A stretch of 64,000 nt of DNA from Microlunatus panaciterrae (GTDB lineage Bacteria > Actinomycetota > Actinomycetes > Propionibacteriales > Propionibacteriaceae), in assembly GCF_016907535.1 (NCBI RefSeq), contig NZ_JAFBCF010000001.1, positions 1,550,001 to 1,614,000 on the forward strand, read 5' to 3'. Position numbers and translations under genes: made by a program. Of the stretch, positions 1 through 64,000 are shown in pieces. Below the pieces are notes generated by a model that saw only the letters and a program-made list of their open reading frames with translations, had not been told where the DNA came from and searched no databases. How positions within the stretch are numbered: position 1 is the stretch's first letter; every line of letters starts with the position of its first letter.

Positions 1-1
1 C

Positions 2-289
2 TCAACTTCGGCCATCATCCTCTCGACTGGGTCCGCCTCGAACATGCGCAACGTGCTGATCGACAGCAACCTGCTCGGTGGCGGTGCCTACACCGTCTAC
101 GGCGGATACCTGGCCGGAACCGACGACCTGTCCAAGGTCTCGAACATCTCCATCACCAACAACCAGTTCACCACGCAGATCTTCCCGAAGTCGGGAGCCT
201 ACGGCCCCCTCACATCAACCGACTCACCCGTCGTTGTCTCAGGCAACACCTGGTACGACGGCCCCAACGCGGGGAAAAGGGTTGACTAG
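2..289 (+). CDS. C-terminus of a secreted right-handed beta-helix protein (5' end outside window)
   Basis: The frame is open from the window edge to a TAG stop and gives 95 residues. The text has the repeating N-x-x-I/V-x-x-N pattern of a parallel beta-helix (RNVLIDSN, VSNISITNNQF, PVVVSGNTWYDG), as in pectate-lyase-like and glycoside-hydrolase-28-like folds. The protein encoded at 40765-42291 has the same type of C-terminal half, so both probably act outside the cell on, or bind to, the polysaccharide made by this locus. No catalytic residues can be judged from this fragment. The N-terminus, any signal peptide and the promoter lie upstream of the window. Confidence 0.75.
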   Translation, partial: STSAIILSTGSASNMRNVLIDSNLLGGGAYTVYGGYLAGTDDLSKVSNISITNNQFTTQIFPKSGAYGPLTSTDSPVVVSGNTWYDGPNAGKRVD

Positions 290-351
290 GCAGTTGTGGC
301 CGCGGCCGCACAATCGGCATCTTTCACCCGAATGGGTGATAGCGTCTCGAT

Positions 352-1593
352 GTGGCAGAGGTTTCCACGAACTCGCTCGAGGCGGACGATGGCCATGGTC
401 GTGAGGGCCGAGCGGACAAGTCGCTTGTTGGGCCATCCGGCGTGACCGTATTGGTTTATGCTCCGTTCTCATTCAATGGTCGAGGGCCAGCCGAGAGCTG
501 CGCCTCAATTGTTTCTGGGTTCGCTGAGTCAGGCCTGCGAACGAAGATCTTCGGTGGCCGGTTCAGGAAGCACATTTCTCCGCCTGTGGAACTGCACCCG
601 TCGCTGTCGCGGCTGAAGCGCCACGTCCCCTGGCGTCTGGTCGCCGACGAGGCGATGTCCACCCTGAACCAGGATTTCGCACGGGCCCTGATGACCGCCG
701 ACCCTACTCGAACGATCGCCTACTTCTGGCCCGATCCACCAATCGAACTCGTCCGTATTGCGAAAGATCATGGCATCGTCACCGTCCGCGAGATGATCAA
801 CACCGCTTGTGCGACGTCAGGCCCCATCCTGGACGCTGCCTACGCGCGGTTAGGTATCCCCGGGTCCCATTCGGTGACCGCTGAGAAGATCTCAGTCGAG
901 ACTGAGGAACTGCGGTTGCACGACTTCCTTTTTGCCTCCAACCCTGAAGTGGAGAGCTCGCTGTCCGGGGTCGGAGTGAGGCCCGAGCAGATTCTGCGTA
1001 CCACCTTCGGCTGGACTCCGGAGCGGTTGGCGCCCAGGGGCACAACGACTCCACATTCTGGGGTCCGCGTGCTCTTTGTCGGCACGTTGAGTGTCCGGAA
1101 GGGTATCCCCGAACTGCTCGAAGCCTGGCGAGCATCCAACGTGGACGGTGAGCTCGTCCTAGCGGGGGCGATGACTCCGGAAGTGGCGGAACTGGTGCGT
1201 GATCATGCGAAGTCAGGCACGATTCGCACCCCCGGCTTTGTGAAGGATGTTGCCAACCTCTTCAGAGGCGCCGACATCTTTGCCTTCCCGACTCTCGAAG
1301 AGGGCGGACCACAGGTCACCTATGAGGCCGCAGGGTGCGGCTTGCCGGTGATCACCACACCGATGGGGGCTGCCCGGCTGGTGGAAACCGGAATTACGGG
1401 TATGGTCGTCGACCCTGGGTCCGTCTCCCAGCTGACCGAGGCGCTGAACGTCTTGGGCTCCAAAGCTGACCTGCGCGAGGCCTGTGGTGAACAGGCTCGG
1501 CGAAAGGCGGACGACTTCACCTACCCTCGCGTCGCAGCGCAGCGCGCCAGCCTACTCATCGGGGCTCTACGGAGCCGACGCAGAAGGCAGTAG
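352..1593 (+). CDS. Glycosyltransferase family 4 (GT-B)
   Basis: 413 residues, usual length for GT4. The N-terminal Rossmann-like domain starts near residue 30 (VTVLVYAPFSFNGRGPAES). The C-terminal donor domain has RVLFVGTLSVRKGIPELLEA near residues 238-258 and the E-x7-E element EEGGPQVTYEAAG near 317-329 that binds the nucleotide-sugar in GT4 retaining enzymes. It should add one sugar to a lipid-linked oligosaccharide at the inner face of the membrane; donor and acceptor cannot be read from sequence. The start chosen is GTG at 352; the first 25 residues are low-complexity, so a start further in (GTG near 442) is possible. It lies alone on the plus strand and converges with the Wzz-like gene whose stop is 10 bases away. 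Confidence 0.85.
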   Translation: MAEVSTNSLEADDGHGREGRADKSLVGPSGVTVLVYAPFSFNGRGPAESCASIVSGFAESGLRTKIFGGRFRKHISPPVELHPSLSRLKRHVPWRLVADEAMSTLNQDFARALMTADPTRTIAYFWPDPPIELVRIAKDHGIVTVREMINTACATSGPILDAAYARLGIPGSHSVTAEKISVETEELRLHDFLFASNPEVESSLSGVGVRPEQILRTTFGWTPERLAPRGTTTPHSGVRVLFVGTLSVRKGIPELLEAWRASNVDGELVLAGAMTPEVAELVRDHAKSGTIRTPGFVKDVANLFRGADIFAFPTLEEGGPQVTYEAAGCGLPVITTPMGAARLVETGITGMVVDPGSVSQLTEALNVLGSKADLREACGEQARRKADDFTYPRVAAQRASLLIGALRSRRRRQ

Positions 1594-1603
1594 TCTCGCG
1601 ACA

Positions 1604-2278
1604 TCACCGAAGACCACGAGTTGGTCTCTGTCCGGCCCGAGCGGGGCGCCCCCAGACGAGGAGGCGCTCGAACCAGCAAATGGCGATGATGGTCAAAGCA
1701 GCCCCGGCGAGCCCGGTAGCCATTGCTGCACGAGCCCTGCTCCCGGATATGTACGCCACGCTCGGTTCCGCTGGAGAAGCGAGGGTCGTGACTCTCATGG
1801 AGGGTCGTACGCCCGCGGCGTCTTGACGCTGTCGCAAGAGAGAGCTCAGCTCAGTTGCCACCTGATGTGCGGTCAGTTCGACAGCCTCGGGCGCGCTGTC
1901 CACGACTTGTACGTTGATGCTGGGCGTGAAGTACTGAGGTTGCCACTGAGTACCCTGGTTCGGCACGCGAACCTGGACACCCCGCCGTCGACCTTCACCA
2001 AACAGGGTGGTGTCTCCGGAGGCAGTGAACAATGGCGTGTTCGTGCCGTTCCAGTCCGACGCCAGTACGCCCGCTAGCGGCGCCAAAGCATGGTGAGGAT
2101 CCTCGAGCTTGTTGGGGTAGTACTGTTCGTTCGGCGCCAGGAGAACAACGTTGAACTGAGTCGCATAGACACCGGGCTGGTGGGTCGCCTGATAAAGAGC
2201 AGTCATCGTCAGGGCAGCGCCCAGCAACACAAAGTACCACCGTCGGAACAGCAGTCTGATCAGCTCGCGCACCGTCAA
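1604..2278 (-). CDS. Wzz/YveK-like polysaccharide chain-length protein, no kinase domain
   Basis: 224 residues. A basic N-terminus (LIRLLFRRWYFVLLG) leads into TM1 near residues 15-35, then an extracytoplasmic region of about 145 residues, and TM2 near 183-203, followed by a short Arg-rich cytoplasmic tail. This two-helix layout is that of PCP-2 polysaccharide co-polymerases. No Walker motifs follow. The start is TTG at 2278, preceded by a GGGG ribosome site; GTG at 2272 is the alternative. It is divergent from a similar gene at 2421 with 142 bases between them, and the two N-termini are alike (LLFRRWYFVLL and LLRRWYLVLV), suggesting an old duplication. Function in chain length or export is inferred from family only. 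Confidence 0.75.
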   Translation of the reverse strand: MTVRELIRLLFRRWYFVLLGAALTMTALYQATHQPGVYATQFNVVLLAPNEQYYPNKLEDPHHALAPLAGVLASDWNGTNTPLFTASGDTTLFGEGRRRGVQVRVPNQGTQWQPQYFTPSINVQVVDSAPEAVELTAHQVATELSSLLRQRQDAAGVRPSMRVTTLASPAEPSVAYISGSRARAAMATGLAGAALTIIAICWFERLLVWGRPARAGQRPTRGLR

Positions 2279-2420
2279 GATCGAAACCCCTGGACGATAC
2301 TACTCCACAGCCCCCCGAGGCTGGGCTAGAATTGGTCAATCCCCCACGTCGGCCCACGCGGTGTGAAAAGATGATGACTCGGGGGCCGCGCACAGTATCT
2401 GCGCTGTCGAGGGGGAACAG

Positions 2421-3275
2421 TTGCAATTCAAAGACTTGTGGGCGACGCTGCTGCGTCGCTGGTACCTCGTTCTGGTCGCCGTGATGATCACGATAGGCGC
2501 TTCGTCGGCAGTGGTCTTCCTCGTCGGGCCGACTTACGAGGCCAAGGGCTCGGTGCTGCTCATCCCACCGGGTACAACGGTATCCCAGGCCAACCCCTCC
2601 GGTACGCTCGGCAACCCCTTCCTTTCACTCGGCGGCCTCAACCAGGCACGCGACATCGTGGTCAACACGATGGCGTCGAAGTCGGTGTATGAGGACCTAT
2701 GCAACCACAAGGGTGACTCTTCTTACGAGCAGATGCGGGTGGAGCTGTGCAAGAGCCGCCCCGGCGTCTCGTACCAGGCCACTCCCGATTTCACCAGTAG
2801 CGCGCCGGTCATCCTCGTCACCGTTGAAGCAGACTCCTCGACCAACGCAGTCACCGCACTGCATGCCGTGATGGAACGAGTGCCCGCCACTCTGACCCAA
2901 CTGCAGTCAGATCTGGGTCTCAGGCCCAGAGCTGAGATCACGTCAATCCCGCTGGTGTCCGACGACCATCCGGATGCCGTGCACAAGACCCAGATCCGAG
3001 CGGGGATCGCTGCCGGCGCCGCCACGCTCGGCTTCGGCCTTCTCTTGATCGCCCTAGGGGAGGGACTGGTTGCCTCCAAGCGCACTCCCCGGCGGGCACG
3101 CGGGCTAGCAACCAGCCCGCGGCCGACTAGCACCGCGGAGAACCAAGAGAGAACGGGAGCTGACCTGAAGGTTGCTCGTGCCGGCGGTGTTGACCGAACG
3201 CAGCCTGCCAGCAGCAGATCTAGCCAGCTCGATCACAGCCCTGACTTGCGCAGCGTCGCGGCCGCACGAGACTAG
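2421..3275 (+). CDS. Wzz/YveK-like polysaccharide chain-length protein, no kinase domain
   Basis: 284 residues. TM1 lies near residues 15-35 (RRWYLVLVAVMITIGASSAV); a roughly 155-residue extracytoplasmic part contains AKGSVLLIPPGT, typical of the Wzz first beta strand; TM2 is near 193-213. A cytoplasmic tail of about 70 residues is basic and probably disordered, and there is no ATP-binding domain. The start is TTG at 2421 with a GGGGG ribosome site six bases upstream. It opens the plus-strand operon with the polymerase (8 bases downstream) and two glycosyltransferases, so it most likely sets the length of that polymer. A possible -10 (TATCTG) lies at 2396-2401. Confidence 0.8.
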   Translation: MQFKDLWATLLRRWYLVLVAVMITIGASSAVVFLVGPTYEAKGSVLLIPPGTTVSQANPSGTLGNPFLSLGGLNQARDIVVNTMASKSVYEDLCNHKGDSSYEQMRVELCKSRPGVSYQATPDFTSSAPVILVTVEADSSTNAVTALHAVMERVPATLTQLQSDLGLRPRAEITSIPLVSDDHPDAVHKTQIRAGIAAGAATLGFGLLLIALGEGLVASKRTPRRARGLATSPRPTSTAENQERTGADLKVARAGGVDRTQPASSRSSQLDHSPDLRSVAAARD

Positions 3276-3283
3276 ATCCGCCC

Positions 3284-4636
3284 GTGGCCGCCACTTCAGA
3301 CCAACTGCCAACCGGCATCGATGCGACGACCCTGCTGACGATCTACATCTGCCTGCTGCTGGCCATACCGTCGGCGATGGTCGTCGGCCCGCTCGGCAGC
3401 GCGGGCGCCCCATCGGCGATCTTCGCTATCGGGGCATTCTTCTTGTGGGTCTGGTTTCAGGTCCGGCGCAGCAGCCAGGTTGTCAGAGTGGCTCGACCGG
3501 TACGTGCCGCGGCACTTGCATGGTTGCTCATCATGGTCGTGGTCTACGCCCACGCCATGTCCTCGCCGCTTCCCGGGGACGAGATCAGCCCCGCCGACAA
3601 CGGGCTGCTGAAATTGGTCGGTTTCACCGGCATCCTGCTCATCGCCAACGATGGAGCCCCTACCCTGCAGCGCCACCGTGCCGCACTCAGACGTCTGGTC
3701 ATCGGGGTCGGTCTGATCGCTGCACTCGGCCTGCTTCAGTATGCAACCCGACAGCTCTGGGTTGACCGACTCCAGGTGCCCGGGCTCACGCAAAGCACGG
3801 TTGGCGGCGGGCTGATTGAACGCAATGGGCACCCCCGACCCAGCGGCACCTCGACACACCCCATCGAGTACGGCGTCGTGCTGACCATGGTCCTCCCCAT
3901 CGCCATCGCCTACGCGCTCAAGGCACCCTCCCGACGGTGGATGTACAGAGCCTTTCTCGTGGCGATCGGCTTCGCGATCTTCCTCTCGATCTCTAGGTCG
4001 GCGATGCTCTGCGCTGCGGTGGCACTCGTGGTCTTGGCAGCGTCCTGGGGTGCTGCCGCGCGTGTCCGTGGGCTCATCGCATTGATCGCGATGGCTCTCG
4101 TGGTCTACCTCTTTGTTCCTGGCGTGCTAGGCACGGTTATCGATCTCTTCGCCGGCGCTTCGCAGGACCCAAGCATTGCCTCAAGGACGGGGAGCTATGA
4201 CCTTGCTGGAGAGTTCATCAGCCACAGTCCAATTGTGGGGCGCGGTTTTGGAACGTTTCTGCCCAAGTACTGGATCCTCGACAACGGCTACCTGGGGATG
4301 CTGATCGAGGGCGGGATACTCGGACTTGGAGGTTTGCTGGTGCTCATCGTCGCTGCCGCTATCGCGGCCAGGCAGGCACGCCGGATGGCCGTCGATGACT
4401 TCGACCGCGCTCTTGCGCAAGCTCTGCTGGCGTCGATTGCATCGGGGGCCGCCGGACTCGCCTTCTTCGACACCTTCGGGTTTCCGCAGTCCGCGGGATG
4501 CTTCTTCCTCCTCCTTGGACTGTCCGGCGCGCTGTGGCGGCTGACCCAAGGCCAAGTTGTGGCCTCAGTAGTTGTTGACAGCAAGGTCCCCATCGGCCTG
4601 AGCTCCGACCAGACTGCGGGAGGGGAAACGCCATGA
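3284..4636 (+). CDS. O-antigen ligase / Wzy-type polymerase family membrane protein
   Basis: 450 residues with about ten to twelve hydrophobic helices spread over the whole length. The long non-membrane loop near residues 170-205, with the conserved-looking GTSTHPIEYG segment, and a second loop with SRTGSYDLAGEFI and GRGFGTF near 300-330 match the Wzy_C/WaaL family, in which loop Arg and His residues act on undecaprenyl-linked sugar. It should polymerise repeat units at the outer face of the membrane. GTG start at 3284, 8 bases after the Wzz-like gene; its stop overlaps the next start (ATGA). Polymerase rather than ligase is inferred from the neighbouring Wzz and glycosyltransferases. Confidence 0.82.
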   Translation: MAATSDQLPTGIDATTLLTIYICLLLAIPSAMVVGPLGSAGAPSAIFAIGAFFLWVWFQVRRSSQVVRVARPVRAAALAWLLIMVVVYAHAMSSPLPGDEISPADNGLLKLVGFTGILLIANDGAPTLQRHRAALRRLVIGVGLIAALGLLQYATRQLWVDRLQVPGLTQSTVGGGLIERNGHPRPSGTSTHPIEYGVVLTMVLPIAIAYALKAPSRRWMYRAFLVAIGFAIFLSISRSAMLCAAVALVVLAASWGAAARVRGLIALIAMALVVYLFVPGVLGTVIDLFAGASQDPSIASRTGSYDLAGEFISHSPIVGRGFGTFLPKYWILDNGYLGMLIEGGILGLGGLLVLIVAAAIAARQARRMAVDDFDRALAQALLASIASGAAGLAFFDTFGFPQSAGCFFLLLGLSGALWRLTQGQVVASVVVDSKVPIGLSSDQTAGGETP

Positions 4637-5637
4637 CCCCAGAGCAGGCAGCTCATCAGGCATGGAGGGTAGAGGCCGGCTCGCCACCAGACTCCACCGA
4701 CCTGACCCACGAGCGTGTGACGGTCGTTGTTGTCATGTACAACAGTGGGCCTCTGCTCGCGGACTTCGTGACTTCACTTGAAGAGGGTCTGGCTGGGGTC
4801 GAGTTTGAGCTCGTGGCGGTCGACAACGCCTCTCCGGACGACAGCGCCGAGATCATGGAAACGATCGCCCCGAGCGCCACGATCGTGCGTGCGCAGCGCA
4901 ACGGGGGGTACGCGGCCGGCATAAACCTGGGCGTCGCCGCCGCCGGGCCGCACACGGCGATTCTGGTGGTCAACTCCGACGTTCGTCTCGGACGCAACTG
5001 TGTCGCTCAGCTGTTGACCAGGCTACGACGCCCGGGAGTGGGGATTGCGGTCCCGCGCTTGGTGGACGGTGAGGGTCAAGTGATCGACTCGATGCGGCGC
5101 GAGCCTTCGGTCTTTCGCGCATTCTGTGATGCGATCATCGGCGCGGAACGTGCCGGACGGAGGGCCTTGGGCGAGGTGATCACCGATCGCCGTCAGTATG
5201 AACAAGAGCAAACAACCGACTGGGCCGAAGGGTCGACCCAACTGATCAGTGCAGAGTGCTGGCGGGTCTGCGGGCCATGGGACGAATCGTTCTTCCTCTA
5301 CTCCGAAGAGACGGAATATGACCTTCGCGCCCGTGATCTGGGCTTTTCGACAATCTTTGTCCCATCGGCCGGCGCGATCCACCTTGAGGGGGGATCAGGC
5401 ATCTCCGACACGCTGTGGAGCCTGCAGGTGGTCAACCGGGTCAGGTTCTATCGGCGCCGCCACGGTCGGCTCGCGACCGTGATGTTCTGGCTGGCTACTT
5501 TCGTCCGAGAGTCGACCAGGGCCGCGCTTGGCCGTCAGAACAGTCGTGCGGCCGCCCGGGCGCTCATGACTCCTCGGTATCTTCGGGCGACCGCGGGCCC
5601 GGGATCCGTCCGAAGCAAGGAAGGGCAAGAAGAATGA
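4633..5637 (+). CDS. Glycosyltransferase family 2 (rhamnosyltransferase-like)
   Basis: 334 residues. The GT-A fold opens near residue 30 (VTVVVVMYNSGPLLADFV), followed by VAVDNASPDDSAE, the nucleotide-binding element RAQRNGGYAAGINLGV, and the metal-binding site in LVVNSDVRL (D-x-D-like NSDV). FFLYSEETEYDLRARDLG near residue 222 is the ED-type acceptor motif of WbbL-like rhamnosyltransferases. It is an inverting transferase acting on a lipid-linked intermediate at the cytoplasmic membrane. It overlaps both neighbours by four bases, so it is translationally coupled within the 2421-6827 operon. Rhamnose as donor is a guess from similarity of the motif set. Confidence 0.85.
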   Translation: MTPEQAAHQAWRVEAGSPPDSTDLTHERVTVVVVMYNSGPLLADFVTSLEEGLAGVEFELVAVDNASPDDSAEIMETIAPSATIVRAQRNGGYAAGINLGVAAAGPHTAILVVNSDVRLGRNCVAQLLTRLRRPGVGIAVPRLVDGEGQVIDSMRREPSVFRAFCDAIIGAERAGRRALGEVITDRRQYEQEQTTDWAEGSTQLISAECWRVCGPWDESFFLYSEETEYDLRARDLGFSTIFVPSAGAIHLEGGSGISDTLWSLQVVNRVRFYRRRHGRLATVMFWLATFVRESTRAALGRQNSRAAARALMTPRYLRATAGPGSVRSKEGQEE

Positions 5638-6827
5638 GCTCAACCGAACGCGCAGTCGGACCAGGAATCTCGATCGTCTGCGTCTACAACGACCTGGAGG
5701 TTCGTAGGGAGTGCCTCGACCGGTCCATTGAGAGGTATTCGGGCGACCTAGACATCGACTTCGTTGCCGTTGACAACACGGGGCACGCCTTCACCTCAGC
5801 CGGTGCCGCTCTCAACCATGGCGCCCGGATGGCATGCCACGAGCTGGTGGCCTTCGTGCATCAGGACGTATACCTGCATTCGATCGAGCGCCTGGTCCAT
5901 GCTGGGGCCGCCTTCGAGGATGGGGTCTGGGGCTTGCTGGGCGCAAACGGTGTCACACACCAGGGAGAGAATGTCGGTCGGATGCGTGATCGCGCGCAGG
6001 TCATCGGTCACCATCGGCCGACGCCCGTCGATGTGGACAGCGTGGACGAGGTTCTCTTCCTCGCACCACGCGATCTCGTTCTCAAGCATCCGTTGACCGA
6101 GGAACCCGAACTAGCCTGGCATGCCTACGCCGTCGAGTACGGACTGCGTCTCCGCCGGTTCGGGAAACGGGTAGGCGCAGTCGATCTAGGCATCACGCAC
6201 AACAGCCTCACCGTCAACCTGGCCAAGCTGGACGTAGCCCATCGCCGTGTGGGCAGCACCTATCCACGGGAACTACCTATCCACACCACCTGTGGAGTTA
6301 TCGGATCGTCCAAGGCCCGGTGGCGCAGCCTCCGGATGGTTCGCGAGCACGGATGGCGCCTGCGCTGGCTGCGGCACTCACTACTCGCGGCCAGGGTTCG
6401 CCGTCGGATCGATGTCCCCGTAGTGCTGAGTGACATCCGGCATGAAGTCGATCTCGTGCCGTTCTCTCGCACTTCTCCGCTTTACCTCTTCAACCTGGAC
6501 AACGCCGGAGGGTTTGCCGAGTACTCCTCAGCACCCTTGCGGCTGACCAGATACGGGCGGCCCGTGATCATGAGTACCGGATCGTCCCTGCCGGACGTGA
6601 TTGCCAGGGTGAGCGAGCTGCCCGAATCGGCGCGGACCCTGGTGGTGGGCGTCGGTCTCGACGACCTGGCCGATTTCGTGACGGGGTGCGGTCGCGAGCG
6701 CAACTGGCTTGTGGGCATCCATCCGGCCGAGATTTGGCTGCTCGGCGGCGCAGGTGCGAATGAGCTGCCGCGCGAGTGGTCCCGGCCCGAGGCAGTACCC
6801 CTTGCCTTCGGTGGAACCAGGTCCTGA
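5634..6827 (+). CDS. GT2-like glycosyltransferase with unassigned C-terminal domain
   Basis: 397 residues from the ATG at 5634, which overlaps the previous stop as ATGA; the frame is open further upstream but that part shadows the previous gene. Residues 8-200 look like a compact GT-A domain: ISIVCVYNDLEVRRECLDRS, then FVAVDNTGHAFTSAGAALN and FVHQDVYL, where HQDV stands where D-x-D is expected. From about residue 255 to the end there is a second part (PVVLSDIRHEVDLVPFSRTS, PLYLFNLDNAGGFAEYSSAP, a Rossmann-like PVIMSTGSSLPDVIARVSE) that I do not recognise. It closes the plus-strand operon and converges with the minus operon 8 bases away. Confidence 0.75.
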   Translation: MSSTERAVGPGISIVCVYNDLEVRRECLDRSIERYSGDLDIDFVAVDNTGHAFTSAGAALNHGARMACHELVAFVHQDVYLHSIERLVHAGAAFEDGVWGLLGANGVTHQGENVGRMRDRAQVIGHHRPTPVDVDSVDEVLFLAPRDLVLKHPLTEEPELAWHAYAVEYGLRLRRFGKRVGAVDLGITHNSLTVNLAKLDVAHRRVGSTYPRELPIHTTCGVIGSSKARWRSLRMVREHGWRLRWLRHSLLAARVRRRIDVPVVLSDIRHEVDLVPFSRTSPLYLFNLDNAGGFAEYSSAPLRLTRYGRPVIMSTGSSLPDVIARVSELPESARTLVVGVGLDDLADFVTGCGRERNWLVGIHPAEIWLLGGAGANELPREWSRPEAVPLAFGGTRS

Positions 6828-6834
6828 AGTCAGC

Positions 6835-7947
6835 TCACCGCCTCGTCATGCAGCTGATCGGCTCCACCACGTCCGCAAGCGTTGTGGCGAAGGCGCAAGT
6901 GGAGTAGTGGTCCATCACGCGTGCGCGGGCGGCCCTGCCGAGCCTCTCGCGCTCCTGGTCGTCGGACAGCAGCCGGACCACAGCGCTCGCGAATGCGTCC
7001 GTGTCACCAGGTGGGACGACCAAGCCTGTCTCGCCAACCTGTTCGGCCACACTGCCAACCCCGAAAGCCACCACGGGCGTACCCACGAGCATGGCCTCTA
7101 GCACCACTAAGGGAAACGGGTCATCGCGGGACGTGAGCGTGGCCACATCGAAGCGCCGCATGTGTGCGTATGGATTGGGGCTCGGGCCCAGAAATTCGAC
7201 GTCCCAGTTCTGAACCTCTGAACTCACGGGCTGAACGATGTCTCCTACCCACACAAAGCGGATACGACTACTCGGCAGGGCTTGGCGAACCTTGTCGGAC
7301 ACCTCAACCCATAAGTCGGCCCCCTTGCGATACTCCACTGTTCCACAGCAACCGACCACCAGCTCTTCATCGAAGTATGTGCGGTCAGGTATCTCGTTTG
7401 ACAGTCGGATGACGTCGCTATCCGCCGGCACTGAGGGCAACATGGCGACACTGGTCGCGGATCTGCCGGAGAGCTCGCACAGGGCCGTGTGGACGCTCGG
7501 TGAGCAGGCGATCAGCAACACTTCTGGCAGTGTGACCGGAACATGCGCGGCCTCAAGGAAATCTTGTGTCAAAGGACCGGACTCATGCACATGGAGGAGG
7601 GCGGTGCGGCCAAGCCAACGTGTAGCGACGAGATAGATCGCCGCGGACGAGGAGTTGACATACACCAAGTCGGGTCGATGACGGAAAATTGTGACCACAA
7701 CGAGTGCGCTGTCAACAATCCAGGCGAGTCTTCGAAACCGATTCATGCGCCAGAGGCGGCGCCGAACTCGGCCAAGAAACTCGATGGATGTCGGCGCCAC
7801 TTGCTCGAATTCGGCCAGCAGAGGTCCGGGCGCCCTCGATATCACGTTGACCTCGTGACCTTGGTCGATCAAGCTCTTGACCGCTAGTAGCGCGATGCGA
7901 GGCGCCCCTGTCCGAGATGCCTCGTGCGTGACGAGGAGAATGCGCAT
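6835..7947 (-). CDS. Glycosyltransferase family 4 (GT-B)
   Basis: 370 residues from the ATG at 7947 (MRILLVTHEASRTGAPRIAL); a start five codons earlier is possible but adds nothing conserved. The donor domain carries VVGCCGTVEYRKGADLWVEV near residue 200 and the nucleotide-sugar site DDPFPLVVLEAMLVGTPVVA near 285-305, with the E-x7-E motif weakened (D-x-F-x-x-x-x-x-E). It is the last gene of the minus-strand operon that starts at 20098, 70 bases after the flippase. Probably one of the transferases that build the repeat unit carried by that flippase; sugar unknown. Confidence 0.85.
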   Translation of the reverse strand: MRILLVTHEASRTGAPRIALLAVKSLIDQGHEVNVISRAPGPLLAEFEQVAPTSIEFLGRVRRRLWRMNRFRRLAWIVDSALVVVTIFRHRPDLVYVNSSSAAIYLVATRWLGRTALLHVHESGPLTQDFLEAAHVPVTLPEVLLIACSPSVHTALCELSGRSATSVAMLPSVPADSDVIRLSNEIPDRTYFDEELVVGCCGTVEYRKGADLWVEVSDKVRQALPSSRIRFVWVGDIVQPVSSEVQNWDVEFLGPSPNPYAHMRRFDVATLTSRDDPFPLVVLEAMLVGTPVVAFGVGSVAEQVGETGLVVPPGDTDAFASAVVRLLSDDQERERLGRAARARVMDHYSTCAFATTLADVVEPISCMTRR

Positions 7948-8017
7948 TACGGTGACCCCCACGGCGCCGAGGCGGCGCTCTGACTGGCGCTGTCAGACTC
8001 GACGCAACTCACGGAAA

Positions 8018-9613
8018 TCACCGATCTCTTCCCACTTTCACTCGCGGAGGAGCGAGAAACCTGGCCCACTTCGATCTCCTGACAAATAGGGTCGCCTCTT
8101 CAATGACATCGCGCGCAACGAGTCGAACCAGAATCAGATGCACCGAAAAGACGACGACTCCGACAAGAGCCACGCCACCCATCGGCGGCAGTGCGGCGGT
8201 CAGAGACACCATGCCCCACCCGGAGGCACCCGTCACCCCGAGGGCAAGACACAAGAAGATGAACGGACGGGTGACGGTCCGTAAGTGGGTTTGTAGAAGA
8301 CGTGCGACGAGGAACCAACGGGCACTGGTAGCAGCAAAGGCGACGGCGAGGAAGGCCCACGCAACCGGCAGCAGCCCCCAGTGGACTGCAATGGCTGTGG
8401 CACTCACGGTGACGGCATCGATGATCACGGCATAGACGAACCAGACTCCGGGCTTGCCCGTCCCATAAAACAAGCCGTGATCAAGTGACGCACCTACGGT
8501 CAGCGTTCCCGCGAGAGCAAGGATCTGCGCCAGCTGAGAGCTGAGCGACCACCCATCACCGAAGACGATCGGGACGATGAGTGGCGCTGCCACTGCTACC
8601 ATGATCAGCGGCAGCGACAGCGCAGTGTACGTGACCCTTGAGGCTCGCAGATACGCACTAGTCAGGCGGGCGCGTGAGTCGCGGATCTTCGCGAACGCGA
8701 CCGTACTGACTGGAATGAGGGCACCACCAGTCAGCTCCTGAACGATGAGCACCAGCCGCTGAGCGATGCTCAAGTAGCCAAGCGCGGCCATTCCGAGAGA
8801 GGCTGAAACAATCGCCGCCTCAGCCCAAGCGCGGAGCACAGCCACGAACTCCACGCCCAGCACCTGACCACCGTATCGGGCCATCGTTATGAAGTCTCCG
8901 CGTGAGAAGACGAAACTCGGTCGCCACTTGGCCGCGATCCAAGCCAGGACGGACCCGACCAATCCGGACGCCAACGTCTGGCCAACCAGGGCCCAGGCCC
9001 CGAGCCCGGCGACGGCCATAATGATGGCGGCAACTTGGCCAATAACGGCCGAGATTGTCCCCTGACTAGCGATCGTCGCAAATCGCATCGACCTTCGCAG
9101 TAGCGCGTTCGGCACTGACGACAGCGCGGTGATCAGCATGCTCAAGGCAAGAACTTGCAGGATCGGCACCGTTTGAGAGCCGCGATAGACGAGGCCGAAA
9201 AGTGGGGCGATCAAGACAAGTGCTCCACCCAGGCCAAATCCGGCGACCGTCGAAAACCAGAAGCCTGTGCTGAGCAGACGTTGGTCTGCTCGGTCGGCCT
9301 GAACGATGTAGGCAGCGAAGCCGAAATCTGCGAGCAGGTAGAAGAAGGGCAACACCGTAGTCGCCGCGGCGACCGCACCGAAGTCTTCTGGGCTCAACAG
9401 TCGCGTGAGGATCGCGATAGTGACGAACCCCAAGAGTCGCGTCGCCCACTTCTGGATCGTGAGCCAGACCACCCCTGAAGCGGCCTGCTGGCTGACCGTC
9501 GCTCGGGGCGGATCACCTTGTCTAGCCAAGTCCTCATCGACTCCCACACCGTCGGCAGTTCCGCTCAGTGAGTACGAGGTTCCATCGTTCACGTCCGGCG
9601 CCGCCCCGCTCAT
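8018..9613 (-). CDS. Wzx-type oligosaccharide flippase (MOP superfamily)
   Basis: 531 residues with about twelve to fourteen hydrophobic helices. After a polar N-terminus of about 40 residues comes ASGVVWLTIQKWATRLLGFV and ILTRLLSPEDFGAVAA, the usual opening of PST/Wzx exporters (R-L-L-x-P-x-D-F/Y-G). It should move undecaprenyl-pyrophosphate-linked repeat units across the membrane. Its ATG at 9613 overlaps the stop of the upstream glycosyltransferase (ATGA), so it is coupled to it. A second Wzx sits at 33332-34789, which is one reason to think the window encodes more than one polymer. Confidence 0.9.
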   Translation of the reverse strand: MSGAAPDVNDGTSYSLSGTADGVGVDEDLARQGDPPRATVSQQAASGVVWLTIQKWATRLLGFVTIAILTRLLSPEDFGAVAAATTVLPFFYLLADFGFAAYIVQADRADQRLLSTGFWFSTVAGFGLGGALVLIAPLFGLVYRGSQTVPILQVLALSMLITALSSVPNALLRRSMRFATIASQGTISAVIGQVAAIIMAVAGLGAWALVGQTLASGLVGSVLAWIAAKWRPSFVFSRGDFITMARYGGQVLGVEFVAVLRAWAEAAIVSASLGMAALGYLSIAQRLVLIVQELTGGALIPVSTVAFAKIRDSRARLTSAYLRASRVTYTALSLPLIMVAVAAPLIVPIVFGDGWSLSSQLAQILALAGTLTVGASLDHGLFYGTGKPGVWFVYAVIIDAVTVSATAIAVHWGLLPVAWAFLAVAFAATSARWFLVARLLQTHLRTVTRPFIFLCLALGVTGASGWGMVSLTAALPPMGGVALVGVVVFSVHLILVRLVARDVIEEATLFVRRSKWARFLAPPRVKVGRDR

Positions 9614-11040
9614 GTCCGCACCGGCCTCGACCCGGCAACCTGCCTCAAGAGCCGGGCATGCGCCTCAACCATCACGTCCGAACTCAGCCAGGAACTGACG
9701 CTCGCCGACATAGCGACACGACGAGCTCGCCAATCATCGATCTCCCGACATATGTCGAGCACCGCCTGTTCGATCTGTGGCTGATTCGTCTGACTCGCTG
9801 CGCGACGCCGGGCGCGCCGGATGTCCGCGAGGGTGATGCTCTCCGCTGGGGCTGCCGGATTCTCACATAAGCGGCCTCGTTCCCCACTCACCCCGACCAG
9901 CTCAACGGCGCCTCCGACATCGGAAAGGATCAACGGAAGACCCGCCATCGCGGCCTCGGTTGCGGCCACCGGCCAGCCTTCGAAGAACGAGTCGAGAATG
10001 AAGGCGTCTGAAGCTGCCAAGATGGCCCGAGACGCCCCGAGGCCCATCAGATGGATGCGGCTTGCTGCAGGGTGGGAGCATCGGATGGAGTTGGCAAGAG
10101 CATGCTCAAGCCAATCCTCGATAGGCCCCGCGACGACCAGGTGAATGTCGTCGCGAACCTCGGCAGCACGAAGAAACGATGCGACCAAGCCCGGGATGTT
10201 CTTCTGCAAGTCATACCTCGCCAAGCAGACGAACACGATAGCGCCGCTGAGTTCAAGTTTAAGCACGGAGGCGAGCTTGGCCCGTGCTAGGTCTCTCTCT
10301 GCTGGATCGAGAGGGGCAAGCTTGACGCCGTTCGGAATCACGACGATGGGTGCGCCCGCGGGGCGAGGCATGTTGCGCGTGTGGAAGCTACGAACCTTCT
10401 GACTCACCGCGATGGTCACGGTAGCCATGTCGGTGAGCCACGCTTCGCGCTCCCAGCCATCTGCAGAAAGGTTGATGTCGGTGCTGTGGATCACCGGCAC
10501 AACCCGAAGGCCTCGACCGATGCACTCTTCAATGAGGTGGTCAGGGGCATTGTGGAGCTGAGCCAGAGCATTCTCGGGCAGTCCAGCGATGAAGTCTCTG
10601 GCCGTCTCGCGATCCGGTGCCTGGACGACCTCGATCTTGTCACGGCGTAGGCTATCGGCTGTCATGCCTCCAGCCTCGCAAAGCACGACGGTCCGTACTC
10701 CATGCTGAGGGAGTTCTCGGGCCAATGTCGCCACCACGGTCTCGACGCCTCCCGTGCCCAGCGTGCGTGTGACCAGCAGGACCAGGTCTTGTTGGCTGTC
10801 CAATGCGCTGGCCGAAGACGTTACGGACTCTCGGCTTGTCGTAACGTCATCCTGCAGACTGGCGAGCGGTGTCGACAGAATACGGTTGCGCAGCGAGCGG
10901 CCCACCCCGAAACGAAGTGGATCCGGGCCTGCATCGACGACTGCAGTCACCCGCCCAAGGACGACAGCCTGCACCTTAAAGGCGAGGCGGCGCAGGCGCA
11001 GGGCCACCGCACCACCCCAAATGGTCACTTGAGAAGTCAT
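9610..11040 (-). CDS. Glycosyltransferase family 4 with N-terminal extension
   Basis: 476 residues, about 80 longer than most GT4 enzymes because of an N-terminal extension. The GT-B fold begins near residue 83 (QDLVLLVTRTLGTGGVETVV, with the glycine-rich loop G-T-G-G-V-E). The donor domain has IVFVCLARYDLQKNIPGLVA near 265-285 and SFFEGWPVAATEAAMAGLPL near 350-370, containing the E-x7-E element. ATG start at 11040 overlaps the stop of the preceding GT4 gene, and its own stop overlaps the flippase start, so three genes are translationally chained. Acts at the cytoplasmic membrane in repeat-unit assembly; sugar unknown. Confidence 0.85.
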   Translation of the reverse strand: MTSQVTIWGGAVALRLRRLAFKVQAVVLGRVTAVVDAGPDPLRFGVGRSLRNRILSTPLASLQDDVTTSRESVTSSASALDSQQDLVLLVTRTLGTGGVETVVATLARELPQHGVRTVVLCEAGGMTADSLRRDKIEVVQAPDRETARDFIAGLPENALAQLHNAPDHLIEECIGRGLRVVPVIHSTDINLSADGWEREAWLTDMATVTIAVSQKVRSFHTRNMPRPAGAPIVVIPNGVKLAPLDPAERDLARAKLASVLKLELSGAIVFVCLARYDLQKNIPGLVASFLRAAEVRDDIHLVVAGPIEDWLEHALANSIRCSHPAASRIHLMGLGASRAILAASDAFILDSFFEGWPVAATEAAMAGLPLILSDVGGAVELVGVSGERGRLCENPAAPAESITLADIRRARRRAASQTNQPQIEQAVLDICREIDDWRARRVAMSASVSSWLSSDVMVEAHARLLRQVAGSRPVRT

Positions 11041-12272
11041 GCCTCCCCCGCTGGGCAGCGTCGATATCGCGCCGGATCCATCCGCCGACGCATCGAATCC
11101 GCCAGTTCTGGCACCTCGCGGTGGACGTCCCGCAACCAGGCAAGACGACCATACCGTTTGAACGACTGCTCGTAGACCGACGCCAACTGCCTCGACATGG
11201 CGTCCAGATTGAAACTCTTCACGGCGAATTCGCGACCGAAACGCCCCAGTTCTTCACGTTGCTCCGGGGAGTCGATCAGGTCCTTGAGCAGGTCAGCCAG
11301 ATTCTCTGGTGCATCCAATTGAGGTTCTGCACTCCAGAAACTTCTCCGGAAAAGACTCTTCGATGACTCGGGGCAAAAGAGCTCAGACGTACCCCACTCG
11401 CCCTGAACAACGAGCGGACGACCGAATGCGAGCGATCGTGCCCCGGAACCGCCCATTCCCAGCAGGATGTCCGCGCCTGCGTAGGCAGGTCCGGGATCTG
11501 CCATTGCGCCATGGAAATGCACGAGCGTCTTCGCAGCACTTCGATTGACGCGGCGACCCAGCTCGATCAGGCGGGCCTCCTCTGTGCCCGTTCCGACGAC
11601 CACCAGGGTCGCGTCATAGTCCGCGAGGTAGGTCATCGCACGAATCGCGGTCTCAACCGGGTACGCCTTCATCCACTTGTCAAGCCGCGAGACGATCACG
11701 ATGAGGTGCTTCCCTAGGTGATTGAGCCCCGACCTGAACTGCTCGGCAAGGTCACCGTTCGGAGCGTCAGAGGCAACGTCGACTGGCGGGCTGATCAGCG
11801 TCGTCGGGCCTGGCCGATTCCTCAACTCCTCCTGCAGATACCCGGTACCGATGATCAACGACGTGTGTTGATAGGTATCGGGCTCGACAAACATTTCATA
11901 AACTGTGTGGATAAACGGTCTGCGTCCCCAGCGACAGGGGCCCCAGAAGGCAGTTCGAGGCTCCGCGTCGGCTCCGTATACGTGGATGATGTCCGCGGCT
12001 ATGGATCGAGCGCGTTGCTCTAGCTCCTCTGCTCCCTTGATCAGGACTCCCCGAGCCCGTTGGTAAGTCTCGATCTTTACCCCTCGCGCTGAAGCGACAT
12101 CAAGCAGGCTGGGGCCGCCTGGGGGCAGAGTGTCCACCGGCCCGAAAAGGACGCTGCGATACCCGTAATCCTCAACTGCCATCGCAAAATCGACGGCGTT
12201 GATCTGTGTCCCGCCTAACGCGAGACTGCTCAGTTGGACGAGGACGGTCTTGGCCAAAGACATGTCAAGCAC
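11037..12272 (-). CDS. Glycosyltransferase family 4-like
   Basis: 411 residues. The N-terminus TVLVQLSSLALGGTQINAVD has the G-G-T-Q-x-N form of GT4 acceptor domains; KHLIVIVSRLDKWMKAYPVE near residue 185 and the segment YAGADILLGMGGSGARSLAF near 265-285 form the donor site, but the classic E-x7-E pair is replaced by small residues (G-M-G-G-S-G-A-R-S), as in some distant GT4 members. The start is GTG at 12272, placed directly after the aminotransferase stop (TGAGTG); ATG at 12263 is an alternative. It is coupled to the next GT4 by an ATGA overlap. Confidence 0.78.
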   Translation of the reverse strand: MLDMSLAKTVLVQLSSLALGGTQINAVDFAMAVEDYGYRSVLFGPVDTLPPGGPSLLDVASARGVKIETYQRARGVLIKGAEELEQRARSIAADIIHVYGADAEPRTAFWGPCRWGRRPFIHTVYEMFVEPDTYQHTSLIIGTGYLQEELRNRPGPTTLISPPVDVASDAPNGDLAEQFRSGLNHLGKHLIVIVSRLDKWMKAYPVETAIRAMTYLADYDATLVVVGTGTEEARLIELGRRVNRSAAKTLVHFHGAMADPGPAYAGADILLGMGGSGARSLAFGRPLVVQGEWGTSELFCPESSKSLFRRSFWSAEPQLDAPENLADLLKDLIDSPEQREELGRFGREFAVKSFNLDAMSRQLASVYEQSFKRYGRLAWLRDVHREVPELADSMRRRMDPARYRRCPAGEA

Positions 12273-13397
12273 TCATTCGCAGACGCCGTCGTGGAAGCCC
12301 AGCGCGGGTGTCAGCGCTCGGACGACCTGCTCCTGTTGTGATTGCGAGATGTGAGGGAACAGCGGCAATGAAAGTATCTGCCTGGCCGCCCGCTCTGCGA
12401 TGGGGAAGGATCCTTCGCCAAGCCCCATTGCGGCGTAGGCCTGAGTCAGGTGCAGCGGATGCGGATAATGGATCCCGGCTCCGATGCCAGCGTTGTGCAG
12501 CTCGGCGAGGAGGCGATCACGTTCCTCTACACGGACAACGTACAGATGCCAGACATCGAGGTTTCCGGGCATCGACTTGGGCAACCGAACGCCGGCAACC
12601 TCTGACAGCAGATCGCCATAGCGAGCGGCGGCGACCCGCCGGGCCTCGTTCCAACGAGCAAGCCGCTTGAGCTTGGCGTTCAGCACTACAGCCTGGATGG
12701 TGTCCAGGCGGGAGTTCATCCCCACAACCTCATGGACGTACTTCTTGCTCGATCCGTGCGCAGCGATCAGCCGGACACGCTCCGCGATTTCCGCGTCCTG
12801 GGTGGTTACAGCGCCGGCATCGCCGGCGGCACCGAGATTCTTGCCCGGATAGAAGCTGGTTCCTGCGGCTCTGCCCAAGCCTCCCGCATACCGCCCGAAC
12901 CGTGTCGCTCCCTGGGACTGAGCGGCGTCTTCGACGATGGCCGCACCGACGGACTCGGCGATCTCGGTGAGCTGCTCCACTGGTGCCACCTGCCCGAAGA
13001 GGTGGACCGGAACGATGGCCTGCGTCCGACTGTTGACCGCCTCGGCGACCCGGGCCGGATCGATCAGCAGGTATTCGTCGTCGACGTCGACTAGCACGGG
13101 GGTTGCGCCGATCCTCGACACCGCCTCGGCGGTGGCGATGAACGTGTTGGCTGGGAGCACAACTTCGCCTCCTGCCGTGACGCCGACAGCACGCAGCGCG
13201 AGTTCCAAGGCGTCTGTCCCGTTGGCAACCCCGACACAGTAGGCGGCCTCCGTCTGCTCCGCGTAACCGTTCTCGAACTCGGCGACCGGTTTGCCGCCGA
13301 TGAAGGCGGTGTCGGCGAACACCTCGGCCAGGCCCTCCTGGACTTCAGCGTCGATCTCTCGCATCTGCGCTGCGAGGTCCACCAATGGAATGTTCAC
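12273..13397 (-). CDS. DegT/DnrJ/EryC1/StrS sugar aminotransferase (WbpE/FdtB-like)
   Basis: 374 residues, full family length. The opening IPLVDLAAQMREIDAEVQEG and the FIGGKPVAEFENGYAEQT segment are those of nucleotide-sugar 3- or 4-aminotransferases. ANGTDALELALRAVGV binds PLP phosphate, VEDAAQSQGA holds the Asp and Gln contacting the pyridine ring, and the Schiff-base lysine is in SFYPGKNLGAAGDAGA near residue 185. It transfers an amino group, normally from glutamate, to a keto-sugar nucleotide. Its start is GTG 28 bases after the carrier-protein stop. The WbpE-like look plus the WbpD-like acetyltransferase at 19505 suggest a 3-amino sugar, but the 3-oxidase that would be needed is not in the window. 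It could instead act on a product of the adjacent carrier-protein module. Confidence 0.88.
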   Translation of the reverse strand: MNIPLVDLAAQMREIDAEVQEGLAEVFADTAFIGGKPVAEFENGYAEQTEAAYCVGVANGTDALELALRAVGVTAGGEVVLPANTFIATAEAVSRIGATPVLVDVDDEYLLIDPARVAEAVNSRTQAIVPVHLFGQVAPVEQLTEIAESVGAAIVEDAAQSQGATRFGRYAGGLGRAAGTSFYPGKNLGAAGDAGAVTTQDAEIAERVRLIAAHGSSKKYVHEVVGMNSRLDTIQAVVLNAKLKRLARWNEARRVAAARYGDLLSEVAGVRLPKSMPGNLDVWHLYVVRVEERDRLLAELHNAGIGAGIHYPHPLHLTQAYAAMGLGEGSFPIAERAARQILSLPLFPHISQSQQEQVVRALTPALGFHDGVCE

Positions 13398-13425
13398 GTC
13401 ATGACTACTTTCTCTTCGTCGTGGC

Positions 13426-13695
13426 TCATGATTCGCTGTCGACCTTGGTGTCTACGAACGCCGTCAGCGAACCAACCGTCTCGAAGATGTCTCCGGTGAA
13501 CTCGGCATCGTCGACCACGATGCCGAAGCGGTCTTCCAGGCCCGACACGAGATCGAGCAGCGCAAGGGAGTCGAGTTCCGGCATGCTGCCGAAGAGAGGC
13601 GTCGACTCATCCACAGTGCCGATCCGGTCCTCGATTCCTAGCGTCTCGGCAAGGACGGCCTTAACACCTTCGAGGCTTTCGGTGGTCACAGTCAT
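13426..13695 (-). CDS. Acyl carrier protein
   Basis: 89 residues from ATG at 13695, which has an AAGGA ribosome site six bases upstream; an ATG six codons earlier is less likely. It has the four-helix carrier-protein pattern (VKAVLAETLGIED, LLDLVSGLEDRFGIVV, VGSLTAFVDTKV) with the phosphopantetheine attachment serine in MPELDSLALLDLV near residue 44, where DSL is the usual motif. It lies 24 bases after the decarboxylase and 28 before the aminotransferase. A stand-alone carrier between an AMP-ligase and a LysA-fold decarboxylase points to a carrier-bound amino acid, as in butirosin (BtrI) and vicenistatin (VinL) pathways. It needs a phosphopantetheinyl transferase from elsewhere. Confidence 0.9.
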   Translation of the reverse strand: MTVTTESLEGVKAVLAETLGIEDRIGTVDESTPLFGSMPELDSLALLDLVSGLEDRFGIVVDDAEFTGDIFETVGSLTAFVDTKVDSES

Positions 13696-13719
13696 GATGT
13701 TCCTTCCATTCATTTCCAG

Positions 13720-14940
13720 CTAGACAAGTACTTCTGCGGGAGCCGGGTGCCCGAGAAAGGCGGTAGGGCTCGCGGTCAGGCCGTAGGCGCCGGCCTGGAA
13801 GATGACGACCAGATCCCCGATCTCGGCCGGCGGCAGACGGACGCCGCTGCCGAGCAGGTCGAGGGGGGTGCACAGGCACCCGACCACCGTTTGCTTCGCG
13901 TCGGCTGGCTCATCGATCCGATTACCTATCGCCAACGGGTAGTTGCGACGGATCACCTGACCGAAGTTTCCCGATGCGGCAAGCTGGTGATGCAGCCCTC
14001 CATCGACGATCACGTACTCCTCACCGCGGGACGTCTTCCTGTCCACGACCCGGGTCACATACACACCGCACTCACCGACGATGTAGCGGCCCAGCTCGAT
14101 CACGGTCCGGGCTTCCGGCAGTTCTGTCGCAATCACGCCATCCACCAGAAAAGCAAGGTTGGCACCGATCGCACCCAGATCGAGAGGTTGGTCTTTCTCG
14201 AAGTACGGGATACCGAAGCCGCCGCCCAGGTTGACGTAGCGCACCGGCCAGGGCGACTTGTCGGCAAGCGAAAGGATGAGGTCCACCGTCTTGCGTTGCG
14301 CGGCGACGAGGATCTCGGCACTCAAGTTCTGCGAGCCAGCGAACACGTGGAATCCGAGCATGTCGACATCCGCGGCCGCCAGGTTGGCCATTAGGTCGGG
14401 CACCTGTTCCGCGTCGATCCCGAACTGCTGTGGTCCCCCGCCCATCCGCATTCCTGATCCCTTCACCCGGAAGTCAGGGTTCACCCGGATCGCCGCTCGT
14501 GGTCTGAGCCCAAGATGATCTCCCGCCTCGACGACGCGACGGGCTTCGTTCTCCGACTCCATCTCGATGGTCACGCCGGCGGCGACGGCTTGGCGGATCT
14601 CAGGCACCGTCTTGCCCGGTCCGGCGAAGCTGACGTGGGATGCGGGCATGGGCGTGTCCAGCGCCACCTGCAGTTCCCCGGCGGATGCCACATCGATCGA
14701 GTCGACCAAACCGGCCAGGTGCTGGACAACGGCCGGCATGGGGTTGGCCTTCATGGCATAACTGAGGTTCAGCCGCTCCGGCAGCGTCGACCTCAGCAGG
14801 CCGATCCGCTCAGTCAACAAGCCGCGATCGTAGGCAAAGAAGGGTGTCGAGCCGACTCTTGCCGCTAGACGACTGATGGGCTGGCCACCGAGAGCGAGCT
14901 GTCCGTCGACTGTACCGAAGGCGGCAATGACGGCGCTCAC
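13720..14940 (-). CDS. Fold-type III PLP-dependent decarboxylase (LysA/BtrK/VinO-like; exosortase-A-associated type)
   Basis: 406 residues. The PLP lysine is in LSYAMKANPMPAVVQHL near residue 63; FHVFAGSQN, YVNLGGGFGIPYFE, ELGRYIVGECGVYV, the catalytic cysteine in VVGCLCTPLDLLGSG near 345, and GAYGLTASPTAFLGHPAPAE at the C-terminus follow the order of diaminopimelate/ornithine decarboxylases. The family also includes BtrK and VinO, which decarboxylate amino acids bound to a carrier protein, and the decarboxylase of proteobacterial exosortase-A loci. Its GTG start overlaps the stop of the AMP-ligase (GTGA) and the carrier-protein gene follows 24 bases later. So the likely substrate is an aminoacyl-S-carrier, giving a decarboxylated amino-acyl or amine unit. 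A free amino acid substrate cannot be excluded. Confidence 0.88.
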   Translation of the reverse strand: MSAVIAAFGTVDGQLALGGQPISRLAARVGSTPFFAYDRGLLTERIGLLRSTLPERLNLSYAMKANPMPAVVQHLAGLVDSIDVASAGELQVALDTPMPASHVSFAGPGKTVPEIRQAVAAGVTIEMESENEARRVVEAGDHLGLRPRAAIRVNPDFRVKGSGMRMGGGPQQFGIDAEQVPDLMANLAAADVDMLGFHVFAGSQNLSAEILVAAQRKTVDLILSLADKSPWPVRYVNLGGGFGIPYFEKDQPLDLGAIGANLAFLVDGVIATELPEARTVIELGRYIVGECGVYVTRVVDRKTSRGEEYVIVDGGLHHQLAASGNFGQVIRRNYPLAIGNRIDEPADAKQTVVGCLCTPLDLLGSGVRLPPAEIGDLVVIFQAGAYGLTASPTAFLGHPAPAEVLV

Positions 14941-16517
14941 GACGTGAGCTCCCGCTTCAAGAGAGCACGGTCGAACTTTCCGTTGGGCGAGCGAGGCAGC
15001 TGCTCGCGCACGACCACCGTGGCAGGGACCATATAGAGAGGCAACGTCCGCTTCATGGCAGCGAGCAGACCGGTGGTATCGAGCTCTGCGCCGCTCGCCG
15101 GCGATGCAACCAACACGATGCGATGCCCCAGTCGCGGATCGTCCAGCCCTAGCGCGACAGCGTCACGCACCATCCCCGTGTCGTAGGCGACCTCTTCGAT
15201 CTCGGTCGGGCTGACCCGATAGCCCGAGGTCTTGATCATTTCGTCCTTGCGACCGACGAAGTACAGAAATCCTTCCTCATCCTCGACCACAGCATCACCG
15301 GACCACACCGCGATTTCGGGCGTGCGCCAGTCGGTCGTCGTGCCGGGAGCCGGCCGGAACCGTTCAGCGGTCCGTTCCGGATTGTTCCAGTAACCCAACG
15401 CCACCAACGGTCCCCGATGAACCAGCTCGCCCTCCTCCCCGGGCTCGCATCGTGATCCATCGGCGCGTGCCACGATGATCTCCGCGTTAGGGATGGCCTT
15501 GCCAATCGAGTCCGGCCGGCGGTCGACCTCCGCAGGATCGAGGAAGGTCGAACGGAAAGCCTCAGTGAGCCCGTACATGAGGTAGGGCTTGGCTGCAGGG
15601 AAGTGACTCCTGAGCCGGTCCAGCGTGGCCTTCGGCATCCGCCCCCCGGTGTTAGCGAAATAGCGCATCGTCTGCGCCACCTCAGCTGGCCAGGCCAGGT
15701 CAGCGATTTGGATCCAGAGTGGCGGCACACACGTCAGCCCCGTCACCTGGTGCTTTGCACACAGGCGCACCACATCGCCCGGCACCAGATAGTTCATCAG
15801 GATCGTGTGCGCGCCCACGCTGAAAGCGGTCGTCAACTGGCTGAACCCGGCGTCGAAGCTCAGGGGCAGCGCTGACAAGATCACGTCCGACTCGGTGTTC
15901 TCCAGATAGGAACTCACGCTCTCGGCACCGACGATCAGGTTCCGATGACTGAGGACGACTCCCTTGGGCTTGCCGGTGCTGCCCGATGTATACAGAATCG
16001 CCGCCATGTCCAGGTCCACGCCGGCGCTGCCGGACGGTTGATCACTGTAGGACGGCTGACACATCTCCGACCAGCCGTGCACGGCATAGTCAGCTGCAAA
16101 CGCTTGACCCATTTCCTCACGAGCATCGACCAAGATCACGTGTTCGAGCGCCGGGCATCCCTTGAGCGAATCGCCCAGCAAGGCCAACCGTTCAGGACTG
16201 GTGACCAGGACACGGACGTCGCAGTCCGCGAGGATGTAGGCCACCTGGGGCGGACGCAGAAGGTGGTTGACCGGCACGAAGACCGCCCCCGCAGCCGAGG
16301 CTCCGAAGATCGCCACCACAGTTTCGATCCGCTTGTCCAGATAGACCGCCACTCGGTCATCGCGCTGCAACCCGATGCCGGTCAAGCCGGCGGCCACGGT
16401 CTTCACCTCGAGCCACAGCTCGTGATAACTACAGGTACGGTCCTTGTAGGTCAGCGCGTTGGCGTTGCCGCGCCGGACCGCCGACTCCTCGAGCAGATGG
16501 TGGAGTTTTGTTCTCAT
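14937..16517 (-). CDS. AMP-forming acyl/aminoacyl ligase (exosortase-A-associated type)
   Basis: 526 residues from ATG at 16517; the frame is open for 52 more codons but that part overlaps the dehydrogenase gene, whereas the ATG leaves a 14-base gap. All core ANL motifs are present: ILYTSGSTGKPKGVVLSH (P-loop, near residue 160), YLMYGLTEAF, WSGDAVVEDEEGFLYFVGRK, DEMIKTSGYRVSPTEIEEV (hinge), and the catalytic lysine in PRSPNGKFDRALLKRE at the end. It adenylates a carboxylate and should load it on the carrier protein at 13426 or on CoA. The overlapping decarboxylase downstream implies a joint pathway. Similar ligase/decarboxylase pairs are known in PEP-CTERM exopolysaccharide loci of Proteobacteria, but no exosortase is seen here. 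Confidence 0.88.
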   Translation of the reverse strand: MRTKLHHLLEESAVRRGNANALTYKDRTCSYHELWLEVKTVAAGLTGIGLQRDDRVAVYLDKRIETVVAIFGASAAGAVFVPVNHLLRPPQVAYILADCDVRVLVTSPERLALLGDSLKGCPALEHVILVDAREEMGQAFAADYAVHGWSEMCQPSYSDQPSGSAGVDLDMAAILYTSGSTGKPKGVVLSHRNLIVGAESVSSYLENTESDVILSALPLSFDAGFSQLTTAFSVGAHTILMNYLVPGDVVRLCAKHQVTGLTCVPPLWIQIADLAWPAEVAQTMRYFANTGGRMPKATLDRLRSHFPAAKPYLMYGLTEAFRSTFLDPAEVDRRPDSIGKAIPNAEIIVARADGSRCEPGEEGELVHRGPLVALGYWNNPERTAERFRPAPGTTTDWRTPEIAVWSGDAVVEDEEGFLYFVGRKDEMIKTSGYRVSPTEIEEVAYDTGMVRDAVALGLDDPRLGHRIVLVASPASGAELDTTGLLAAMKRTLPLYMVPATVVVREQLPRSPNGKFDRALLKRELTS

Positions 16518-16531
16518 TTCATACCCCCTGC

Positions 16532-17920
16532 CTATTTCCTGCCCAGCGCGCGGTAGGTCCAGCCCGCCGCACGCCAGAGTGCCGGGTCCAGGGCGTTGCG
16601 ACCGTCGAGCATTCTCGGCACTTTCACGCATTGCCTCAGGGCGGCCGGGTCGAGGCGGACGTATTGTTTCCACTCCGTCAGCAGAAGCACCAGCTCAGCG
16701 CCTGCGGCCGCCTCCTCGACAGTGCTCACGAAGGTGAGGTCCGGCCACTTTGCTGAGGCGTTGTCGATCGCCTGCGGATCCGTGACGACGACGTCAGCAC
16801 CCTGCAGCGACATCTGTGCCGCAACGCTCAGGGCCGGCGAGTCACGGACGTCATCGCTCTCGGGTTTGAAGGCTGCGCCCAACACGGCTATCCGACGCCC
16901 GACGATGGATCCGTCACACACCTCACGAGCCAGGTCGACCATCCGCACCCGGCGACGCATGTTGATTGAGTCCACCTCCCGGAGGAAGGTGAGGGCCTGG
17001 TCGACACCCAGCTCGCCGGCTCTGGCCATGAAGGCACGGATGTCCTTGGGCAGGCAGCCACCGCCGAAACCGAGTCCGGCATTGAGGAACTGCCGACCGA
17101 TGCGGACATCGTGGCCGATCGCGTCGGCCAGCTGCGTGACGTCGCCACCCGTTGCCTCACAGAGCTCGGCCATGGCATTGATGAAGGAGATCTTCGTTGC
17201 CAGGAAGGAATTCGCTGCCACCTTGACCAGCTGCGCGGTGGTGTAGTCCGTGATCACCTGCGGAGTGCCTTCGGCCAGGGTCTTGGCGTACACCTTGTTG
17301 AGAGTGGCCACAGCCTGTGCACCAGCCTCATCCTCAGGCACCCCGTACACCAGCCGGTCCGGGTGAAGTGTGTCGTGAACCGCATGCCCCTCCCGCAGGA
17401 ACTCGGGGTTCCAGACCAGGGTGGCGGCAGGCTCCGTGGCGGTGATCTGAGCCGCCAGCCGCTCAGCGGTTCCAACAGGAACCGTGGACTTGCCGACGAC
17501 CAGATCTCCCGGCTTCAGATAGGGCAGCAACGTGGCCACCGCAGCATCAACATGGCGAAGGTCGGCCGAGTTTTCTCCCCGCTTCTGCGGCGTTCCGACG
17601 CAGATGAAATGAACGGTTGCCCGCGCAACGGACGACGGTGCGCTCGAGAACGTCAGCTTCCCCGTGCTCATGGCATCGGCAAGGAAGTCAGGTAGCTGTG
17701 GTTCGAAGAAGGGCGCCTCCGCACGCGACAGCCTCTCGATCTTGGCAGCGTCGACATCAAACCCGACCACCTCGTGTCCGAGGGTGGCCATGCATGCCGC
17801 GTGCACAGCCCCGAGGTAGCCGCAGCCGATCACCGAGATGCGGCAGGCCGGATGGTCTCGGCCCGTCATGTCCAGCTGCTTCGGCCTCGTGCGATCGCGC
17901 TGCGGCCTCTTCGGCGTCAC
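16532..17920 (-). CDS. ugd: UDP-glucose/GDP-mannose dehydrogenase family; probable UDP-glucose 6-dehydrogenase
   Basis: 462 residues. The NAD-binding glycine loop is GCGYLGAVHAACMATLG near residue 31; HFICVGTPQ and VVGKSTVPVGTAE are Rossmann elements; NPEFLREGHAVHDTLHPDRL and the catalytic cysteine in GFGGGCLPKDIRAFM near 280 are those of UDP-glucose 6-dehydrogenase. It oxidises UDP-glucose to UDP-glucuronate with two NAD+. The GTG start at 17920 overlaps the stop of the GT4 upstream (GTGA); ATG at 17869 would also give a complete enzyme. Its presence makes a uronic acid in the polymer likely. A second dehydrogenase of the family, of the WecC type, is at 42365. Confidence 0.9.
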   Translation of the reverse strand: MTPKRPQRDRTRPKQLDMTGRDHPACRISVIGCGYLGAVHAACMATLGHEVVGFDVDAAKIERLSRAEAPFFEPQLPDFLADAMSTGKLTFSSAPSSVARATVHFICVGTPQKRGENSADLRHVDAAVATLLPYLKPGDLVVGKSTVPVGTAERLAAQITATEPAATLVWNPEFLREGHAVHDTLHPDRLVYGVPEDEAGAQAVATLNKVYAKTLAEGTPQVITDYTTAQLVKVAANSFLATKISFINAMAELCEATGGDVTQLADAIGHDVRIGRQFLNAGLGFGGGCLPKDIRAFMARAGELGVDQALTFLREVDSINMRRRVRMVDLAREVCDGSIVGRRIAVLGAAFKPESDDVRDSPALSVAAQMSLQGADVVVTDPQAIDNASAKWPDLTFVSTVEEAAAGAELVLLLTEWKQYVRLDPAALRQCVKVPRMLDGRNALDPALWRAAGWTYRALGRK

Positions 17921-19308
17921 CGAGGGCTCCGCTCAAGGATGAATCGTCTGAGTTCTGCGCTGTCGGCGAGATCGACATAGCGGTTCTCGATGCTGTTCGA
18001 TGCGGCCTGGGGCGACCTCTCGGGCTCATCGGTCTCCGCTGCCTGAGGGACGCGCCCCGACAGGGCGTCATAGACGTTGAGGTACTTCTCCGACTGCGGC
18101 CGCCAGTCGAGCTCACGGGAGACGCGCTCTCGCGCCCGCAGCCCCATCTCGAGACGCAGGTCGGGGTCGTCGAGGAGAAGCTCGACGGCGTCGGCGAAGG
18201 CGTTCACATTTCCGGACTCGACATAAAGGACAGCATCGCCACCTGACACCCGTGTCTCCACCAGGTCGAAGGAGACCGAGGGAAGTGCATAGGCCATGTA
18301 TTCCATCGTCTTGTTCATGGTGGAGACGTCATTCAGCGGCGTCTTGAGATCAGGGCACAGGCCGACGTCCGCTGCACTCAGATGCTCGGCGATCATCTTC
18401 TTGTCCGCTCTACCGGTGAAGACCGTGTGCGACTCCAGGTCCAGGGCGATCGCCTTCTGTCGCAACTCCTCGAAGCAGTCCCCGAAACCGAGCAACGTGG
18501 CATGGACGTCTGTCCGCCCACGCCGATGGACGAGCTCGTGCATCACGTCGAGGACGATGTCGACGCCGTCCTGCGGACCCATGATCCCGAGGTAGACCAG
18601 GGAGAACTGACGGGGACCGGCGGGTTTGGCCTGCGGATATATGGGCCGCATCTCCTGGGTGTCAGGACCACTCCTGACGACCGTAACCTCCTCGGCACGA
18701 CGCCTGCCCCTGCTGAGAGCGATGGCCTTGTACGACTCGTTCGTGGAGATGATCCTGTCAGCCGTCCGATAGGTCATCCGCTCGAGCCACAGCAGCCCGT
18801 GATACTCGATCTTTTCCCTCATGCCCTTCGGGGCACCGAACCGCGAGAGGAAGAGCTCGGGGTTGAGGTCGTGTTGGTCAAACACGAACTTGACGCCTCG
18901 ACCGCGCCAGAGCCTGGCCAGCAACCAGAAGGTGTCCGGTGGGTTACACGCCTGCATGATGTCGATCGGGCGGCGTTGCCACACCTGCGTCGAGAGCCAC
19001 GCCGTGCACAACCAGCTGTAGACGAACTCGACGACGAAGCCGATCAGACCGTGGGCCTCGGGTGCAGGACGGTATTTGTAGATGTGCACACCATCGATCT
19101 GCTGCCGATCAGGGTCGCCTGGCCCCTTGGGACAGATCACGCTCACGTCATACCCCCGAGCGATCAGGGCATGGCACTCCAGCCACACCCGTCGGTCGAG
19201 TGGGACCGGCAGGTTCTGCACGATGATCAGGACATGGGCGCCCAGAGCACGCCTGCCGTCGGGCGCAACGTCGGATGGACGCTGCGGAGCAAAGCCACGT
19301 TCAGTCAT
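17917..19308 (-). CDS. Glycosyltransferase family 4 (WcaI/WbuB-like)
   Basis: 463 residues. The GT-B fold starts at residue 25 (AHVLIIVQNLPVPLDRRVW) with ECHALIARGYDVSVICPKG; FVFDQHDLNPELFLSRFG near 160 is typical for transferases that use large membrane-bound acceptors. The donor part has FSLVYLGIMGPQDGVDIVLD near 240 and PLNDVSTMNKTMEYMAYALP near 340, where the nucleotide-sugar site has an M-N-K-T-M-E-Y pattern. The C-terminal 35 residues are polar and probably disordered. Starts with ATG at 19308, 196 bases after the acetyltransferase gene, and is coupled to ugd. Confidence 0.85.
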   Translation of the reverse strand: MTERGFAPQRPSDVAPDGRRALGAHVLIIVQNLPVPLDRRVWLECHALIARGYDVSVICPKGPGDPDRQQIDGVHIYKYRPAPEAHGLIGFVVEFVYSWLCTAWLSTQVWQRRPIDIMQACNPPDTFWLLARLWRGRGVKFVFDQHDLNPELFLSRFGAPKGMREKIEYHGLLWLERMTYRTADRIISTNESYKAIALSRGRRRAEEVTVVRSGPDTQEMRPIYPQAKPAGPRQFSLVYLGIMGPQDGVDIVLDVMHELVHRRGRTDVHATLLGFGDCFEELRQKAIALDLESHTVFTGRADKKMIAEHLSAADVGLCPDLKTPLNDVSTMNKTMEYMAYALPSVSFDLVETRVSGGDAVLYVESGNVNAFADAVELLLDDPDLRLEMGLRARERVSRELDWRPQSEKYLNVYDALSGRVPQAAETDEPERSPQAASNSIENRYVDLADSAELRRFILERSPR

Positions 19309-19504
19309 GCCGCCCCCACGAGATGGTCCCCCATCCGAGCCGCACTTTGCGGGACGACGATGTCCCCATCGCTCCCGTCCGGACAGAAGACGTAGTCCTC
19401 ATCACCCTCGAACCCCCCTTTGGTCTCAGAGTCTCAGTCCCGGTCAGCGCCGGGTCGAGGCTCTGTACAGCTGTGGTCGCGTCGCCATTCGATAGTGAGT
19501 TCGC

Positions 19505-20098
19505 TCAGTCGCTCCCCCGGCTCTCACTCGACACGAGCTCCCTCAACACCGTTTGGCACTGGGCGTACTCCCGACCGCAGACGCAGTGCAGGTCCGGGTC
19601 GAGCCGCTCGCCGCACTCACAGACCCAACCGATCTGTCGAGCCGGGTTGCCGACCATGAAGGCATGCGCCGGGACGTCCGTGATCACCACTGCGCCGGCA
19701 CCGATGAAGGCGTGTTCGCCGATGGTGGTCCCACAGACCACGACGACGCCGGCCCCGAGAGTTGCGCCTCTCCTGACCTCGGTGCGCGACAGCGCGTCGC
19801 CGCTACGTTTGATGTGGGCACGTGGCCGTAGATCATTCGTGAAGATGACGCCTGGGCCGAGGAAGACGTCCTCGGCGATGGTCACCCCATCGAAGATCAT
19901 CACCTGGTTCTTGATCGTCACCCGGTCGCCGACGACCACTCCGCCTTCGATGAAGGCGCTGTCGCAGACGTTGCAGTCCCGGCCGACCCGCGCTCCCGAC
20001 AGGATGTGGGCGAACGCCCAAACCCGCGTGCCAGCCCCGACGTCCGTGCTTTCGCACAGCCCGCTCGGGTGCACAGAGACACCGTCCAGTCCCACCAT
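19505..20098 (-). CDS. Left-handed beta-helix N-acetyltransferase, WbpD-like, with C-terminal Cys-rich tail
   Basis: 197 residues from ATG at 20098, which has a GGGGGG ribosome site; the frame extends upstream but that part is not conserved. Hexapeptide turns run through the protein (VHPSGLCESTDVGAGTRVWA, ARVGRDCNVCDSAFIEGGVV, GATLGAGVVVVCGTTIGEHA, FIGAGAVVITDVPAHAFMVG). FTNDLRPRAHI and NPARQIGWVCECGERLD are close to WbpD/WlbB, which acetylate the 3-amino group of UDP-2-acetamido-3-amino-glucuronate, and to the FdtC/QdtC type. The end carries C-E-C-G and C-V-C-G, a possible zinc ribbon. It fits the WbpE-like aminotransferase at 12273 in the same operon. Confidence 0.85.
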   Translation of the reverse strand: MVGLDGVSVHPSGLCESTDVGAGTRVWAFAHILSGARVGRDCNVCDSAFIEGGVVVGDRVTIKNQVMIFDGVTIAEDVFLGPGVIFTNDLRPRAHIKRSGDALSRTEVRRGATLGAGVVVVCGTTIGEHAFIGAGAVVITDVPAHAFMVGNPARQIGWVCECGERLDPDLHCVCGREYAQCQTVLRELVSSESRGSD

Positions 20099-20447
20099 GG
20101 TCGCCCCCCGACAACACTTGGGATCTTCATATCCGCAAACGCTCGACCAGTCGCACTGCGTGTCGCACAACTGCCTGTCGAGCGTTATCTTCCCACGCCT
20201 GACCCGCACTGGAAAGAGTGTTTGGCAACAGTACGCACAAAAGTGTCATTCGGACATCCCGGCGTTCGCCGGCCGGCGGGGAGCAGCCTCCGACACACGA
20301 CGTCACGATTTGATCTCGGCGCCCAGGCCCAGATAACAGAAGCGCTACGCTGTGCGTGCTTGGTAGAGACGTCATCAGACGGTCTCGCCGGCGGGGGAAG
20401 CAGGCCCGTCCTAGACGGGATTCGGGGGATTTCGGGGGAAATCACAG
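20099..20447. promoter_or_regulatory. Divergent promoter region between acetyltransferase and phosphoglycosyltransferase genes
   Basis: 349 bases without a supported gene. It separates the minus operon (first gene starts at 20098) from the plus gene at 20448. A TACGCT hexamer at 20345-20350 is a plausible plus-strand -10, without a convincing -35. Two direct copies of GGGGGATTT/GGGGGAAAT lie just before the plus-strand start, the second acting as ribosome site. Promoter calls are by eye and tentative. Confidence 0.35.
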
Positions 20448-22091
20448 ATGGCACGTCCTTTGGGCACCTCTTTTTCGGGTGCTGGAGCGAAGCATGTCAA
20501 CCGCACCGGGCAGCCGGCTCATGATCAGCTGCACCGGGGTCTGGTCCGAGGAGACACCGGGCCCAGCCGGGTCCGGACCGGCAGCGAACCGACGACGCGA
20601 CCCTCACCGCGGTCGGACCCCCGCCCGGAGCGCCCAATCGAGCGTCGACCGTCCACCGAGGGCCAGCTCGCCGGGACGGCGCGTACGCGGTTCAGTGACT
20701 GGAGCAGGCGCTACGTCCAGGCCCTGACCGGTCTCGATGCCGTCGTCGGCCTGGCCGCGGTTCTCCTCGCGCTCTCCGGCCTCCTCTGGGACATCGACCT
20801 CGCGCCGACCGCCGCGATCATCGCCAGCGCCGCTGCCGGGGCCGTGCTCTGGCCCCTGCTCATCGCCGCCTCCCGTGGGTACGAGCGGAGGTCGGTGGGG
20901 GTCGGCAGCGACGAGATGCGCGCCGTGCTCCGGGCCGGCGTGTGCGTCGTCGTCGGTGGCGCGTTCATCGCCGGCATCGCGGAGAACATGGTCCTGCTGA
21001 CGTTGGTCGTCACCTCCGTACCGCTGGCCACCGTGGGTAGCGTCGCGATGCGTTACGCCGCCCGCAAGTATCTGCATCGCCGCCAGCGTCAGGGCGAGAG
21101 CGTACGCAACGTGATCATCGTCGGCACACCGTTCGCCGCCGCCCACCTGGCCGCGCTGGTCGAGCGCGAGCCGCAGTGTGGCATGACGGTCGCCGGCGTC
21201 TGCGTGCCGGCGGCCGACATCGCCCGGGCCCGCGAGCTCGGCCTGAACGTGCTCGGTGACCTCGACCATGTGACCGCGGTCGTCTCCGAGTTCGGCTGCG
21301 ACGGCGTCGCCGTCACGACAGGTGACGCCACCCGCAACAGCTTCCTGCGCCAGCTCGCCTGGTCACTGGAGGGGATGGACGTCGAGTTGCTGGTGCATCC
21401 CGGGCTCGTCGAGGTGGCCGGACCGCGCATGCATATCCGTCCCTATGTCGGTCTGCCGTTGCTGCACATCGAGCAGCCGCACTTCACCGGCTGGCGCCGG
21501 ATCGTCAAGCGTGGCACCGATCTGGTGCTGACCGGCGTCGGCCTGGTGCTCATCTCCCCCGTCCTGCTGGCGATCGCGCTGGCGATCAAGTGCCAGGATC
21601 GTGGCCCCGTGTTGTTCCGCCAGACCCGGGTGGGCATCGACGGGCAGCCGTTCACCATGTACAAGTTCCGGTCGATGGTGCTCAACGCCGAGGAGCGACT
21701 GGCCGAGCTCAAGGCGCTCAACGAGGGCGCCGGGCCGCTGTTCAAGATGACAGAGGACCCCCGGATCACCCGGGTCGGTCGGTTCCTGCGCAAATACTCC
21801 CTCGACGAGCTGCCCCAGCTGCTGAACGTGCTCAACGGCACCATGTCGCTAGTCGGGCCCCGGCCGCCGCTCCAGTCCGAGGTGGACGAGTACGCCGACG
21901 AGGCGCACCGCCGGCTGCTGGTCCAGCCCGGTCTGACCGGCTTGTGGCAGGTCAGCGGACGCTCCCTGCTGAGCTGGGAGGAGACGGTCCGTCTCGATCT
22001 CCGCTATGTGGAGAACTGGACCCTCACCTTCGATTTGTTGATCTTGTGGAAGACGGTCTTCGCTGTGCTGGCACAGCGCGGAGCCTACTGA
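20448..22091 (+). CDS. Polyprenyl glycosylphosphotransferase, WbaP/WcaJ type (initiating enzyme)
   Basis: 547 residues. A polar N-terminus of about 85 residues is followed by four hydrophobic helices (about 95-210), a CoA-binding-like Rossmann domain (VRNVIIVGTPFAAAHLAALV near 225) and the catalytic PGT domain from residue 345: [76 protein letters not shown], with the D-E pair of the active site in LDEL. It transfers a sugar-1-phosphate to undecaprenyl phosphate, starting repeat-unit synthesis. ATG at 20448 has a GGGGGAAAT ribosome site. A tyrosine phosphatase follows 57 bases later. A second, smaller initiating enzyme is at 56571. Confidence 0.92.
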   Translation: MARPLGTSFSGAGAKHVNRTGQPAHDQLHRGLVRGDTGPSRVRTGSEPTTRPSPRSDPRPERPIERRPSTEGQLAGTARTRFSDWSRRYVQALTGLDAVVGLAAVLLALSGLLWDIDLAPTAAIIASAAAGAVLWPLLIAASRGYERRSVGVGSDEMRAVLRAGVCVVVGGAFIAGIAENMVLLTLVVTSVPLATVGSVAMRYAARKYLHRRQRQGESVRNVIIVGTPFAAAHLAALVEREPQCGMTVAGVCVPAADIARARELGLNVLGDLDHVTAVVSEFGCDGVAVTTGDATRNSFLRQLAWSLEGMDVELLVHPGLVEVAGPRMHIRPYVGLPLLHIEQPHFTGWRRIVKRGTDLVLTGVGLVLISPVLLAIALAIKCQDRGPVLFRQTRVGIDGQPFTMYKFRSMVLNAEERLAELKALNEGAGPLFKMTEDPRITRVGRFLRKYSLDELPQLLNVLNGTMSLVGPRPPLQSEVDEYADEAHRRLLVQPGLTGLWQVSGRSLLSWEETVRLDLRYVENWTLTFDLLILWKTVFAVLAQRGAY

Positions 22092-22148
22092 GAGCTCAGT
22101 TTCCACACCTCTTCCCCACCTGTGTGACATCTGGAAAGTGAGACCACG

Positions 22149-22760
22149 TTGGCTGCCATCATGTTCGTCTGCGAAGGGAACATCTGCCGATCCCCGCTGG
22201 CTGAGCGGGTTCTGTCGAAGGCATTGGAGGGAGTCGACCAGGGAATCGCCGTGACGAGCGCCGGCACCCGCGCCCGGGTCGGTGAGCCGATGGATGAGAT
22301 GACAGCAGAGATCGCCCGCGAGCTCGGTGTCGATCCCACAGGTCACCTGGCGCACCAGGTCACCAGCCAGGATCTGCGCGAGGCATCGCTGGTCCTGACC
22401 GCCAACCGAGACCAGCGCAGTGCCGTGGTCCGTCTCCATCCGCGTGCGGTGAAGTACGCGTTGACCATCCGACAGCTGGGCCGCATCCTCGAGGAGGGCG
22501 CGGATCGGGGTGAGCTTCCCACCGTCGACTCATTGCCACCGAACGAGCGGGTCGACGCCCTGCTGTCGTTCGTCATGCGTCGTCGAGGCCTCCGCTATCG
22601 GTTGGATCCTTCCGCCGACAACGTCATCGACCCGTACGGTCAGTCGGCTGAAGTTCATCAGTTGGCCGTGACGCAGATGCTTCCCGCGCTGAACCTGCTC
22701 TCCACTGCGCTGGGTGGCAGCCCGGTCGGCTGGCCGGCTGGACGACGCGCAAAGTTCTGA
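22149..22760 (+). CDS. Low-molecular-weight protein tyrosine phosphatase (Wzb/Ptp-like)
   Basis: 203 residues, somewhat longer than the usual 150-170. The P-loop CEGNICRS (C-x5-R-S) is at residues 8-15 and the general acid is in NVIDPYGQSAEVH near 160. The family reverses autophosphorylation of BY-kinases and so controls polymer length and export. Start: TTG at 22149; ATG at 22161 (MFVCEGN) would remove four residues only and leave the P-loop intact. Its nearest neighbour is the initiating transferase upstream; the BY-kinases it may act on are at 38268 and 54976, and a second phosphatase is at 52703. Confidence 0.88.
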   Translation: MAAIMFVCEGNICRSPLAERVLSKALEGVDQGIAVTSAGTRARVGEPMDEMTAEIARELGVDPTGHLAHQVTSQDLREASLVLTANRDQRSAVVRLHPRAVKYALTIRQLGRILEEGADRGELPTVDSLPPNERVDALLSFVMRRRGLRYRLDPSADNVIDPYGQSAEVHQLAVTQMLPALNLLSTALGGSPVGWPAGRRAKF

Positions 22761-22897
22761 TCGGGATTCGTGATATCCCCCACGTGGCCAAGGCGAGTGT
22801 GCCTATGCTGTGGGAAACCCCGGCCTCCAGCCGATCGGCTGCTCGACGGGGAATGTCCGGGCTGGCGCCCTGACCTCACTTTCCGGGGGGAGTCCAA

Positions 22898-25498
22898 GTG
22901 AGACGTACTCAGCCACCACGCCGCGCACCAGGTTGCGCCCCAAGCGTCCTCCATGTCCTGATCGCTAGACGACGCCGCCTGCTGGGCCAGGTCGTCTCGC
23001 TCGCGTTGCTGGCCTGTCTCGCCCTGATGGGCTCCCTGCCCGCCTCGGCAGACACGGCACCACTGAACCCCAACGACCCCAAGACCCCTCTCACCGTTGC
23101 CGGCGACGCCCTGCCGACGGCGCAACACAACGGCGTGGCCTGGTACCAGACGATCGTGGGCAACACGGTCTACGTCGTCGGCAAGTTCACCACCGCACGT
23201 CCGGCCGGTGCAGCGCCCAACACGAACACCGTTGTGCGCAACAACATCCTGGCCTACAGCCTGACCACGGGCGCGCTGATCACCACCTTCGCCCCCAGCC
23301 TCAACGGCCAGGCCCTGGCCATCACCGCCTCCCCCGACGGGACGCGGCTGTACGTGGGTGGCGACTTCACCAGCGTCAGCGGGGTCACCCGCAACCGGAT
23401 CGTCGCGCTGAACCCGTCCACGGGTGCCGTCATCTCCACCTTCGCCCCCAATGTGAGCGGTCAGGTGCGGGCGATCGTGGCGACCAACAGCACCGTCTAC
23501 TTCGGCGGCAACTTCAGCTCGGTCAACTCCCGCTCACGCGGCCGCCTCGCCGCCGTACAGGCCTCCAACGGCGCCCTGCTCTCCTGGGCCCCGGTGGCGG
23601 CCAATGGCAAGGTGAACGCACTGGCACTCTCACCGGACGCCACCCGCATCGTGGTCGGCGGCGCCTTCACCACACTCAACGGCTCCGACCGACCCGGCTA
23701 TGGGCTCGGCCAGGTGAGCGCCACCACAGGGGGACTGCTGCCCTTCGCCGCAAACAACGTGGTCCGGAACGCCGGCACCGAGTCGGCAATCCTGTCGCTG
23801 GCCTCGGACGGCACCAACGTCTACGGCACCGGTTACATCTACGGCACCGGCGGCAACCTCGAGGGTGCCTTCTCGGCCAACTGGTCCGACGGCGCCATCA
23901 AGTGGATCGAGGACTGCCATGGCGACAGCTACGGCGTCTGGCCGACCAACACCGCGGTCTATGTAGCGGGTCATCCGCACTACTGCCTCAACCTCGGGGG
24001 CTACGGCGAGATGCCGTCGGGCACTGCCCAGCGGGCCATTGCGTTCAGCAAGGCCGCCACCGGTGTGCTGACCAAGGACACTCGCGGCTATCCCAGCTTC
24101 ACCGGCCAACCGGCACCGTCGCTGCAGAACTGGTTCCCCCAGATGACCCAGGGCACCGCCAGTGGACAGGGCCAGGCCGCCTGGACCGTCACCGGCACCG
24201 GCAGCTATGTGGTGATGGCGGGCGAGTTCCCGTCGGTGAACAACGTCCCGCAACAGGGCATGGTGCGTTTCGCCGTGAAGGAGATCGCCCCCAACAAGTT
24301 CGGGCCTCGAGCCACCGGCACCAACTTCCAGCCCACCCTCTCCTCCCCGCAGCCGGGTCAGGTGCGGGTCAACTGGGTCAGCAACTTCGACTACGACAAC
24401 TCGATCCTGACCTATCGCGTTTACCGGGACGGTGGGTCAACGCCGATCTACACCGTCACCCAGGCCTCGACTTGGTGGCAGCGGCCGAGCCTCAGCTATC
24501 TGAACACCGGACTGGCCGGCGGCACGCACAGCTATCGGCTGACCGTCACCGACCCGTTCAACAACTCGGTGGCCGGCCCGACGGTCAGCATCACGATCCA
24601 GGGCGCCGCCGGCAACACGGCTCCGACGGCATCGTTCACCTCCAGCGTCAGCGGTCGGACCGTCAGCGTCAACGGCTCCGGGTCCTCCGACCCCGATGGC
24701 ACCATCGCGTCCTATGCCTGGACCTTCGGTGACGGCGCCACGGCCAGCGGGGCCACGGCCAACCACACCTATGCGGCCGACGGCACCTACACCGTGACGT
24801 TGAAGGTGACCGACAACGGCGGGGCGGTCAACTCCACCTCCAGGTCGGTCACCGTCGGGGGTACCCAGGGGGTGGTGGCCCAGGACGGCTTCGGTCGGAT
24901 CGTCACGGGCGGCTGGGGCACTGCGGATACGGGCGGTCCGTGGGCTCTGAACGGGTCGTCCGGGTACTTCGCGGTGAACAACGGGACTGGGCTGATCAAC
25001 CTGACCAAGGCAGGGATCGGCCCTAACGCCTTTCTGGGCGTCTCCGCCACCGCCCTCGACACCACGGTGACACTGTCGATGGACAAGGTCGGCAACGGCG
25101 GCGGAACCTACCTCAGTGTCACCGGGCGGAAGGTCGGCACTTCGGAGTATCTCGCCAAGGTGGGGATCTCCAGCGCGGGCGCCGTCACCCTGTCCGTGAC
25201 GCGGATGGTCAGCGGCACGGAGACGACTCTGAAGTCGGCCGCCACCGGCCTCACCTACAGCGCTGGCCAGCAGCTCCAGGTGCGCCTGCAGGTCACCGGC
25301 ACCTCGCCGACCACGATCGCAGCGAAGGTATGGCGAGTCGGCACCACCCAACCCTCCGGCTGGCTGGTATCGGCATCTGACGCCACGTCCGGCCTGCAGT
25401 CAGCCGGCGGGGTCGCCCTCCGGGCCTACCTGTCGGGCAGCGCCACCAACTTCCCAATCGTCGTTCGCTTCGACAACCTGAGCAGCCTGGCCGCTTGA
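22898..25498 (+). CDS. Secreted propeller-PKD protein with C-terminal beta-sandwich domain
   Basis: 866 residues. GTG start at 22898 has a GGGGGGAG ribosome site. A long signal peptide of about 50 residues ends in LMGSLPASADTA. Residues 60-440 hold repeats of the form V-Y-V-G-G-x-F-T/S-x-V-x-G (RLYVGGDFTSVSGVTRNRIV, VYFGGNFSSVNS), a beta-propeller-like array. Then a fibronectin-III-like part (about 470-560), one PKD domain (about 573-655, SGSSDPDGTIASYAWTFGDG), and a C-terminal 200-residue sandwich starting DGFGRIVTGGWGTADTGG. No LPxTG or membrane anchor follows. The same N- and C-terminal domains occur in the much larger product of 27554-32935. Probably a matrix or adhesion protein; no enzymatic motif seen. 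Confidence 0.85.
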   Translation: MRRTQPPRRAPGCAPSVLHVLIARRRRLLGQVVSLALLACLALMGSLPASADTAPLNPNDPKTPLTVAGDALPTAQHNGVAWYQTIVGNTVYVVGKFTTARPAGAAPNTNTVVRNNILAYSLTTGALITTFAPSLNGQALAITASPDGTRLYVGGDFTSVSGVTRNRIVALNPSTGAVISTFAPNVSGQVRAIVATNSTVYFGGNFSSVNSRSRGRLAAVQASNGALLSWAPVAANGKVNALALSPDATRIVVGGAFTTLNGSDRPGYGLGQVSATTGGLLPFAANNVVRNAGTESAILSLASDGTNVYGTGYIYGTGGNLEGAFSANWSDGAIKWIEDCHGDSYGVWPTNTAVYVAGHPHYCLNLGGYGEMPSGTAQRAIAFSKAATGVLTKDTRGYPSFTGQPAPSLQNWFPQMTQGTASGQGQAAWTVTGTGSYVVMAGEFPSVNNVPQQGMVRFAVKEIAPNKFGPRATGTNFQPTLSSPQPGQVRVNWVSNFDYDNSILTYRVYRDGGSTPIYTVTQASTWWQRPSLSYLNTGLAGGTHSYRLTVTDPFNNSVAGPTVSITIQGAAGNTAPTASFTSSVSGRTVSVNGSGSSDPDGTIASYAWTFGDGATASGATANHTYAADGTYTVTLKVTDNGGAVNSTSRSVTVGGTQGVVAQDGFGRIVTGGWGTADTGGPWALNGSSGYFAVNNGTGLINLTKAGIGPNAFLGVSATALDTTVTLSMDKVGNGGGTYLSVTGRKVGTSEYLAKVGISSAGAVTLSVTRMVSGTETTLKSAATGLTYSAGQQLQVRLQVTGTSPTTIAAKVWRVGTTQPSGWLVSASDATSGLQSAGGVALRAYLSGSATNFPIVVRFDNLSSLAA

Positions 25499-25821
25499 AC
25501 CGGCCCACGCGCGCTTCTGCCTCCAACGCGCCCTGAACCCTCCAACGCGCCCTGAACCCTCCAACGCGCCCTGAACCTGTCGAAGGGCGAACGAAGGAGG
25601 GACGCGCCGCCCGGACCATGCAAGGAATCGACCACTCATGGTGGATGCCACATCGCCATCCGGCTGAGCGTCCCTGCCTGAACCCGATGACTGGTCGAAT
25701 TCTTGCACGCCTCCCCCGCAAGGCCCGCTCTTCGACAGGCTCAGGGCACGTGGGAGGGGTTCAGGGTGCGCCCTTCGACAGGCTCAGGGCACGTCGACAG
25801 GCTCAGGGCACGTGGGGGGGT
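25499..25821. repeat. Intergenic REP-like repeat cluster between convergent genes
   Basis: 323 bases without a supported gene. Three perfect 19-base direct copies of CCAACGCGCCCTGAACCCT occupy 25523-25579. They run into GAACCTGTCGAAGGGCG, and inverted copies of TTCGACAGGCTCAGGGC lie near 25733, 25776 and 25796. The same core recurs in four other intergenic clusters of the window. Pairing of the two orientations can form long stem-loops, so the region probably ends transcription from both sides. Confidence 0.7.
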
Positions 25822-27387
25822 TCAGCTGACTCTGAGTTGGCGCAGGGACAGCCCGCCGTCGAGGGCACTGCGCCCGACGTGCAGGTACCCACCGCGCACG
25901 GCGGCATCCTCAGTCGTCACCGTGGCCGGGGTCCCGTCCAGACGACTCCACCGGATCTGTTGCGGCTGGACCTCCAGCCGAAAGCTCATCCACTCGTTGA
26001 CTCGAGGAGCCCTCGTCTGGACGCTTCCCAGCTGGGCGCCGGTCTGGTTGTTCGGGCGATGCCGGAACAGATCCAGCCGGCCGTCACGCCGGATGATGGC
26101 GTGGTACCCGTCGGTGCCGCCCCTGCGGTGCTCGTAGTAGGCGTCGTCGGTGTGCCCGAACGCGAGCGTGATGTTGGAGGTGGAGTCCTTCGGCATGGTG
26201 GTCCAGCGGGCCTGGAAGTCGATCGTGTAGGACGCCTTGGCGTTGGGCAGCGGGCACAGCTGACCGAGAGTGACGAAATGCTGGGCTCCCTGCAGTCCAA
26301 GCGTCAGCTCGTCCTCACCGGTCCACGTCAGGGCGAAGGCGTCCGAGGCAGGATCCTTGGTCATCTCCCCGGACGCGATCGCCTTGTAGCGCCAGGTGTC
26401 GGTGGTGGCGGTCGGCTCCCGCCGGCTGACGTAGCCATAGCTCGAGCAGATCGCGCCTGCGACACCGAGACCGAAGAAGTGGTCGGCATCCGAGCGCCGG
26501 TGAACCGGGTAGACCCACACCGGCACATTCGTCGCCACGCACCGCTGGACGATCGCGTCATCGGTGAAGGTGACCGCGTCGGCTCCGAACGCCGGGATCA
26601 CCAGATAGTCCCGGTCCCGGTCCAGCTTCGCCACGATCGGGTCGATGATCGACGGCACCAGGTCTGCGGTCCGACCGAGATAGACGAACACCGGATATCC
26701 GGCGGCCTTCGCCTCGTCGATCCGGGGACTCTCATAGAAGAGCTTGAAGATGACCGAGGCCTTGAGCCCGTATCGCTCCACCATCTCGACCATCAGCGGA
26801 TAGGCCAGGTTGTCCTTGGGTTCCACGCAGAGGACCACCTGTCCGCCGAACCGGCGGAGCACATCTTCGAACAGCGGGACTGCGGGCATCGGCTCGCGCA
26901 GCCACGCCGGGCCGAGGCGGGCCTGACGGACGTTCACGCCGCGCAGGATGGTCGAGGGGAGATCGGCGAGCTTGCCGGTGGCTGTGGTCGTCCGGTCATA
27001 GCTGGCGTCATGCATGCAGACCAGCACATTGTCGGAGGTCCTGCCGACACTGACCTCCAGGCACTTGGCCCCCCATTGGAACGCCGCCTGGTAGGCCTCC
27101 ATGGTGTGCTCGGGAAAGACGTCTCCCGACCCACGATGGGCGATGTAGTAGTGGTCCCCGCGTACGGCGGCCCAGCTGCCGACGCTGATCTTGGTCGCCG
27201 CGGCCGGCTCTCCCACCGCGTCGGGTCCGGGCGCACCGCTCACCCGGGTCTGCAGTGCGTAGACCCCTGCACCCCCGGCCGCACCGGCCAGGGCGCCGAG
27301 CCCGATCGAGCCTAGGGCGGCGCGGCGGCTCACCCCCCGGCCGCGGGCTTCTGTCTCCGGGTCGTTCTGAGCAGACATCCAGTCCAC
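25822..27387 (-). CDS. Secreted glycerophosphodiester phosphodiesterase with C-terminal lectin-like domain
   Basis: 521 residues. A twin-arginine signal (VSRRAALGSIGLGALAG) lies near residues 19-40. The GDPD domain covers about 65-310: HRGSGDVFPEHTMEAYQAAF, LEVSVGRTSDNVLVCMHD, LCVEPKDNLAYPLMVEMVER and YPVFVYLGRTAD supply the two histidines and the acidic metal ligands, with a few substitutions from the consensus. The family cleaves glycerophosphodiesters to glycerol-3-phosphate and an alcohol. Residues 330-521 look like a concanavalin/LamG-like sandwich (TIDFQARWTTMPKD, DGYHAIIRRDGRLDLFR), probably for binding. Start is GTG at 27387 with a GAAGGAAGGG ribosome site; ATG at 27378 is the alternative. 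It sits between two secreted propeller/PKD genes. Confidence 0.85.
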   Translation of the reverse strand: MDWMSAQNDPETEARGRGVSRRAALGSIGLGALAGAAGGAGVYALQTRVSGAPGPDAVGEPAAATKISVGSWAAVRGDHYYIAHRGSGDVFPEHTMEAYQAAFQWGAKCLEVSVGRTSDNVLVCMHDASYDRTTTATGKLADLPSTILRGVNVRQARLGPAWLREPMPAVPLFEDVLRRFGGQVVLCVEPKDNLAYPLMVEMVERYGLKASVIFKLFYESPRIDEAKAAGYPVFVYLGRTADLVPSIIDPIVAKLDRDRDYLVIPAFGADAVTFTDDAIVQRCVATNVPVWVYPVHRRSDADHFFGLGVAGAICSSYGYVSRREPTATTDTWRYKAIASGEMTKDPASDAFALTWTGEDELTLGLQGAQHFVTLGQLCPLPNAKASYTIDFQARWTTMPKDSTSNITLAFGHTDDAYYEHRRGGTDGYHAIIRRDGRLDLFRHRPNNQTGAQLGSVQTRAPRVNEWMSFRLEVQPQQIRWSRLDGTPATVTTEDAAVRGGYLHVGRSALDGGLSLRQLRVS

Positions 27388-27490
27388 ATCCCTTCCTTCG
27401 AGGACCTGCGGTGAGGATAACCGCCAGGGCCTCCTTCAGCCCGGAGGTCAGCCTGGGCGGCAGCCCATGTCCTGGCCGGTGTCAGGGGCC

Positions 27491-27543
27491 GAAAACGAGA
27501 CCGGCTGCCGACGGGACACTCAGGTCCGTCGACAGCCGGCTTT
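27491..27543 (-). terminator. Rho-independent-like terminator of the large adhesin gene
   Basis: Arms at 27501-27517 and 27524-27539 pair with two imperfections around a short loop. In the minus direction the hairpin is followed by TCTCGTTTTC, a modest U-tract. It starts 11 bases after the stop codon of the 27554-32935 gene, which supports the call. Confidence 0.65.
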
Positions 27544-27553
27544 CGTCACCAGG

Positions 27554-30500
27554 TCAGTTCTGCGAGCCCTTGGCCAGCAGATCGTCGAAGGTGATGTCGA
27601 TCGGGGTGTTGGTCGTCGTCCCGGAGACATAGGTCACCAGGGCGATACCACCCGGATCCTGCAACCCGCTGGTCGAGTCCGTCGTCGACAACTGCCACGC
27701 CGACGGCTCCGTACCCTGCCACACCTTCGCCTGCACCGTCGTCGGCGACGTCCCCGCCACCTGCAACCGCACCTGCAACGGGCTACCAGCCACATAGGTC
27801 AACGACGACGGCAGGTTCAACGACTTCAACGTCGTCTCCGTCGACCCGACCACCTTCACCAGATACAACACCACCCGACCGGTCGACAGCACCTTCACCT
27901 TCGCCCGGTAGTCACCGGCATCATTCGCCCGACCACCCAGCGAAACATAGGTCCCGCCACCATCAGCGACCTTGTCCAACGACACCGTCACCGACACATC
28001 GGTATCCGTCGACGACACCGACTTCAGCGTCACCGCACCACCACGCGCCGCCAACGGGCTCCGGATATGACCGACCCCACCCGACACCGAGTAGTACGTC
28101 GACGAACCCGACGTCGTCCAGGCCCCACCCGTATCGGCAGAACCCCAACCACCCGTCACACTCCGACCAAACGCATCCGCAGCCAGCGGACCACCCACCG
28201 GAGCAGCAACAGCCGTCACCGTCTTCGTCACCGAATCGGTCGCACCCTTGTCATCAGTCACCGTCAGCTTCACCTGATAGTCACCCGCCGCAGCAAACAC
28301 ATGGCTCGGCTTGGCCACATCACTCGACCCACCATCACCGAAGTCCCACGCATACGACGCCACCGAACCATCAGAATCCGACGACCCCGACCCATCAAAC
28401 GCCACCGACAGATCAGACACCACAAACGAGAACGCAGCCACCGGCTTCACATTCGCCGGCGGAGGCGCGTCCTGCGCGTTCGCCGACAGGTTGTCGAAGG
28501 TGATGTCGATCGGGGTGTTGGTCGTCGTCCCGGAGACATAGGTCACCAGGGCGATACCACCCGGATCCTGCAACCCGCTGGTCGAGTCCGTCGTCGACAA
28601 CTGCCACGCCGACGGCTCCGTACCCTGCCACACCTTCGCCTGCACCGTCGTCGGCGACGTCCCCGCCACCTGCAACCGCACCTGCAACGGGCTACCAGCC
28701 ACATAGGTCAACGACGACGGCAGGTTCAACGACTTCAACGTCGTCTCCGTCGACCCGACCACCTTCACCAGATACAACACCACCCGACCGGTCGACAGCA
28801 CCTTCACCTTCGCCCGGTAGTCACCGGCATCATTCGCCCGACCACCCAGCGAAACATAGGTCCCGCCACCATCAGCGACCTTGTCCAACGACACCGTCAC
28901 CGACACATCGGTATCCGTCGACGACACCGACTTCAGCGTCACCGCACCACCACGCGCCGCCAACGGGCTCCGGATATGACCGACCCCACCCGACACCGAG
29001 TAGTACGTCGACGAACCCGACGTCGTCCAGGCCCCACCCGTATCGGCAGAACCCCAACCACCCGTCACACTCCGACCAAACGCATCCGCAGCCAGCGGAC
29101 CACCCACCGGAGCAGCAACAGCCGTCACCGTCTTCGTCACCGAATCGGTCGCACCCTTGTCATCAGTCACCGTCAGCTTCACCTGATAGTCACCCGCCGC
29201 AGCAAACACATGGCTCGGCTTGGCCACATCACTCGACCCACCATCACCGAAGTCCCACGCATACGACGCCACCGAACCATCAGAATCCGACGACTCCGAC
29301 CCATCAAACGCCACCGACAGATCAGACACCTCAAACGAGAACGCAGCCACCGGCTTCACATTCGCCGGCGGAGCAACAGCCGTCACCGTCTTCGTCACCG
29401 AATCGGTCGCACCCTTGTCATCAGTCACCGTCAGCTTCACCTGATAGTCACCCGCCGCAGCAAACACATGGCTCGGCTTGGCCACATCACTCGACCCACC
29501 ATCACCGAAGTCCCACGCATACGACGCCACCGAACCATCAGAATCCGACGACCCCGACCCATCAAACGCCACCGACAGATCAGACACCTCAAACGAGAAC
29601 GCAGCCACCGGCTTCACATTCGCCGGCGGAGCAACAGCCGTCACCGTCTTCGTCACCGAATCGGTCGCACCCTTGTCATCAGTCACCGTCAGCTTCACCT
29701 GATAGTCACCCGCCGCAGCAAACACATGGCTCGGCTTGGCCACATCACTCGACCCACCATCACCGAAGTCCCACGCATACGACGCCACCGAACCATCAGA
29801 ATCCGACGACCCCGACCCATCAAACGCCACCGACAGATCAGACACCTCAAACGAGAACGCAGCCACCGGCTTCGCGTTGGGCAGCGTGCCGCCGCCCTTG
29901 AGGAAGTGGTCCTGGATCTCCGCTGTGGTCAGCACCTTGGAGTAGACGGCGACCTCGTCGATGCTGCCGGCGAAGTAGTTGCTGTTGGCGTCACCCCACT
30001 GGTTGTCGCCACCCACGCGCCAGTACCCCGTGTAGTCCTGGGCCCCGGTCTGCGGGTTGGTGCCGACCAGCTGGTCATCGACATACAGCTTCATGCCATC
30101 GGCACCCTGGCTTGCCACCAGATGGTGCCACTTGTCGTCGTTGTAGCTCGACGGACTGTCGATCACGTTGGTCTGCCCGGTCCAGACACCGAACCGCAGC
30201 TGGCCGCTGTTGAGCATGTAGACGTGCCGGTCATACCCGGACGACGACCCGAACTGGGCGTTGCCGAAACCGATCAGCTTGCCACCGTTGGTGGTGGCGG
30301 TCTTGAACCACAGCTCCTCGGAGTACGTCGTGGGGTTCACGAACGTGTTGTTCGAGGCCACGGCACCGTTCGTGCCGTCCAGCGTCACCGACGTGTCGGT
30401 CGAGAGGCCGACCCCGCTCGGCGAACCCAAGGTATAGCCACCGTTGTAGGTGCCCGCCTGGAAGTTGGGCGAAGAGTCCGCGGCCGCCGTTCCGGTGGCC

Positions 30501-32935
30501 TCGTTCAGCCGCCAGTAGAGGTCGGGCTCGCTGTTGTAGACCGCCTTGCCGTAGTCGTCAGCAGGCGCGACCGAGCCGGCCAGGGAGCGACCGCTGTCGA
30601 CGTAGTGCTTGCGGATCTGGGTAGCCGTCAGCGCCGTTGGGTAGACCGCAACATCGTCGATCACGCCGTCGAAGTACTTGCTCGTCGGCGAGTTCGGCCA
30701 GCCGCCGATGTTGTCACCGCCGATCCGCCACACGCCCATGTAGGCCTGCCCGGTCGTGGTGTCGGTCCGGTTGGCGACCCTGCGGCCGTCGACGAACAGC
30801 TGCATCCCGCTGGTGCTCAGCGAGCTGACCACGTGGTGCCACTCACCGTCGTTGTAGGACAACGGCGACGTGACCAGCCGGACGCCCCCGGGGTAGACGC
30901 CGAAGTTGATCCGGCCGTCGTTGCCCATGTAGACGTGCCGGTCATAGCTCGAGCTGTCCCCTGTCGGGTTGCTGCCGAACCCGATGATCTTGCCACCCTT
31001 CCTCGTGGTGGTCTTGATCCAGGCCTCGGTGGTGAACGTGTCCGGGCCCTTCTGGGTGATCGACTGCGAGACCAGGCCGTTGTCGTTCGCGGAGAAGCTC
31101 GCCGCCTTGTTGGTGTCGCCGATGATGGCGCCGTCGGCGCCACGGGTCACGCCGGACCGCACAGTGGCGTCGCCGTAGCCGGCCCAGTCATAGACCGTGT
31201 CCCCGGAGGGCTCGCCCAGACGCCAGTAGTTCGTCGCCTTGTCGTCGAGCACACCCTGGGCATAGGTGCTGATGTCACCGTCCTCCGAGACCACCACGCT
31301 CACGTAGTCGGAGCGGGCGTAGTTGCCGAACGGGTCGATCGCGAACACCCTGTACTTGTGGGTGCTGCCCGGAACGAGTCCGGTGTCCAGGAAGCCCATC
31401 GCGGGGCGTGTCCACTCCGACGACAGCTGGGTCGACTCGTTGATCATCACGCCGTCGCGGATCACCTCATAGCGGAGCAGCTCGTTGTCGCGGTCCCAGT
31501 TGGCCTGCCAGCTGATCCGGGCCGTGCCACGGGCGAAGGAGGTGACGTTCGGGTTGAACTTCGCTCCGGTCACCTCCGGGCCGACCTTGTTGGGCGCGAT
31601 CGACTTCACCGCGTAGCGCACCAGACCCTGTTGGGCGATGCCGCCGGCCGTCGGGAACTCGCCGCCGATAGCGACGTAGTCGGCATTGCCGACGACGTTC
31701 CAGCCGGCCTGGCCCTGGCCCGTGTAGGTACCGTTGACCAGCTTGGGCAGCCACTTCTGCAGCGACGGAGACGGCGTGCCGGCCCAGTTCGCGTAGCCGA
31801 GCGGGTCAGCGGTCAGCACGCCGGTGGTCGCCTTGGTGAAGGCGGTGCCGTAGTGCATGGTCCAGGGGTCCGTCTGCGGGAAGCCATCGGGCAGGTTGCC
31901 ACAGTAGTGAGAGTGGCTGGAGACGTAGATGAGGTCGCCCTTGGGGAACGTGCCGTAGCTGTCGCCATGGCAGTCCTCGACCCACTCCAGGCCACCGTCG
32001 GCCCAGCGGATCCGGCTGACCCCCTCCAGGTTGCCGCCGGCACCGAACACGAAGCCGGAGGCGTAGAAGCTGTCAGCGTCCGTGGTCAGCGACAGGATGG
32101 CGGAGCTATCACCGCCGTTACGCACCTTGTTGTTGGCAGGCAACGGCAGTGAGGTCGCCGTGTCCGGAGTCACCATAACCAGGCCGTAGCCCGGGTTGGA
32201 GGAGCCGTTCGCTGCCGTGAAGGAGCCGCCGATGACGATCTTGGAACCGTCCGGTGACATCACCATGGAGTGCACCGAGCCGCCGGTCAGGACCGGAGAC
32301 CAGGACAGCAGCGCCGCGTCAGAGGCGCGGACGGCCGCAGCACGAGTGCGGGTCACGCCGTCCACCTGGGACAGCAGACCGCCGAAATAGACCGTGTCGG
32401 AGGTCGCGACAATGGCGCGGACCGTTGCATCGGGCCGCGGATGGAAGGTCGGGATCACCGCTCCCGTCTTCGCATCGAGAGCGGCAATCCGCGCATAGTT
32501 CCCGCCGTTCACCTGGGTGAACGATCCGCCGACGTAGATCCGCGTCTTGTCCGGTGACGCGACCAGCGTCCGGACGTCGGAGTTCGTCGTCGGCGCCCAC
32601 GAGGAGATCAGCTCGCCAGTGCGGATGTCGTACGCGAGCAAGTTCGCTCGCGCTGTGGTGTTGGTCCCCGGTGCCGAACCGGCCGGCCGGGCGGTGGTGA
32701 AGCTCCCGCCAACGTAGACGGTGTTGCCCACCACCAGCTGGGCCCAGGCGACACCGTCGATCTGCACAGTCGGCAGCGGATCCGCAGCCACCGAGACCGG
32801 CGTCTTCGGATCCGTGGGATCGGGCGGGGCGGTGTCCGCGTACGCAGACACCGGCACTTGAAGTAGGGAGACAGACATGGCGGCAACAGCGATGACTGCG
32901 GCCGCCTTCACTCGGTGAAGCAACTTACCGGTCAT
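27554..32935 (-). CDS. Giant secreted adhesin-like protein: propeller, Fn3, two LamG, four PKD, two sandwich domains
   Basis: 1793 residues from ATG at 32935, which has a GAGG ribosome site; the frame opens 11 codons earlier. Signal peptide 1-34 (VPVSAYADTA). Order: propeller repeats (about 35-430), Fn3-like part (430-540), two LamG/concanavalin-like domains (about 550-760 and 770-990, each with DRHVYM and WHHVVSS/WHHLVAS), then four PKD domains of 86 residues (SSDSDGSVASYAWDFGDGGS in each) and two copies of the C-terminal sandwich (DAFGRSVTGGWGSADTGG). The last PKD plus sandwich exists twice in tandem as a 303-residue unit. No cell-wall anchor motif at the end. Likely a large matrix or adhesion protein binding polysaccharide. 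An open frame over most of the gene on the plus strand is a high-GC shadow. Confidence 0.88.
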   Translation of the reverse strand: MTGKLLHRVKAAAVIAVAAMSVSLLQVPVSAYADTAPPDPTDPKTPVSVAADPLPTVQIDGVAWAQLVVGNTVYVGGSFTTARPAGSAPGTNTTARANLLAYDIRTGELISSWAPTTNSDVRTLVASPDKTRIYVGGSFTQVNGGNYARIAALDAKTGAVIPTFHPRPDATVRAIVATSDTVYFGGLLSQVDGVTRTRAAAVRASDAALLSWSPVLTGGSVHSMVMSPDGSKIVIGGSFTAANGSSNPGYGLVMVTPDTATSLPLPANNKVRNGGDSSAILSLTTDADSFYASGFVFGAGGNLEGVSRIRWADGGLEWVEDCHGDSYGTFPKGDLIYVSSHSHYCGNLPDGFPQTDPWTMHYGTAFTKATTGVLTADPLGYANWAGTPSPSLQKWLPKLVNGTYTGQGQAGWNVVGNADYVAIGGEFPTAGGIAQQGLVRYAVKSIAPNKVGPEVTGAKFNPNVTSFARGTARISWQANWDRDNELLRYEVIRDGVMINESTQLSSEWTRPAMGFLDTGLVPGSTHKYRVFAIDPFGNYARSDYVSVVVSEDGDISTYAQGVLDDKATNYWRLGEPSGDTVYDWAGYGDATVRSGVTRGADGAIIGDTNKAASFSANDNGLVSQSITQKGPDTFTTEAWIKTTTRKGGKIIGFGSNPTGDSSSYDRHVYMGNDGRINFGVYPGGVRLVTSPLSYNDGEWHHVVSSLSTSGMQLFVDGRRVANRTDTTTGQAYMGVWRIGGDNIGGWPNSPTSKYFDGVIDDVAVYPTALTATQIRKHYVDSGRSLAGSVAPADDYGKAVYNSEPDLYWRLNEATGTAAADSSPNFQAGTYNGGYTLGSPSGVGLSTDTSVTLDGTNGAVASNNTFVNPTTYSEELWFKTATTNGGKLIGFGNAQFGSSSGYDRHVYMLNSGQLRFGVWTGQTNVIDSPSSYNDDKWHHLVASQGADGMKLYVDDQLVGTNPQTGAQDYTGYWRVGGDNQWGDANSNYFAGSIDEVAVYSKVLTTAEIQDHFLKGGGTLPNAKPVAAFSFEVSDLSVAFDGSGSSDSDGSVASYAWDFGDGGSSDVAKPSHVFAAAGDYQVKLTVTDDKGATDSVTKTVTAVAPPANVKPVAAFSFEVSDLSVAFDGSGSSDSDGSVASYAWDFGDGGSSDVAKPSHVFAAAGDYQVKLTVTDDKGATDSVTKTVTAVAPPANVKPVAAFSFEVSDLSVAFDGSESSDSDGSVASYAWDFGDGGSSDVAKPSHVFAAAGDYQVKLTVTDDKGATDSVTKTVTAVAAPVGGPLAADAFGRSVTGGWGSADTGGAWTTSGSSTYYSVSGGVGHIRSPLAARGGAVTLKSVSSTDTDVSVTVSLDKVADGGGTYVSLGGRANDAGDYRAKVKVLSTGRVVLYLVKVVGSTETTLKSLNLPSSLTYVAGSPLQVRLQVAGTSPTTVQAKVWQGTEPSAWQLSTTDSTSGLQDPGGIALVTYVSGTTTNTPIDITFDNLSANAQDAPPPANVKPVAAFSFVVSDLSVAFDGSGSSDSDGSVASYAWDFGDGGSSDVAKPSHVFAAAGDYQVKLTVTDDKGATDSVTKTVTAVAAPVGGPLAADAFGRSVTGGWGSADTGGAWTTSGSSTYYSVSGGVGHIRSPLAARGGAVTLKSVSSTDTDVSVTVSLDKVADGGGTYVSLGGRANDAGDYRAKVKVLSTGRVVLYLVKVVGSTETTLKSLNLPSSLTYVAGSPLQVRLQVAGTSPTTVQAKVWQGTEPSAWQLSTTDSTSGLQDPGGIALVTYVSGTTTNTPIDITFDDLLAKGSQN
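27583..29372. repeat. 909-base in-frame tandem duplication inside the adhesin gene
   Basis: The block 27583-28463 recurs at 28492-29372 with a fixed offset of 909 bases (303 codons) and only about two visible base differences (near 28387/29296 and 28422/29331). It encodes one PKD domain and one C-terminal sandwich domain. Near-identity in DNA, not just protein, means recent duplication or continuing gene conversion. Confidence 0.9.
29115..29888. repeat. 258-base PKD-encoding tandem repeats (three units)
   Basis: Three consecutive units of 258 bases (86 codons), at about 29115-29372, 29373-29630 and 29631-29888, are nearly identical; the third changes at its edge, where it joins the LamG domain. 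A fourth copy lies within the 909-base downstream duplicate. One visible substitution turns GSGSSD into GSESSD in the first of the units listed. Confidence 0.88.
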
Positions 32936-33331
32936 GAGTGGACCTCGATCTTGACGGTGGTTCCGCACTGGCGGAATGGGAACTGTCGAGCACCACTAGT
33001 GCATGGCGTGAAGGGTTCCGTCGTGAGAGGTCTGCAGAGTCCACCGGACATAGCGCTGCCCAGGATGGACGTGTCGATGACGTGCGGCATAGCAGATCCC
33101 ATTTTCTGGGTCCCCCGACCCACTAGCGCTTGCAACACCGGCCATTCGGATGCTCACCCATGTAATAGGCCGGCAGCCCAGAGTCTAGAGGACGCCGGGC
33201 CCGCCCGGCGAGTCGAAGACAATGGTTACCAAGCCGTTATCAGACCAAGATCGTTACACTGTGGTCCACCAATCGCACAGACCTCAGCGGCGCCTCCCCG
33301 GCCCCGTTACCATCGGCAGGTGAATTCGGGG
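32936..33331. promoter_or_regulatory. Divergent intergenic region upstream of adhesin and flippase genes
   Basis: 396 bases with no supported gene. It separates the minus-strand adhesin from the plus-strand flippase. TACACT at 33255-33260 is a fair plus-strand -10 about 75 bases before the flippase start, without a clear -35. A GC-rich inverted repeat (GGGCCCGCCC) lies at about 33198. Nothing else recognised. Confidence 0.3.
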
Positions 33332-34789
33332 ATGAAGACAGAGCAGCGACCTGGAGAGGTCGCCGGGCGCGGCCACCACTCGGTCCGGTGGAGCGGAATG
33401 GCGGTCGTCGGCCGGCAGGCCTCGCAGATGATCTGCGCCCTCGTGCTCGCCCGCCTCCTCGGCCCCGACAGCTATGGCGTGATCAGCGCCGCCAGCGTCT
33501 ACGTCACCCTGACCACTCTCTTTCTTGATCAAGGGCTGGCACCCGCACTGGTGCAGCGACCGACCCTCGACCCCCGGTCTCCCGGCGCAGTGGCGACCAT
33601 GAACCTGCTCGCGGGCCTAGTGCTGGCCGTGATCACCTTCGTCTGCGCTCCCCTCATCGCCGGCTTCTTCCACGTTGCCGACCTCACCGGGCTGTTACGG
33701 GTGCTGGCCTTCGGCCTCTTGATCAAGGCCCTGGCCATCACCCCGCGGGCGATGCAGCTGCGGCGGCTCGGCTTCAAGGTGATCGGTGTCGGCGACATCG
33801 CCGGCGGGGTCGTCGGCGCGGTGGTCGGCATCACCGCCGCCCTGCTCGGCGCCGGCTACTGGGCGATGGCGTGGCAGGTGATCACCACTGACGTCGTGAT
33901 CGCCGTCGTGCTGCTGGCGAAGACCCGCGGCACCCGACCCAATCTGCACCTCGGCCTGTTGGGCCCGATCCTGCCGTTCAGCCTGCGCATCTTCGCCAGC
34001 AACGGGTTGGCCTTCTTCTCCAGGAACTGCGACAACATCCTGGTCGGCCGCTATCTGGGCGTCACGTCACTCTCCTACTACTCGATGGCCTATCGAGTGC
34101 TGGTGATTCCGGTGCAGATGCTCGGACAGACGGTCAATCGGGTCACCTTCCCGACCCTCGCACGCGTGGCCGCGGATCGACAGCGGGTGGCTGCGATTCT
34201 GGTGAAGGTGACCGAGCTGCTGGCGATGGCTGCGGTGCCGCCGATGGTGCTGGTCGCCGTCGCCGCACCCGAGATGATCTCGGTGGTACTGGGCGATCGG
34301 TGGCTGCCGACCGCGCCGATCCTGTCGGTGCTCGCGATCGCCGGCGCACGGGAGACCGTGATGTCGACGACTCAGTCCCTGATGCGGGCGATGGGCCGCG
34401 GCAAGCTGATCATGCGCTATGAGATCGTGGCGACCAGCGTCCAGCTCACCGGCATCGTGGTCGGGCTGCAGTTCGGTCTGCTCGGCGTCGCCGTCGGTCT
34501 GACCACGGCAGGGTTCCTGTTGACGCCGGTGATGCTGCTCATCCAGCGGAACCTCTCCGCCGTGCGGATCCGCGACCAGCTCCGCACCATGCTGCCCGCC
34601 GTCCACGGCAGCCTCTGGGCCGCTGCGGCCTACCTGCTGGTCAGGCTGATCGGCTGGCACGACGCCTGGACGCTGGTGCTGGGCATCGTGAGCTACCTGG
34701 TCGTCGGACTGGCCGTGCTGTGGTTGGCGCACCGCAAGGCGCTGCGACGTACGGTCGTCGCGGCGAAGGGAATCCTGGGCGTCGGATAG
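33332..34789 (+). CDS. Wzx-type oligosaccharide flippase (MOP superfamily), second copy
   Basis: 485 residues from ATG at 33332, preceded by AGGTGA eight bases upstream; GTG at 33320 is an alternative, and the longer open frame before it is non-coding in style. About twelve to fourteen hydrophobic helices. SGMAVVGRQASQMICALVLA, LARLLGPDSYGVISAASVYV and DQGLAPALVQRPTLDP are the usual N-terminal signatures of PST exporters. Role: moving lipid-linked repeat units across the membrane. It begins a plus-strand run with two glycosyltransferases, and a Wzy-like gene and BY-kinase lie just beyond on the other strand, so it belongs to an assembly line separate from that of the 8018 flippase. Confidence 0.9.
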   Translation: MKTEQRPGEVAGRGHHSVRWSGMAVVGRQASQMICALVLARLLGPDSYGVISAASVYVTLTTLFLDQGLAPALVQRPTLDPRSPGAVATMNLLAGLVLAVITFVCAPLIAGFFHVADLTGLLRVLAFGLLIKALAITPRAMQLRRLGFKVIGVGDIAGGVVGAVVGITAALLGAGYWAMAWQVITTDVVIAVVLLAKTRGTRPNLHLGLLGPILPFSLRIFASNGLAFFSRNCDNILVGRYLGVTSLSYYSMAYRVLVIPVQMLGQTVNRVTFPTLARVAADRQRVAAILVKVTELLAMAAVPPMVLVAVAAPEMISVVLGDRWLPTAPILSVLAIAGARETVMSTTQSLMRAMGRGKLIMRYEIVATSVQLTGIVVGLQFGLLGVAVGLTTAGFLLTPVMLLIQRNLSAVRIRDQLRTMLPAVHGSLWAAAAYLLVRLIGWHDAWTLVLGIVSYLVVGLAVLWLAHRKALRRTVVAAKGILGVG

Positions 34790-34855
34790 CGATCGTGCGG
34801 AGTCGGCCTTAGGCTGCTCCTGCATGATCTGAGTGGATCGTTGAATGGAGAGAAG

Positions 34856-35818
34856 ATGACCGTCGTCGATCAGGTCGGCCATGTCGTGATCGCCGTGCTG
34901 ACCTACAAGCGGCCGGCTGATCTGGCAGAGCTGCTGCCGTTGCTGATCAAGCAGATGGACGGCGTTGACGAGCAGGTCTCGGTGATGGTGATCGACAACG
35001 ACCCCGCTGCGAGCGCCCGGGAGACGGTGGCCGGGTTCGCCGCAGTGCTGGACGACGCGTCGCTGGTCACTTACGTGCACGAGCCCACGCCGGGCATCGC
35101 CTACGCCCGCAATCGCGCCCTCGACGAGGCCGCCGATGCACACTTGTTGATCTTCCTCGACGACGATGAGCGCCCCACCGAGACCTGGCTGCAGTCGATG
35201 ATCGAGACCTACCGGCGCACCGGCTGCGCCGGCGCCGCCGGCCCAGTGCTGCCCGACTACGAGACCGAGCCCGACCCGTGGATCGTCGCCGGCGGGTTCT
35301 TCGTCCGCAAGCAGTTCCCGGACGGAGCCGAGCGGCCCGCGGCCGGCTCCGGCAACCTGCTGCTGGACGTCCGGCAGCTCAACGAGCTCGGACCGCTCCG
35401 CTTCGACCCCGAGTTCGGGCTGACCGGAGGCTCCGACACCGTCTTCACCTACCACATCACCCGGAGCGGCCGGAAGATCATCTGGAGTGAGGGCGCCGCC
35501 GTCGTCGACAAGGTCCCCAGCAAGCGCTCAACTCGCGCCTGGGTGCTGCAGCGCGCATTTCGAAACGGTAACGGCCAGAGCCGGATCGAGCTCACCTGGC
35601 AGACCAACCCAGTCCGCAAAATGGTCACCCGACTCAAGCTGACAGCCGGCGGCCTGGCCCGGATCGCCTTCGGTGGCCTGCGGGCAGCCTCCGGTTTGCT
35701 GAGCCGGTCGAAGGTTCATCACGCGCGCGGCAGCAGGACCATGATCAAGGGCTTCGGCATGCTCTGCGGCGCCTGGGGCGTCGTCTACACCGAGTACGGA
35801 CGGGGAAAGAAGTCATGA
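34856..35818 (+). CDS. Glycosyltransferase family 2
   Basis: 320 residues from ATG at 34856, which has GGAGAG six bases upstream; a TTG five codons earlier is less likely. GT-A signatures: VVIAVLTYKRPADLAELLPL, VMVIDNDPAASARE, PTPGIAYARNRALDEA, and the metal site LLIFLDDDERPTETWL near residue 105 (D-D-D). GSDTVFTYHITRSGRKIIW near 205 supplies the ED-like acceptor motif. The C-terminal 100 residues are basic with one or two hydrophobic stretches, suggesting membrane association. It overlaps the next gene by ATGA. Confidence 0.87.
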   Translation: MTVVDQVGHVVIAVLTYKRPADLAELLPLLIKQMDGVDEQVSVMVIDNDPAASARETVAGFAAVLDDASLVTYVHEPTPGIAYARNRALDEAADAHLLIFLDDDERPTETWLQSMIETYRRTGCAGAAGPVLPDYETEPDPWIVAGGFFVRKQFPDGAERPAAGSGNLLLDVRQLNELGPLRFDPEFGLTGGSDTVFTYHITRSGRKIIWSEGAAVVDKVPSKRSTRAWVLQRAFRNGNGQSRIELTWQTNPVRKMVTRLKLTAGGLARIAFGGLRAASGLLSRSKVHHARGSRTMIKGFGMLCGAWGVVYTEYGRGKKS

Positions 35819-36723
35819 GCTCTCCCGCCTTGCCTGACTGGGCTGTCATCCGCACCGGGCGGAGCGGTTATCGGTGGTTACGCAAGAAGTCCAAGCGCGC
35901 GCTCAGCCATGTCTGGCTGGCTGCGCTGAAGGTCCGCAACCGCCACTCGTCGGCCACCGTGACCGGAGACGCCGATGTCGTTGTCTCATTGACCAGCTAT
36001 GGGCGGCGGGTGCAGAGCGTCGCCTACGCCATCGAGTCCATCGCCAGCGGCCGGCTGAAGCCACGCCGGCTGATCTTGTGGCTGGACAACCAGGCGGTCT
36101 TCGACAGCCGGCCGGCGTCCCTGCGGCGACTCGAGCAGCGTGGCCTGGAGATCCGGATGGCGCAGAACTACGGCCCGCACACCAAGTATTTTCCCTACGT
36201 CCAGTCGGAGGCCGAGCACCGCCTGCCGCTGGTGACCGCGGACGACGATGTGCTCTATCCGCCGAACTGGCTGTCCCGGCTGTACCGGGCAGCATCGGCG
36301 CGCCCAGACCTCGTCAGCTGCTATCGCGCTGCCCGGATCCTGACCTCGGGACAGGCGCTGGCGCCCTACAACAGTTGGCCGATGTGCAAGACGACTCTGC
36401 CCGGCCCCGACCTGCTGGCGACCGGCGTCTCCGGCGTCCTCTACCCGGTCAGGATGCTGGCGGAGCTCGCTCGGCGCGGTGCCGCCTTCATGGACGTCTG
36501 CCCCGCGGCGGACGACATCTGGCTGCACTGGGTCGCCCTCCGCGCCGGGATTCCGGTCCGGCAGATCTCTCGTACGCCCGTCCATTTCCCGGTGATTCCG
36601 GGGACCCAGGAACAGACACTCGTCGCGTCCAATGTGGGTCAGGGCGGCAACGACAAATGGATCTCCAACCTCTACACCCCCGATGACGTCGCCCTGCTGT
36701 CAGGGCTCAGTCACACCCCCTGA
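35815..36723 (+). CDS. Putative glycosyltransferase with DDD motif
   Basis: 302 residues. VVVSLTSYGRRVQSVAYAIE and RPRRLILWLDN-like text (PRRLILWLDNQAVFDS) near residues 50-90, GPHTKYFPYVQSEAEHRLPL near 125, and VTADDDVLYPPNWLSRLYRA near 145 resemble putative capsular glycosyltransferases whose D-D-D holds the metal and sugar nucleotide. DDIWLHWVALRAGIPVRQI near 230 would be the acceptor/base part. It is coupled to the GT2 upstream (ATGA) and ends just before a strong inverted repeat. The sugar is unknown, and the family call is by motif pattern only. Confidence 0.72.
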   Translation: MSSPALPDWAVIRTGRSGYRWLRKKSKRALSHVWLAALKVRNRHSSATVTGDADVVVSLTSYGRRVQSVAYAIESIASGRLKPRRLILWLDNQAVFDSRPASLRRLEQRGLEIRMAQNYGPHTKYFPYVQSEAEHRLPLVTADDDVLYPPNWLSRLYRAASARPDLVSCYRAARILTSGQALAPYNSWPMCKTTLPGPDLLATGVSGVLYPVRMLAELARRGAAFMDVCPAADDIWLHWVALRAGIPVRQISRTPVHFPVIPGTQEQTLVASNVGQGGNDKWISNLYTPDDVALLSGLSHTP

Positions 36724-36955
36724 GCCTGCCCGGTACGCGCCCTGAGGCCGACCGGTACGCGCCCTGAGACCGCCCGGTACGCGCCCTGAGACCGCCCGGT
36801 ATGCGCCCTGAGCTTGTCGAAGGGCGTACACGAACACCCGAACCAAGGCCCTTCGACAAGCTCAGGGCGCGTCATGAAGCTCGGGGCGCGTCATGAAGCT
36901 CGGGGCGCGGCACCAAGCTCAGGGCGCGGCACCAAGCTCAGGGCGCGGCACCAAG
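36724..36955. repeat. REP-like arrays around a perfect 23-base inverted repeat
   Basis: The left part holds four roughly 21-base units built on CGGTACGCGCCCTGAG. The right part holds five 18-19-base units built on AAGCTCAGGGCGCGGCACC or its GTCATG variant. Between them is the stem-loop listed separately. The whole space between two convergent genes is made of variants of one sequence family. Confidence 0.8.
36803..36870. terminator. Bidirectional stem-loop between convergent genes
   Basis: Arms 36803-36825 and 36848-36870 are perfectly complementary over 23 bases, with a 22-base loop. Core half-site: GCCCTTCGACAAGCTCAGGG. Placed between the stops at 36723 and 36956, it can serve both strands. 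There is no U-tract, so it may work by blocking RNA decay or assisting factor-dependent ending. Confidence 0.6.
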
Positions 36956-38260
36956 CTAGGGCGCGTTGACGGGCTGGGCCCGAAGTGAGGGCTCGAGGCG
37001 GCGGGACGGCTCGGGGCGGCGGGCGGCGGGGCAGGACGAGCCGATCACCGTCATACCGATCACGACCCAGATCAGCGTGCCGCTCAGGTTGGCTCCGGCC
37101 ACAGCGCTGAAGGTGTGCTGGAGGACAAACCCGACCAGGGCCGCCACAGTGACTCCGCGCAGTCCCTTCTGTCCGGCGTGCCGGAGGATCAGGCACAGCT
37201 GCGCGCCGAAGTAGACGGTCGCCAGAATGATGCCGGTGTCCACGGCATACATCAGATATGAGCTCTCCAGGCTGGTGATCAATCCAGCGTTCCGGGCGAT
37301 CTGATAGCTCGAGGTGAGTCCCTGTCCGGTGAACGCGTAGTCGAGCCAGTGGTTGGTGAAGAAACGCAGCGCGGTGGCACGTGCCTCGGCGGAACCGGTG
37401 TCATTGGCGATGCGCGCGTTCAGCCCACTGGCCAGCGTCGACGTAAGCGCCACATACCCGGCGATCGCCATCAGCATCGCGTAGAGCGTCCGAGCCCACA
37501 GCCGCATCGGCGCGCGGATGACGATGTAGAGCAGGATGGCGGCCAGCATCACCCCACCCGTACGGGACTGGGTGATGATGACGCCGACCAGGTAGCACCC
37601 CAGCAGGGCGAACCGGATCAGGTCGCGCCTCAGGCTGACCGTCAACGGAGCAGCGATGCAGATGCCCAACGACAACACCAACGGGCTGTCAGTGGTCCCC
37701 ATCCAGCGGTCGAACTTCTCCGGATGGAACCAGTCCAGCGCCTCATAGTCGGCGGTGTAGAAGAGGATTCGGCCTGCGAGTAACTGGACGAAGGCCAGTG
37801 CACAGAGCGCCGCAATGACCGCCAGCACGGTGTTGCGCAGCAGCAGCAGCGCCTGCCGGTCCCGGTCACCGAACGCGACGACGATCCAGAAGACCAGGAA
37901 GGGCGCTACCACCTGGTCGACCAGCAACCTGGTGCCACCGCTGTTGAACGCCATGTTGGTGGCGAAGGCGCCGCAGATGAAGGTACCGACGGCGACCACC
38001 ACATAGATGTGCCGATTGAGCGCAGCCACCAGCTGGGGCAGGCCGAAGATCAGCTGCACGGCGACAATGCTCAGCACCAACCAGGTTGCCGGGTGGAAGG
38101 CCACCGGCCCGCGGGACAACCCGGTGAGCACGTGCGCCGCTATGGCCGGCACGGCCGCCCACAGCACCAGGACCAGGGCGACACCGCGCACCGGGCGGTG
38201 CCGGGTGAACCACGCCAGCAGACCGCAAGCGGCGATCCACAGGACCAGATGTGTCACCAA
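36956..38260 (-). CDS. O-antigen ligase / Wzy-type polymerase family membrane protein, second copy
   Basis: 434 residues with about ten to twelve hydrophobic helices. Loops contain EALDWFHPEKFDRWMGTTDS near residue 175 and the C-terminal family signature around SLESSYLMYAVDTGIILATV near 335, with FTGQGLTSSYQIARN before it, as in Wzy_C proteins. Expected to polymerise repeat units outside the membrane. It follows the BY-kinase gene by 7 bases, in an operon of membrane protein, Wzz/BY-kinase and polymerase that starts at 40471. That arrangement favours polymerase over ligase. Confidence 0.8.
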   Translation of the reverse strand: MVTHLVLWIAACGLLAWFTRHRPVRGVALVLVLWAAVPAIAAHVLTGLSRGPVAFHPATWLVLSIVAVQLIFGLPQLVAALNRHIYVVVAVGTFICGAFATNMAFNSGGTRLLVDQVVAPFLVFWIVVAFGDRDRQALLLLRNTVLAVIAALCALAFVQLLAGRILFYTADYEALDWFHPEKFDRWMGTTDSPLVLSLGICIAAPLTVSLRRDLIRFALLGCYLVGVIITQSRTGGVMLAAILLYIVIRAPMRLWARTLYAMLMAIAGYVALTSTLASGLNARIANDTGSAEARATALRFFTNHWLDYAFTGQGLTSSYQIARNAGLITSLESSYLMYAVDTGIILATVYFGAQLCLILRHAGQKGLRGVTVAALVGFVLQHTFSAVAGANLSGTLIWVVIGMTVIGSSCPAARRPEPSRRLEPSLRAQPVNAP

Positions 38261-38267
38261 TCCCCCT

Positions 38268-39683
38268 CTAGGAGGCCGGTTCCTGGTAGTAGTTCGGCAG
38301 GTTGTCGCGGCGCGATCCGGGAGCCATGCTCAGCACCGTGCCGAGGATGCGTGTGTCGACCCCGTCCAGCTGGCTCATCGACTGCAGCACCTGGTCCCGC
38401 CGGGTCTTGCCGTGACGTACGACGAACAGGACGCCGTCGGCCTGCACCGAGGTGACGGCGGCATCCGTCACCGGCAGCAGCGGCGGTGAGTCGATCACGA
38501 CCACGTCATAGCTGGACCGGAGCTCGGCGACGACCTTCTCCATGGTCGGGCTGCCGAGCAGCTCGCTCGGGTTGGGCGGGATCGGCCCGCTGGCCAGCAC
38601 CTGTAGCCCCTGGGCACCCCAGTCCTGCACGACATCGTCTACGTTGGCTTCCCCGATGAGCACACTGGTCAGCCCGGCCGACGCCTCCAGGTCGAGGTAG
38701 TTCTCCAGTTTGGGTTTGCGCAAGTCGGCATCGATGAGCAGCACCCGGCTCCCCGCTTCTGCGAAGGTCAACGCCAGGTTGATGGCTGTGGTGGTCTTGC
38801 CCTCGCTCTCGACGGCAGACGTCACCACCAACACTGAGACAGGGCTAGCCGCGTCGACGAACCTGAGGTTGGTCCTCAGCTGCCGGAAGGTCTCGGCGCG
38901 CCGCGAGTGCCCGGTCGTCGCTGTCAGCACCGGAGAGGACTTCGCATTCCGGTCATAACTGAGTTGGCCGAGCGTGGGTACGCCGGTCACCGCGGCCAGC
39001 TGGTCCCGGGTCTGGAAGCTGGTGTCCAGCTGCTGGCGCAGGATCGCCTGGGCGACACCCAGACCGAGCCCCAGCAACAGCCCGATCGCCAGATTGAGCT
39101 TGGTGCGCGGTGACACCGGTGTCGGGTTCAGCGTCGGTCCGGACAGCACGCTGACGTCAACCTTGCTCGTCTTGCCGCGGTTGTCCAACTGCCCGATCTG
39201 CTCGTCGAGGTTGCGGGCGATGGACTGGGAGATCAGCCGCGAACGGTCCGGGGAGGTGTCGGCGACGACAACGGCCAGCAGCACGGTCTCCGGCTGGACC
39301 GTCGCCGTGATCATCGCACTCACGTCCGCCGGCTGCAGGTCGAGACCAGTGTCGTCGATGATGACCTTGGCCATCCGCTCGCTGGTGACCAGCCCGACGT
39401 AGGAGTTGATCCGTCGCTGCGCGAACTCGTCAGCCTGTAGTGCCGAGTCGGTGCCGCCGAGAGAGGCGTCGACGAAGTAGGTCGTCTGCGTCTCGTACAC
39501 CGGGGCGGTCCGGAAGGTGATCAGTGCAGCCACCCCGATGCCCAGCAGCACCAGCAACGCGACCGAGCGCCAGAACCGGCGGATCGCGCGGGCATGCTCA
39601 CGGAGGTCGACGAACGGGGAATGCGACTCCCCTGCCGTCCGCTGCGGGCCGGTTTCCGATCGCCGAACGTACCGGGCGCTCAC
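38268..39683 (-). CDS. Fused Wzz / BY-kinase (polysaccharide co-polymerase with tyrosine autokinase)
   Basis: 471 residues. TM1 lies near 40-58, an extracytoplasmic Wzz region with VYETQTTYFVDASLGG follows, and TM2 is near 205. The cytoplasmic ATPase begins about 245: Walker A VTSAVESEGKTTTAINLALT near 280, Walker A' VLLIDADLRKPKLENYLDL, Walker B YDVVVIDSPPLLPVTDAA. The Walker A has ESEGKTT where PGEGKST is usual. The C-terminus has only one YY pair (LPNYYQEP), not a tyrosine-rich cluster. It controls chain length and export by cycles of phosphorylation. GTG start at 39683 overlaps the stop of the upstream membrane protein; the polymerase follows 7 bases later. Confidence 0.9.
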   Translation of the reverse strand: MSARYVRRSETGPQRTAGESHSPFVDLREHARAIRRFWRSVALLVLLGIGVAALITFRTAPVYETQTTYFVDASLGGTDSALQADEFAQRRINSYVGLVTSERMAKVIIDDTGLDLQPADVSAMITATVQPETVLLAVVVADTSPDRSRLISQSIARNLDEQIGQLDNRGKTSKVDVSVLSGPTLNPTPVSPRTKLNLAIGLLLGLGLGVAQAILRQQLDTSFQTRDQLAAVTGVPTLGQLSYDRNAKSSPVLTATTGHSRRAETFRQLRTNLRFVDAASPVSVLVVTSAVESEGKTTTAINLALTFAEAGSRVLLIDADLRKPKLENYLDLEASAGLTSVLIGEANVDDVVQDWGAQGLQVLASGPIPPNPSELLGSPTMEKVVAELRSSYDVVVIDSPPLLPVTDAAVTSVQADGVLFVVRHGKTRRDQVLQSMSQLDGVDTRILGTVLSMAPGSRRDNLPNYYQEPAS

Positions 39684-40471
39684 ACTGCACCCCGGAACAC
39701 GACCTTGGGCGCTGCCGTGGTGTAGGTGAACTCCACCTCGATGGCACCGCGCTGGTCCTTCGGGACTGCGAACACGTAGGTGCCGGTGGAGGCCTTGCCG
39801 GCGGCCACCGGCTTGCTCAGCGGATCGGCACCGGGGCCGCTCAGCGGCCCGGCCGGAGTCCGGTCACTGCCGTAGTAGAGGTTCACCAGTGCCAGCTCCA
39901 TCGGGACCGCCTTCTTGGTCTTGTTGTCCACGGTGATGCTGATCCGCAGCGCGGGACCAGCGATCTCGCCCGGCCCGTGCGCCTGGCCCTTCACACTTTC
40001 GACCTTGCTGACGGTGACGGTGACCCCATTGCCGAGGTCGCCCGTCTTGCCGAGCGGGGCGCGCCTGGTCGGCGCCGGCTTGCCCGGCGGCACCGTGCTC
40101 ATCTGGCCAGTCGGCTTCGCCCTGGGAGCGGCGGTCGTCTTCGACCCAGTCGGAGCCTTGGTCGCTTTCGGACGGCTGGTGGCCTTGGCCGAGGAGGTGG
40201 CCTTCGCCGCCGTCGGCGCCTTCGTCGGTTTGGCCGAAGTCTTCGGCTTGCTCGATCCGGCGGCTGTCGCGGTCGGCTGACCGGAGGATGCCCCCTCCGT
40301 CGGGCTGGCCGACGCTGCTGTCGGCCCCCCTTGTGCCACCAGCTGGCCGCTGGAGTTGGTCAGCCAGATGGCGAGCGCCAGCAGCGGTACCGCGATCAGT
40401 ACGCTGATGCCGGCGATCCACCCTCGGCGCGACTTTCCACGCATGCGTGAATCGGTCTCATTCTCGATCAT
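39680..40471 (-). CDS. Membrane-anchored protein with Ala/Lys/Pro/Thr-rich stalk and Ig-like C-terminal domain
   Basis: 263 residues from ATG at 40471; the open frame runs further upstream but without conserved style. One TM helix at about 17-38 (WIAGISVLIAVPLLALAIWL) is followed by a stalk of about 115 residues made of S/T/A/K/P, then a C-terminal domain of about 110 residues from NGVTVTVSKVESVKGQAHGP with beta-strand pattern (LRISITVDNKTKKAVPMELA), like DUF4352-type extracellular domains. Stop overlaps the start of the Wzz/BY-kinase (GTGA), so the two are made together. It may be an accessory exporter or wall-spanning part. No known name. Confidence 0.7.
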   Translation of the reverse strand: MIENETDSRMRGKSRRGWIAGISVLIAVPLLALAIWLTNSSGQLVAQGGPTAASASPTEGASSGQPTATAAGSSKPKTSAKPTKAPTAAKATSSAKATSRPKATKAPTGSKTTAAPRAKPTGQMSTVPPGKPAPTRRAPLGKTGDLGNGVTVTVSKVESVKGQAHGPGEIAGPALRISITVDNKTKKAVPMELALVNLYYGSDRTPAGPLSGPGADPLSKPVAAGKASTGTYVFAVPKDQRGAIEVEFTYTTAAPKVVFRGAV

Positions 40472-40651
40472 TTGTCTGCTCTCATGCTTGTCGAACCCAT
40501 GCCGACACCCCCGTGACGCACTGGCGACGCTAACGTCGCGAGATAAGGGTAACGGCAGAAGGCCTGATTTCAGGAAAAGTCCGCACAACCGTGATCGGGA
40601 AGCGGTCACGGTGACCGAAATCCCGCCGGTTGGGACGGCGAACCGCGCGGT

Positions 40652-40681
40652 TTGTGACACTTTCGTTATGTGTTGTATCTT
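40652..40681 (+). promoter_or_regulatory. Candidate sigma-70-type promoter of the beta-helix gene
   Basis: TTGTGA at 40652-40657 and TATCTT at 40676-40681 are separated by 18 bases. This would start transcription near 40688 and give a leader of about 77 bases before the ATG at 40765. Confidence 0.5.
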
Positions 40682-40709
40682 CTGGGAGTCCAGATTGCCG
40701 GGGGGGAAC

Positions 40710-40745
40710 GGCAGCCGTATCGGTGACTTCGGGGAGTCGCCTGCC
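40710..40745 (+). promoter_or_regulatory. Stem-loop in the leader of the beta-helix gene
   Basis: GGTGACT (40722-40728) pairs with AGTCGCC (40735-40741) around a six-base loop, and GGCAG (40710-40714) pairs with CTGCC (40741-40745) outside it. The structure ends six bases before the AAGGAG ribosome site at 40751-40756. It does not match a riboswitch class I know. Confidence 0.4.
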
Positions 40746-40764
40746 CAATAAAGGAGTCCCCCCT

Positions 40765-42291
40765 ATGCTCGACGGCCCCCCTGCCGCCCAGACCGTCCCA
40801 CCAGTTCCACAACCCGCAGTCGCCAGGACCGTGCGTCGCACGCTAGCCGTCCTCCTCGCCGCGATCTGCAGCGCAGCACTTCTGCTGCAAGGCACACTTC
40901 CCAGTGAAGCTGCATCCAGGTTGAGCGTCGCGCCTGGCAAGTCCGTAACCGCCAAGTACGGACCGAAGTTCACCAACGGCATCGCGGGCGCCTCGTTCGT
41001 TGTCCCGCAGCACAAGAGCGACGTGTACGTCGGTGTCCAGCTGCGTACGGTCGGCAAGTCCGCCGGCTACCGAGCTCGCGTCCTGATCACGAAGAACGGC
41101 ACTCTCCGAGTCGGCATCAGCCGCGGCGAGACCGTGCTGCTCAGCCAGAGCATCACCGGCAAGGCCCTTCCGGGCCAGACCATCCGGGTCGAGGGCCTGG
41201 CCAGCGGGAGCACTCCCGTGAAGGTGGCCGTCCGCGCCTGGGTCGTCGGCAAGGCCAAGCCGGGTTGGCAGAAGACGATCAACGACCGGGCTGCCAGCCG
41301 GGTCACCCGCTCGGGCTATGCGAACACCTGGGCCTACCTGCCCAGCAATGCAGCGAAGTCGGTCAAGATCATCGTCACGAGCAGGTCAGCCACGCCGGCC
41401 AAGAAGGCTGTGGCCAAGAAAAAGGTGATCGCCAAGAAGAAGGTGGCGCCCAAGAAGGTGGCCCCCAAGAAGAAGGTAGTCACCAAGACCACTGTCACCA
41501 AGATCATCGGCGGCAAGCCGAGTGCGGCCAACACCGGCGTTCCGGCTGGGACGAAGCTGAAGCAGCATCGTGGCAACATCACGATCACCAAGGCAGGCAC
41601 CCACCTCAACGGCCTCGACATCCATGGTTTCGTGAACGTGAAGGCCAAGAACGTCACGATCAGCAACTCCATCATCCGTGGTGGCAGGGAGACCGTCGGC
41701 AACAACCAGGGGCTGGTGAGCAACTTCGGCTACGCCAACTTCGTGATCGAGAACAGCGAGATCAAGGCGGAGCATCCGTCGAAGTGGTTCATCGGTCTCC
41801 GCGGCTGGAACTTCACCGCGCGCCGGATCCACATCATCGGCAACGTCGACACGGTCATGATCCACGGTGACAACGTCCGGATCGAGCGGTCCTTGCTGGA
41901 GAAGACCGACTGGTATGCGTCGCACCCGATGCAGAACGGTGGCCCGACCCACAGCGACGGCATCCAGATCCTCCAGGGTCGCAATATCGACATCGTGGGC
42001 AACACCATCCGCGGGATCCAGAACTTCCCGATCCTCGGCTCCGCGTCGACCGCGTCCATCCCAGACCTGAACATCGAGGGCAACTACCTCGACAGCGGCT
42101 GGTGCAGCCTGAAGCTGCAGACTCGGAACCACCACTCGTTGGCGGCGACGGTGCGCAACAACAAGTTCGGACCCAACCGGCACGAGAAGCAGTGTGTCTT
42201 CCTCGCGCCGCCGGAGGTCAAGCTGACTGCCTCCGGTAATGTCTTCGAGGCCAACGGCCGCGCCATCCGGATCCTGAGGGTCGCCGGCTAG
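40765..42291 (+). CDS. Secreted right-handed parallel beta-helix protein with Lys-rich linker
   Basis: 508 residues from ATG at 40765 (AAGGAG eight bases upstream). The signal peptide spans about residues 20-50 (LAVLLAAICSAALLLQGTLP). Residues 50-205 form a beta-rich domain (ITKNGTLRVGISRGETVLLS). A linker at about 212-245 repeats A-K-K-K-V (KKKVIAKKKVAPKKVAPKKK), then the beta-helix from about 260 to the end: GNITITKAGTHLNGLDIHGF, NVTISNSIIRGG, DGIQILQGRNIDIVGNTIRG. Typical for pectate-lyase-like folds that bind or cut polysaccharide. The positively charged linker could bind an acidic polymer. Its C-terminal half resembles the partial gene at 2-289. Confidence 0.85.
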   Translation: MLDGPPAAQTVPPVPQPAVARTVRRTLAVLLAAICSAALLLQGTLPSEAASRLSVAPGKSVTAKYGPKFTNGIAGASFVVPQHKSDVYVGVQLRTVGKSAGYRARVLITKNGTLRVGISRGETVLLSQSITGKALPGQTIRVEGLASGSTPVKVAVRAWVVGKAKPGWQKTINDRAASRVTRSGYANTWAYLPSNAAKSVKIIVTSRSATPAKKAVAKKKVIAKKKVAPKKVAPKKKVVTKTTVTKIIGGKPSAANTGVPAGTKLKQHRGNITITKAGTHLNGLDIHGFVNVKAKNVTISNSIIRGGRETVGNNQGLVSNFGYANFVIENSEIKAEHPSKWFIGLRGWNFTARRIHIIGNVDTVMIHGDNVRIERSLLEKTDWYASHPMQNGGPTHSDGIQILQGRNIDIVGNTIRGIQNFPILGSASTASIPDLNIEGNYLDSGWCSLKLQTRNHHSLAATVRNNKFGPNRHEKQCVFLAPPEVKLTASGNVFEANGRAIRILRVAG

Positions 42292-42325
42292 GTCACATTT
42301 CGGACACGAAAAAGGTAACGGCTGG

Positions 42326-42355
42326 AGAGGGCCGCGACACTGGTCGCGGCCCTCT
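42326..42355. terminator. Bidirectional terminator hairpin
   Basis: A perfect 13-base stem (AGAGGGCCGCGAC at 42326-42338 and its complement at 42343-42355) with a four-base loop lies between the convergent stops at 42291 and 42365. TCTT follows on the plus strand. Clear factor-independent-type hairpin, though the T-tract is short. Confidence 0.8.
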
Positions 42356-42364
42356 TCTGTCGTC

Positions 42365-43666
42365 TCAGAGCCGGCTGGAACTGCCCGGTACCCCTCGGGT
42401 GTCGAGGAAGCGGGTCGATGCCGCCTCCAGGGCATCCACGTCATACTCACGGTGGTTCTGGACCAGGATGACGAGATCGGCGGCTGCTGCGGCCGCGATC
42501 GGGTCCGGGTCGGCCTTGGTGACCCCGGTGACATTCCACTGCTCGACGTGCGGGTCGTGGAACACGACCTGGGCTCCGAGGTGCTGCAGCCGCTTGGCCA
42601 GTGGGACCGCCGGAGACTGCCGCTGGTCACCGATGTTCGCCTTGTAGGTCACGCCCAGCAGCAGCACGGTCGCGCCGTTGATAGCCAGCTTGTCCGCGTT
42701 CAGCAGGTTCTGCGCCCGCTGAGCGACGTAGTTCGGCATCGAGGCGTTGATCTCCTGCGCCAGCTCGACGAACCGGAACGGATAGCCCAGCCGTTGCTTG
42801 ACCCGGTGCGACAGGTAGTTCGGGTCGATCGGAATGCAGTGCCCGCCGACACCCGGCCCCGGATAGAACGCCTGGAACCCGAACGGCTTGGTCTTGGCCA
42901 GCTCGATCACGTTCCAGAGATCGATGTCGAGCTCGTGGCAGAACTGGGCCATCTCGTTGACCATGGCGATGTTGACGTGCCGGTAGGTGTTCTCGAGCAG
43001 CTTGGCCATCTCCGCTTCGCGGGTGCCACGGGCCTCGACAACGGTGTCGATGAAGCGCGAGTAGAACTTGGTCGCCTGCCGCGTGCACTCAGGGCTGAAG
43101 CCACCGACCACCTTGGGCGTGTTCTTGACCCCGAAGTCCTGCCGACCCGGATCGATCCGCTCCGGGCTGAAGGCGAGTGAGAAGTCACGGCCCGCCACCA
43201 GACCCGAGCGGGACTCCAGGATGGGTCGCATGAACTCGTCGGTCGTGCCCGGGTAGGTGGTCGACTCCAGCACGACGAGTGTGCCGCTGCGCAGATGGTC
43301 ACCGACCGTCTCGGCCGCCGACTGGACGGCCGACAGGTCAGGGCCGCCGTCGTCGGACAGCGGCGTCGGCACGCAGATCACCACGGTGTCGGCGTCGACA
43401 ATGACGCTCGGGTCGGTGGTGGCCGAGAAGCCCTTCTCGCGCATCTCGTCGATGTCTGCGCTGCTCAGGTCGTCGACGTGCGAGCGACCCGCGTTGAGTC
43501 CGTTGACGACGCGCTCGGACAGGTCCAGGCCGACGACCTTCACCCCACTCCGCACCGCCTGTTGGGCGAGCGGTAGCCCGACGTAGCCCAGCCCCAGGAT
43601 GACGCTGTGGTCCCTCAGATTTGCCTGACCGGGTGTGCTCGCACCCGCGGCCTCGTGTACTGCCAT
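42365..43666 (-). CDS. UDP-N-acetylhexosamine 6-dehydrogenase (WecC/WbpA-like)
   Basis: 433 residues from ATG at 43666 (GGGGG ribosome site); ATG at 43681 would add five residues. NAD loop LGLGYVGLPLAQQAV near residue 25; VVICVPTPLSDDGGPDLSAV; LVVLESTTYPGTTDEFM; FSPERIDPGRQDF; catalytic cysteine in YPGPGVGGHCIPIDPNYLSH near 265. The P-G-x-G-G-H-C-I-P form is that of UDP-GlcNAc or UDP-ManNAc dehydrogenases rather than Ugd. It makes a UDP-N-acetylhexosaminuronate. The UDP-GlcNAc 2-epimerase at 62484 belongs to another operon. Followed on the same strand by two GT4 genes located upstream. Confidence 0.88.
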   Translation of the reverse strand: MAVHEAAGASTPGQANLRDHSVILGLGYVGLPLAQQAVRSGVKVVGLDLSERVVNGLNAGRSHVDDLSSADIDEMREKGFSATTDPSVIVDADTVVICVPTPLSDDGGPDLSAVQSAAETVGDHLRSGTLVVLESTTYPGTTDEFMRPILESRSGLVAGRDFSLAFSPERIDPGRQDFGVKNTPKVVGGFSPECTRQATKFYSRFIDTVVEARGTREAEMAKLLENTYRHVNIAMVNEMAQFCHELDIDLWNVIELAKTKPFGFQAFYPGPGVGGHCIPIDPNYLSHRVKQRLGYPFRFVELAQEINASMPNYVAQRAQNLLNADKLAINGATVLLLGVTYKANIGDQRQSPAVPLAKRLQHLGAQVVFHDPHVEQWNVTGVTKADPDPIAAAAAADLVILVQNHREYDVDALEAASTRFLDTRGVPGSSSRL

Positions 43667-43723
43667 GATCCTTACCCCCATGAGATTGTTACTGCTCTTC
43701 GTTGACGTCTTTGTGCTGTCGCT

Positions 43724-44887
43724 TCAGTGCGCCAGCGCCCTCCGGCTGTCGGCCACCCGGCGTACCAGCCCGGTGATCTCCTGGTCGTAACGCTCGGTGG
43801 AGAACCGGCGACGCGCCTGCCTGAGTGCCTCGGCGGCCAGCCTGCCCGCCAGCTCCTTGTCGTCCAACAGTCTGGCTATGGCTGCTGCCAGGGCGTCCAC
43901 GTCATCGACCGGGACCAGCAGACCCGTCTGCTCGTGGGTCACGGTCTCGAGATGCCCCTGGACCGACGTCGCCACCACGGGGCGCAGGGCATACTGCGCC
44001 TCCACCACCGCGTTCCCCAGGGACTCACCGAAGGACGGTGCGACCACCAGGTCGGCACGGGCCAGCGCCGGCCAGATCGGCGAACAGTAGCCCGAGAACG
44101 TGACGGCTCCGGCGAGATGCGGGTCGCGCGCCCGGGCGCGCAACTGGTCGACGTACCACTCGTAGCCCTCGAAAGCGGACCCGCAGAGCTCGATCTCCAC
44201 GTCCCTGCCCTGGGCACGCAAGGTGGAGACGGCCTCCAGGGCGACATGAACGCCCTTGCGAGGGGACAGCCGGCCAACGACGACGATCCGGGCCGGGTCC
44301 CTTCGAGCCGGCTCCTCCGGCTCGTGCGACGCCGCCGGGACACCGTTGTAGACGATCTGGGCCTTCCCGCTCAGCCGGGGCTCGACAGCCACCATCGTGT
44401 CGAAGGCCGAACGTCCATTGGCGACGACGGCCGACGCCAGCCGCAGCGGCCAGGTGATGACCTTTCGGACCATGCGGCTGTCCTTGTCTTCGGCCTCGTG
44501 CACATGGCAGATGGCCGGCACCCGCATCGAGCGGGAAGCCAGCAACCACCAGGGAAGGGTGGTGGTGTTGACGTAGACCAGCGCCGGGTCGACCCGCTTG
44601 ATCAGCCGACGCATGCGGGGCAGTGCCCTCGTCACCGCGGCTGCCAACTTGGCCAGTCCGGTGGGGTTGGCAGAGGCGCGACGCAGCACGGGAAAGTCCA
44701 CGAACTCGATCTCGGCACCCAGGTCGCGCAGGCGCGGTACGAGCTGGCCGTCAGCGGGAACTGCCACCACCACTCGCCAGCCTTCGGCACGCAGCGCGGA
44801 CACGCTGGCCAGCATCTGCAGGTCAGAGCCGTAGACATCGGCGGCAGGGTTGGCGATCAGCACAGTCGTGCTTGGTTTCCCGGTCAT
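43724..44887 (-). CDS. Glycosyltransferase family 4
   Basis: 387 residues from ATG at 44887, chosen because GGGGGAAG lies seven bases upstream and the GT-B fold starts at once (TTVLIANPAADVYGSDLQML). VVVGRLSPRKGVHVALEAVS near residue 190 and APSFGESLGNAVVEAQYALR near 275, with the E-x7-E site, form the donor pocket. ATSVQGHLETVTHEQTGLLV follows the standard GT4 order. It is 57 bases upstream of the WecC-like dehydrogenase in the same direction, so the dehydrogenase product may be its donor; that is inference only. Confidence 0.87.
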   Translation of the reverse strand: MTGKPSTTVLIANPAADVYGSDLQMLASVSALRAEGWRVVVAVPADGQLVPRLRDLGAEIEFVDFPVLRRASANPTGLAKLAAAVTRALPRMRRLIKRVDPALVYVNTTTLPWWLLASRSMRVPAICHVHEAEDKDSRMVRKVITWPLRLASAVVANGRSAFDTMVAVEPRLSGKAQIVYNGVPAASHEPEEPARRDPARIVVVGRLSPRKGVHVALEAVSTLRAQGRDVEIELCGSAFEGYEWYVDQLRARARDPHLAGAVTFSGYCSPIWPALARADLVVAPSFGESLGNAVVEAQYALRPVVATSVQGHLETVTHEQTGLLVPVDDVDALAAAIARLLDDKELAGRLAAEALRQARRRFSTERYDQEITGLVRRVADSRRALAH

Positions 44888-45092
44888 TCGACTTCCCCCG
44901 ATGTCGCTTCCCGCTCGCAGCGGGCCTGATTCAGCCGCCGGGCGAAGCCGAAATGGGTAAGTCGAACTCGTCGATCGCCCAAAATTGGACACGATCGAGA
45001 CGCCTACTTCTTAAGATTCCCCCGTACACGTTCCCTACCCCTTGCTCGTGGATGTAAGGAACGAAAGTCAGCCTATCGTAGTAAACCTGCTT

Positions 45093-45113
45093 CGTTATGC
45101 CGCTTCGGCAACG
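45093..45113 (-). terminator. Weak hairpin after the DUF1972 glycosyltransferase
   Basis: TGCCG and CGGCA pair around CTT, extended by CGTT/AACG with one bulged A. It starts 22 bases beyond the stop at 45135. No U-tract follows in the minus direction, so it is a weak candidate. Confidence 0.3.
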
Positions 45114-45134
45114 AACAGGTAACGGTCACCACGC

Positions 45135-46325
45135 TCAGCGGGCGTCCGACCGGCGACGTGGCCGGAGCTCCCCCTGGGCAGCATGCCCGCGGGCAGTGTG
45201 TGAGCGTCGGCCGCTCGGACGGCGGCGGGAGAACTCGCCGGCGGCCAGCAGCCGACAGAGCTCCTCGTACCGGCCGGCGACGTCGTCCCAGTCGTAGCGC
45301 CTGACCGCCTCCTGAAGGGCCTTGCCTCGCTGCTGCGTGCCGGCGGGGTCCTCCTCCGCTGCCACCAGCGCCTCGGCGATGTCGTCCTCGGAGTTGAAGT
45401 AGGCCGCCGGTTGACCAAGCACCTCGCGGTTGAAGTCCACGTCGAAGGCGATGGTGAAGGTGGCGGCGCCGGCCGCCCGCAGCAGCGACGGGTTGGTGCC
45501 GCCCACCGAGTGACCGTGCAGGTAGGTGAGCGCATTGCCGTACAGCTGGTCGAGCTGGGCCTGGTCCCAGACCCCGCCGAGAAACCGCACCCGGCCGTCG
45601 GCGGCACCGTGGATCTTGGCGGTGTACTCGTTGGAGTAGGGCGCTGAACCGACGACGACCAGGGGCAGCGTCGCCGAGCTGCGGCAGTAGCCGGCAACGA
45701 TCTCGTGGACATGGTTCTCCGGCTCGAACCGGGCCACCATCAGGTGGTACTTGCCCGGGGCGAGCTCCAGTTCCTCCAACCGGTCGCTCTCGCCGTCGGT
45801 CAGGATCGGGGCGCCGTAGGCGATCAGACTGGTGGGCGCGGAGAACTCCTCGCGGTAATAGTCGGCGATGCCCTGCGCATCCGCGATCAGCGCATCGGAC
45901 CAACGGACCGCCAGCGACTCGGCCGCCCGGTAGTAGCGCTGGCCGACCGGCCCCCACTTGGCGCGCTTCCACTCCAGCCCGTCGACGTGGGTGGCGACCG
46001 GGATCCGGCGGGCCCGGATGACCGGGAGCAGGGGGGAGTTGGCGGCGTTGAAGAGCACGGCAGCGTCCACCCCGCGCATCGCGCGGTTCACCACCGACAG
46101 GGCGGTGTGGCTGAGCGTCTCGAGCGAACGGCGGTGCAGGGCGGGCAGGTGCACCAGGCGCATGCCCAGATATTCATCCGCCCGGTCGCCGTCACCGGTC
46201 GGTCGGCAGAAGACGACCACCTCGTGTCCACGATCGGCCAGACGCCGTCCAACCTCCTCGACAGCCGTCTCGAAGCCGCCATAGTGGGCGGGCACGCCTC
46301 GCGTACCGATGAGCGCGATGCGCAT
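45135..46325 (-). CDS. Glycosyltransferase family 4, DUF1972-type (Cps2T/WsaD rhamnosyltransferase-like)
   Basis: 396 residues. MRIALIGTRGVPAHYGGFET at the start is the hallmark of the DUF1972-containing rhamnosyltransferases such as Cps2T and WsaD. VDGLEWKRAKWGPVGQRYYR near 118 and YHLMVARFEPENHVHEIVAG near 215 follow the family, and SVGGTNPSLLRAAGAAT near 290 replaces the classic E-x7-E site with N-P-S-L-L as usual in this group. The last 35 residues are Arg-rich and probably disordered. Donor is likely dTDP-L-rhamnose, but no rhamnose biosynthesis genes are in the window. Confidence 0.88.
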   Translation of the reverse strand: MRIALIGTRGVPAHYGGFETAVEEVGRRLADRGHEVVVFCRPTGDGDRADEYLGMRLVHLPALHRRSLETLSHTALSVVNRAMRGVDAAVLFNAANSPLLPVIRARRIPVATHVDGLEWKRAKWGPVGQRYYRAAESLAVRWSDALIADAQGIADYYREEFSAPTSLIAYGAPILTDGESDRLEELELAPGKYHLMVARFEPENHVHEIVAGYCRSSATLPLVVVGSAPYSNEYTAKIHGAADGRVRFLGGVWDQAQLDQLYGNALTYLHGHSVGGTNPSLLRAAGAATFTIAFDVDFNREVLGQPAAYFNSEDDIAEALVAAEEDPAGTQQRGKALQEAVRRYDWDDVAGRYEELCRLLAAGEFSRRRPSGRRSHTARGHAAQGELRPRRRSDAR

Positions 46326-46396
46326 GGTTGAGTCCTTTCCGCCGACCCGCGGAGATCAATTGTGTGCGGTCGGGGAAGAGTGTACCTAAGTTTCCA

Positions 46397-46825
46397 TCAA
46401 CTGCGATCCGCGATCAGGCTGCGCAGCACCGTACTGGAGGTATGGACCGTGTAGGGGAAGTAGCACACCCGTACTCCAACCTCAGTCATGTCCCGCTCGA
46501 GCTTCTCCCCTTTCGCCGTGCCACGCCAGTCATCTCCCTTGAAGAGCACGTCGAACCCGTAGCGGCGCCAGGCGTCCAGCTTGTCGCTGGAGTAGTCGGT
46601 GACGACCTTGTCGACGATGTCGAGCGCCTCCACCACCTCGATCCGTTCGGCCAGCGGCACCACCGGCCACTTGCCCTTGGCCGCGTGCAACACCTCGTCG
46701 GTGACGACTCCCACCACCAGGTGGTCGCAGAGGTCACGGGCGCGCAGCAGGATGTTGAGGTGCCCGATGTGGAACATGTCCCACGCACCCGGGACGTAGC
46801 CGGTGACCGGTGTTGTCGAGTCCAT
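46397..46825 (-). CDS. Glycerol-3-phosphate cytidylyltransferase-like nucleotidyltransferase (TagD family)
   Basis: 142 residues from ATG at 46825, which overlaps the stop of the CDP-alcohol transferase by one base; the open frame beyond it is the other gene in another frame. VTGYVPGAWDMFHIGHLNIL near residue 10 holds the H-x-G-H nucleotide-binding motif, and YTVHTSSTVLRSLI near 125 is the second signature (R-T-x-x-I-S-T-T in TagD). It activates a phosphorylated polyol with CTP. With the next gene this gives CDP-alcohol synthesis and use, most likely attaching a polyol phosphate to a lipid or glycan. The true polyol is not readable. Confidence 0.87.
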   Translation of the reverse strand: MDSTTPVTGYVPGAWDMFHIGHLNILLRARDLCDHLVVGVVTDEVLHAAKGKWPVVPLAERIEVVEALDIVDKVVTDYSSDKLDAWRRYGFDVLFKGDDWRGTAKGEKLERDMTEVGVRVCYFPYTVHTSSTVLRSLIADRS

Positions 46826-47592
46826 CAGGCGGCCCTCCTCGGTCCGTCCAGCGCGACCATGTCGCGGTACCACTTGACCAGTACGAGCAGGAGGTACCCG
46901 GCCGAAGCGACCGCCAGCGCGGTGTAGACCCAGAGGAAGAGAGTCGGCACCGCCAACAGCAGGAAGAGCGCACACAGCACGCCGTAGTCGGTCGGCAGCT
47001 TCAACAGCGACCGCAGCGGTGTCGTGGCCACCTTCGCCGGGGCCGGAAGTCCCAGCTTGGCGCGGTGCACCCGAGCCAGCTGCTCGCTCAGGATCATGCC
47101 GAAGAAGTGCACCGCGGAGACGAGCGTGAACCCGATCGGGACCAGCAGCCAGGCCTCACCCGGGAGGTCGAAGTGCCGGAAGGCGGTGATCAGCACGGCC
47201 AGGTGCAGCACGGAGACCTTCGCCGAGTCGATGATGTGGTCCAGCCACTCACCCACCGTGCTGCCCCCGCCGCGCAGCCGGGCCAGCTGCCCATCCGCAG
47301 AATCGAGGGCATAGCCGAGTACCAGACCCAGGCAGACGAGCAGCCCGGTCCACAACGTCGGCTTGAAGATTGCGAGCTCCGCGATGGCGCTGAACGTGAA
47401 CAGGGCGCTGACCGCGGTGACCTGGTTCGGCGTCATGCCGAGCTGGTAGGCCGCGGCCGCGAGATAGCGTCCCAGCGGCCGGTTGACGTAGAGCGAGTAG
47501 GGCGGCGCGCCCTTCGACCCCTTCTGCGCACTGCGCAGCTGGTCGAGCGCGGCGACGAAGCCGGTCGCTTCTGCTGCTTCGGCGGTCATCAT
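46825..47592 (-). CDS. CDP-alcohol phosphatidyltransferase family membrane protein
   Basis: 255 residues, about six hydrophobic helices. The complete signature D-G-x2-A-R-x8-G-x3-D-x3-D is present in SADGQLARLRGGGSTVGEW and LDHIID near residues 95-120. Family members displace CMP from a CDP-alcohol and form a phosphodiester with an acceptor hydroxyl. N-terminus is soluble with YVNRPLGRYLAAAAYQLGMT ahead of TM1, as in inositol/glycerol-type members. It lies between an intact and a degenerate cytidylyltransferase, overlapping both, so the three are certainly co-translated. The acceptor could be lipid, polyol or polysaccharide. Confidence 0.88.
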   Translation of the reverse strand: MMTAEAAEATGFVAALDQLRSAQKGSKGAPPYSLYVNRPLGRYLAAAAYQLGMTPNQVTAVSALFTFSAIAELAIFKPTLWTGLLVCLGLVLGYALDSADGQLARLRGGGSTVGEWLDHIIDSAKVSVLHLAVLITAFRHFDLPGEAWLLVPIGFTLVSAVHFFGMILSEQLARVHRAKLGLPAPAKVATTPLRSLLKLPTDYGVLCALFLLLAVPTLFLWVYTALAVASAGYLLLVLVKWYRDMVALDGPRRAA

Positions 47593-47978
47593 GCGACCGA
47601 AGACTGAGGGTCGACCCGGAGCGCGTCCTGCAACATCCAGCTGTCGGTCTGGCGCTCAGCGGTGAGCAGCACCGGGGCGACCGGGTGGTCAATGAAGACC
47701 GGCTCCCCTTCGACAGCGAAGACCGTGAACCGGTCGAGATTCTCGACGAACTCATGATCATGGTGGACGACCACCTCGTCGACGCCACGTAGGTGGCGGA
47801 CCAGCTCAAGACGTTCAGTGAGTGGCACCACCGGCGGGCGCCCCAGATATCTCTCGACCGTGTCGTCGCGCAGCACTGCCAGCGTCAGACTGTCGCAGAG
47901 AGACCTCGACTGCGCGATCAGATCCAAGTCGCGTACGTTCAGCAGGTCAAAAGAACGTGCCAAATAACCGCAGATCAT
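47589..47978 (-). CDS. Degenerate cytidylyltransferase-like protein
   Basis: 129 residues from ATG at 47978, with two GGGGGAATTC boxes upstream; the longer open frame is repeat DNA. The fold pattern of TagD is kept (YLARSFDLLNVRDLDLIAQS, LTLAVLRDDTVERYLGRPPV, VPLTERLELVRHLRGVDEVV), but H-x-G-H has become N-V-R-D and the C-terminal signature is absent. It is therefore probably not a nucleotidyltransferase. The gene overlaps the CDP-alcohol transferase start (ATGA). It may be a regulatory subunit or partner of the intact enzyme at 46397, or a decaying copy; the intact reading frame and good ribosome site favour a kept function. Confidence 0.7.
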   Translation of the reverse strand: MICGYLARSFDLLNVRDLDLIAQSRSLCDSLTLAVLRDDTVERYLGRPPVVPLTERLELVRHLRGVDEVVVHHDHEFVENLDRFTVFAVEGEPVFIDHPVAPVLLTAERQTDSWMLQDALRVDPQSSVA

Positions 47979-48668
47979 GCGAATTCCCCCGAATTCCCCC
48001 GAATGTGTACCCAATGGCTCACCGGTACAGAACTGAACACTACCAAACCGATACGCCCTCATGTAGGCGCCCCACACAATCTTCCAGATTTTCGCCAGTG
48101 ACCACCGCCACACCCCAACCCACGCGCTCTGAGCCCGGCGAGGAGCGACCCCACGCGCTCTGAGCCCCTCGAGGAGCGACCCCCGCTCTACCAAGAGCCC
48201 TTCGACAAGCTCAGGGCACCGACTCAACCCACGAGCTCTGAGCCTGTCGAAGAGCGGCTCCCAAGCACCAACGAAGAGCCCTTCGACAGCCTCACCCTGT
48301 GTGCGTGGGCAGGCACCACCTGTTGGACGGTGACGAACACACCAATCGGCGCATCATCGCCGGAGCAACCAGCGTCCCTGAGCGGCGGAACTTGACGGGC
48401 ACCCCGCTGACGCGCCGATTCGTCCGTTGCCGACCTGTGTTCAGCTCGTGCGGGTCGCGTCCGACGCCCCACGGACGGGCGGCCCTGCGCTGGCCCGACC
48501 CTTGGACCGGCAAGGTGTCGATCCCGATCGAAAACTCGGCAGAACGCGACTTCTGCCGGCCCACAGCGTCGATCCCGACGAAGAACTCGACAGAACGCGA
48601 CTTCTGCCCAACAGCGCCGATCCCGGCCAAGAACTCGGCAGAACGCGACTTCTGCAGCCCAACAGCGC
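47979..48668. repeat. Repeat-rich intergenic region left of the IS30 element
   Basis: About 690 bases without a supported gene. Near 48120-48300 are REP-like units: CCACGCGCTCTGAGCC twice, then GCCCTTCGACAAGCTCAGGG, its inverted form TGAGCCTGTCGAAGAGC, and a damaged copy. 48300-48515 shows nothing recognisable. From 48517 three units of about 50 bases begin GTCGATCCCG or GCCGATCCCG; they are described separately. Confidence 0.65.
48517..48668. repeat. About 50-base direct repeats with internal palindrome (left part of split array)
   Basis: Units start at 48517, 48568 and 48616 (spacing 51 and 48). Each contains AACTCGRCAGAACGCGACTT followed by CTGC; the core CAGAA-CGCGAC-TTCTG is an inverted repeat able to form a small hairpin. 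A fourth unit starts at 49923, on the far side of the IS30 element. Confidence 0.8.
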
Positions 48669-49919
48669 GGTGGATTCAACTGGTCAACGCAACACCGTGT
48701 GGATCGATCGGTTGTGAGAGTAGTTCGTTGAGGGCTTCTTTGGGGGTTTTCCAGTCGAGTCGTTTGCGGGGGCGGTCGTTGAGCTGGTTGGCGACGTAGT
48801 CGAGGTAGTCGGGGTGGTAGCCCGACAGGTCGGTGCCTTTGGGGAAGTACTGGCGCAGCAGCCCGTTGGTGTTCTCGTTGCTGCCGCGTTGCCAGGGTGA
48901 GGCCGGGTCGCAGAAGTAGATGGCGATGTCGGTGGCGAGGGTGATGTTGGCGTGGTTGGCCATCTCGATTCCCTGGTCCCAGGTGACGGTCTTGGCGAGC
49001 AGCTTCGGCAGCTGCCCGATCGTGGCGATCATCTGCTGCTCCACCTCCACCGCGCCGTGCCGGCCGGGCAGGTGCAGCAACAACACGAAGCCGGTCATCC
49101 GCTCGACCAGGGTGCCGATCGCCGAGGCGGAGTTCTCCCCGATGATCAGATCACCCTCCCAGTGGCCCGGCACGGCCCGGTCGGCGACCTCGGCGGGCCG
49201 CTCGCTGATGTTGACCATGTTCGCGATCCGGCCACGCCGCACCAACGGGTCACGGCGCGGCCTCCGCAGCGCCCGCCCGGTCCGCAGACACCCGGTGAGC
49301 TCTCGCCTCAGCGCCCCACGGCCCTGGACATACAGCGACTGGTAGATCGTCTCGTGCGACACCCGCATCTCCGCATCGTCGGGAAAGTCCTCCCGCAGCC
49401 GGGCCGCGATCTGGGCCGGGCTGTGCTTGGCCATCAGCCTAGATTGCACCTCATCTCGAAGCCGCGCCCCGGCTGCCAGCTTCGCCACCTTCGGCCGAGC
49501 CGCCCGCCGATCCGCCTGACCCTGAGCCACCGAGGCACGATAACCACTACGCGACCAGCCCGCACCACGGCGCAGCTCCCGACTGACCGTGGCCGGATCG
49601 CGCCCGATCTCCCGAGCGATCTGACGCACCCCACCACCAGCCGCCCGACGACACGCGATCTCCTCACGCTCAGCAAACGACAACCGCAGCCCCGAAGGCT
49701 CCCCGACGACCGAAGGAATCACCCCGCCAGCATGACGAAACCACCGACCGGCAGTGCCCCTCGACACCCCCACACTCCCCGCCGCCACCTCCACCGCCAC
49801 ACCCCCACGCACCAGACGCCAGAACCGACGCTGCACCTCCACCGCAATCCTCGGACGCCCAACACCAGCCATCACAACACCCCCAACAGAAAGAGCGTTG
49901 CGTTGACCCCCTGAACCCA
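48669..49919 (-). mobile_element. IS30-family insertion sequence
   Basis: About 1.25 kb. The ends are imperfect inverted repeats: GGTCAACGCAAC at 48682-48693 and its complement at 49897-49908, extending outward as TGGRTTCA with three mismatched bases between. The transposase fills the element and its stop codon lies inside the left terminal repeat. AGCGC flanks both sides (48664-48668 and 49920-49924), which may be a target duplication or may come from the repeat array it interrupted. It looks intact and therefore recent. Confidence 0.85.
48676..49872 (-). CDS. IS30-family transposase
   Basis: 398 residues from ATG at 49872, normal for IS30; the frame is open for 65 more codons through the terminal repeat, with no supporting style. 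An N-terminal helix-turn-helix (FWRLVRGGVAVEVAAGSVGV; LSFAEREEIACRRAAGGGVR; IAREIGRDPATVSRELRRGA) is followed by the DDE domain: PGHWEGDLIIGENSASAIG, TVTWDQGIEMANHANITL and PASPWQRGSNENTNGLLRQY, giving D, D and E with 33 residues between the last two. NQLNDRPRKRLDWKTPKEAL closes the protein as in other IS30 members. All catalytic residues are present. Confidence 0.95.
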   Translation of the reverse strand: MAGVGRPRIAVEVQRRFWRLVRGGVAVEVAAGSVGVSRGTAGRWFRHAGGVIPSVVGEPSGLRLSFAEREEIACRRAAGGGVRQIAREIGRDPATVSRELRRGAGWSRSGYRASVAQGQADRRAARPKVAKLAAGARLRDEVQSRLMAKHSPAQIAARLREDFPDDAEMRVSHETIYQSLYVQGRGALRRELTGCLRTGRALRRPRRDPLVRRGRIANMVNISERPAEVADRAVPGHWEGDLIIGENSASAIGTLVERMTGFVLLLHLPGRHGAVEVEQQMIATIGQLPKLLAKTVTWDQGIEMANHANITLATDIAIYFCDPASPWQRGSNENTNGLLRQYFPKGTDLSGYHPDYLDYVANQLNDRPRKRLDWKTPKEALNELLSQPIDPHGVALTS

Positions 49920-50173
49920 AGCGCCGATCCCGACCAAGAACTCGACAGAACGCGAGTTTTTGCACAACGTCGCCGGACAGGCTGCCGTCCTCCAATGCCC
50001 GACCTACCCCACAACATGACGCCAGGAGCATCCCCTTCACGGCCGCGGGCGTCTCGGTGCACGGCACGCCACTGTGCTCGGATCAGAGCCTGTCGAAGCG
50101 TCCCTCCCCCAAGGCACCACGAAGAGCCCTTCGACAGGCTCAGGGCGCGGAGAGGCTCAGGGCGCGGAGAGGC
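49920..50173. repeat. Right part of split 50-base array and REP-like units
   Basis: 49923-49968 holds the fourth unit of the array broken by the IS (GCCGATCCCGACCAAGAACT), with the palindrome damaged to CGCGAGTTTTTG. 50085-50105 has TCAGAGCCTGTCGAAGC. 50125-50175 has GCCCTTCGACAGGCTCAGGG and two further copies of GAGGCTCAGGGCGCGGA; the last copy runs into the stop codon of the next gene. Confidence 0.65.
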
Positions 50174-50845
50174 TCAGAGGTCGACCGGGGCATCGGCGTT
50201 GACCTCGACCCAGACATCCGGGTTGCCGCGGGACGAGTTGACCAGCCGCGCGTTGGCCTCGTCGCTGCCCAGGGTCTTGGTCTCGGCCGCATCGGTTCCG
50301 AGGCCGTAGTGCGTGTGCCGAGCCTGCAGGCGGCTCCGCCGGATCGAGTCCTGCAGGTGCACGAACCAGACCTCGTCGAGTCGGGACCGCACCCCGTCCC
50401 AGGGTTCGGCGTTGAGCAGCAGGTAGTTGCCCTCGGTCACCACCAGCCGCACCGCGGGGGCGATCTCCACCGCGTGGGCGATCGACTCCTCAATCTCCCG
50501 ACGAAACTCCGGCGCATAGACGGGATGGTCGGTGTGCTCTCGGATCCGCTCCAGCAGGTCGATGTAGCCGTAGCAGTCGAACGTCTCGGGTGCACCCTTC
50601 ACGTGGGCCAGTCCGTGTCGGTTCAGCACCCGTTGCGCCAGGTGGAACGCATCCATGCCCACCTGCACCACCTGGCCGGGGAAGTCGTCATCGATGGCGG
50701 CCGTCAGCTCGTCGGCGAGCGTGGACTTCCCGCTCCCCGGGGCGCCGGCGATGCCCAGTACGGCGCGGCCGGGGCGCTGCAGCAGCGCGGTGGCGCGCCC
50801 CACGAGCGTGTCGAACCCCCGGCCTGGCCACGAGATCTGCTCCAT
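50174..50845 (-). CDS. Nucleoside/nucleotide kinase family protein (uridine kinase / PanK-like P-loop)
   Basis: 223 residues from ATG at 50845; the frame runs 24 codons further but GC-rich and unsupported. Walker A GIAGAPGSGKSTLADELTAA near residue 33; QVVQVGMDAFHLAQRVLNRH (D-x-F-H, the acceptor-site aspartate) near 65; LVVTEGNYLLLNAEPWDGVR near 140 with the E-G-N-Y-L-L signature; a lid arginine in DSIRRSRLQARHTHYGLG. This is the FrcK/UdK-like group of small P-loop kinases, which phosphorylate sugars, nucleosides or pantothenate-like compounds. Divergent from the phosphatase-like gene at 50963 and not evidently part of polysaccharide synthesis. Confidence 0.85.
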   Translation of the reverse strand: MEQISWPGRGFDTLVGRATALLQRPGRAVLGIAGAPGSGKSTLADELTAAIDDDFPGQVVQVGMDAFHLAQRVLNRHGLAHVKGAPETFDCYGYIDLLERIREHTDHPVYAPEFRREIEESIAHAVEIAPAVRLVVTEGNYLLLNAEPWDGVRSRLDEVWFVHLQDSIRRSRLQARHTHYGLGTDAAETKTLGSDEANARLVNSSRGNPDVWVEVNADAPVDL

Positions 50846-50962
50846 AGCGGACCAGGCTAGCCGCCGCGCGAGTTGCGAGCACCGGACGGGCGGCATGATC
50901 GGTCCCGCACTGCCCACCTGTCATGATGGGCGCATGATGCGCAGCCGGTCGGGCGGCGACCG

Positions 50963-51475
50963 ATGAGCGACCTGCAATGTCCTGCCAAGATCATCTTCGG
51001 CTGTCCCGGCGAAGTCCTCGGACCAGGCGGAGGGGAACGCGGGTTGTCGGAGCGTGGACGTGTCCAGTCTCGGCAGCTGGCGGAGTCGCTGCGTCCGACC
51101 TCGGTGGCCGGCTTATGGGCCGGCCCCGATTCGCCGGCCGCGGAGACGGCGTCCATCGTGTCGGAGGTCCTGCAGTTGCCGGTGCACGCTGACGACCGGC
51201 TCCGGGAGCGCGACGACCACCGCGACGTGCCGTACGGCGACCCTGTGCCAGTGGCGGCGCTCGTCGAGGAGATCGCCGACCAGTACCGTGGTGAGACGGT
51301 GGTGTTGATCACTCACCGAGGCGTGATCACCCGCGCCCTCACCGGCCGGTGCCGCAACATCTCGCCGGATCTGGTGCAGCGACATCCGTTGGCAGATGGA
51401 GCGACGGTCATGATCGAGGTGGACTCGTCCGGCTGGTCCTGCCTTGTCTGGAACGGCCTTGAGCCAGCACGCTGA
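50963..51475 (+). CDS. Histidine-phosphatase-fold protein lacking the RHG motif
   Basis: 170 residues from ATG at 50963. The fold of the phosphoglycerate-mutase-like family is visible: LSERGRVQSRQLAESLRPTS, SPAAETASIVSEVLQLPV, LRERDDHRDVPYGD, and VVLITHRGVITRALTGRC with the second catalytic histidine. At the N-terminus, where LVRHGE should stand, the text is IIFGCPGEVLGP, so the phosphorylated histidine and its arginine are missing, and the second arginine (S-P-L-x-R) is also replaced. It is probably inactive as a phosphatase. The divergent kinase neighbour suggests a possible binding or regulatory role; that is inference. Confidence 0.75.
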   Translation: MSDLQCPAKIIFGCPGEVLGPGGGERGLSERGRVQSRQLAESLRPTSVAGLWAGPDSPAAETASIVSEVLQLPVHADDRLRERDDHRDVPYGDPVPVAALVEEIADQYRGETVVLITHRGVITRALTGRCRNISPDLVQRHPLADGATVMIEVDSSGWSCLVWNGLEPAR

Positions 51476-51549
51476 CCTGTCCTTCAGTCGCCGCTCGCCA
51501 TGCCTGTTGATCGACTCGCCTGTTGATCAACTCGCCTGTTGATCACACC

Positions 51550-52302
51550 TCAACCGTTGATCAGGGTGTGCCTGACCCAGACATTGGGCTCGACGTAGAC
51601 GGCATAGTTGTGCTCCGCCTCGCACCGCACCGGCACCAACGCCTGCGGCACCACCACCTCACCGGAGCGGTCAAACGGGAGCCGGGTCCAGCCACGCCAG
51701 GCGGCAAGTGAACCGGCGATCACCATCGATGTATGGGCCACCCGCTCGATCCGACCGCCGGCCCTGACGTGCACCCGCAGCCACGGATCGAGCGGGAGCC
51801 CGTCACCACGCAGCTGTGCGGCGTAGACGTCCATCGGCATCGTGGGCTGGCGGTGCTTGTGTGTCGGCCGGACCGGCGCGACCAGCTCGTTGAAGCCGGC
51901 TCGGGCGGCGGCCGTACGCAGTTCCGCCAGCATCGCCATCGACAGACCCTGACCCAGATGCGCCGGGTCGACCGCGATCTCGAGAGCACTCACGGTGTCC
52001 GGCCGGATCGAGGTGATCTTGTCGGCCAACGCCCAGCTCAGTACCCGGTCCCAGCCGTCGTCCGGCAGCTCGCCCCGGCCCGCGGCCCGCAGCGCGAACG
52101 GCACGGCCCGCGCCCGGGCGATCGGGACGTCGTCGACGGTGGCCACCACACACAGCTCCGGGAACGACGGCACCACCTGCCACAAGAGGGCGTTGGACAC
52201 GATGCCGTGCCGCATGAACCCCGGCCAGGCGTCGGCCATCTGGGCGACCCGCTCGATGTACTCGGGCCGCTCGGCGAACGTCGAGATCACAGGGTCTTCC
52301 AC
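51550..52302 (-). CDS. GNAT-like N-acetyltransferase
   Basis: 250 residues. ALEIAVDPAHLGQGLSMAML near residue 108 is the acetyl-CoA binding strand-loop-helix (motif A; Q/R-x-x-G-x-G/S shape L-G-Q-G-L-S), preceded by VVATVDDVPIARARAVPFAL. The C-terminal 100 residues (VRVHVRAGGRIERVAHTSMV, VVVPQALVPVRCEAEHNYAV) look like an extra beta domain. Substrate unknown. Start ATG at 52302. It lies just downstream of the permease remnant and shares its direction. Confidence 0.75.
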   Translation of the reverse strand: MEDPVISTFAERPEYIERVAQMADAWPGFMRHGIVSNALLWQVVPSFPELCVVATVDDVPIARARAVPFALRAAGRGELPDDGWDRVLSWALADKITSIRPDTVSALEIAVDPAHLGQGLSMAMLAELRTAAARAGFNELVAPVRPTHKHRQPTMPMDVYAAQLRGDGLPLDPWLRVHVRAGGRIERVAHTSMVIAGSLAAWRGWTRLPFDRSGEVVVPQALVPVRCEAEHNYAVYVEPNVWVRHTLING

Positions 52303-52318
52303 GACCGTAGGATCTCAC

Positions 52319-52540
52319 CTAGGAACTGGCGCTGGCGTAGCGACGGATGGCCACCAGCCAGTGGGTCAGGGTCAGGGCGGCCAAGACGACGACGAGTGCG
52401 GCTATTGCGAAGGCGAGTCGGGCTCGGTCTGCCCCGTCAGCGCAGTGACCGGCAAGGTGGTGGCCAGCCCGACCGGGATGAGGAACGTCAGCAGAGTGCG
52501 GACTGCTGAGGGGGAGAACGCCATTGGATACCAGCGGTGA
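52319..52540 (-). pseudogene. Remnant of an ABC-2 type permease (C-terminal end, frameshifted)
   Basis: In the minus direction one frame reads RWYPMAFSPSAVRTLLTFLI and PVGLATTLPVTALTG, then stops; another frame continues with LAFAIAALVVVLAALTLTHW and LVAIRRYASASS before a TAG at 52319. Joined, these are the last two membrane segments of ABC-2 family permeases, whose C-terminus is commonly R-x-Y-x-S-A-S-S. No upstream permease body or ATPase is present, so only about 70 codons of the gene survive, with a frameshift between them. Confidence 0.65.
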
Positions 52541-52702
52541 GGACTCACAGGGCTTGAGGGCCGGAGGCGAAAGACAGATGGATCCGCTCCTGGGGCGGCG
52601 CCCGCCCGAGGATCGGCCGACCCTCGCTGTGGAGGGAGTGGGTCCGAGGACCTATCCATGTCGTACGAACGCCACGGGCCGCAGCGTACCGAACCAGCCT
52701 GT

Positions 52703-53278
52703 TCAGCCAGCGATGATGCGGGCGATGGTCTGCACCGCGGGCAGCAGCTGGGCGAATGACTGGGCGTACGTCTCGTCGCCCCGACGGTAGGGGTCGATCA
52801 CGTCGTCATCGGCGGGCGCGACCTTGACGCGGCCACGCTGGCCCGCGGCGAGCGGGATGGCGGCCCGCAGCCGCTCGGCGACGCTTCCGGTGGGCAACGC
52901 GGCCGGATCGACGCCCTCGAGCAGGCGGGCGAACTCGCGCAGGGTGAAGGTGCGCCGGACGGCGCCCGGCCAGATCTCCACCACGGCTCCACGATGGGCC
53001 CGGGTCATCGCCAGCACCAGCCCTGCCGGGCGGATCAGCTGCTCGGTCAGCTGGCGTGCGGCGAACCCGGCCGTCGAGGCGCCCTCGGCCTCGACCAACG
53101 GCACCATCGGAGGCGAGACGGGCTGACCGACCATCGCCTGGGTACCTGCGGAGCCGACCGACACCGTGGGTCCGAGCGACGCCGCGAGGAGACGTTCCAC
53201 CGCGGGAGACCGGCAGATGTTGCCGGTGCAGACGGTCAGGACAGAGAATTCGGGCTCCAGGTCAGTTCCAGTGGACAA
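52703..53278 (-). CDS. Low-molecular-weight protein tyrosine phosphatase, second copy
   Basis: 191 residues. The P-loop CTGNICRSP is at residues 17-25 and the acid aspartate is in DDDVIDPYRRGDETY near 165. The start is TTG at 53278 with AGAGGAAAG five bases upstream. Like the product of 22149 it is longer than classic Wzb, with similar central text (REFARLLEGVDP against RQLGRILEEGAD), so the two are paralogues. Divergent from the BNR protein; likely opposes the BY-kinase encoded at 54976. Confidence 0.88.
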   Translation of the reverse strand: MSTGTDLEPEFSVLTVCTGNICRSPAVERLLAASLGPTVSVGSAGTQAMVGQPVSPPMVPLVEAEGASTAGFAARQLTEQLIRPAGLVLAMTRAHRGAVVEIWPGAVRRTFTLREFARLLEGVDPAALPTGSVAERLRAAIPLAAGQRGRVKVAPADDDVIDPYRRGDETYAQSFAQLLPAVQTIARIIAG

Positions 53279-53305
53279 GGCTTTCCTCTGCGGTCGTCGG
53301 CGGCG

Positions 53306-53318
53306 TCACGATACGTGA
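53306..53318. promoter_or_regulatory. Inverted repeat in divergent promoter
   Basis: TCACG-ATA-CGTGA sits midway between the divergent starts at 53278 and 53373. It could be an operator for a dimeric regulator; it also overlaps a TATCGT hexamer on the minus strand that may be a -10. Confidence 0.3.
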
Positions 53319-53372
53319 CCGTATTAACCTTAGGTGGCCGCAAGGCGCGACCGAGCCAGATCCCACCCCGCT

Positions 53373-54335
53373 ATGCTCACCCCTGTGAAAAACTGGGCCA
53401 AGGACAACGTCGGGCCGATCATCGCCATTGCTGCGCTGCTGCTCCTCAACGTTGTACTGATCGCGCTCCTGCTGGGGCGCCCCGCGGCTCCCGTGTCCGC
53501 CGGTCCGGCGGACCCCTCGAGTTCGTCCGATCCGTCCGACAGCGCGTCGGCCGAGCCGAGCGACTCCCCCAGCCCTCAACCGAGTGCGGCCGCTGAGCCG
53601 TCGGACGGCGCCACCCCCACTGCTCGGACCAAGCGACTGATCTCGGTCGCGAGCGACAGCCAGGGTTGGCGGGCGACGATCGGCGACTGCGACACCCCCG
53701 GACGGGTCGAGGTCACCGAGGACGGTGGCCAGAGCTGGACGAGGACCACCAGCCCCGAGCTGGGTCCGGTGACCCGGATCAAGGCGCTCGACGGCAACAC
53801 CCTGTTCGCGATCGGCGGGATGACCGACTGCAAGGCCGAGTTCCTCATCTCCTATTCCAACGGGGCCGAGTGGGAGGGCCGCAACGCAAACCTCAGGGGC
53901 TCCTGGTATCTCACCCCGCGGGACCGTACGCAGGTGCACGCGGCCGGCGGAGACCGCTCCCGGCCGTGCAAGGACCAGCTGAACGACCTTGCGGCCTCCG
54001 ATGACCAGCACGCGGCCGTGCTCTGCTCGAACGGTTCGGTGTTGACGACCGCCGACTCCGGCAAGTCCTGGAACACGATCGGCACCGTTGCCGGCGCCTC
54101 GGCACTGGGGGCGGACGGCAGCAGCTACGTCGCCGCCGGAGTCACGGACGGCTGCAACGGGGTCACCGTCACCACCTTCGACGCCGAGGCCGAGAAGGTG
54201 AAGGACACCAGGCGCTGCGCCCCGGTCCCCGCCCCCAGCCCCGCCGACATCGCCGTCGCGAAGCGCGGCAGCAGCATCTGGGTCTGGGCCGGCCCCGACG
54301 TGGCCGTCTCCCGCGACTCCGGCAAGACCTGGTGA
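53373..54335 (+). CDS. Membrane-anchored BNR/Asp-box repeat protein
   Basis: 320 residues from ATG at 53373; GTG at 53385 is equally possible. One TM helix at about 12-34 (IIAIAALLLLNVVLIALLLG), an S/P/A-rich stalk to about residue 87, then a beta-propeller-like part with three Asp-box motifs: VTEDGGQSWTR, TADSGKSWNT and SRDSGKTW at the very C-terminus. Four cysteine-containing loops (GDCDTPG, MTDCKAE, RPCKDQ, DGCNGV) suggest disulfides, which fits an outside location. Similar repeats occur in sialidase-like and photosynthesis-assembly folds; no catalytic residues seen. Function unknown. Confidence 0.78.
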   Translation: MLTPVKNWAKDNVGPIIAIAALLLLNVVLIALLLGRPAAPVSAGPADPSSSSDPSDSASAEPSDSPSPQPSAAAEPSDGATPTARTKRLISVASDSQGWRATIGDCDTPGRVEVTEDGGQSWTRTTSPELGPVTRIKALDGNTLFAIGGMTDCKAEFLISYSNGAEWEGRNANLRGSWYLTPRDRTQVHAAGGDRSRPCKDQLNDLAASDDQHAAVLCSNGSVLTTADSGKSWNTIGTVAGASALGADGSSYVAAGVTDGCNGVTVTTFDAEAEKVKDTRRCAPVPAPSPADIAVAKRGSSIWVWAGPDVAVSRDSGKTW

Positions 54336-54975
54336 GGGCCCCCGCCCTGCTGCTCGTATGTCGGCCTCCCGTTTTGCGGTGTGTCGCTCTGGCCGGCAAG
54401 TCCGTATGTCGGTTTCCCAAGTCGACTTGGGAAACAGTCACGTGGCCAGGGCAATTTGCCTGGCTGAGTGACAGTTTCCTTGGCCGTGTGGGGCTCGTCG
54501 TGCCCTGTGCCCGTCGACGCGTCTCACGTCGACGGTCAGGGGGTACGGAGTTGGTACGCCGATCGGCAGGGGTCGGGCCCATCGACGGCGTCGGGTATGG
54601 AATCGGAGGATCGCCGCTCGACGTTCTCCAGGAACGGAGCCGGGAGGTCACCGCATCATGCTGGCGGGTACGCAGCCAAGGGCGACGTGAGCATCAAGGG
54701 GCTTGGCACCGACTCACGACCCGTCCGTGCAGACCTTCGCTGCACTGTGCAGGGACCCGGACGTCTGCATGGTGTGGCGAGGGTCTGCGGAGAGGGAGCC
54801 GTTCCGGGGCGCGGGTGAAGAGGTCGCCCTTCCAGCGGCTCAATGCCCTTCGACAGGCTCAGGGCGCGGGTCATAGTGCTCCCGGGCGCCCTTCGACAGG
54901 CTCAGGGCGCGGGTGACAGTGCTCCCGGGCGCCCTTCGACAAGCTCAGGCGCGGACACCCGGCTCAGGGCACGGA
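54336..54975. repeat. Repeat-rich region between convergent genes
   Basis: 640 bases without a supported gene. 54355-54478 carries two direct copies of CGTATGTCGG and a nested palindrome (listed separately). 54480-54840 shows nothing recognisable. 54845-54975 holds three copies of a 43-base unit starting GCCCTTCGACAGGCTCAGGG (54845, 54888, 54931), the third degraded at its end, next to the stop of the BY-kinase gene. Confidence 0.7.
54412..54478. terminator. Nested palindromes downstream of the BNR gene
   Basis: 54412-54435 is a perfect 24-base palindrome centred on GTCGAC with half-site GTTTCCCAAGTC. Overlapping it, GGAAACAGTCAC (54430-54441) pairs with GTGACAGTTTCC (54467-54478) with one mismatch, and inside that GCCAGGGCAA pairs with TTGCCTGGC with one bulge. 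Two alternative folds compete for the same bases. A transcription end is the simplest use. Confidence 0.45.
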
Positions 54976-56430
54976 TCAGATGTGCTGGTCCTGGCGCTCC
55001 CAGGCGGCGGTGAGGGCGTCGGGCTCGGCGGCCTGGGCCCGCTGGGGCGGGGCGGCGGCCGGGTGGAAGGTCACCTCGTCCTCGGGGGCATAGCTCGAGT
55101 CGTAGACGTAGGCGCTGGTGTCGCGACGGGCGATCTTGTTCAGCACGATGCCCACCACATTGGCGTCCACGGTGGTCAGGGACTCCAGGGCCTCGCGCAG
55201 CTGCGGCCGGTGAATGCGGTCTGCACCGACGACGACCAGAGTCCCGCCGGCGAACTTGCTCAGGATGGCGGCGTCGGTGACCGGGAGCAGCGGCGGGCTG
55301 TCCAGCAGCACCATGTCGTAGCGCTGGCTGAGCTGCTCCATCAGGTGCTGCATCGCCTTCGAGCCGAGCAGCTCGCTCGGGTTCGGCGGAATCTGCCCGG
55401 CCGGCAGGATGTCCAGCGAGCTCTGCTGCCACGGCTGCACCACGTCGTCCAGGTCGGCCCGGCCGATCAGGACGGTGGTGAGGCCGGCGCGACCCTCCAG
55501 CCCGAGATACTCCGCCACCGACGGACGGCGCAAGTCGGCGTCGACCAGCAGCACGCGCTGACCGGCATCCGCAAGCGACACCGCCAGGTTGATGGTGGTG
55601 GTCGACTTGCCCTCGCCCGGGATGGAGGAGGTGACGACGATCGACTTGGCGTGCTCGGCGACATCTACGAACTGCAGGTTGGTGCGCAGCCGTCGCATCG
55701 CCTCCGAGCGGGCGCCCAGCGGGTCGTCATGCATCGCCACCGGGTGGTTCGGGGTGCTGATGTCGAACGGCACGATGCCGAGCACTGCGCTGTCGGTGAG
55801 CGCCTGCACGTCCTGCTCGCTGCGTACCTTGGTGTCCAGCAGGTGGCGCAGCAGGGCGACGCCCATGCCGAGCAGCAGCCCGAGCAGCAGCCCCAGCGCC
55901 AGGTTGCGCTTCACGCTGGGAGCGGACGGAGCGCCAGGGACCTGCGCCTTGGCCAGGATGGTGGCCCGGACAGCCTCGGAGCCGTCGGGACGCTCCGGCG
56001 ACAGGTCACCAGCGACGGCGGTCAGCTGCTCGGAGACGGAGTTGGCGATCCGAGCGGCAAGCTTGGGGTCGGTCTCGGTGGCGGAGATCTCCAGGATCAC
56101 GGTGCCCGTCGGCGCGGTCGCGCTCACGTGGCCCGCCAGTCCGCCCGAGGTCGTGTCGAGGTTCAGGTCCTTGATGACCCGGTCCAGGACGAGGGGCGAG
56201 GTCGCCACCTCGGCATAGGAGCTCATCTGCTTCTCGGTGTACGTCGAGCCCTGCGCCATATCGGTCACCGACTCTCCACCCTGGACGCCGAAGAACAGGC
56301 GGGTGGTCGCCGTGTACTGCGGGGTCATCGTCAGCGTGAGTGCGGCTGCCGCCGCAACAGTGGCCAAGGTGACCACGACGACCGTGATCCAGCGCCGACG
56401 GAGAATCGTCAGATAGTCGCGCAGTTCCAT
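54976..56430 (-). CDS. Fused Wzz / BY-kinase (polysaccharide co-polymerase with tyrosine autokinase), second copy
   Basis: 484 residues. TM1 near 14-34 (RRRWITVVVVTLATVAAAAA), extracytoplasmic region with YTATTRLFFGVQGG, TM2 near 180 (LALGLLLGLLLGMGVALL). ATPase: Walker A VVTSSIPGEGKSTTTINLAV near 268, Walker A' VLLVDADLRRPSVAEYLGLE, Walker B YDMVLLDSPPLLPVTDAAIL. The tail has a small tyrosine cluster (SAYVYDSSYAPED) for autophosphorylation. It is closer to the consensus than the copy at 38268. It precedes, by 140 bases in the same direction as, no other length-control gene; the small phosphoglycosyltransferase and aminotransferase lie upstream on the same strand. Confidence 0.92.
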   Translation of the reverse strand: MELRDYLTILRRRWITVVVVTLATVAAAAALTLTMTPQYTATTRLFFGVQGGESVTDMAQGSTYTEKQMSSYAEVATSPLVLDRVIKDLNLDTTSGGLAGHVSATAPTGTVILEISATETDPKLAARIANSVSEQLTAVAGDLSPERPDGSEAVRATILAKAQVPGAPSAPSVKRNLALGLLLGLLLGMGVALLRHLLDTKVRSEQDVQALTDSAVLGIVPFDISTPNHPVAMHDDPLGARSEAMRRLRTNLQFVDVAEHAKSIVVTSSIPGEGKSTTTINLAVSLADAGQRVLLVDADLRRPSVAEYLGLEGRAGLTTVLIGRADLDDVVQPWQQSSLDILPAGQIPPNPSELLGSKAMQHLMEQLSQRYDMVLLDSPPLLPVTDAAILSKFAGGTLVVVGADRIHRPQLREALESLTTVDANVVGIVLNKIARRDTSAYVYDSSYAPEDEVTFHPAAAPPQRAQAAEPDALTAAWERQDQHI

Positions 56431-56570
56431 AGAGCAAACCAGCCTTCCTCACCCTGCCGCTGCAGGGAACCCGGGCAATCTTTCCACATCTGGTGTGCAT
56501 GACGCACAAATCCATTGGCTGGCCGCCCCCGGGCGTCAGTACGGAATCGCCTCGCAGGCAACCGTTCCGA

Positions 56571-57170
56571 TCAGTCTCTTAGCACTGTACGCAGGGTGGA
56601 GGCGATGATGCCAAGATCGCCGAGGAAGTTGCGGCTGCGCACGTAGTCGGCATACATCGCGACCTTGCGGGGCAGCAGCACGCTCACGTAGTGCTGCTCC
56701 GGGTCCTCGGCGCCCGCCAACTCCTCCGCCTCGTTCCGCAGCGCGACCGACGCGGGGTCGGTGATGCCCGGTCTCACCGACAGGATCAACTCACGCTCCG
56801 CCGCCGGCCACAGCTCGACATAGCGGGGGACCTCCGGCCGGGGACCAACCAGGCTCATGTGGCCGGCGAGGACATCCAGCAGCTGGGGCAGCTCATCCAG
56901 CTTGGTGCGCCGAAGAACGGCCCCCACCCGGGTGATCCGTGGGTCGTGCGTGGGGCTGATCAGCGCCCCCGGCATATCGGTGCGAAGGCTGCGAAACTTG
57001 TGGATACGAAAGAGCTCACCGTTGCGGCCGACCCGCTCCTGCCGGAAGAACGCCGGGCCTCGGCTGTCCAGCCGCACCGCGACCGCGACTCCGGCCAGCA
57101 CCGGGGAGGCCAGCACGAGACCGACCCCGGACACGGCGACGTCGAAGACCCGCTTGGGATCGACCGTCAT
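56571..57170 (-). CDS. PglC-type phosphoglycosyltransferase (initiating sugar transferase)
   Basis: 199 residues, the minimal monotopic form. Re-entrant hydrophobic segment near 10-30 ([20 protein letters not shown]), then [50 protein letters not shown] with the catalytic D-E pair, [15 protein letters not shown], and [20 protein letters not shown]. It transfers a phospho-sugar, often a bacillosamine-like or N-acetylated dideoxy sugar, to undecaprenyl phosphate. Start overlaps the aminotransferase stop (ATGA), so the aminotransferase may make the sugar it uses. Unlike the 20448 enzyme it lacks the four N-terminal helices. Confidence 0.9.
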
Positions 57171-58324
57171 CCGAGCACCCGGCGCACCGCCCGGACCACT
57201 CGATCCACCTGGGCGTCGGACATGCTGGAGAAGATCGGCAGACTGGCGACCCGTTCGAACTGTGCCGACGCCACCGGGAACTGCTCATCAGTCAGCGCAT
57301 AGCGGTCACGCCAGTAGGGGTGCTTGTGCAGCGGGATGAAGTGCACACTGCAGCCGACACCGGCCCTGGCCATCTCCTCGATGAAGGCGTCACGGCCGAC
57401 AGCGGCGTCGGCGGTCAGCCGGGTCACATAGAGATGCCACGCGTGCACGTCACCCGGATCGGCGTGGGCCGGCAGCTCCAACGGCAGGTCGGCGAAAGCC
57501 TCGTCGTAGACGGCGGCGATCGCGCCCCGCCGGTCGCGCATCTCGTGGGCCCGGCCGAGCTGGACGCGACCCATCGCGGCGGCCGGGTCGGTCAGGTTGT
57601 ACTTGAAACCCGGCGCCACCACCTCGTACTGCCAGGAGGGCACCGTGCTGCGATAGCGGTCGAAGACGTCTCGGCTGATGCCGTGCAACCGCATGGTGCG
57701 GATCCGCTTGGCCACGTCGGGGTCGGACGTGACCACCATTCCACCCTCCCCGGTCGTCATGGTCTTGGTGGCGTAGAAGCTGAACACGACGGCCTCGCTC
57801 GCCCCCGCCCCCACCAATGAGCCGGCCGACACGGTGGGAAACGAGTGGGCGGCGTCCTCCACCACGATCAGTCCACAGTTGCGGGCCAGCTTCTCCAGGC
57901 CGCTGCGGTCAACGGCCAGGCCGGCGAAGTGCACCGGCATCACGGCCCGGGTGCGCGGCGTCACGGCCGCGGCCGCTGCTTCGAGGTCGAGGTTGAGCGT
58001 CACCGGATCGACGTCGACCATCACCGGATCGGCACCCAGATAACGCACGACCTCCGCCGTCGAGGTGAAGGTCCAGGTCGGCACCAGGACTTCGTCACCC
58101 GGCCCGATCCCCACCGCCTCAAGCGCCAGGTGCAGGCCGGCGGTGGCCGAGTTCAGCGCGACCGCATGCACGCCCTCCCCCAGGAACTCCGCGAACTCGC
58201 GCTCGAAGGCTGCCGCGCGGGGACCTGTGGTCAGCCACCCGCTGCGCATCGCGTCGGCGGCCGCCTCGATCTCCTCCTTGCCGATGTCAGGCAACGCGAA
58301 CGGCAGAAAGTCTTCGGCGCTCAT
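57167..58324 (-). CDS. DegT/DnrJ/EryC1/StrS sugar aminotransferase (PglE/PseC-like)
   Basis: 385 residues from ATG at 58324 (GAGAGGAG ribosome site); the frame opens 16 codons earlier. [20 protein letters not shown] and [20 protein letters not shown] are typical of UDP-4-keto-6-deoxy-sugar 4-aminotransferases. [20 protein letters not shown] binds [13 protein letters not shown] holds the Asp-His pair, and the Schiff-base lysine is in [18 protein letters not shown] near residue 190. It overlaps the PglC-like transferase (ATGA). A 4,6-dehydratase of the non-inverting type, which would supply its substrate, is not in the window. Confidence 0.9.
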
Positions 58325-58484
58325 GCCGGCTCCTCTCGTGGCTTCGCTGGGCGTGACTCGGGCTAGCGTCATTCGGCCTGTACGATACGGCTTCGGAGGG
58401 GGCCGACACTAACGCGGTGGCGGAAGCAGCGGGTCGTACGTCGCACCGACGTTACCCAAGGACGCGAGAGAGGAGCCCGAAGCG
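58325..58484. promoter_or_regulatory. Divergent promoter region of the FucNAc and aminotransferase operons
   Basis: 160 bases between starts at 58324 and 58485. TACGAT at 58381-58386 on the plus strand overlaps TATCGT on the minus strand, so divergent promoters may share this centre. No clear -35 elements were found. Confidence 0.3.
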
Positions 58485-59729
58485 ATGCGCGTCGGACTCC
58501 TGACCCAGTGGTATGACCCCGAGCCGGGCCCGGCCGCTCTTCCCGGTGTGCTGGCCCGCGGGCTCCGCGCCAGAGGCCACGAGGTCCAGGTGTTGACGGG
58601 CTTCCCCAACTACCCCACCGGCGTGCTCGCCGACGGCTACACGATGTCCCGGCGCCTGGACGAACGCTTGGACGACATCGACGTCCGCAGAGTCGCCCTG
58701 TACGCCAACCACGACGCCTCCGCGGTGCGACGGTTTGCCAACTACGCCTCGTTCGGTGCGTCGGCCACCGCCTTCGGAGTCGGTGCCCTGCGGGGCCTGG
58801 ACGCACTCTGGGTGAACTACTCCCCGATCACCGTCGCCTGGCCCATGTGGGCGGCCCGCTTCCGGCTGAGGATCCCCTCCGTCGTGCACGTGCTCGACCT
58901 CTGGCCGGACACGGTGTTCGCGGGCGGGTTCGCCTCGGGCGGGCGGCTGTCGACTCTGCTGGAGAAGGGACTGGGCGCCTGGTGCCGGGGCATGTACGCC
59001 GCCGCCAGCTCGGTCGCCTACATCTCCCCGGGCGTCGGCAGGGTGCTGCAGGACCGTGGCGTGCCCCAGGACAAGCTCCACTACGTGCCGATGTGGGCCG
59101 ACGAACAGGTGTTCCACCCGAGCGATGGCAACCTGCGGGCAGAGCTGGGCATCGCCGAGGACCAGGTCGTGCTGCTCTATGCGGGAGCGCTCGGCGAGGC
59201 CCAGGGCCTGTCGACGCTGATCGATGCCTGCGCCAAGGTGGACGACCCCCGCTTCGTCTGCGTCATCGCCGGCTCGGGGGTCGCCGAGAGCGCCCTGCGA
59301 GCGCAGGCGGTGACCATCGGTGCCGACAACGTCCGGTTCGTCGGGCGGCTGCCGCAGGAGCAGATGACCCAGCTGATGGCGACCGGCGACCTCAACTACG
59401 TGGGGCTGCGGACCCACGCCCTTTCCCCGGTGACGATGCCGAGCAAGACCCAGGCTGCGCTGGCCGCCGGCCGCGCCATCTTGGTGGCGGCCGAGGGTGA
59501 CGTCGCCGGCGTCGTCCGAGAGTCAGGCGCCGGCTTCACCGCCCACCCGGAGGACGTGGCAGGCATCGCCGACGCGATCAGCGCCGCCTGTCGTCTGGGC
59601 CGGCCCGAGCTGCACCGGCTCGGCGCCATCGGTCGGGACTATTACGAACGCACCTTTTCAGTCGATCAGGGTGTGACCAGGATCGAGGCTCTGCTCCAGA
59701 GGGCAGCCTCAAGGAGGAACGGTAGATGA
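58485..59729 (+). CDS. Glycosyltransferase family 4, WbuB-like (probable L-FucNAc transferase)
   Basis: 414 residues. MRVGLLTQWYDPEPGPAALP, LTGFPNYPTGVLADGY and HVLDLWPDTVFAGGFASGG near residue 128 match the WbuB group, which moves N-acetyl-L-fucosamine. Donor domain: VVLLYAGALGEAQGLSTLID near 225 and ALSPVTMPSKTQAALAAGRA near 310, where P-S-K-x-Q replaces E-x7-E as usual in this group. Overlaps FnlA (ATGA). The next genes make UDP-L-FucNAc, which supports the donor assignment. Confidence 0.88.
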   Translation: MRVGLLTQWYDPEPGPAALPGVLARGLRARGHEVQVLTGFPNYPTGVLADGYTMSRRLDERLDDIDVRRVALYANHDASAVRRFANYASFGASATAFGVGALRGLDALWVNYSPITVAWPMWAARFRLRIPSVVHVLDLWPDTVFAGGFASGGRLSTLLEKGLGAWCRGMYAAASSVAYISPGVGRVLQDRGVPQDKLHYVPMWADEQVFHPSDGNLRAELGIAEDQVVLLYAGALGEAQGLSTLIDACAKVDDPRFVCVIAGSGVAESALRAQAVTIGADNVRFVGRLPQEQMTQLMATGDLNYVGLRTHALSPVTMPSKTQAALAAGRAILVAAEGDVAGVVRESGAGFTAHPEDVAGIADAISAACRLGRPELHRLGAIGRDYYERTFSVDQGVTRIEALLQRAASRRNGR

Positions 59730-60757
59730 CTTCGGATGCAATGGCCGGCGCGACGGTGGCTATCACCGGCGGGACGGGCTCGTTCGGCTCAACGATGGTC
59801 CGCCACCTGTTGACCCGCGGTGTCGACACCGTTCACATCCTGTCCCGGGACGAAGCCAAGCAGGACGACATGCGCAAGCGCTTCTCCGACTCGAGGCTGC
59901 GCTTCTTCCTCGGCGATGTCCGCGACTTCGACAGCGTCGCCGAGTCGTTCATCGGTGCCGACTTCGTCTTCCATGCGGCCGCCCTCAAGCAGGTGCCGTC
60001 GTGTGAGTTCTTCCCGCAACAGGCGGTGAAGACCAACGTGCAGGGCAGCCACAACGTGATCGAGGCCGCTGCGGCAGCCGGTGCCCGTTCGGTGGTGTGC
60101 CTGAGCACCGACAAGGCCGTCTACCCGGTCAATGCGATGGGGATGTCCAAGGCGCTGATGGAGAAGACCGCCCAGGCCTTCGCCCGCAACAACCCGCACT
60201 CGAAGACCACCGTCTCGATCACCCGCTACGGCAACGTGATGTACTCCCGCGGTTCGGTGATCCCGCTGTTCGTGGACCAGATCCAGGCGGGCAAGCCGCT
60301 CACCCTGACCGAGCCGACCATGACCCGGTTCCTGATGTCGCTGCAGGAGTCGGTCGACCTGGTGGAGTACGCCTTCACCCACGCCGAGCCCGGCGACCTG
60401 TTCGTCCGGAAGGCGCCGGCCTCGACGGTGGAGGTGCTGGGCCGCGCTGTGGCGGGTCTGCTCGGTGACGAGGCCCCCGAGGTCCAGGTGATCGGGACGC
60501 GGCACGGCGAGAAGCTGCACGAGACGCTGCTGTCCCGCGAGGAACGGGTCAAGGCGGTGGACCAGGGCGACTATTTCCGGGTCCCGCTCGACGCGCGTTC
60601 GCTCGAGTACGAGCTGTATTACGAGGAGGGCGAGCAGCGTGAGGTCGAGCTGGACGACTACACCTCGGAGAACACCGAGCGGCTCGACGTCGAGGCCACC
60701 CAGAAGCTGCTGCGGACGCTGCCTGAGGTCCGCCGGCTGATCGGAGCCGACCGATGA
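59726..60757 (+). CDS. fnlA: UDP-N-acetylglucosamine 4,6-dehydratase/5-epimerase (FnlA/CapE)
   Basis: 343 residues. The NAD-binding loop is AITGGTGSFGSTMVRHLLTR near residue 10, followed by DVRDFDSVAESFIGADFVFH and AAALKQVPSCEFFPQQAVKT. The catalytic region STDKAVYPVNAMGMSKALME near 127 has M-G-x-S-K in place of the usual Y-x-x-x-K, as described for CapE-type enzymes. SRGSVIPLFVDQIQAGKPLT and TMTRFLMSLQESVDLVEYAF complete the family pattern. It makes the 4-keto-6-deoxy-L-hexosamine nucleotide that FnlB reduces. Coupled to both neighbours by ATGA overlaps. Confidence 0.93.
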   Translation: MTSDAMAGATVAITGGTGSFGSTMVRHLLTRGVDTVHILSRDEAKQDDMRKRFSDSRLRFFLGDVRDFDSVAESFIGADFVFHAAALKQVPSCEFFPQQAVKTNVQGSHNVIEAAAAAGARSVVCLSTDKAVYPVNAMGMSKALMEKTAQAFARNNPHSKTTVSITRYGNVMYSRGSVIPLFVDQIQAGKPLTLTEPTMTRFLMSLQESVDLVEYAFTHAEPGDLFVRKAPASTVEVLGRAVAGLLGDEAPEVQVIGTRHGEKLHETLLSREERVKAVDQGDYFRVPLDARSLEYELYYEEGEQREVELDDYTSENTERLDVEATQKLLRTLPEVRRLIGADR

Positions 60758-61869
60758 AGGTGCTGTTGACCGGCGCCGGAGGCTTTCTCGGCTGGCACAC
60801 CCGGGTACGGCTGCGTGCGCTCACCGAGCACGAGGTCGTCGCCGTGGACCGTGACTCGTGGTCACAGCTGCCGGAGCTCGTCAAGGATGTCGACGCGGTC
60901 ATCCACATCGCCGGGGTCAACCGGGCGACTCCGGAGGAGGTCGAGCAGGGCAACGTGCAGCTCGCCCGGGACGTGGCCGCTGCTGTCCTGGCCGCTGGCG
61001 GCAGCCCGACCGTGGTCTTCGCCAACTCCATCCAGTCGGGCAACGACACCCCGTACGGTGCAGGCAAGAGCGCGGCGTCCGATCTGCTCGCTGCCACCGC
61101 TCGGCAGACCGGTTCCATCTACGTCGACGTCCGCCTGCCCAACCTGTTCGGCGAGCACGGCCGGCCCCAGTACAACTCCTTCGTCGCGACGTTCGTCACT
61201 GCGGTCGTCAACGGCGAGACACCGCAGATCAGCGACCGGCCGGTGGACCTGCTGCACGTGCAGGGTGCCGCCGACGCCCTCATCGGCGCCCTGTCCGAGA
61301 CCGCGTCCACCAGCCTGAGCCCGGCCGGCACGGCCACCACGGTGCAGGGTGTGTTCGACACCCTCCGCACCTTCAACCAGCTCTACGACACCGGCGACAT
61401 CCCGCCGCTGCTCACCGATCTCGACATCGACCTGTTCAACACGCTGCGGGCCGCCCGGTTCCCGGCCCACTACCCGATCGGGCTGACGCCCCGCTCGGAC
61501 AACCGGGGCAGCCTGGTGGAGGTCGTTAGGGCCCACGGCGGACAGGGGCAGACTTTTGTCTCCACCACCAAGCCGGCCATCACCCGCGGTGAGCACTTCC
61601 ACCTGCGCAAGGTCGAGCGATTCGTGGTGCTGAGCGGGCAGGCCCGGATCTCGCTGCGCAAGATGTTCAGCGACGAGGTGGTCAGCTTTGACGTGACCGG
61701 CGACCAGCCGAGCATCGTCGACATGCCGACGATGTGGGTGCACAACATCACCAACACGGGCAGCACCGAGCTGACGACACTGTTCTGGACCCATGAGCTG
61801 TTCAATCCGGCCAGCCCGGACACCTTCGCCGAGCCGGTGCTCGCCCCAGCCGCCGGCGTGAGGTCGTAG
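60754..61869 (+). CDS. fnlB: Bifunctional SDR/cupin reductase (FnlB/CapF)
   Basis: 371 residues. N-terminal extended SDR domain: LLTGAGGFLGWHTRVRLRAL at the start, VIHIAGVNRATPEEVEQGNV, FANSIQSGNDTPYGAGKSAA with the Y-x-x-x-K pair at about 107-111, and VDVRLPNLFGEHGRPQYNSF. The C-terminal cupin from about residue 245 has ITRGEHFHLRKVERFVVLSG, supplying the metal-binding histidines, and PTMWVHNITNTGSTELTTLF. In CapF the cupin epimerises C3 and the SDR reduces C4 using NADPH. FnlA lies just upstream (overlap) and FnlC follows after one inserted gene. Confidence 0.93.
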   Translation: MKVLLTGAGGFLGWHTRVRLRALTEHEVVAVDRDSWSQLPELVKDVDAVIHIAGVNRATPEEVEQGNVQLARDVAAAVLAAGGSPTVVFANSIQSGNDTPYGAGKSAASDLLAATARQTGSIYVDVRLPNLFGEHGRPQYNSFVATFVTAVVNGETPQISDRPVDLLHVQGAADALIGALSETASTSLSPAGTATTVQGVFDTLRTFNQLYDTGDIPPLLTDLDIDLFNTLRAARFPAHYPIGLTPRSDNRGSLVEVVRAHGGQGQTFVSTTKPAITRGEHFHLRKVERFVVLSGQARISLRKMFSDEVVSFDVTGDQPSIVDMPTMWVHNITNTGSTELTTLFWTHELFNPASPDTFAEPVLAPAAGVRS

Positions 61870-61872
61870 CCG

Positions 61873-62484
61873 ATGTCGGTGCTCCTCAGCCCGCTCACCG
61901 ACGCCGACGTGCAGCCGTTGGCCCGGCTGCACCGCAAAGCGTTCCCGGGCTTCTTCCTCAGCACCCTGGGCGAGCCGTTCCTGGTCCAGTTCTACCGCGG
62001 GTTCCTGTCCGACGACGACGCCGTGACGGTGGTCGCGCACGACGGGTCGGGCGCAGTGCAGGGTGCCGTGGTGGGGACCACCCAACCGGCCGGGTTCTTC
62101 GGCCGACTGGTGCGCAACCGTTGGCCGGGTTTCGCCGCCGCCAGCGTCCGGGCCGCCCTGACTAACCCGCGCGCGGTGCCTCGGCTGCTGCGCGCGGTCA
62201 CCTATCGCGGGGACACGCCCGAGGGCGCCGACGGCGCGCTGCTCAGTTCGATCTGTGTCGATCCTGGCGTCCGCGGTACCGGCTTGGGCAGGCGACTGCT
62301 GGCCGCCTGGGTCGCCGAAGTCGCCTCTCGAGGCACGGATAAGGCATTCTTGACCACGGACGCCGTGGGCAACGACGCGGTCAATCGCTTCTACCAGGCG
62401 GCCGGCTGGGTGTTGTCGGACCGCTTCGAGACGCGTGAAGGGCGTCCGATGAACCGCTACACGATCTCGGTGAACGGAAACTGA
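61873..62484 (+). CDS. GNAT-family N-acetyltransferase inserted in the FucNAc operon
   Basis: 203 residues. LLSSICVDPGVRGTGLGRRL near residue 117 is the acetyl-CoA site (R-x-x-G-x-G), and VGNDAVNRFYQAAGWVLSDR near 163 is the C-terminal strand-helix typical of GNAT enzymes. KAFPGFFLSTLGEPFLVQFY near 20 is common in polysaccharide-locus acetyltransferases. It starts three bases after fnlB and overlaps the fnlC start by one base (TGATG), so it is fully embedded in the operon. FucNAc synthesis does not need it; it may acetylate an amino sugar, for example the product of the aminotransferase at 57167. Confidence 0.82.
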   Translation: MSVLLSPLTDADVQPLARLHRKAFPGFFLSTLGEPFLVQFYRGFLSDDDAVTVVAHDGSGAVQGAVVGTTQPAGFFGRLVRNRWPGFAAASVRAALTNPRAVPRLLRAVTYRGDTPEGADGALLSSICVDPGVRGTGLGRRLLAAWVAEVASRGTDKAFLTTDAVGNDAVNRFYQAAGWVLSDRFETREGRPMNRYTISVNGN

Positions 62485-63614
62485 TGCTCAAGGTCATGAC
62501 GATTGTGGGGACGCGCCCCGAGCTCATCCGGCTGTCTCGGGTGATCACGCGTCTCGACGAGACCGTGGACCACGTGCTCGTCCACACCGGCCAGAACTAC
62601 GACTACGCCTTGAACGAGGTCTTCTTCCAGGATCTCGGCATCCGCAAGCCCGATCACCTGCTGGGCGTCGACACCTCTTCGCTCGGCCGGGTGCTGGGCG
62701 AGACCCTGATCCGGGCCGAGGAGGTGCTGACCCAGGAGCGGCCGGATGCGGTCCTGGTCCTCGGCGACACCAACAGCTGCATCGCCGCTGTGATGGCGAA
62801 GCGGATGCGGATCCCGGTGTATCACATGGAGGCTGGCAACCGGTGCTTCGACGAGAACGTCCCGGAGGAGACCAACCGACGGCTGGTGGACCATGTCGCC
62901 GACTTCAACCTGGTCTACACCGAGCACGCCCGCCGCAACCTGCTGGCCGAAGGCCTGCACCCACGGCGGATCCTGCTCACCGGTTCACCGATGCGGGAGG
63001 TGCTGAACGCCTACCAGCAGCAGATCGAGGCCTCCGACGTGCTGGACCGGTTGGGCCTGGTCGAAAACGGTTACTTCCTGGTCAGCGCGCACCGGGAGGA
63101 GAACGTCGACTCCCCCGAACGGCTGCGGATGCTGCTGGAATGTCTGGTGGCTGTCCGGGAGAAGTGGGATCTGCCGGTCTATGTCTCGACGCACCCCCGC
63201 ACCCGTAAGCGCCTCGAGGCGCTGCCCGACTGGAGCGAGCCGGAGGGCATCACCTTTCACGAGCCGTTCGGATTCCACGACTTCAACCGTCTCCAACTCG
63301 GTGCTGCCTGTGTGCTGTCCGACTCGGGCACCATCGCTGAAGAGTCGACGATCCTGGGCTTTCCTGCCATCACCTTGCGCGACTCGATCGAGCGGCCAGA
63401 AGCCCTCGACACGGCGGGCATCATGATGACCGGGCTCGATGCGCACGACGTGACCGAGGCCGTCTCGTTGATCATGGGTTCGGACCGCCCGGTGCGTGGA
63501 GTGAGCAGGCTCACCCCCGTCGACTACCTGATCGACAACACCTCCGACCGGGCCGTGCGGTTCATCCTGTCCACCGCACGCCGGCATCGTGCCTGGTCGG
63601 GCATCAGGGAATGA
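62484..63614 (+). CDS. fnlC: UDP-N-acetylglucosamine 2-epimerase family (FnlC/CapG/WecB-like)
   Basis: 376 residues. MTIVGTRPELIRLSRVITRL, HTGQNYDYALNEVFFQDLGI, LVLGDTNSCIAAVMAKRMRI, YHMEAGNRCFDENVPEETNR, and FLVSAHREENVDSPERLRML carry the catalytic D, E and H residues of the family; LSDSGTIAEESTILGFPAIT binds the UDP part. The R-C-F-D-E-N-V-P-E-E-x-N-R form is that of CapG/FnlC rather than WecB (which has R-S-G-D). It makes UDP-L-FucNAc by epimerising C2. Its stop overlaps the start of the last gene (ATGA). Confidence 0.93.
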   Translation: MLKVMTIVGTRPELIRLSRVITRLDETVDHVLVHTGQNYDYALNEVFFQDLGIRKPDHLLGVDTSSLGRVLGETLIRAEEVLTQERPDAVLVLGDTNSCIAAVMAKRMRIPVYHMEAGNRCFDENVPEETNRRLVDHVADFNLVYTEHARRNLLAEGLHPRRILLTGSPMREVLNAYQQQIEASDVLDRLGLVENGYFLVSAHREENVDSPERLRMLLECLVAVREKWDLPVYVSTHPRTRKRLEALPDWSEPEGITFHEPFGFHDFNRLQLGAACVLSDSGTIAEESTILGFPAITLRDSIERPEALDTAGIMMTGLDAHDVTEAVSLIMGSDRPVRGVSRLTPVDYLIDNTSDRAVRFILSTARRHRAWSGIRE

Positions 63615-64000
63615 GAATGGCTCTAGCCCGCAGCAGCAACCTCTACAAGTCACTGCGGCTCGCACGCAACCGGCTGGTGATCGCGCGACGGCGCCTGTCG
63701 CGTGTCGACCCGACGGCCTATGTGCACCCGTCTTCTCACGTCGCCACAGACCTCCAAGCGGATGAGTACGTCTTCGTCGGTCGCCACTGCAACATTGCGC
63801 CGTTGGTCGAGATCGGTCGTTACACAATGCTGGCCTCGAATGTGGCGATCGTCGGGGATGATCACAACTGGTCAGATCCGGGCGTCCCGATGCAGTTCTC
63901 CGGCCGTCCTGCGCAGCACGCGACCGTGATCGGTCGAGACGTCTGGCTGGGTCATGGGGTCATTGTGATGCGCGGCGTGACCATCGGCGATGGCGCTATA
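63611..64000 (+). CDS. Hexapeptide-repeat acyltransferase (3' end outside window)
   Basis: 130 residues to the window edge without a stop. ATG at 63611 overlaps the fnlC stop (ATGA); ATG at 63617 is an alternative. A basic N-terminus of about 35 residues is followed by hexapeptide turns (VHPSSHVATDLQADEYVFVG, RHCNIAPLVEIGRYTMLASN, ATVIGRDVWLGHGVIVMRGV) and VGDDHNWSDPGVPMQFSG, where the histidine lies where the catalytic His of WcaF/CysE-like O-acetyltransferases sits. It probably O-acetylates the polysaccharide or its precursor. Confidence 0.85.
   Translation, partial: MRMALARSSNLYKSLRLARNRLVIARRRLSRVDPTAYVHPSSHVATDLQADEYVFVGRHCNIAPLVEIGRYTMLASNVAIVGDDHNWSDPGVPMQFSGRPAQHATVIGRDVWLGHGVIVMRGVTIGDGAI

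Follow-up and report, generated by a model that had tools for sequence, protein, structure and literature searches.

The question raised by this 64,000-nucleotide stretch of Microlunatus panaciterrae DNA (the window, below) is what an AMP-forming ligase (LIG), a PLP decarboxylase (DEC) and a stand-alone carrier protein (ACP) contribute to a polysaccharide locus. The answer we favor, with a probability of about 0.6, is that the trio would make an amine-bearing acyl group on the carrier, and that C3, a tandem-GNAT protein encoded outside the window, would pass this group to a sugar amine of a surface polysaccharide.

Pfam and NCBIfam matches confirmed the four contiguous minus-strand genes (16517-12273) that the first-pass annotation had recognized: LIG (14937..16517), DEC of the LysA/BtrK fold (13720..14940), ACP (13426..13713) and a DegT/DnrJ/EryC1 sugar aminotransferase (12273..13397; PF01041, 360 bits). 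The tight spacing it had reported was also borne out, as the LIG stop and the DEC start overlap in the bases GTGA, and gaps of 6 and 28 bases follow between DEC and ACP and between ACP and DegT. The collinear minus-strand run (20209-6835) further comprises a hexapeptide (LbH) acyltransferase of the NeuD/PglB/VioB-like type (19505..20209; PF00132, 65 bits; TIGR03570, 74 bits, below the cut-off of 161), a GT4 glycosyltransferase (17917..19308; PF13692, 70 bits), a nucleotide-sugar dehydrogenase upstream of LIG (16532..17920; TIGR03026, 401 bits, cut-off 190), a probable GT4 enzyme with a weak match (11037..12272; PF13692, 26.9 bits, cut-off 27), a second clear GT4 enzyme (9610..11040; 54 bits), the previously noted flippase, which is of the Wzx type (8018..9613; PF13440, 216 bits), and a third clear GT4 enzyme (6835..7962; 99 bits). 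The run therefore holds four GT4-type genes, one of them just under the cut-off, rather than the five glycosyltransferases counted earlier. On the plus strand lie a Wzy-type polymerase or O-antigen ligase (3284..4636; PF04932, 40 bits), a GT2 glycosyltransferase (4633..5637; PF00535, 61 bits) that scored 200 bits against the GT2 of a Sinorhizobium meliloti gene block described below, and a bacterial sugar transferase (20448..22091; PF02397, 235 bits). As candidates for Wbp-type synthesis of a diamino-uronic sugar, the locus has genes for a sugar dehydrogenase, a MocA oxidoreductase, DegT and PglD-type hexapeptide proteins.

DEC is a full member of TIGR03099 ("decarboxylase, exosortase A system-associated"), scoring 578 bits against a curated cut-off of 478.45 (Orn_Arg_deC_N, 114 bits; Orn_DAP_Arg_deC, 60 bits). 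Its closest relative of solved structure is BtrK (251 bits), the entry of which is named L-glutamyl-[BtrI ACP] decarboxylase, followed by 6knh (164 bits) and the best LysA (142 bits). Where LysA carries the motif CE[ST][GS]D, DEC has CTPLD, as does BtrK, and counting the four commonest forms per group, CTPLD was seen in four decarboxylase groups in at least 30 of 31, 5 of 5, at least 41 of 45 and 22 of 22 rows. Six rows were of the LysA type (one, L033, doubtful); four were seen among the forms listed, three of them with the CE motif. A sister decarboxylase clade from 22 loci (407-424 bits) shares CTPLD yet falls under the TIGR03099 cut-off.

LIG likewise is a full member of its family, TIGR03098 ("acyl-CoA ligase, exosortase A system-associated"), with 769 bits against a curated cut-off of 592.35 and 275 bits to the Pfam AMP-binding family. 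The full-length protein had its top PDB scores with gramicidin synthetase chains, scores that sum several stretches; its pocket fragment matched VinN best (41.8 bits, top of 7). D222 and R322 of LIG align with Asp230 and Arg331 of VinN, in which, according to PMC11253843, D230 coordinates the beta-amino group and K330 and R331 are key loop residues. This Asp and Arg were kept in 72/72 LIG-family rows (ORFs with >350 bits and >450 residues) and in 0/5 rows from own-genome paralogues (seven loci, five usable rows, two of which are the same gene). The two pockets differ at two positions, with A223 for F231 and F321 for K330, which leaves Asp, methyl-Asp, Glu or some other acid as possible substrates. 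Because DEC is closest to BtrK, the LIG pocket is closest to VinN, and the Asp and Arg are invariant in the LIG family, carrier-bound amino-acyl chemistry resembling that of VinN/VinO/VinL is well supported as the predicted chemistry, in line with the butirosin and vicenistatin parallels drawn in the first-pass annotation, and LIG would load the amino acid onto the carrier. ACP itself matched PF00550 (PP-binding, 33.6 bits) with its phosphopantetheine serine in PELDSL, and P-E-[LF]-D-S surrounds this serine in all 26 carrier rows listed, the window copy among them.

Conservation of the genes was evaluated over the best 80 of 576 confirmed relatives, which were labelled glycan-type (29 loci), PKS-type (5) or proteobacterial (45) after reading tables that also list C3; L059, on a 5.9-kb contig, was left out of the classes. 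LIG, DEC and ACP occur together in 27 of the 29 glycan-type loci, the exceptions being L060, cut by a contig end, and L069, lacking a neighbouring ligase; thus, the arrangement of the trio goes beyond chance. Seed searches found one or more genes for a glycosyltransferase, for polysaccharide export or for a sugar dehydrogenase in 27 of these 29 loci, and no glycan gene with the seeds used in the other two (L064 and L081), supporting the placement in glycan loci that had been proposed. The DegT cluster came from just 8 of 38 sources, which excludes DegT as a core member and indicates that what is conserved is the trio together with genes beyond the window; the earlier view of four coupled genes holds for contiguity here but not for linkage in general.

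To the left of the window, at a distance of 2.6 to 5.2 kb, sit three genes for C3, a GT2 enzyme and a polysaccharide deacetylase; C3 is a likely transfer step that the first-pass annotation, limited to the window, had missed. C3 (about -3498 to -2632 in window numbering) lies 16 kb from the trio on the opposite strand, a point against the proposed link, as any co-regulation would be conjectural. About 1 kb from C3, the own-genome deacetylase scored 301 bits to the profile of its cluster (C4), two homologues of which match PF01522. The predicted structure of C3 (pLDDT 91.2) matched tandem GNATs in Foldseek (best E 1.4e-10, probability 1.00) with moderate TM-scores of 0.36-0.59 by query length. 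By sequence, C3 gave 0 PDB matches up to E 10, no Pfam match and no sign of NodA in the two rows scanned, and no NCBIfam family, TIGR03019 (pep-cterm_femAB) included, in 4/4 rows (three at E 0.01, the own copy at E 0.001). The GNAT of exosortase-A (XrtA) loci was rejected as a relative by sequence, since profile comparison gave a probability of 0.1%.

C3 was found in 27/29 glycan-type, 0/5 PKS-type and 0/45 proteobacterial loci of the best 80 relatives. A genome-wide search, covering the two exceptions, all five PKS-type and 10 of the 45 proteobacterial genomes, located C3 elsewhere in the genome for both exceptions. The first-pass annotation had suggested looking for the trio in other actinobacterial glycan loci; among 394 genomes of the class, 15 have DEC and 14 of these, from four genera, are the only ones with C3 (raw co-occurrence, kinship ignored), both genes being on the same contig 45 to 16358 bases apart; the single DEC genome lacking C3 has it in a polyketide cluster. 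Among plasmids, 31 of 33 records with DEC also carry C3 (51-55% identity), and in 27 records of S. meliloti megaplasmids C3-LIG-DEC-ACP-GT2-deacetylase form one block of 5.7 kb, with the decarboxylase match partial or in two pieces in four S. meliloti records. The deacetylase is a less constant partner, present in 21 of the 29 glycan-type loci of this best-80 set, and 17 of 38 sources have the GT2 cluster. C3 directly adjoins a carrier gene in G030 and Nitrosomonas marina, with no LIG or DEC in the stretch seen. A strict tie of C3 to the carrier fails for remote relatives (22-31% identity): 16 plasmid records have them without DEC at the threshold used, and no carrier is annotated in the three neighbourhoods viewed; they adjoin a deacetylase in Sulfitobacter and a deacetylase plus GT2 in Paludibaculum. 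Taken with the predicted fold, C3 is likely an acyltransferase of a family not yet described and would provide the transfer step of the pathway.

In the pathway we propose, LIG would activate an acidic amino acid, L-aspartate or a closely related compound being the likeliest, via its side-chain carboxylate and place it on the phosphopantetheine arm of the carrier, DEC would remove the alpha-carboxylate from the bound acid to leave a beta-alanyl-type acyl-carrier, and C3 would then move the acyl group to the amine of a sugar. The linkage of deacetylase and GT2 to C3 suggests that an amino sugar, once newly added, is de-N-acetylated to expose this amine. Flipping and polymerisation of the glycan would follow, with a free primary amine retained, and the product may be the zwitterionic polymer envisaged in the first-pass annotation, the overall interpretation of which is partly supported. 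As a counterpoint, an amino sugar could be both built and acylated by the products of the hexapeptide transferase and DegT genes, with no need for C3.

Several known systems share parts of this scheme. BtrK of butirosin, the best solved relative of DEC, has a name that implies a carrier-bound amino acid as substrate, but in butirosin synthesis loading is done by an ATP-grasp enzyme, and the acceptor is an aminoglycoside. Nod factor synthesis likewise combines a GT2 enzyme, a deacetylase, an N-acyltransferase and a carrier protein (NodC/NodB/NodA/NodF), with a fatty acyl donor instead of the aminoacyl donor expected here. VinN/VinL/VinO (vicenistatin), FlvN (fluvirucin) and AfcQ/AfcK/AfcP (AFC-BC11) resemble the trio in pairing an AMP-forming ligase with a stand-alone carrier and a PLP decarboxylase, and VinN shares the pocket Asp and Arg with LIG; for VinO, AfcP and AfcQ this likeness is taken from published descriptions. 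Carrier-bound decarboxylation has been demonstrated for VinO and AfcP (PMC11284099 and PMC12186527, respectively). In contrast to these systems, the present locus has glycosyltransferases, a flippase, a deacetylase and a GNAT, and no PKS or peptide chain. In the Wbp/Vim system of Porphyromonas and Tannerella, as set out in the available sections of PMC7468200, VimE and VimA, a deacetylase and a putative N-acetyltransferase-type protein, would put an amino acid on a sugar amine, and here, too, a deacetylase stands beside a putative acyltransferase, with candidate Wbp-type sugar genes; however, those sections do not describe carrier-bound decarboxylation, and C3 lacks the TIGR03019 match.

The resemblance to starter-unit pathways leads to an alternative that we consider unlikely, namely, that the trio makes a small diffusible compound (a lipopeptide, peptide or polyketide starter) and stands in glycan loci by chance or as a mobile block. 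Five of the best 80 related loci (of 576) do adjoin polyketide synthases, as VinN and VinO do, the product of AfcQ/AfcP/AfcK is a lipopeptide (PMC12186527), and in Burkholderia cenocepacia one relative clusters with genes for KAS III-like proteins and acyl-CoA dehydrogenases. Identity of that cluster with afc was not borne out, the Arg-to-Lys spacing being 191 in its ORF versus 192 by the published AfcQ numbering, and the ten ORFs scanned included no citrate synthase. Yet C3 accompanies the glycan-type and not the PKS-type loci, nearly all glycan-type loci hold glycan genes, and no ketosynthase motif occurs in the 64-kb window, so the type I PKS setting of VinN/VinO/VinL systems is missing there.

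Slightly less probable, in our estimate, is a linker role, in which a protein C terminus would be joined to the amine on the sugar, as in type IX secretion with its Vim linking sugar, rather than mere decoration of a polymer. This reading draws on the kinship with XrtA loci, which exceeds the parallel noted in the first-pass annotation: the pairs are not only related but are members of the same two families above curated cut-offs, with LIG and DEC adjacent and a carrier in part of the XrtA loci. A GNAT cluster (PF13480 in the one row scanned) occurs in 14/44 XrtA loci, and a deacetylase-like cluster (deacetylase families in the one row scanned) in 9/44. Exosortase was present in 7/7 proteobacterial genomes tested (of 45 loci). 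On the other hand, PF09721 had 0 matches in our genome (one contig, 99.78% complete), confirming the reported absence of exosortase and ruling out an XrtA/PEP-CTERM system, and no exosortase passed the cut-off in 22 glycan-type genomes tested (of 29 loci); one of them had a score of 22.0 bits against a cut-off of 25.7. By eye, no C-terminal sorting tail was common to the secreted-looking beta-helix proteins that the loci encode. The window locus also differs from XrtA loci in having its carrier downstream on the same strand, C3 in place of the dissimilar XrtA GNAT, and no XrtA hydrolase among the annotated window neighbours. A broader conjecture, which we regard as speculative and improbable, is that the trio provides a beta-aminoacyl (perhaps oligo-beta-alanyl) group in both settings, the sugar-borne amine of which accepts sorted surface proteins, with the actinobacterial and rhizobial form using an amine-bearing sugar, the new tandem-GNAT family and a non-exosortase transpeptidase.

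Less probable still is that, much as in D-alanylation, C3 transfers the aminoacyl group to another acceptor, be it lipid, teichoic-type polymer or protein; GNAT folds serve many acceptors, a breadth that favors this idea, but glycosyltransferases and a polysaccharide deacetylase often stand alongside C3. Finally, it is very improbable that DEC is a conventional decarboxylase of unbound diaminopimelate, lysine or ornithine, despite the common fold family, because its 218 bits to TIGR01048 (LysA) fall under the cut-off of 297.9, it has CTPLD in place of the LysA motif, and the genome encodes another protein, some 1.2 Mb away, that is a LysA (443 bits).

Open-licence papers yielded no description of a LIG/DEC/ACP/C3 module recognisable by family names or gene sets, and the parts of the literature examined contained no assay of any enzyme of the glycan-type clade. 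TIGR03098 and TIGR03099, both hypothetical equivalogs in NCBIfam and named only after the sorting system, are thus present in actinobacteria and rhizobia whose genomes lack an exosortase, and a defined reaction that experiments can probe is now proposed for them. They are tracked by a putative acyltransferase family that is new, as the rows scanned matched nothing in Pfam or NCBIfam. The module would link the chemistry of natural-product starter units with the acylation of surface glycans, and S. meliloti, with the whole set in one block, makes it testable in a tractable symbiont. If the proposed transfer to a surface polysaccharide is true, it would provide a job for a gene pair known so far mainly as a companion of protein-sorting genes.

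The AMP-forming ligase (14937-16517), PLP decarboxylase (13720-14940), stand-alone carrier protein (13426-13713) and DegT aminotransferase (12273-13397) were all found on the minus strand, as placed by the first-pass annotation, whose GTGA overlap (bases common to the ligase stop and the decarboxylase start) and gaps of under 30 bases also held, with 6 bases between decarboxylase and carrier and 28 between carrier and DegT; 0 bases, in window coordinates, separate DegT from the following gene. The four genes belong to a collinear minus-strand run (20209 down to 6835), preceded by a hexapeptide transferase, a GT4 and a nucleotide-sugar dehydrogenase and followed by two GT4-like genes, a flippase and a GT4. 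This genome is a single contig of 4.07 Mb, 99.78% complete, with the window at G000:C1:1550001-1614000. Left of the window lie genes for a MocA oxidoreductase, an epimerase/dehydratase, a second DegT and a PglD-type transferase, which, judged by sequence, could together with the window dehydrogenase suit a Wbp-like sugar. A second polysaccharide gene set (flippase, GT2, Wzy-type, Wzz/AAA-type) lies to the right of the first, at 32915-40660.

Other window proteins were also recorded. Three near-identical 258-base tandem copies (29107-29873, 99% match) sit inside a minus-strand ORF of 1804 aa (27554-32968) with a signal-like N terminus; the plus-strand ORF opposite (1561 aa) has an Arg-rich sequence and is apparently a shadow ORF. 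The C-terminal stretch of the 1804-aa ORF resembles that of an 866-aa protein (22898-25495) that looks secreted and has matches to PKD and beta-propeller families. A 224-aa protein (1607-2278, minus) had no NCBIfam match, and a homologue no Pfam match; it is kept in 10 of 38 sampled neighbourhoods, and its profile also matches the Wzz at 2421-3275 (48 bits).

TIGR03098 gave 769 bits for the ligase (cut-off 592) and TIGR03099 gave 578 bits for the decarboxylase (cut-off 478), both families being hypothetical equivalogs named 'exosortase A system-associated', while the exosortase family PF09721 had 0 matches genome-wide, in agreement with the exosortase absence noted earlier. Thus, the pair are members of exosortase-A families in a genome from which the exosortase system itself is missing.

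In the PDB sequence comparison, the best solved relatives of the decarboxylase were BtrK (251 bits), 6knh (164) and the LysA of 2p3e (142). The protein falls under the LysA cut-off (218 versus 297.9 bits), and a separate LysA (443 bits) is encoded at 369-371 kb. Its family carries CTPLD where the visible LysA rows show CE[ST][GS]D, and the printed alignment has CTPED in BtrK and CTPKD in 6knh at this site. Because the distal end of the substrate is held at this site in related free-substrate enzymes, the missing LysA motif fits a side chain held as a thioester. Decarboxylation of a carrier-bound substrate is probable. A sister clade of 22 loci (L011-L032) from one family of the phylum scored 407-424 bits, below the TIGR03099 cut-off, with the motif CCTPLD[MSTK]F and a ligase-like neighbour in all four stretches viewed.

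Using the full-length ligase, gramicidin synthetase chains scored first, as sums over several stretches of each chain, followed by the VinN chain 3wvn (217 bits); with the pocket fragment alone (residues 200-335), VinN came first of 7 (3wv4, 41.8 bits). D222 and R322 aligned, by counting letters, to VinN chain positions 246 and 347, both 16 above the published numbering (D230, R331). Both residues are kept in 72/72 family rows (28 glycan-type including the window, 3 PKS-type and 41 proteobacterial) and in 0/5 own-genome paralogue rows. According to a 2025 report (PMC12186527), L-Asp is activated by AfcQ, an enzyme of the VinN type; docking places its alpha-carboxylate against the equivalent Arg, leaving the side-chain carboxylate to be activated, and AfcP decarboxylates carrier-loaded Asp to beta-Ala. 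Since the pocket departs from VinN at two residues (A223 for F231, F321 for K330), aspartate is kept as the favoured substrate and not as a result, and an aspartate-like substrate has about an even chance.

A genome-collection scan gave 576 confirmed relatives, the best 80 of which were named and classed by content as 29 glycan-type, 5 PKS-type, 45 proteobacterial and 1 unclassed, labels that we assigned after seeing tables that also list C3, the protein described below. Among these best 80, glycan-type hosts include Mycolicibacterium, Micromonospora, Nakamurella, Microbacterium, Agromyces, Nocardioides and Rhizobiales, and PKS-type hosts are Herbidospora, Amycolatopsis, Nonomuraea and Streptomyces; all 29 glycan-type loci have a carrier gene on the decarboxylase strand, and 27 encode one or more homologues, above 60 bits, of the glycosyltransferases, export proteins or sugar dehydrogenase of the window, with none in L064 and L081. 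Ketosynthases were detected by Pfam in all three PKS-type loci scanned and by motif in 4/5. Exosortase exceeded its cut-off in 0/22 glycan-type and 7/7 proteobacterial genomes examined. In the tree, glycan-type rows, PKS-type rows and locus L059 form one clade (37 tips, support 0.925). Three Mycobacterium-type loci (L039, L051, L068) have a protein between decarboxylase and carrier (315 aa in L051), for which the L051 row gave no Pfam match and a weak MptN-type glutamate ligase match (18.6 bits, cut-off 350).

Neighbour clustering revealed C3, a protein of ~290 residues beside the ligase, with no Pfam match in 2/2 rows scanned, no NCBIfam match in 4/4 and no sequence match in the PDB. An AlphaFold2 model of the Micromonospora row (20-row alignment; pLDDT 91.2, pTM 0.87) matched tandem GNATs and N-myristoyltransferases best in Foldseek against the PDB (2ozg, E 1.4e-10; Eis), with probability 1.00, but at moderate TM-scores of 0.36-0.59 and 9-16% identity. 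The sole M. panaciterrae copy lies 2.6 kb left of the window (contig 1546508-1547365), adjoined by a gene of the deacetylase type (301 bits against the profile of C4, the linked polysaccharide deacetylase type) and by a GT2 gene (PF00535) with relatives in 10 glycan-type loci among the best 80 of 576.

Within the same best 80 of 576, C3 occurs in 27/29 glycan-type, 0/5 PKS-type and 0/45 proteobacterial loci; in 18/29 glycan-type loci (table read by eye) it immediately precedes the ligase, in the same orientation. The two remaining glycan-type loci have C3 elsewhere in the genome; for L056 it probably shares a contig with the trio, at a distance of ~11 kb. Genome-wide, C3 was found in 0/5 PKS-type and 1/10 proteobacterial genomes examined. 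In a phylum sample of 396 genomes, C3 was present in 3, including the 2 in which the decarboxylase exceeded the cut-off. In a class sample of 394 genomes, all 14 with C3 fell within the 15 with the decarboxylase, the two genes on one contig 45 to 16358 bases apart; the hypergeometric value of 7.6e-25 ignores relatedness, the 14 genomes representing 4 genera. The genome with the decarboxylase and without C3 (G671) has a ketosynthase motif in its ligase/decarboxylase stretch. Beside C3 in locus L122 (16440-19289) are two adjacent members of a beta-helix/DUF4082-type protein cluster, almost identical to each other in their C-terminal stretches; the cluster is present in 15/38 sampled neighbourhoods.

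Plasmids gave a similar distribution. At E 1e-90 or better, the decarboxylase search returned 33 records; C3 at 51-55% identity was found in 31 (27 Sinorhizobium, 3 Rhizobium, Aureimonas), with genera and numbers equal to those for the decarboxylase, and no C3 match in Burkholderia and Sphingomonas. In S. meliloti (CP050561), C3 (annotated hypothetical), ligase, decarboxylase, carrier, GT2 and polysaccharide deacetylase are collinear in 5.7 kb, and this block recurs at at least 96% identity in 27/27 matching megaplasmid records, Rm41 and SM11 included; four records show a decarboxylase match split in two or covering just 62%, reflecting sequencing error or a broken gene. The block GT2 resembles the window GT2 at 4633-5637 (200 bits), not the one beside the M. 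panaciterrae C3. As a gene set the block is like NodC, NodB, NodA and NodF, with an aminoacyl donor instead of the fatty acyl donor of Nod. Aureimonas keeps C3, ligase and decarboxylase in collinear order and has its carrier gene ~1 kb upstream, on the opposite strand.

C3 also occurs apart from the trio. A carrier gene directly adjoins it in G030, with a 2-oxoacid-dehydrogenase-like pair, and in Nitrosomonas marina (L139), where the two are accompanied by an FkbH (313 bits against a cut-off of 147), a MaoC/SDR and the two XrtA hydrolase genes, apart from the ligase/decarboxylase locus (L075). FkbH loads glyceryl units onto carriers, and the composition of L139 hints at an exchangeable acyl supply. 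Remote relatives (22-31% identity) occur in 16 further plasmid records; a relative of this kind immediately follows a deacetylase in Sulfitobacter, another neighbours a HAD-IIIC protein, a GT2 and a deacetylase in Paludibaculum, and a third (26% identity; L143 6887-12155, Rhizobium sp. T1470 plasmid) shares a run of genes with an adenylate-forming enzyme, an SDR and a putative halogenase annotated as CmlS-type, no carrier being annotated in these three stretches, where gene tables are incomplete. These neighbourhoods indicate that the tie of C3 to a deacetylase or an activated-acyl supply is wider than its tie to the trio.

Among the best 80 of 576, 21/29 glycan-type loci contain a deacetylase homologue above 200 bits, and 11/45 proteobacterial loci contain a weaker one (39-98 bits). 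It is likely that C3 would remove the acyl group from the carrier, a judgement lowered slightly because the remote relatives in the three stretches above lack an annotated carrier; that the acceptor would be the amine of a deacetylated sugar is somewhat favoured. As described in PMC7468200, the putative deacetylase VimE and VimA of Porphyromonas/Tannerella are proposed to put Ser or Gly in place of the acetyl group at C-2 of a Wbp-type sugar, and vimA exchange led to amino acid exchange; this deacetylation and N-aminoacylation is a precedent for the proposed C3 transfer. Overall, we assign a probability of roughly 0.6 to the reading, built from gene content and homology, that a carrier-bound aspartate-like acid would be decarboxylated and passed by C3 to a deacetylated sugar amine. 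The trio chemistry is already known in natural products, both families are catalogued, and sugar deacetylation with N-aminoacylation is known from Vim; as far as the literature searched shows, the C3 family, the way these genes are combined and the independence of this combination from exosortases are new.
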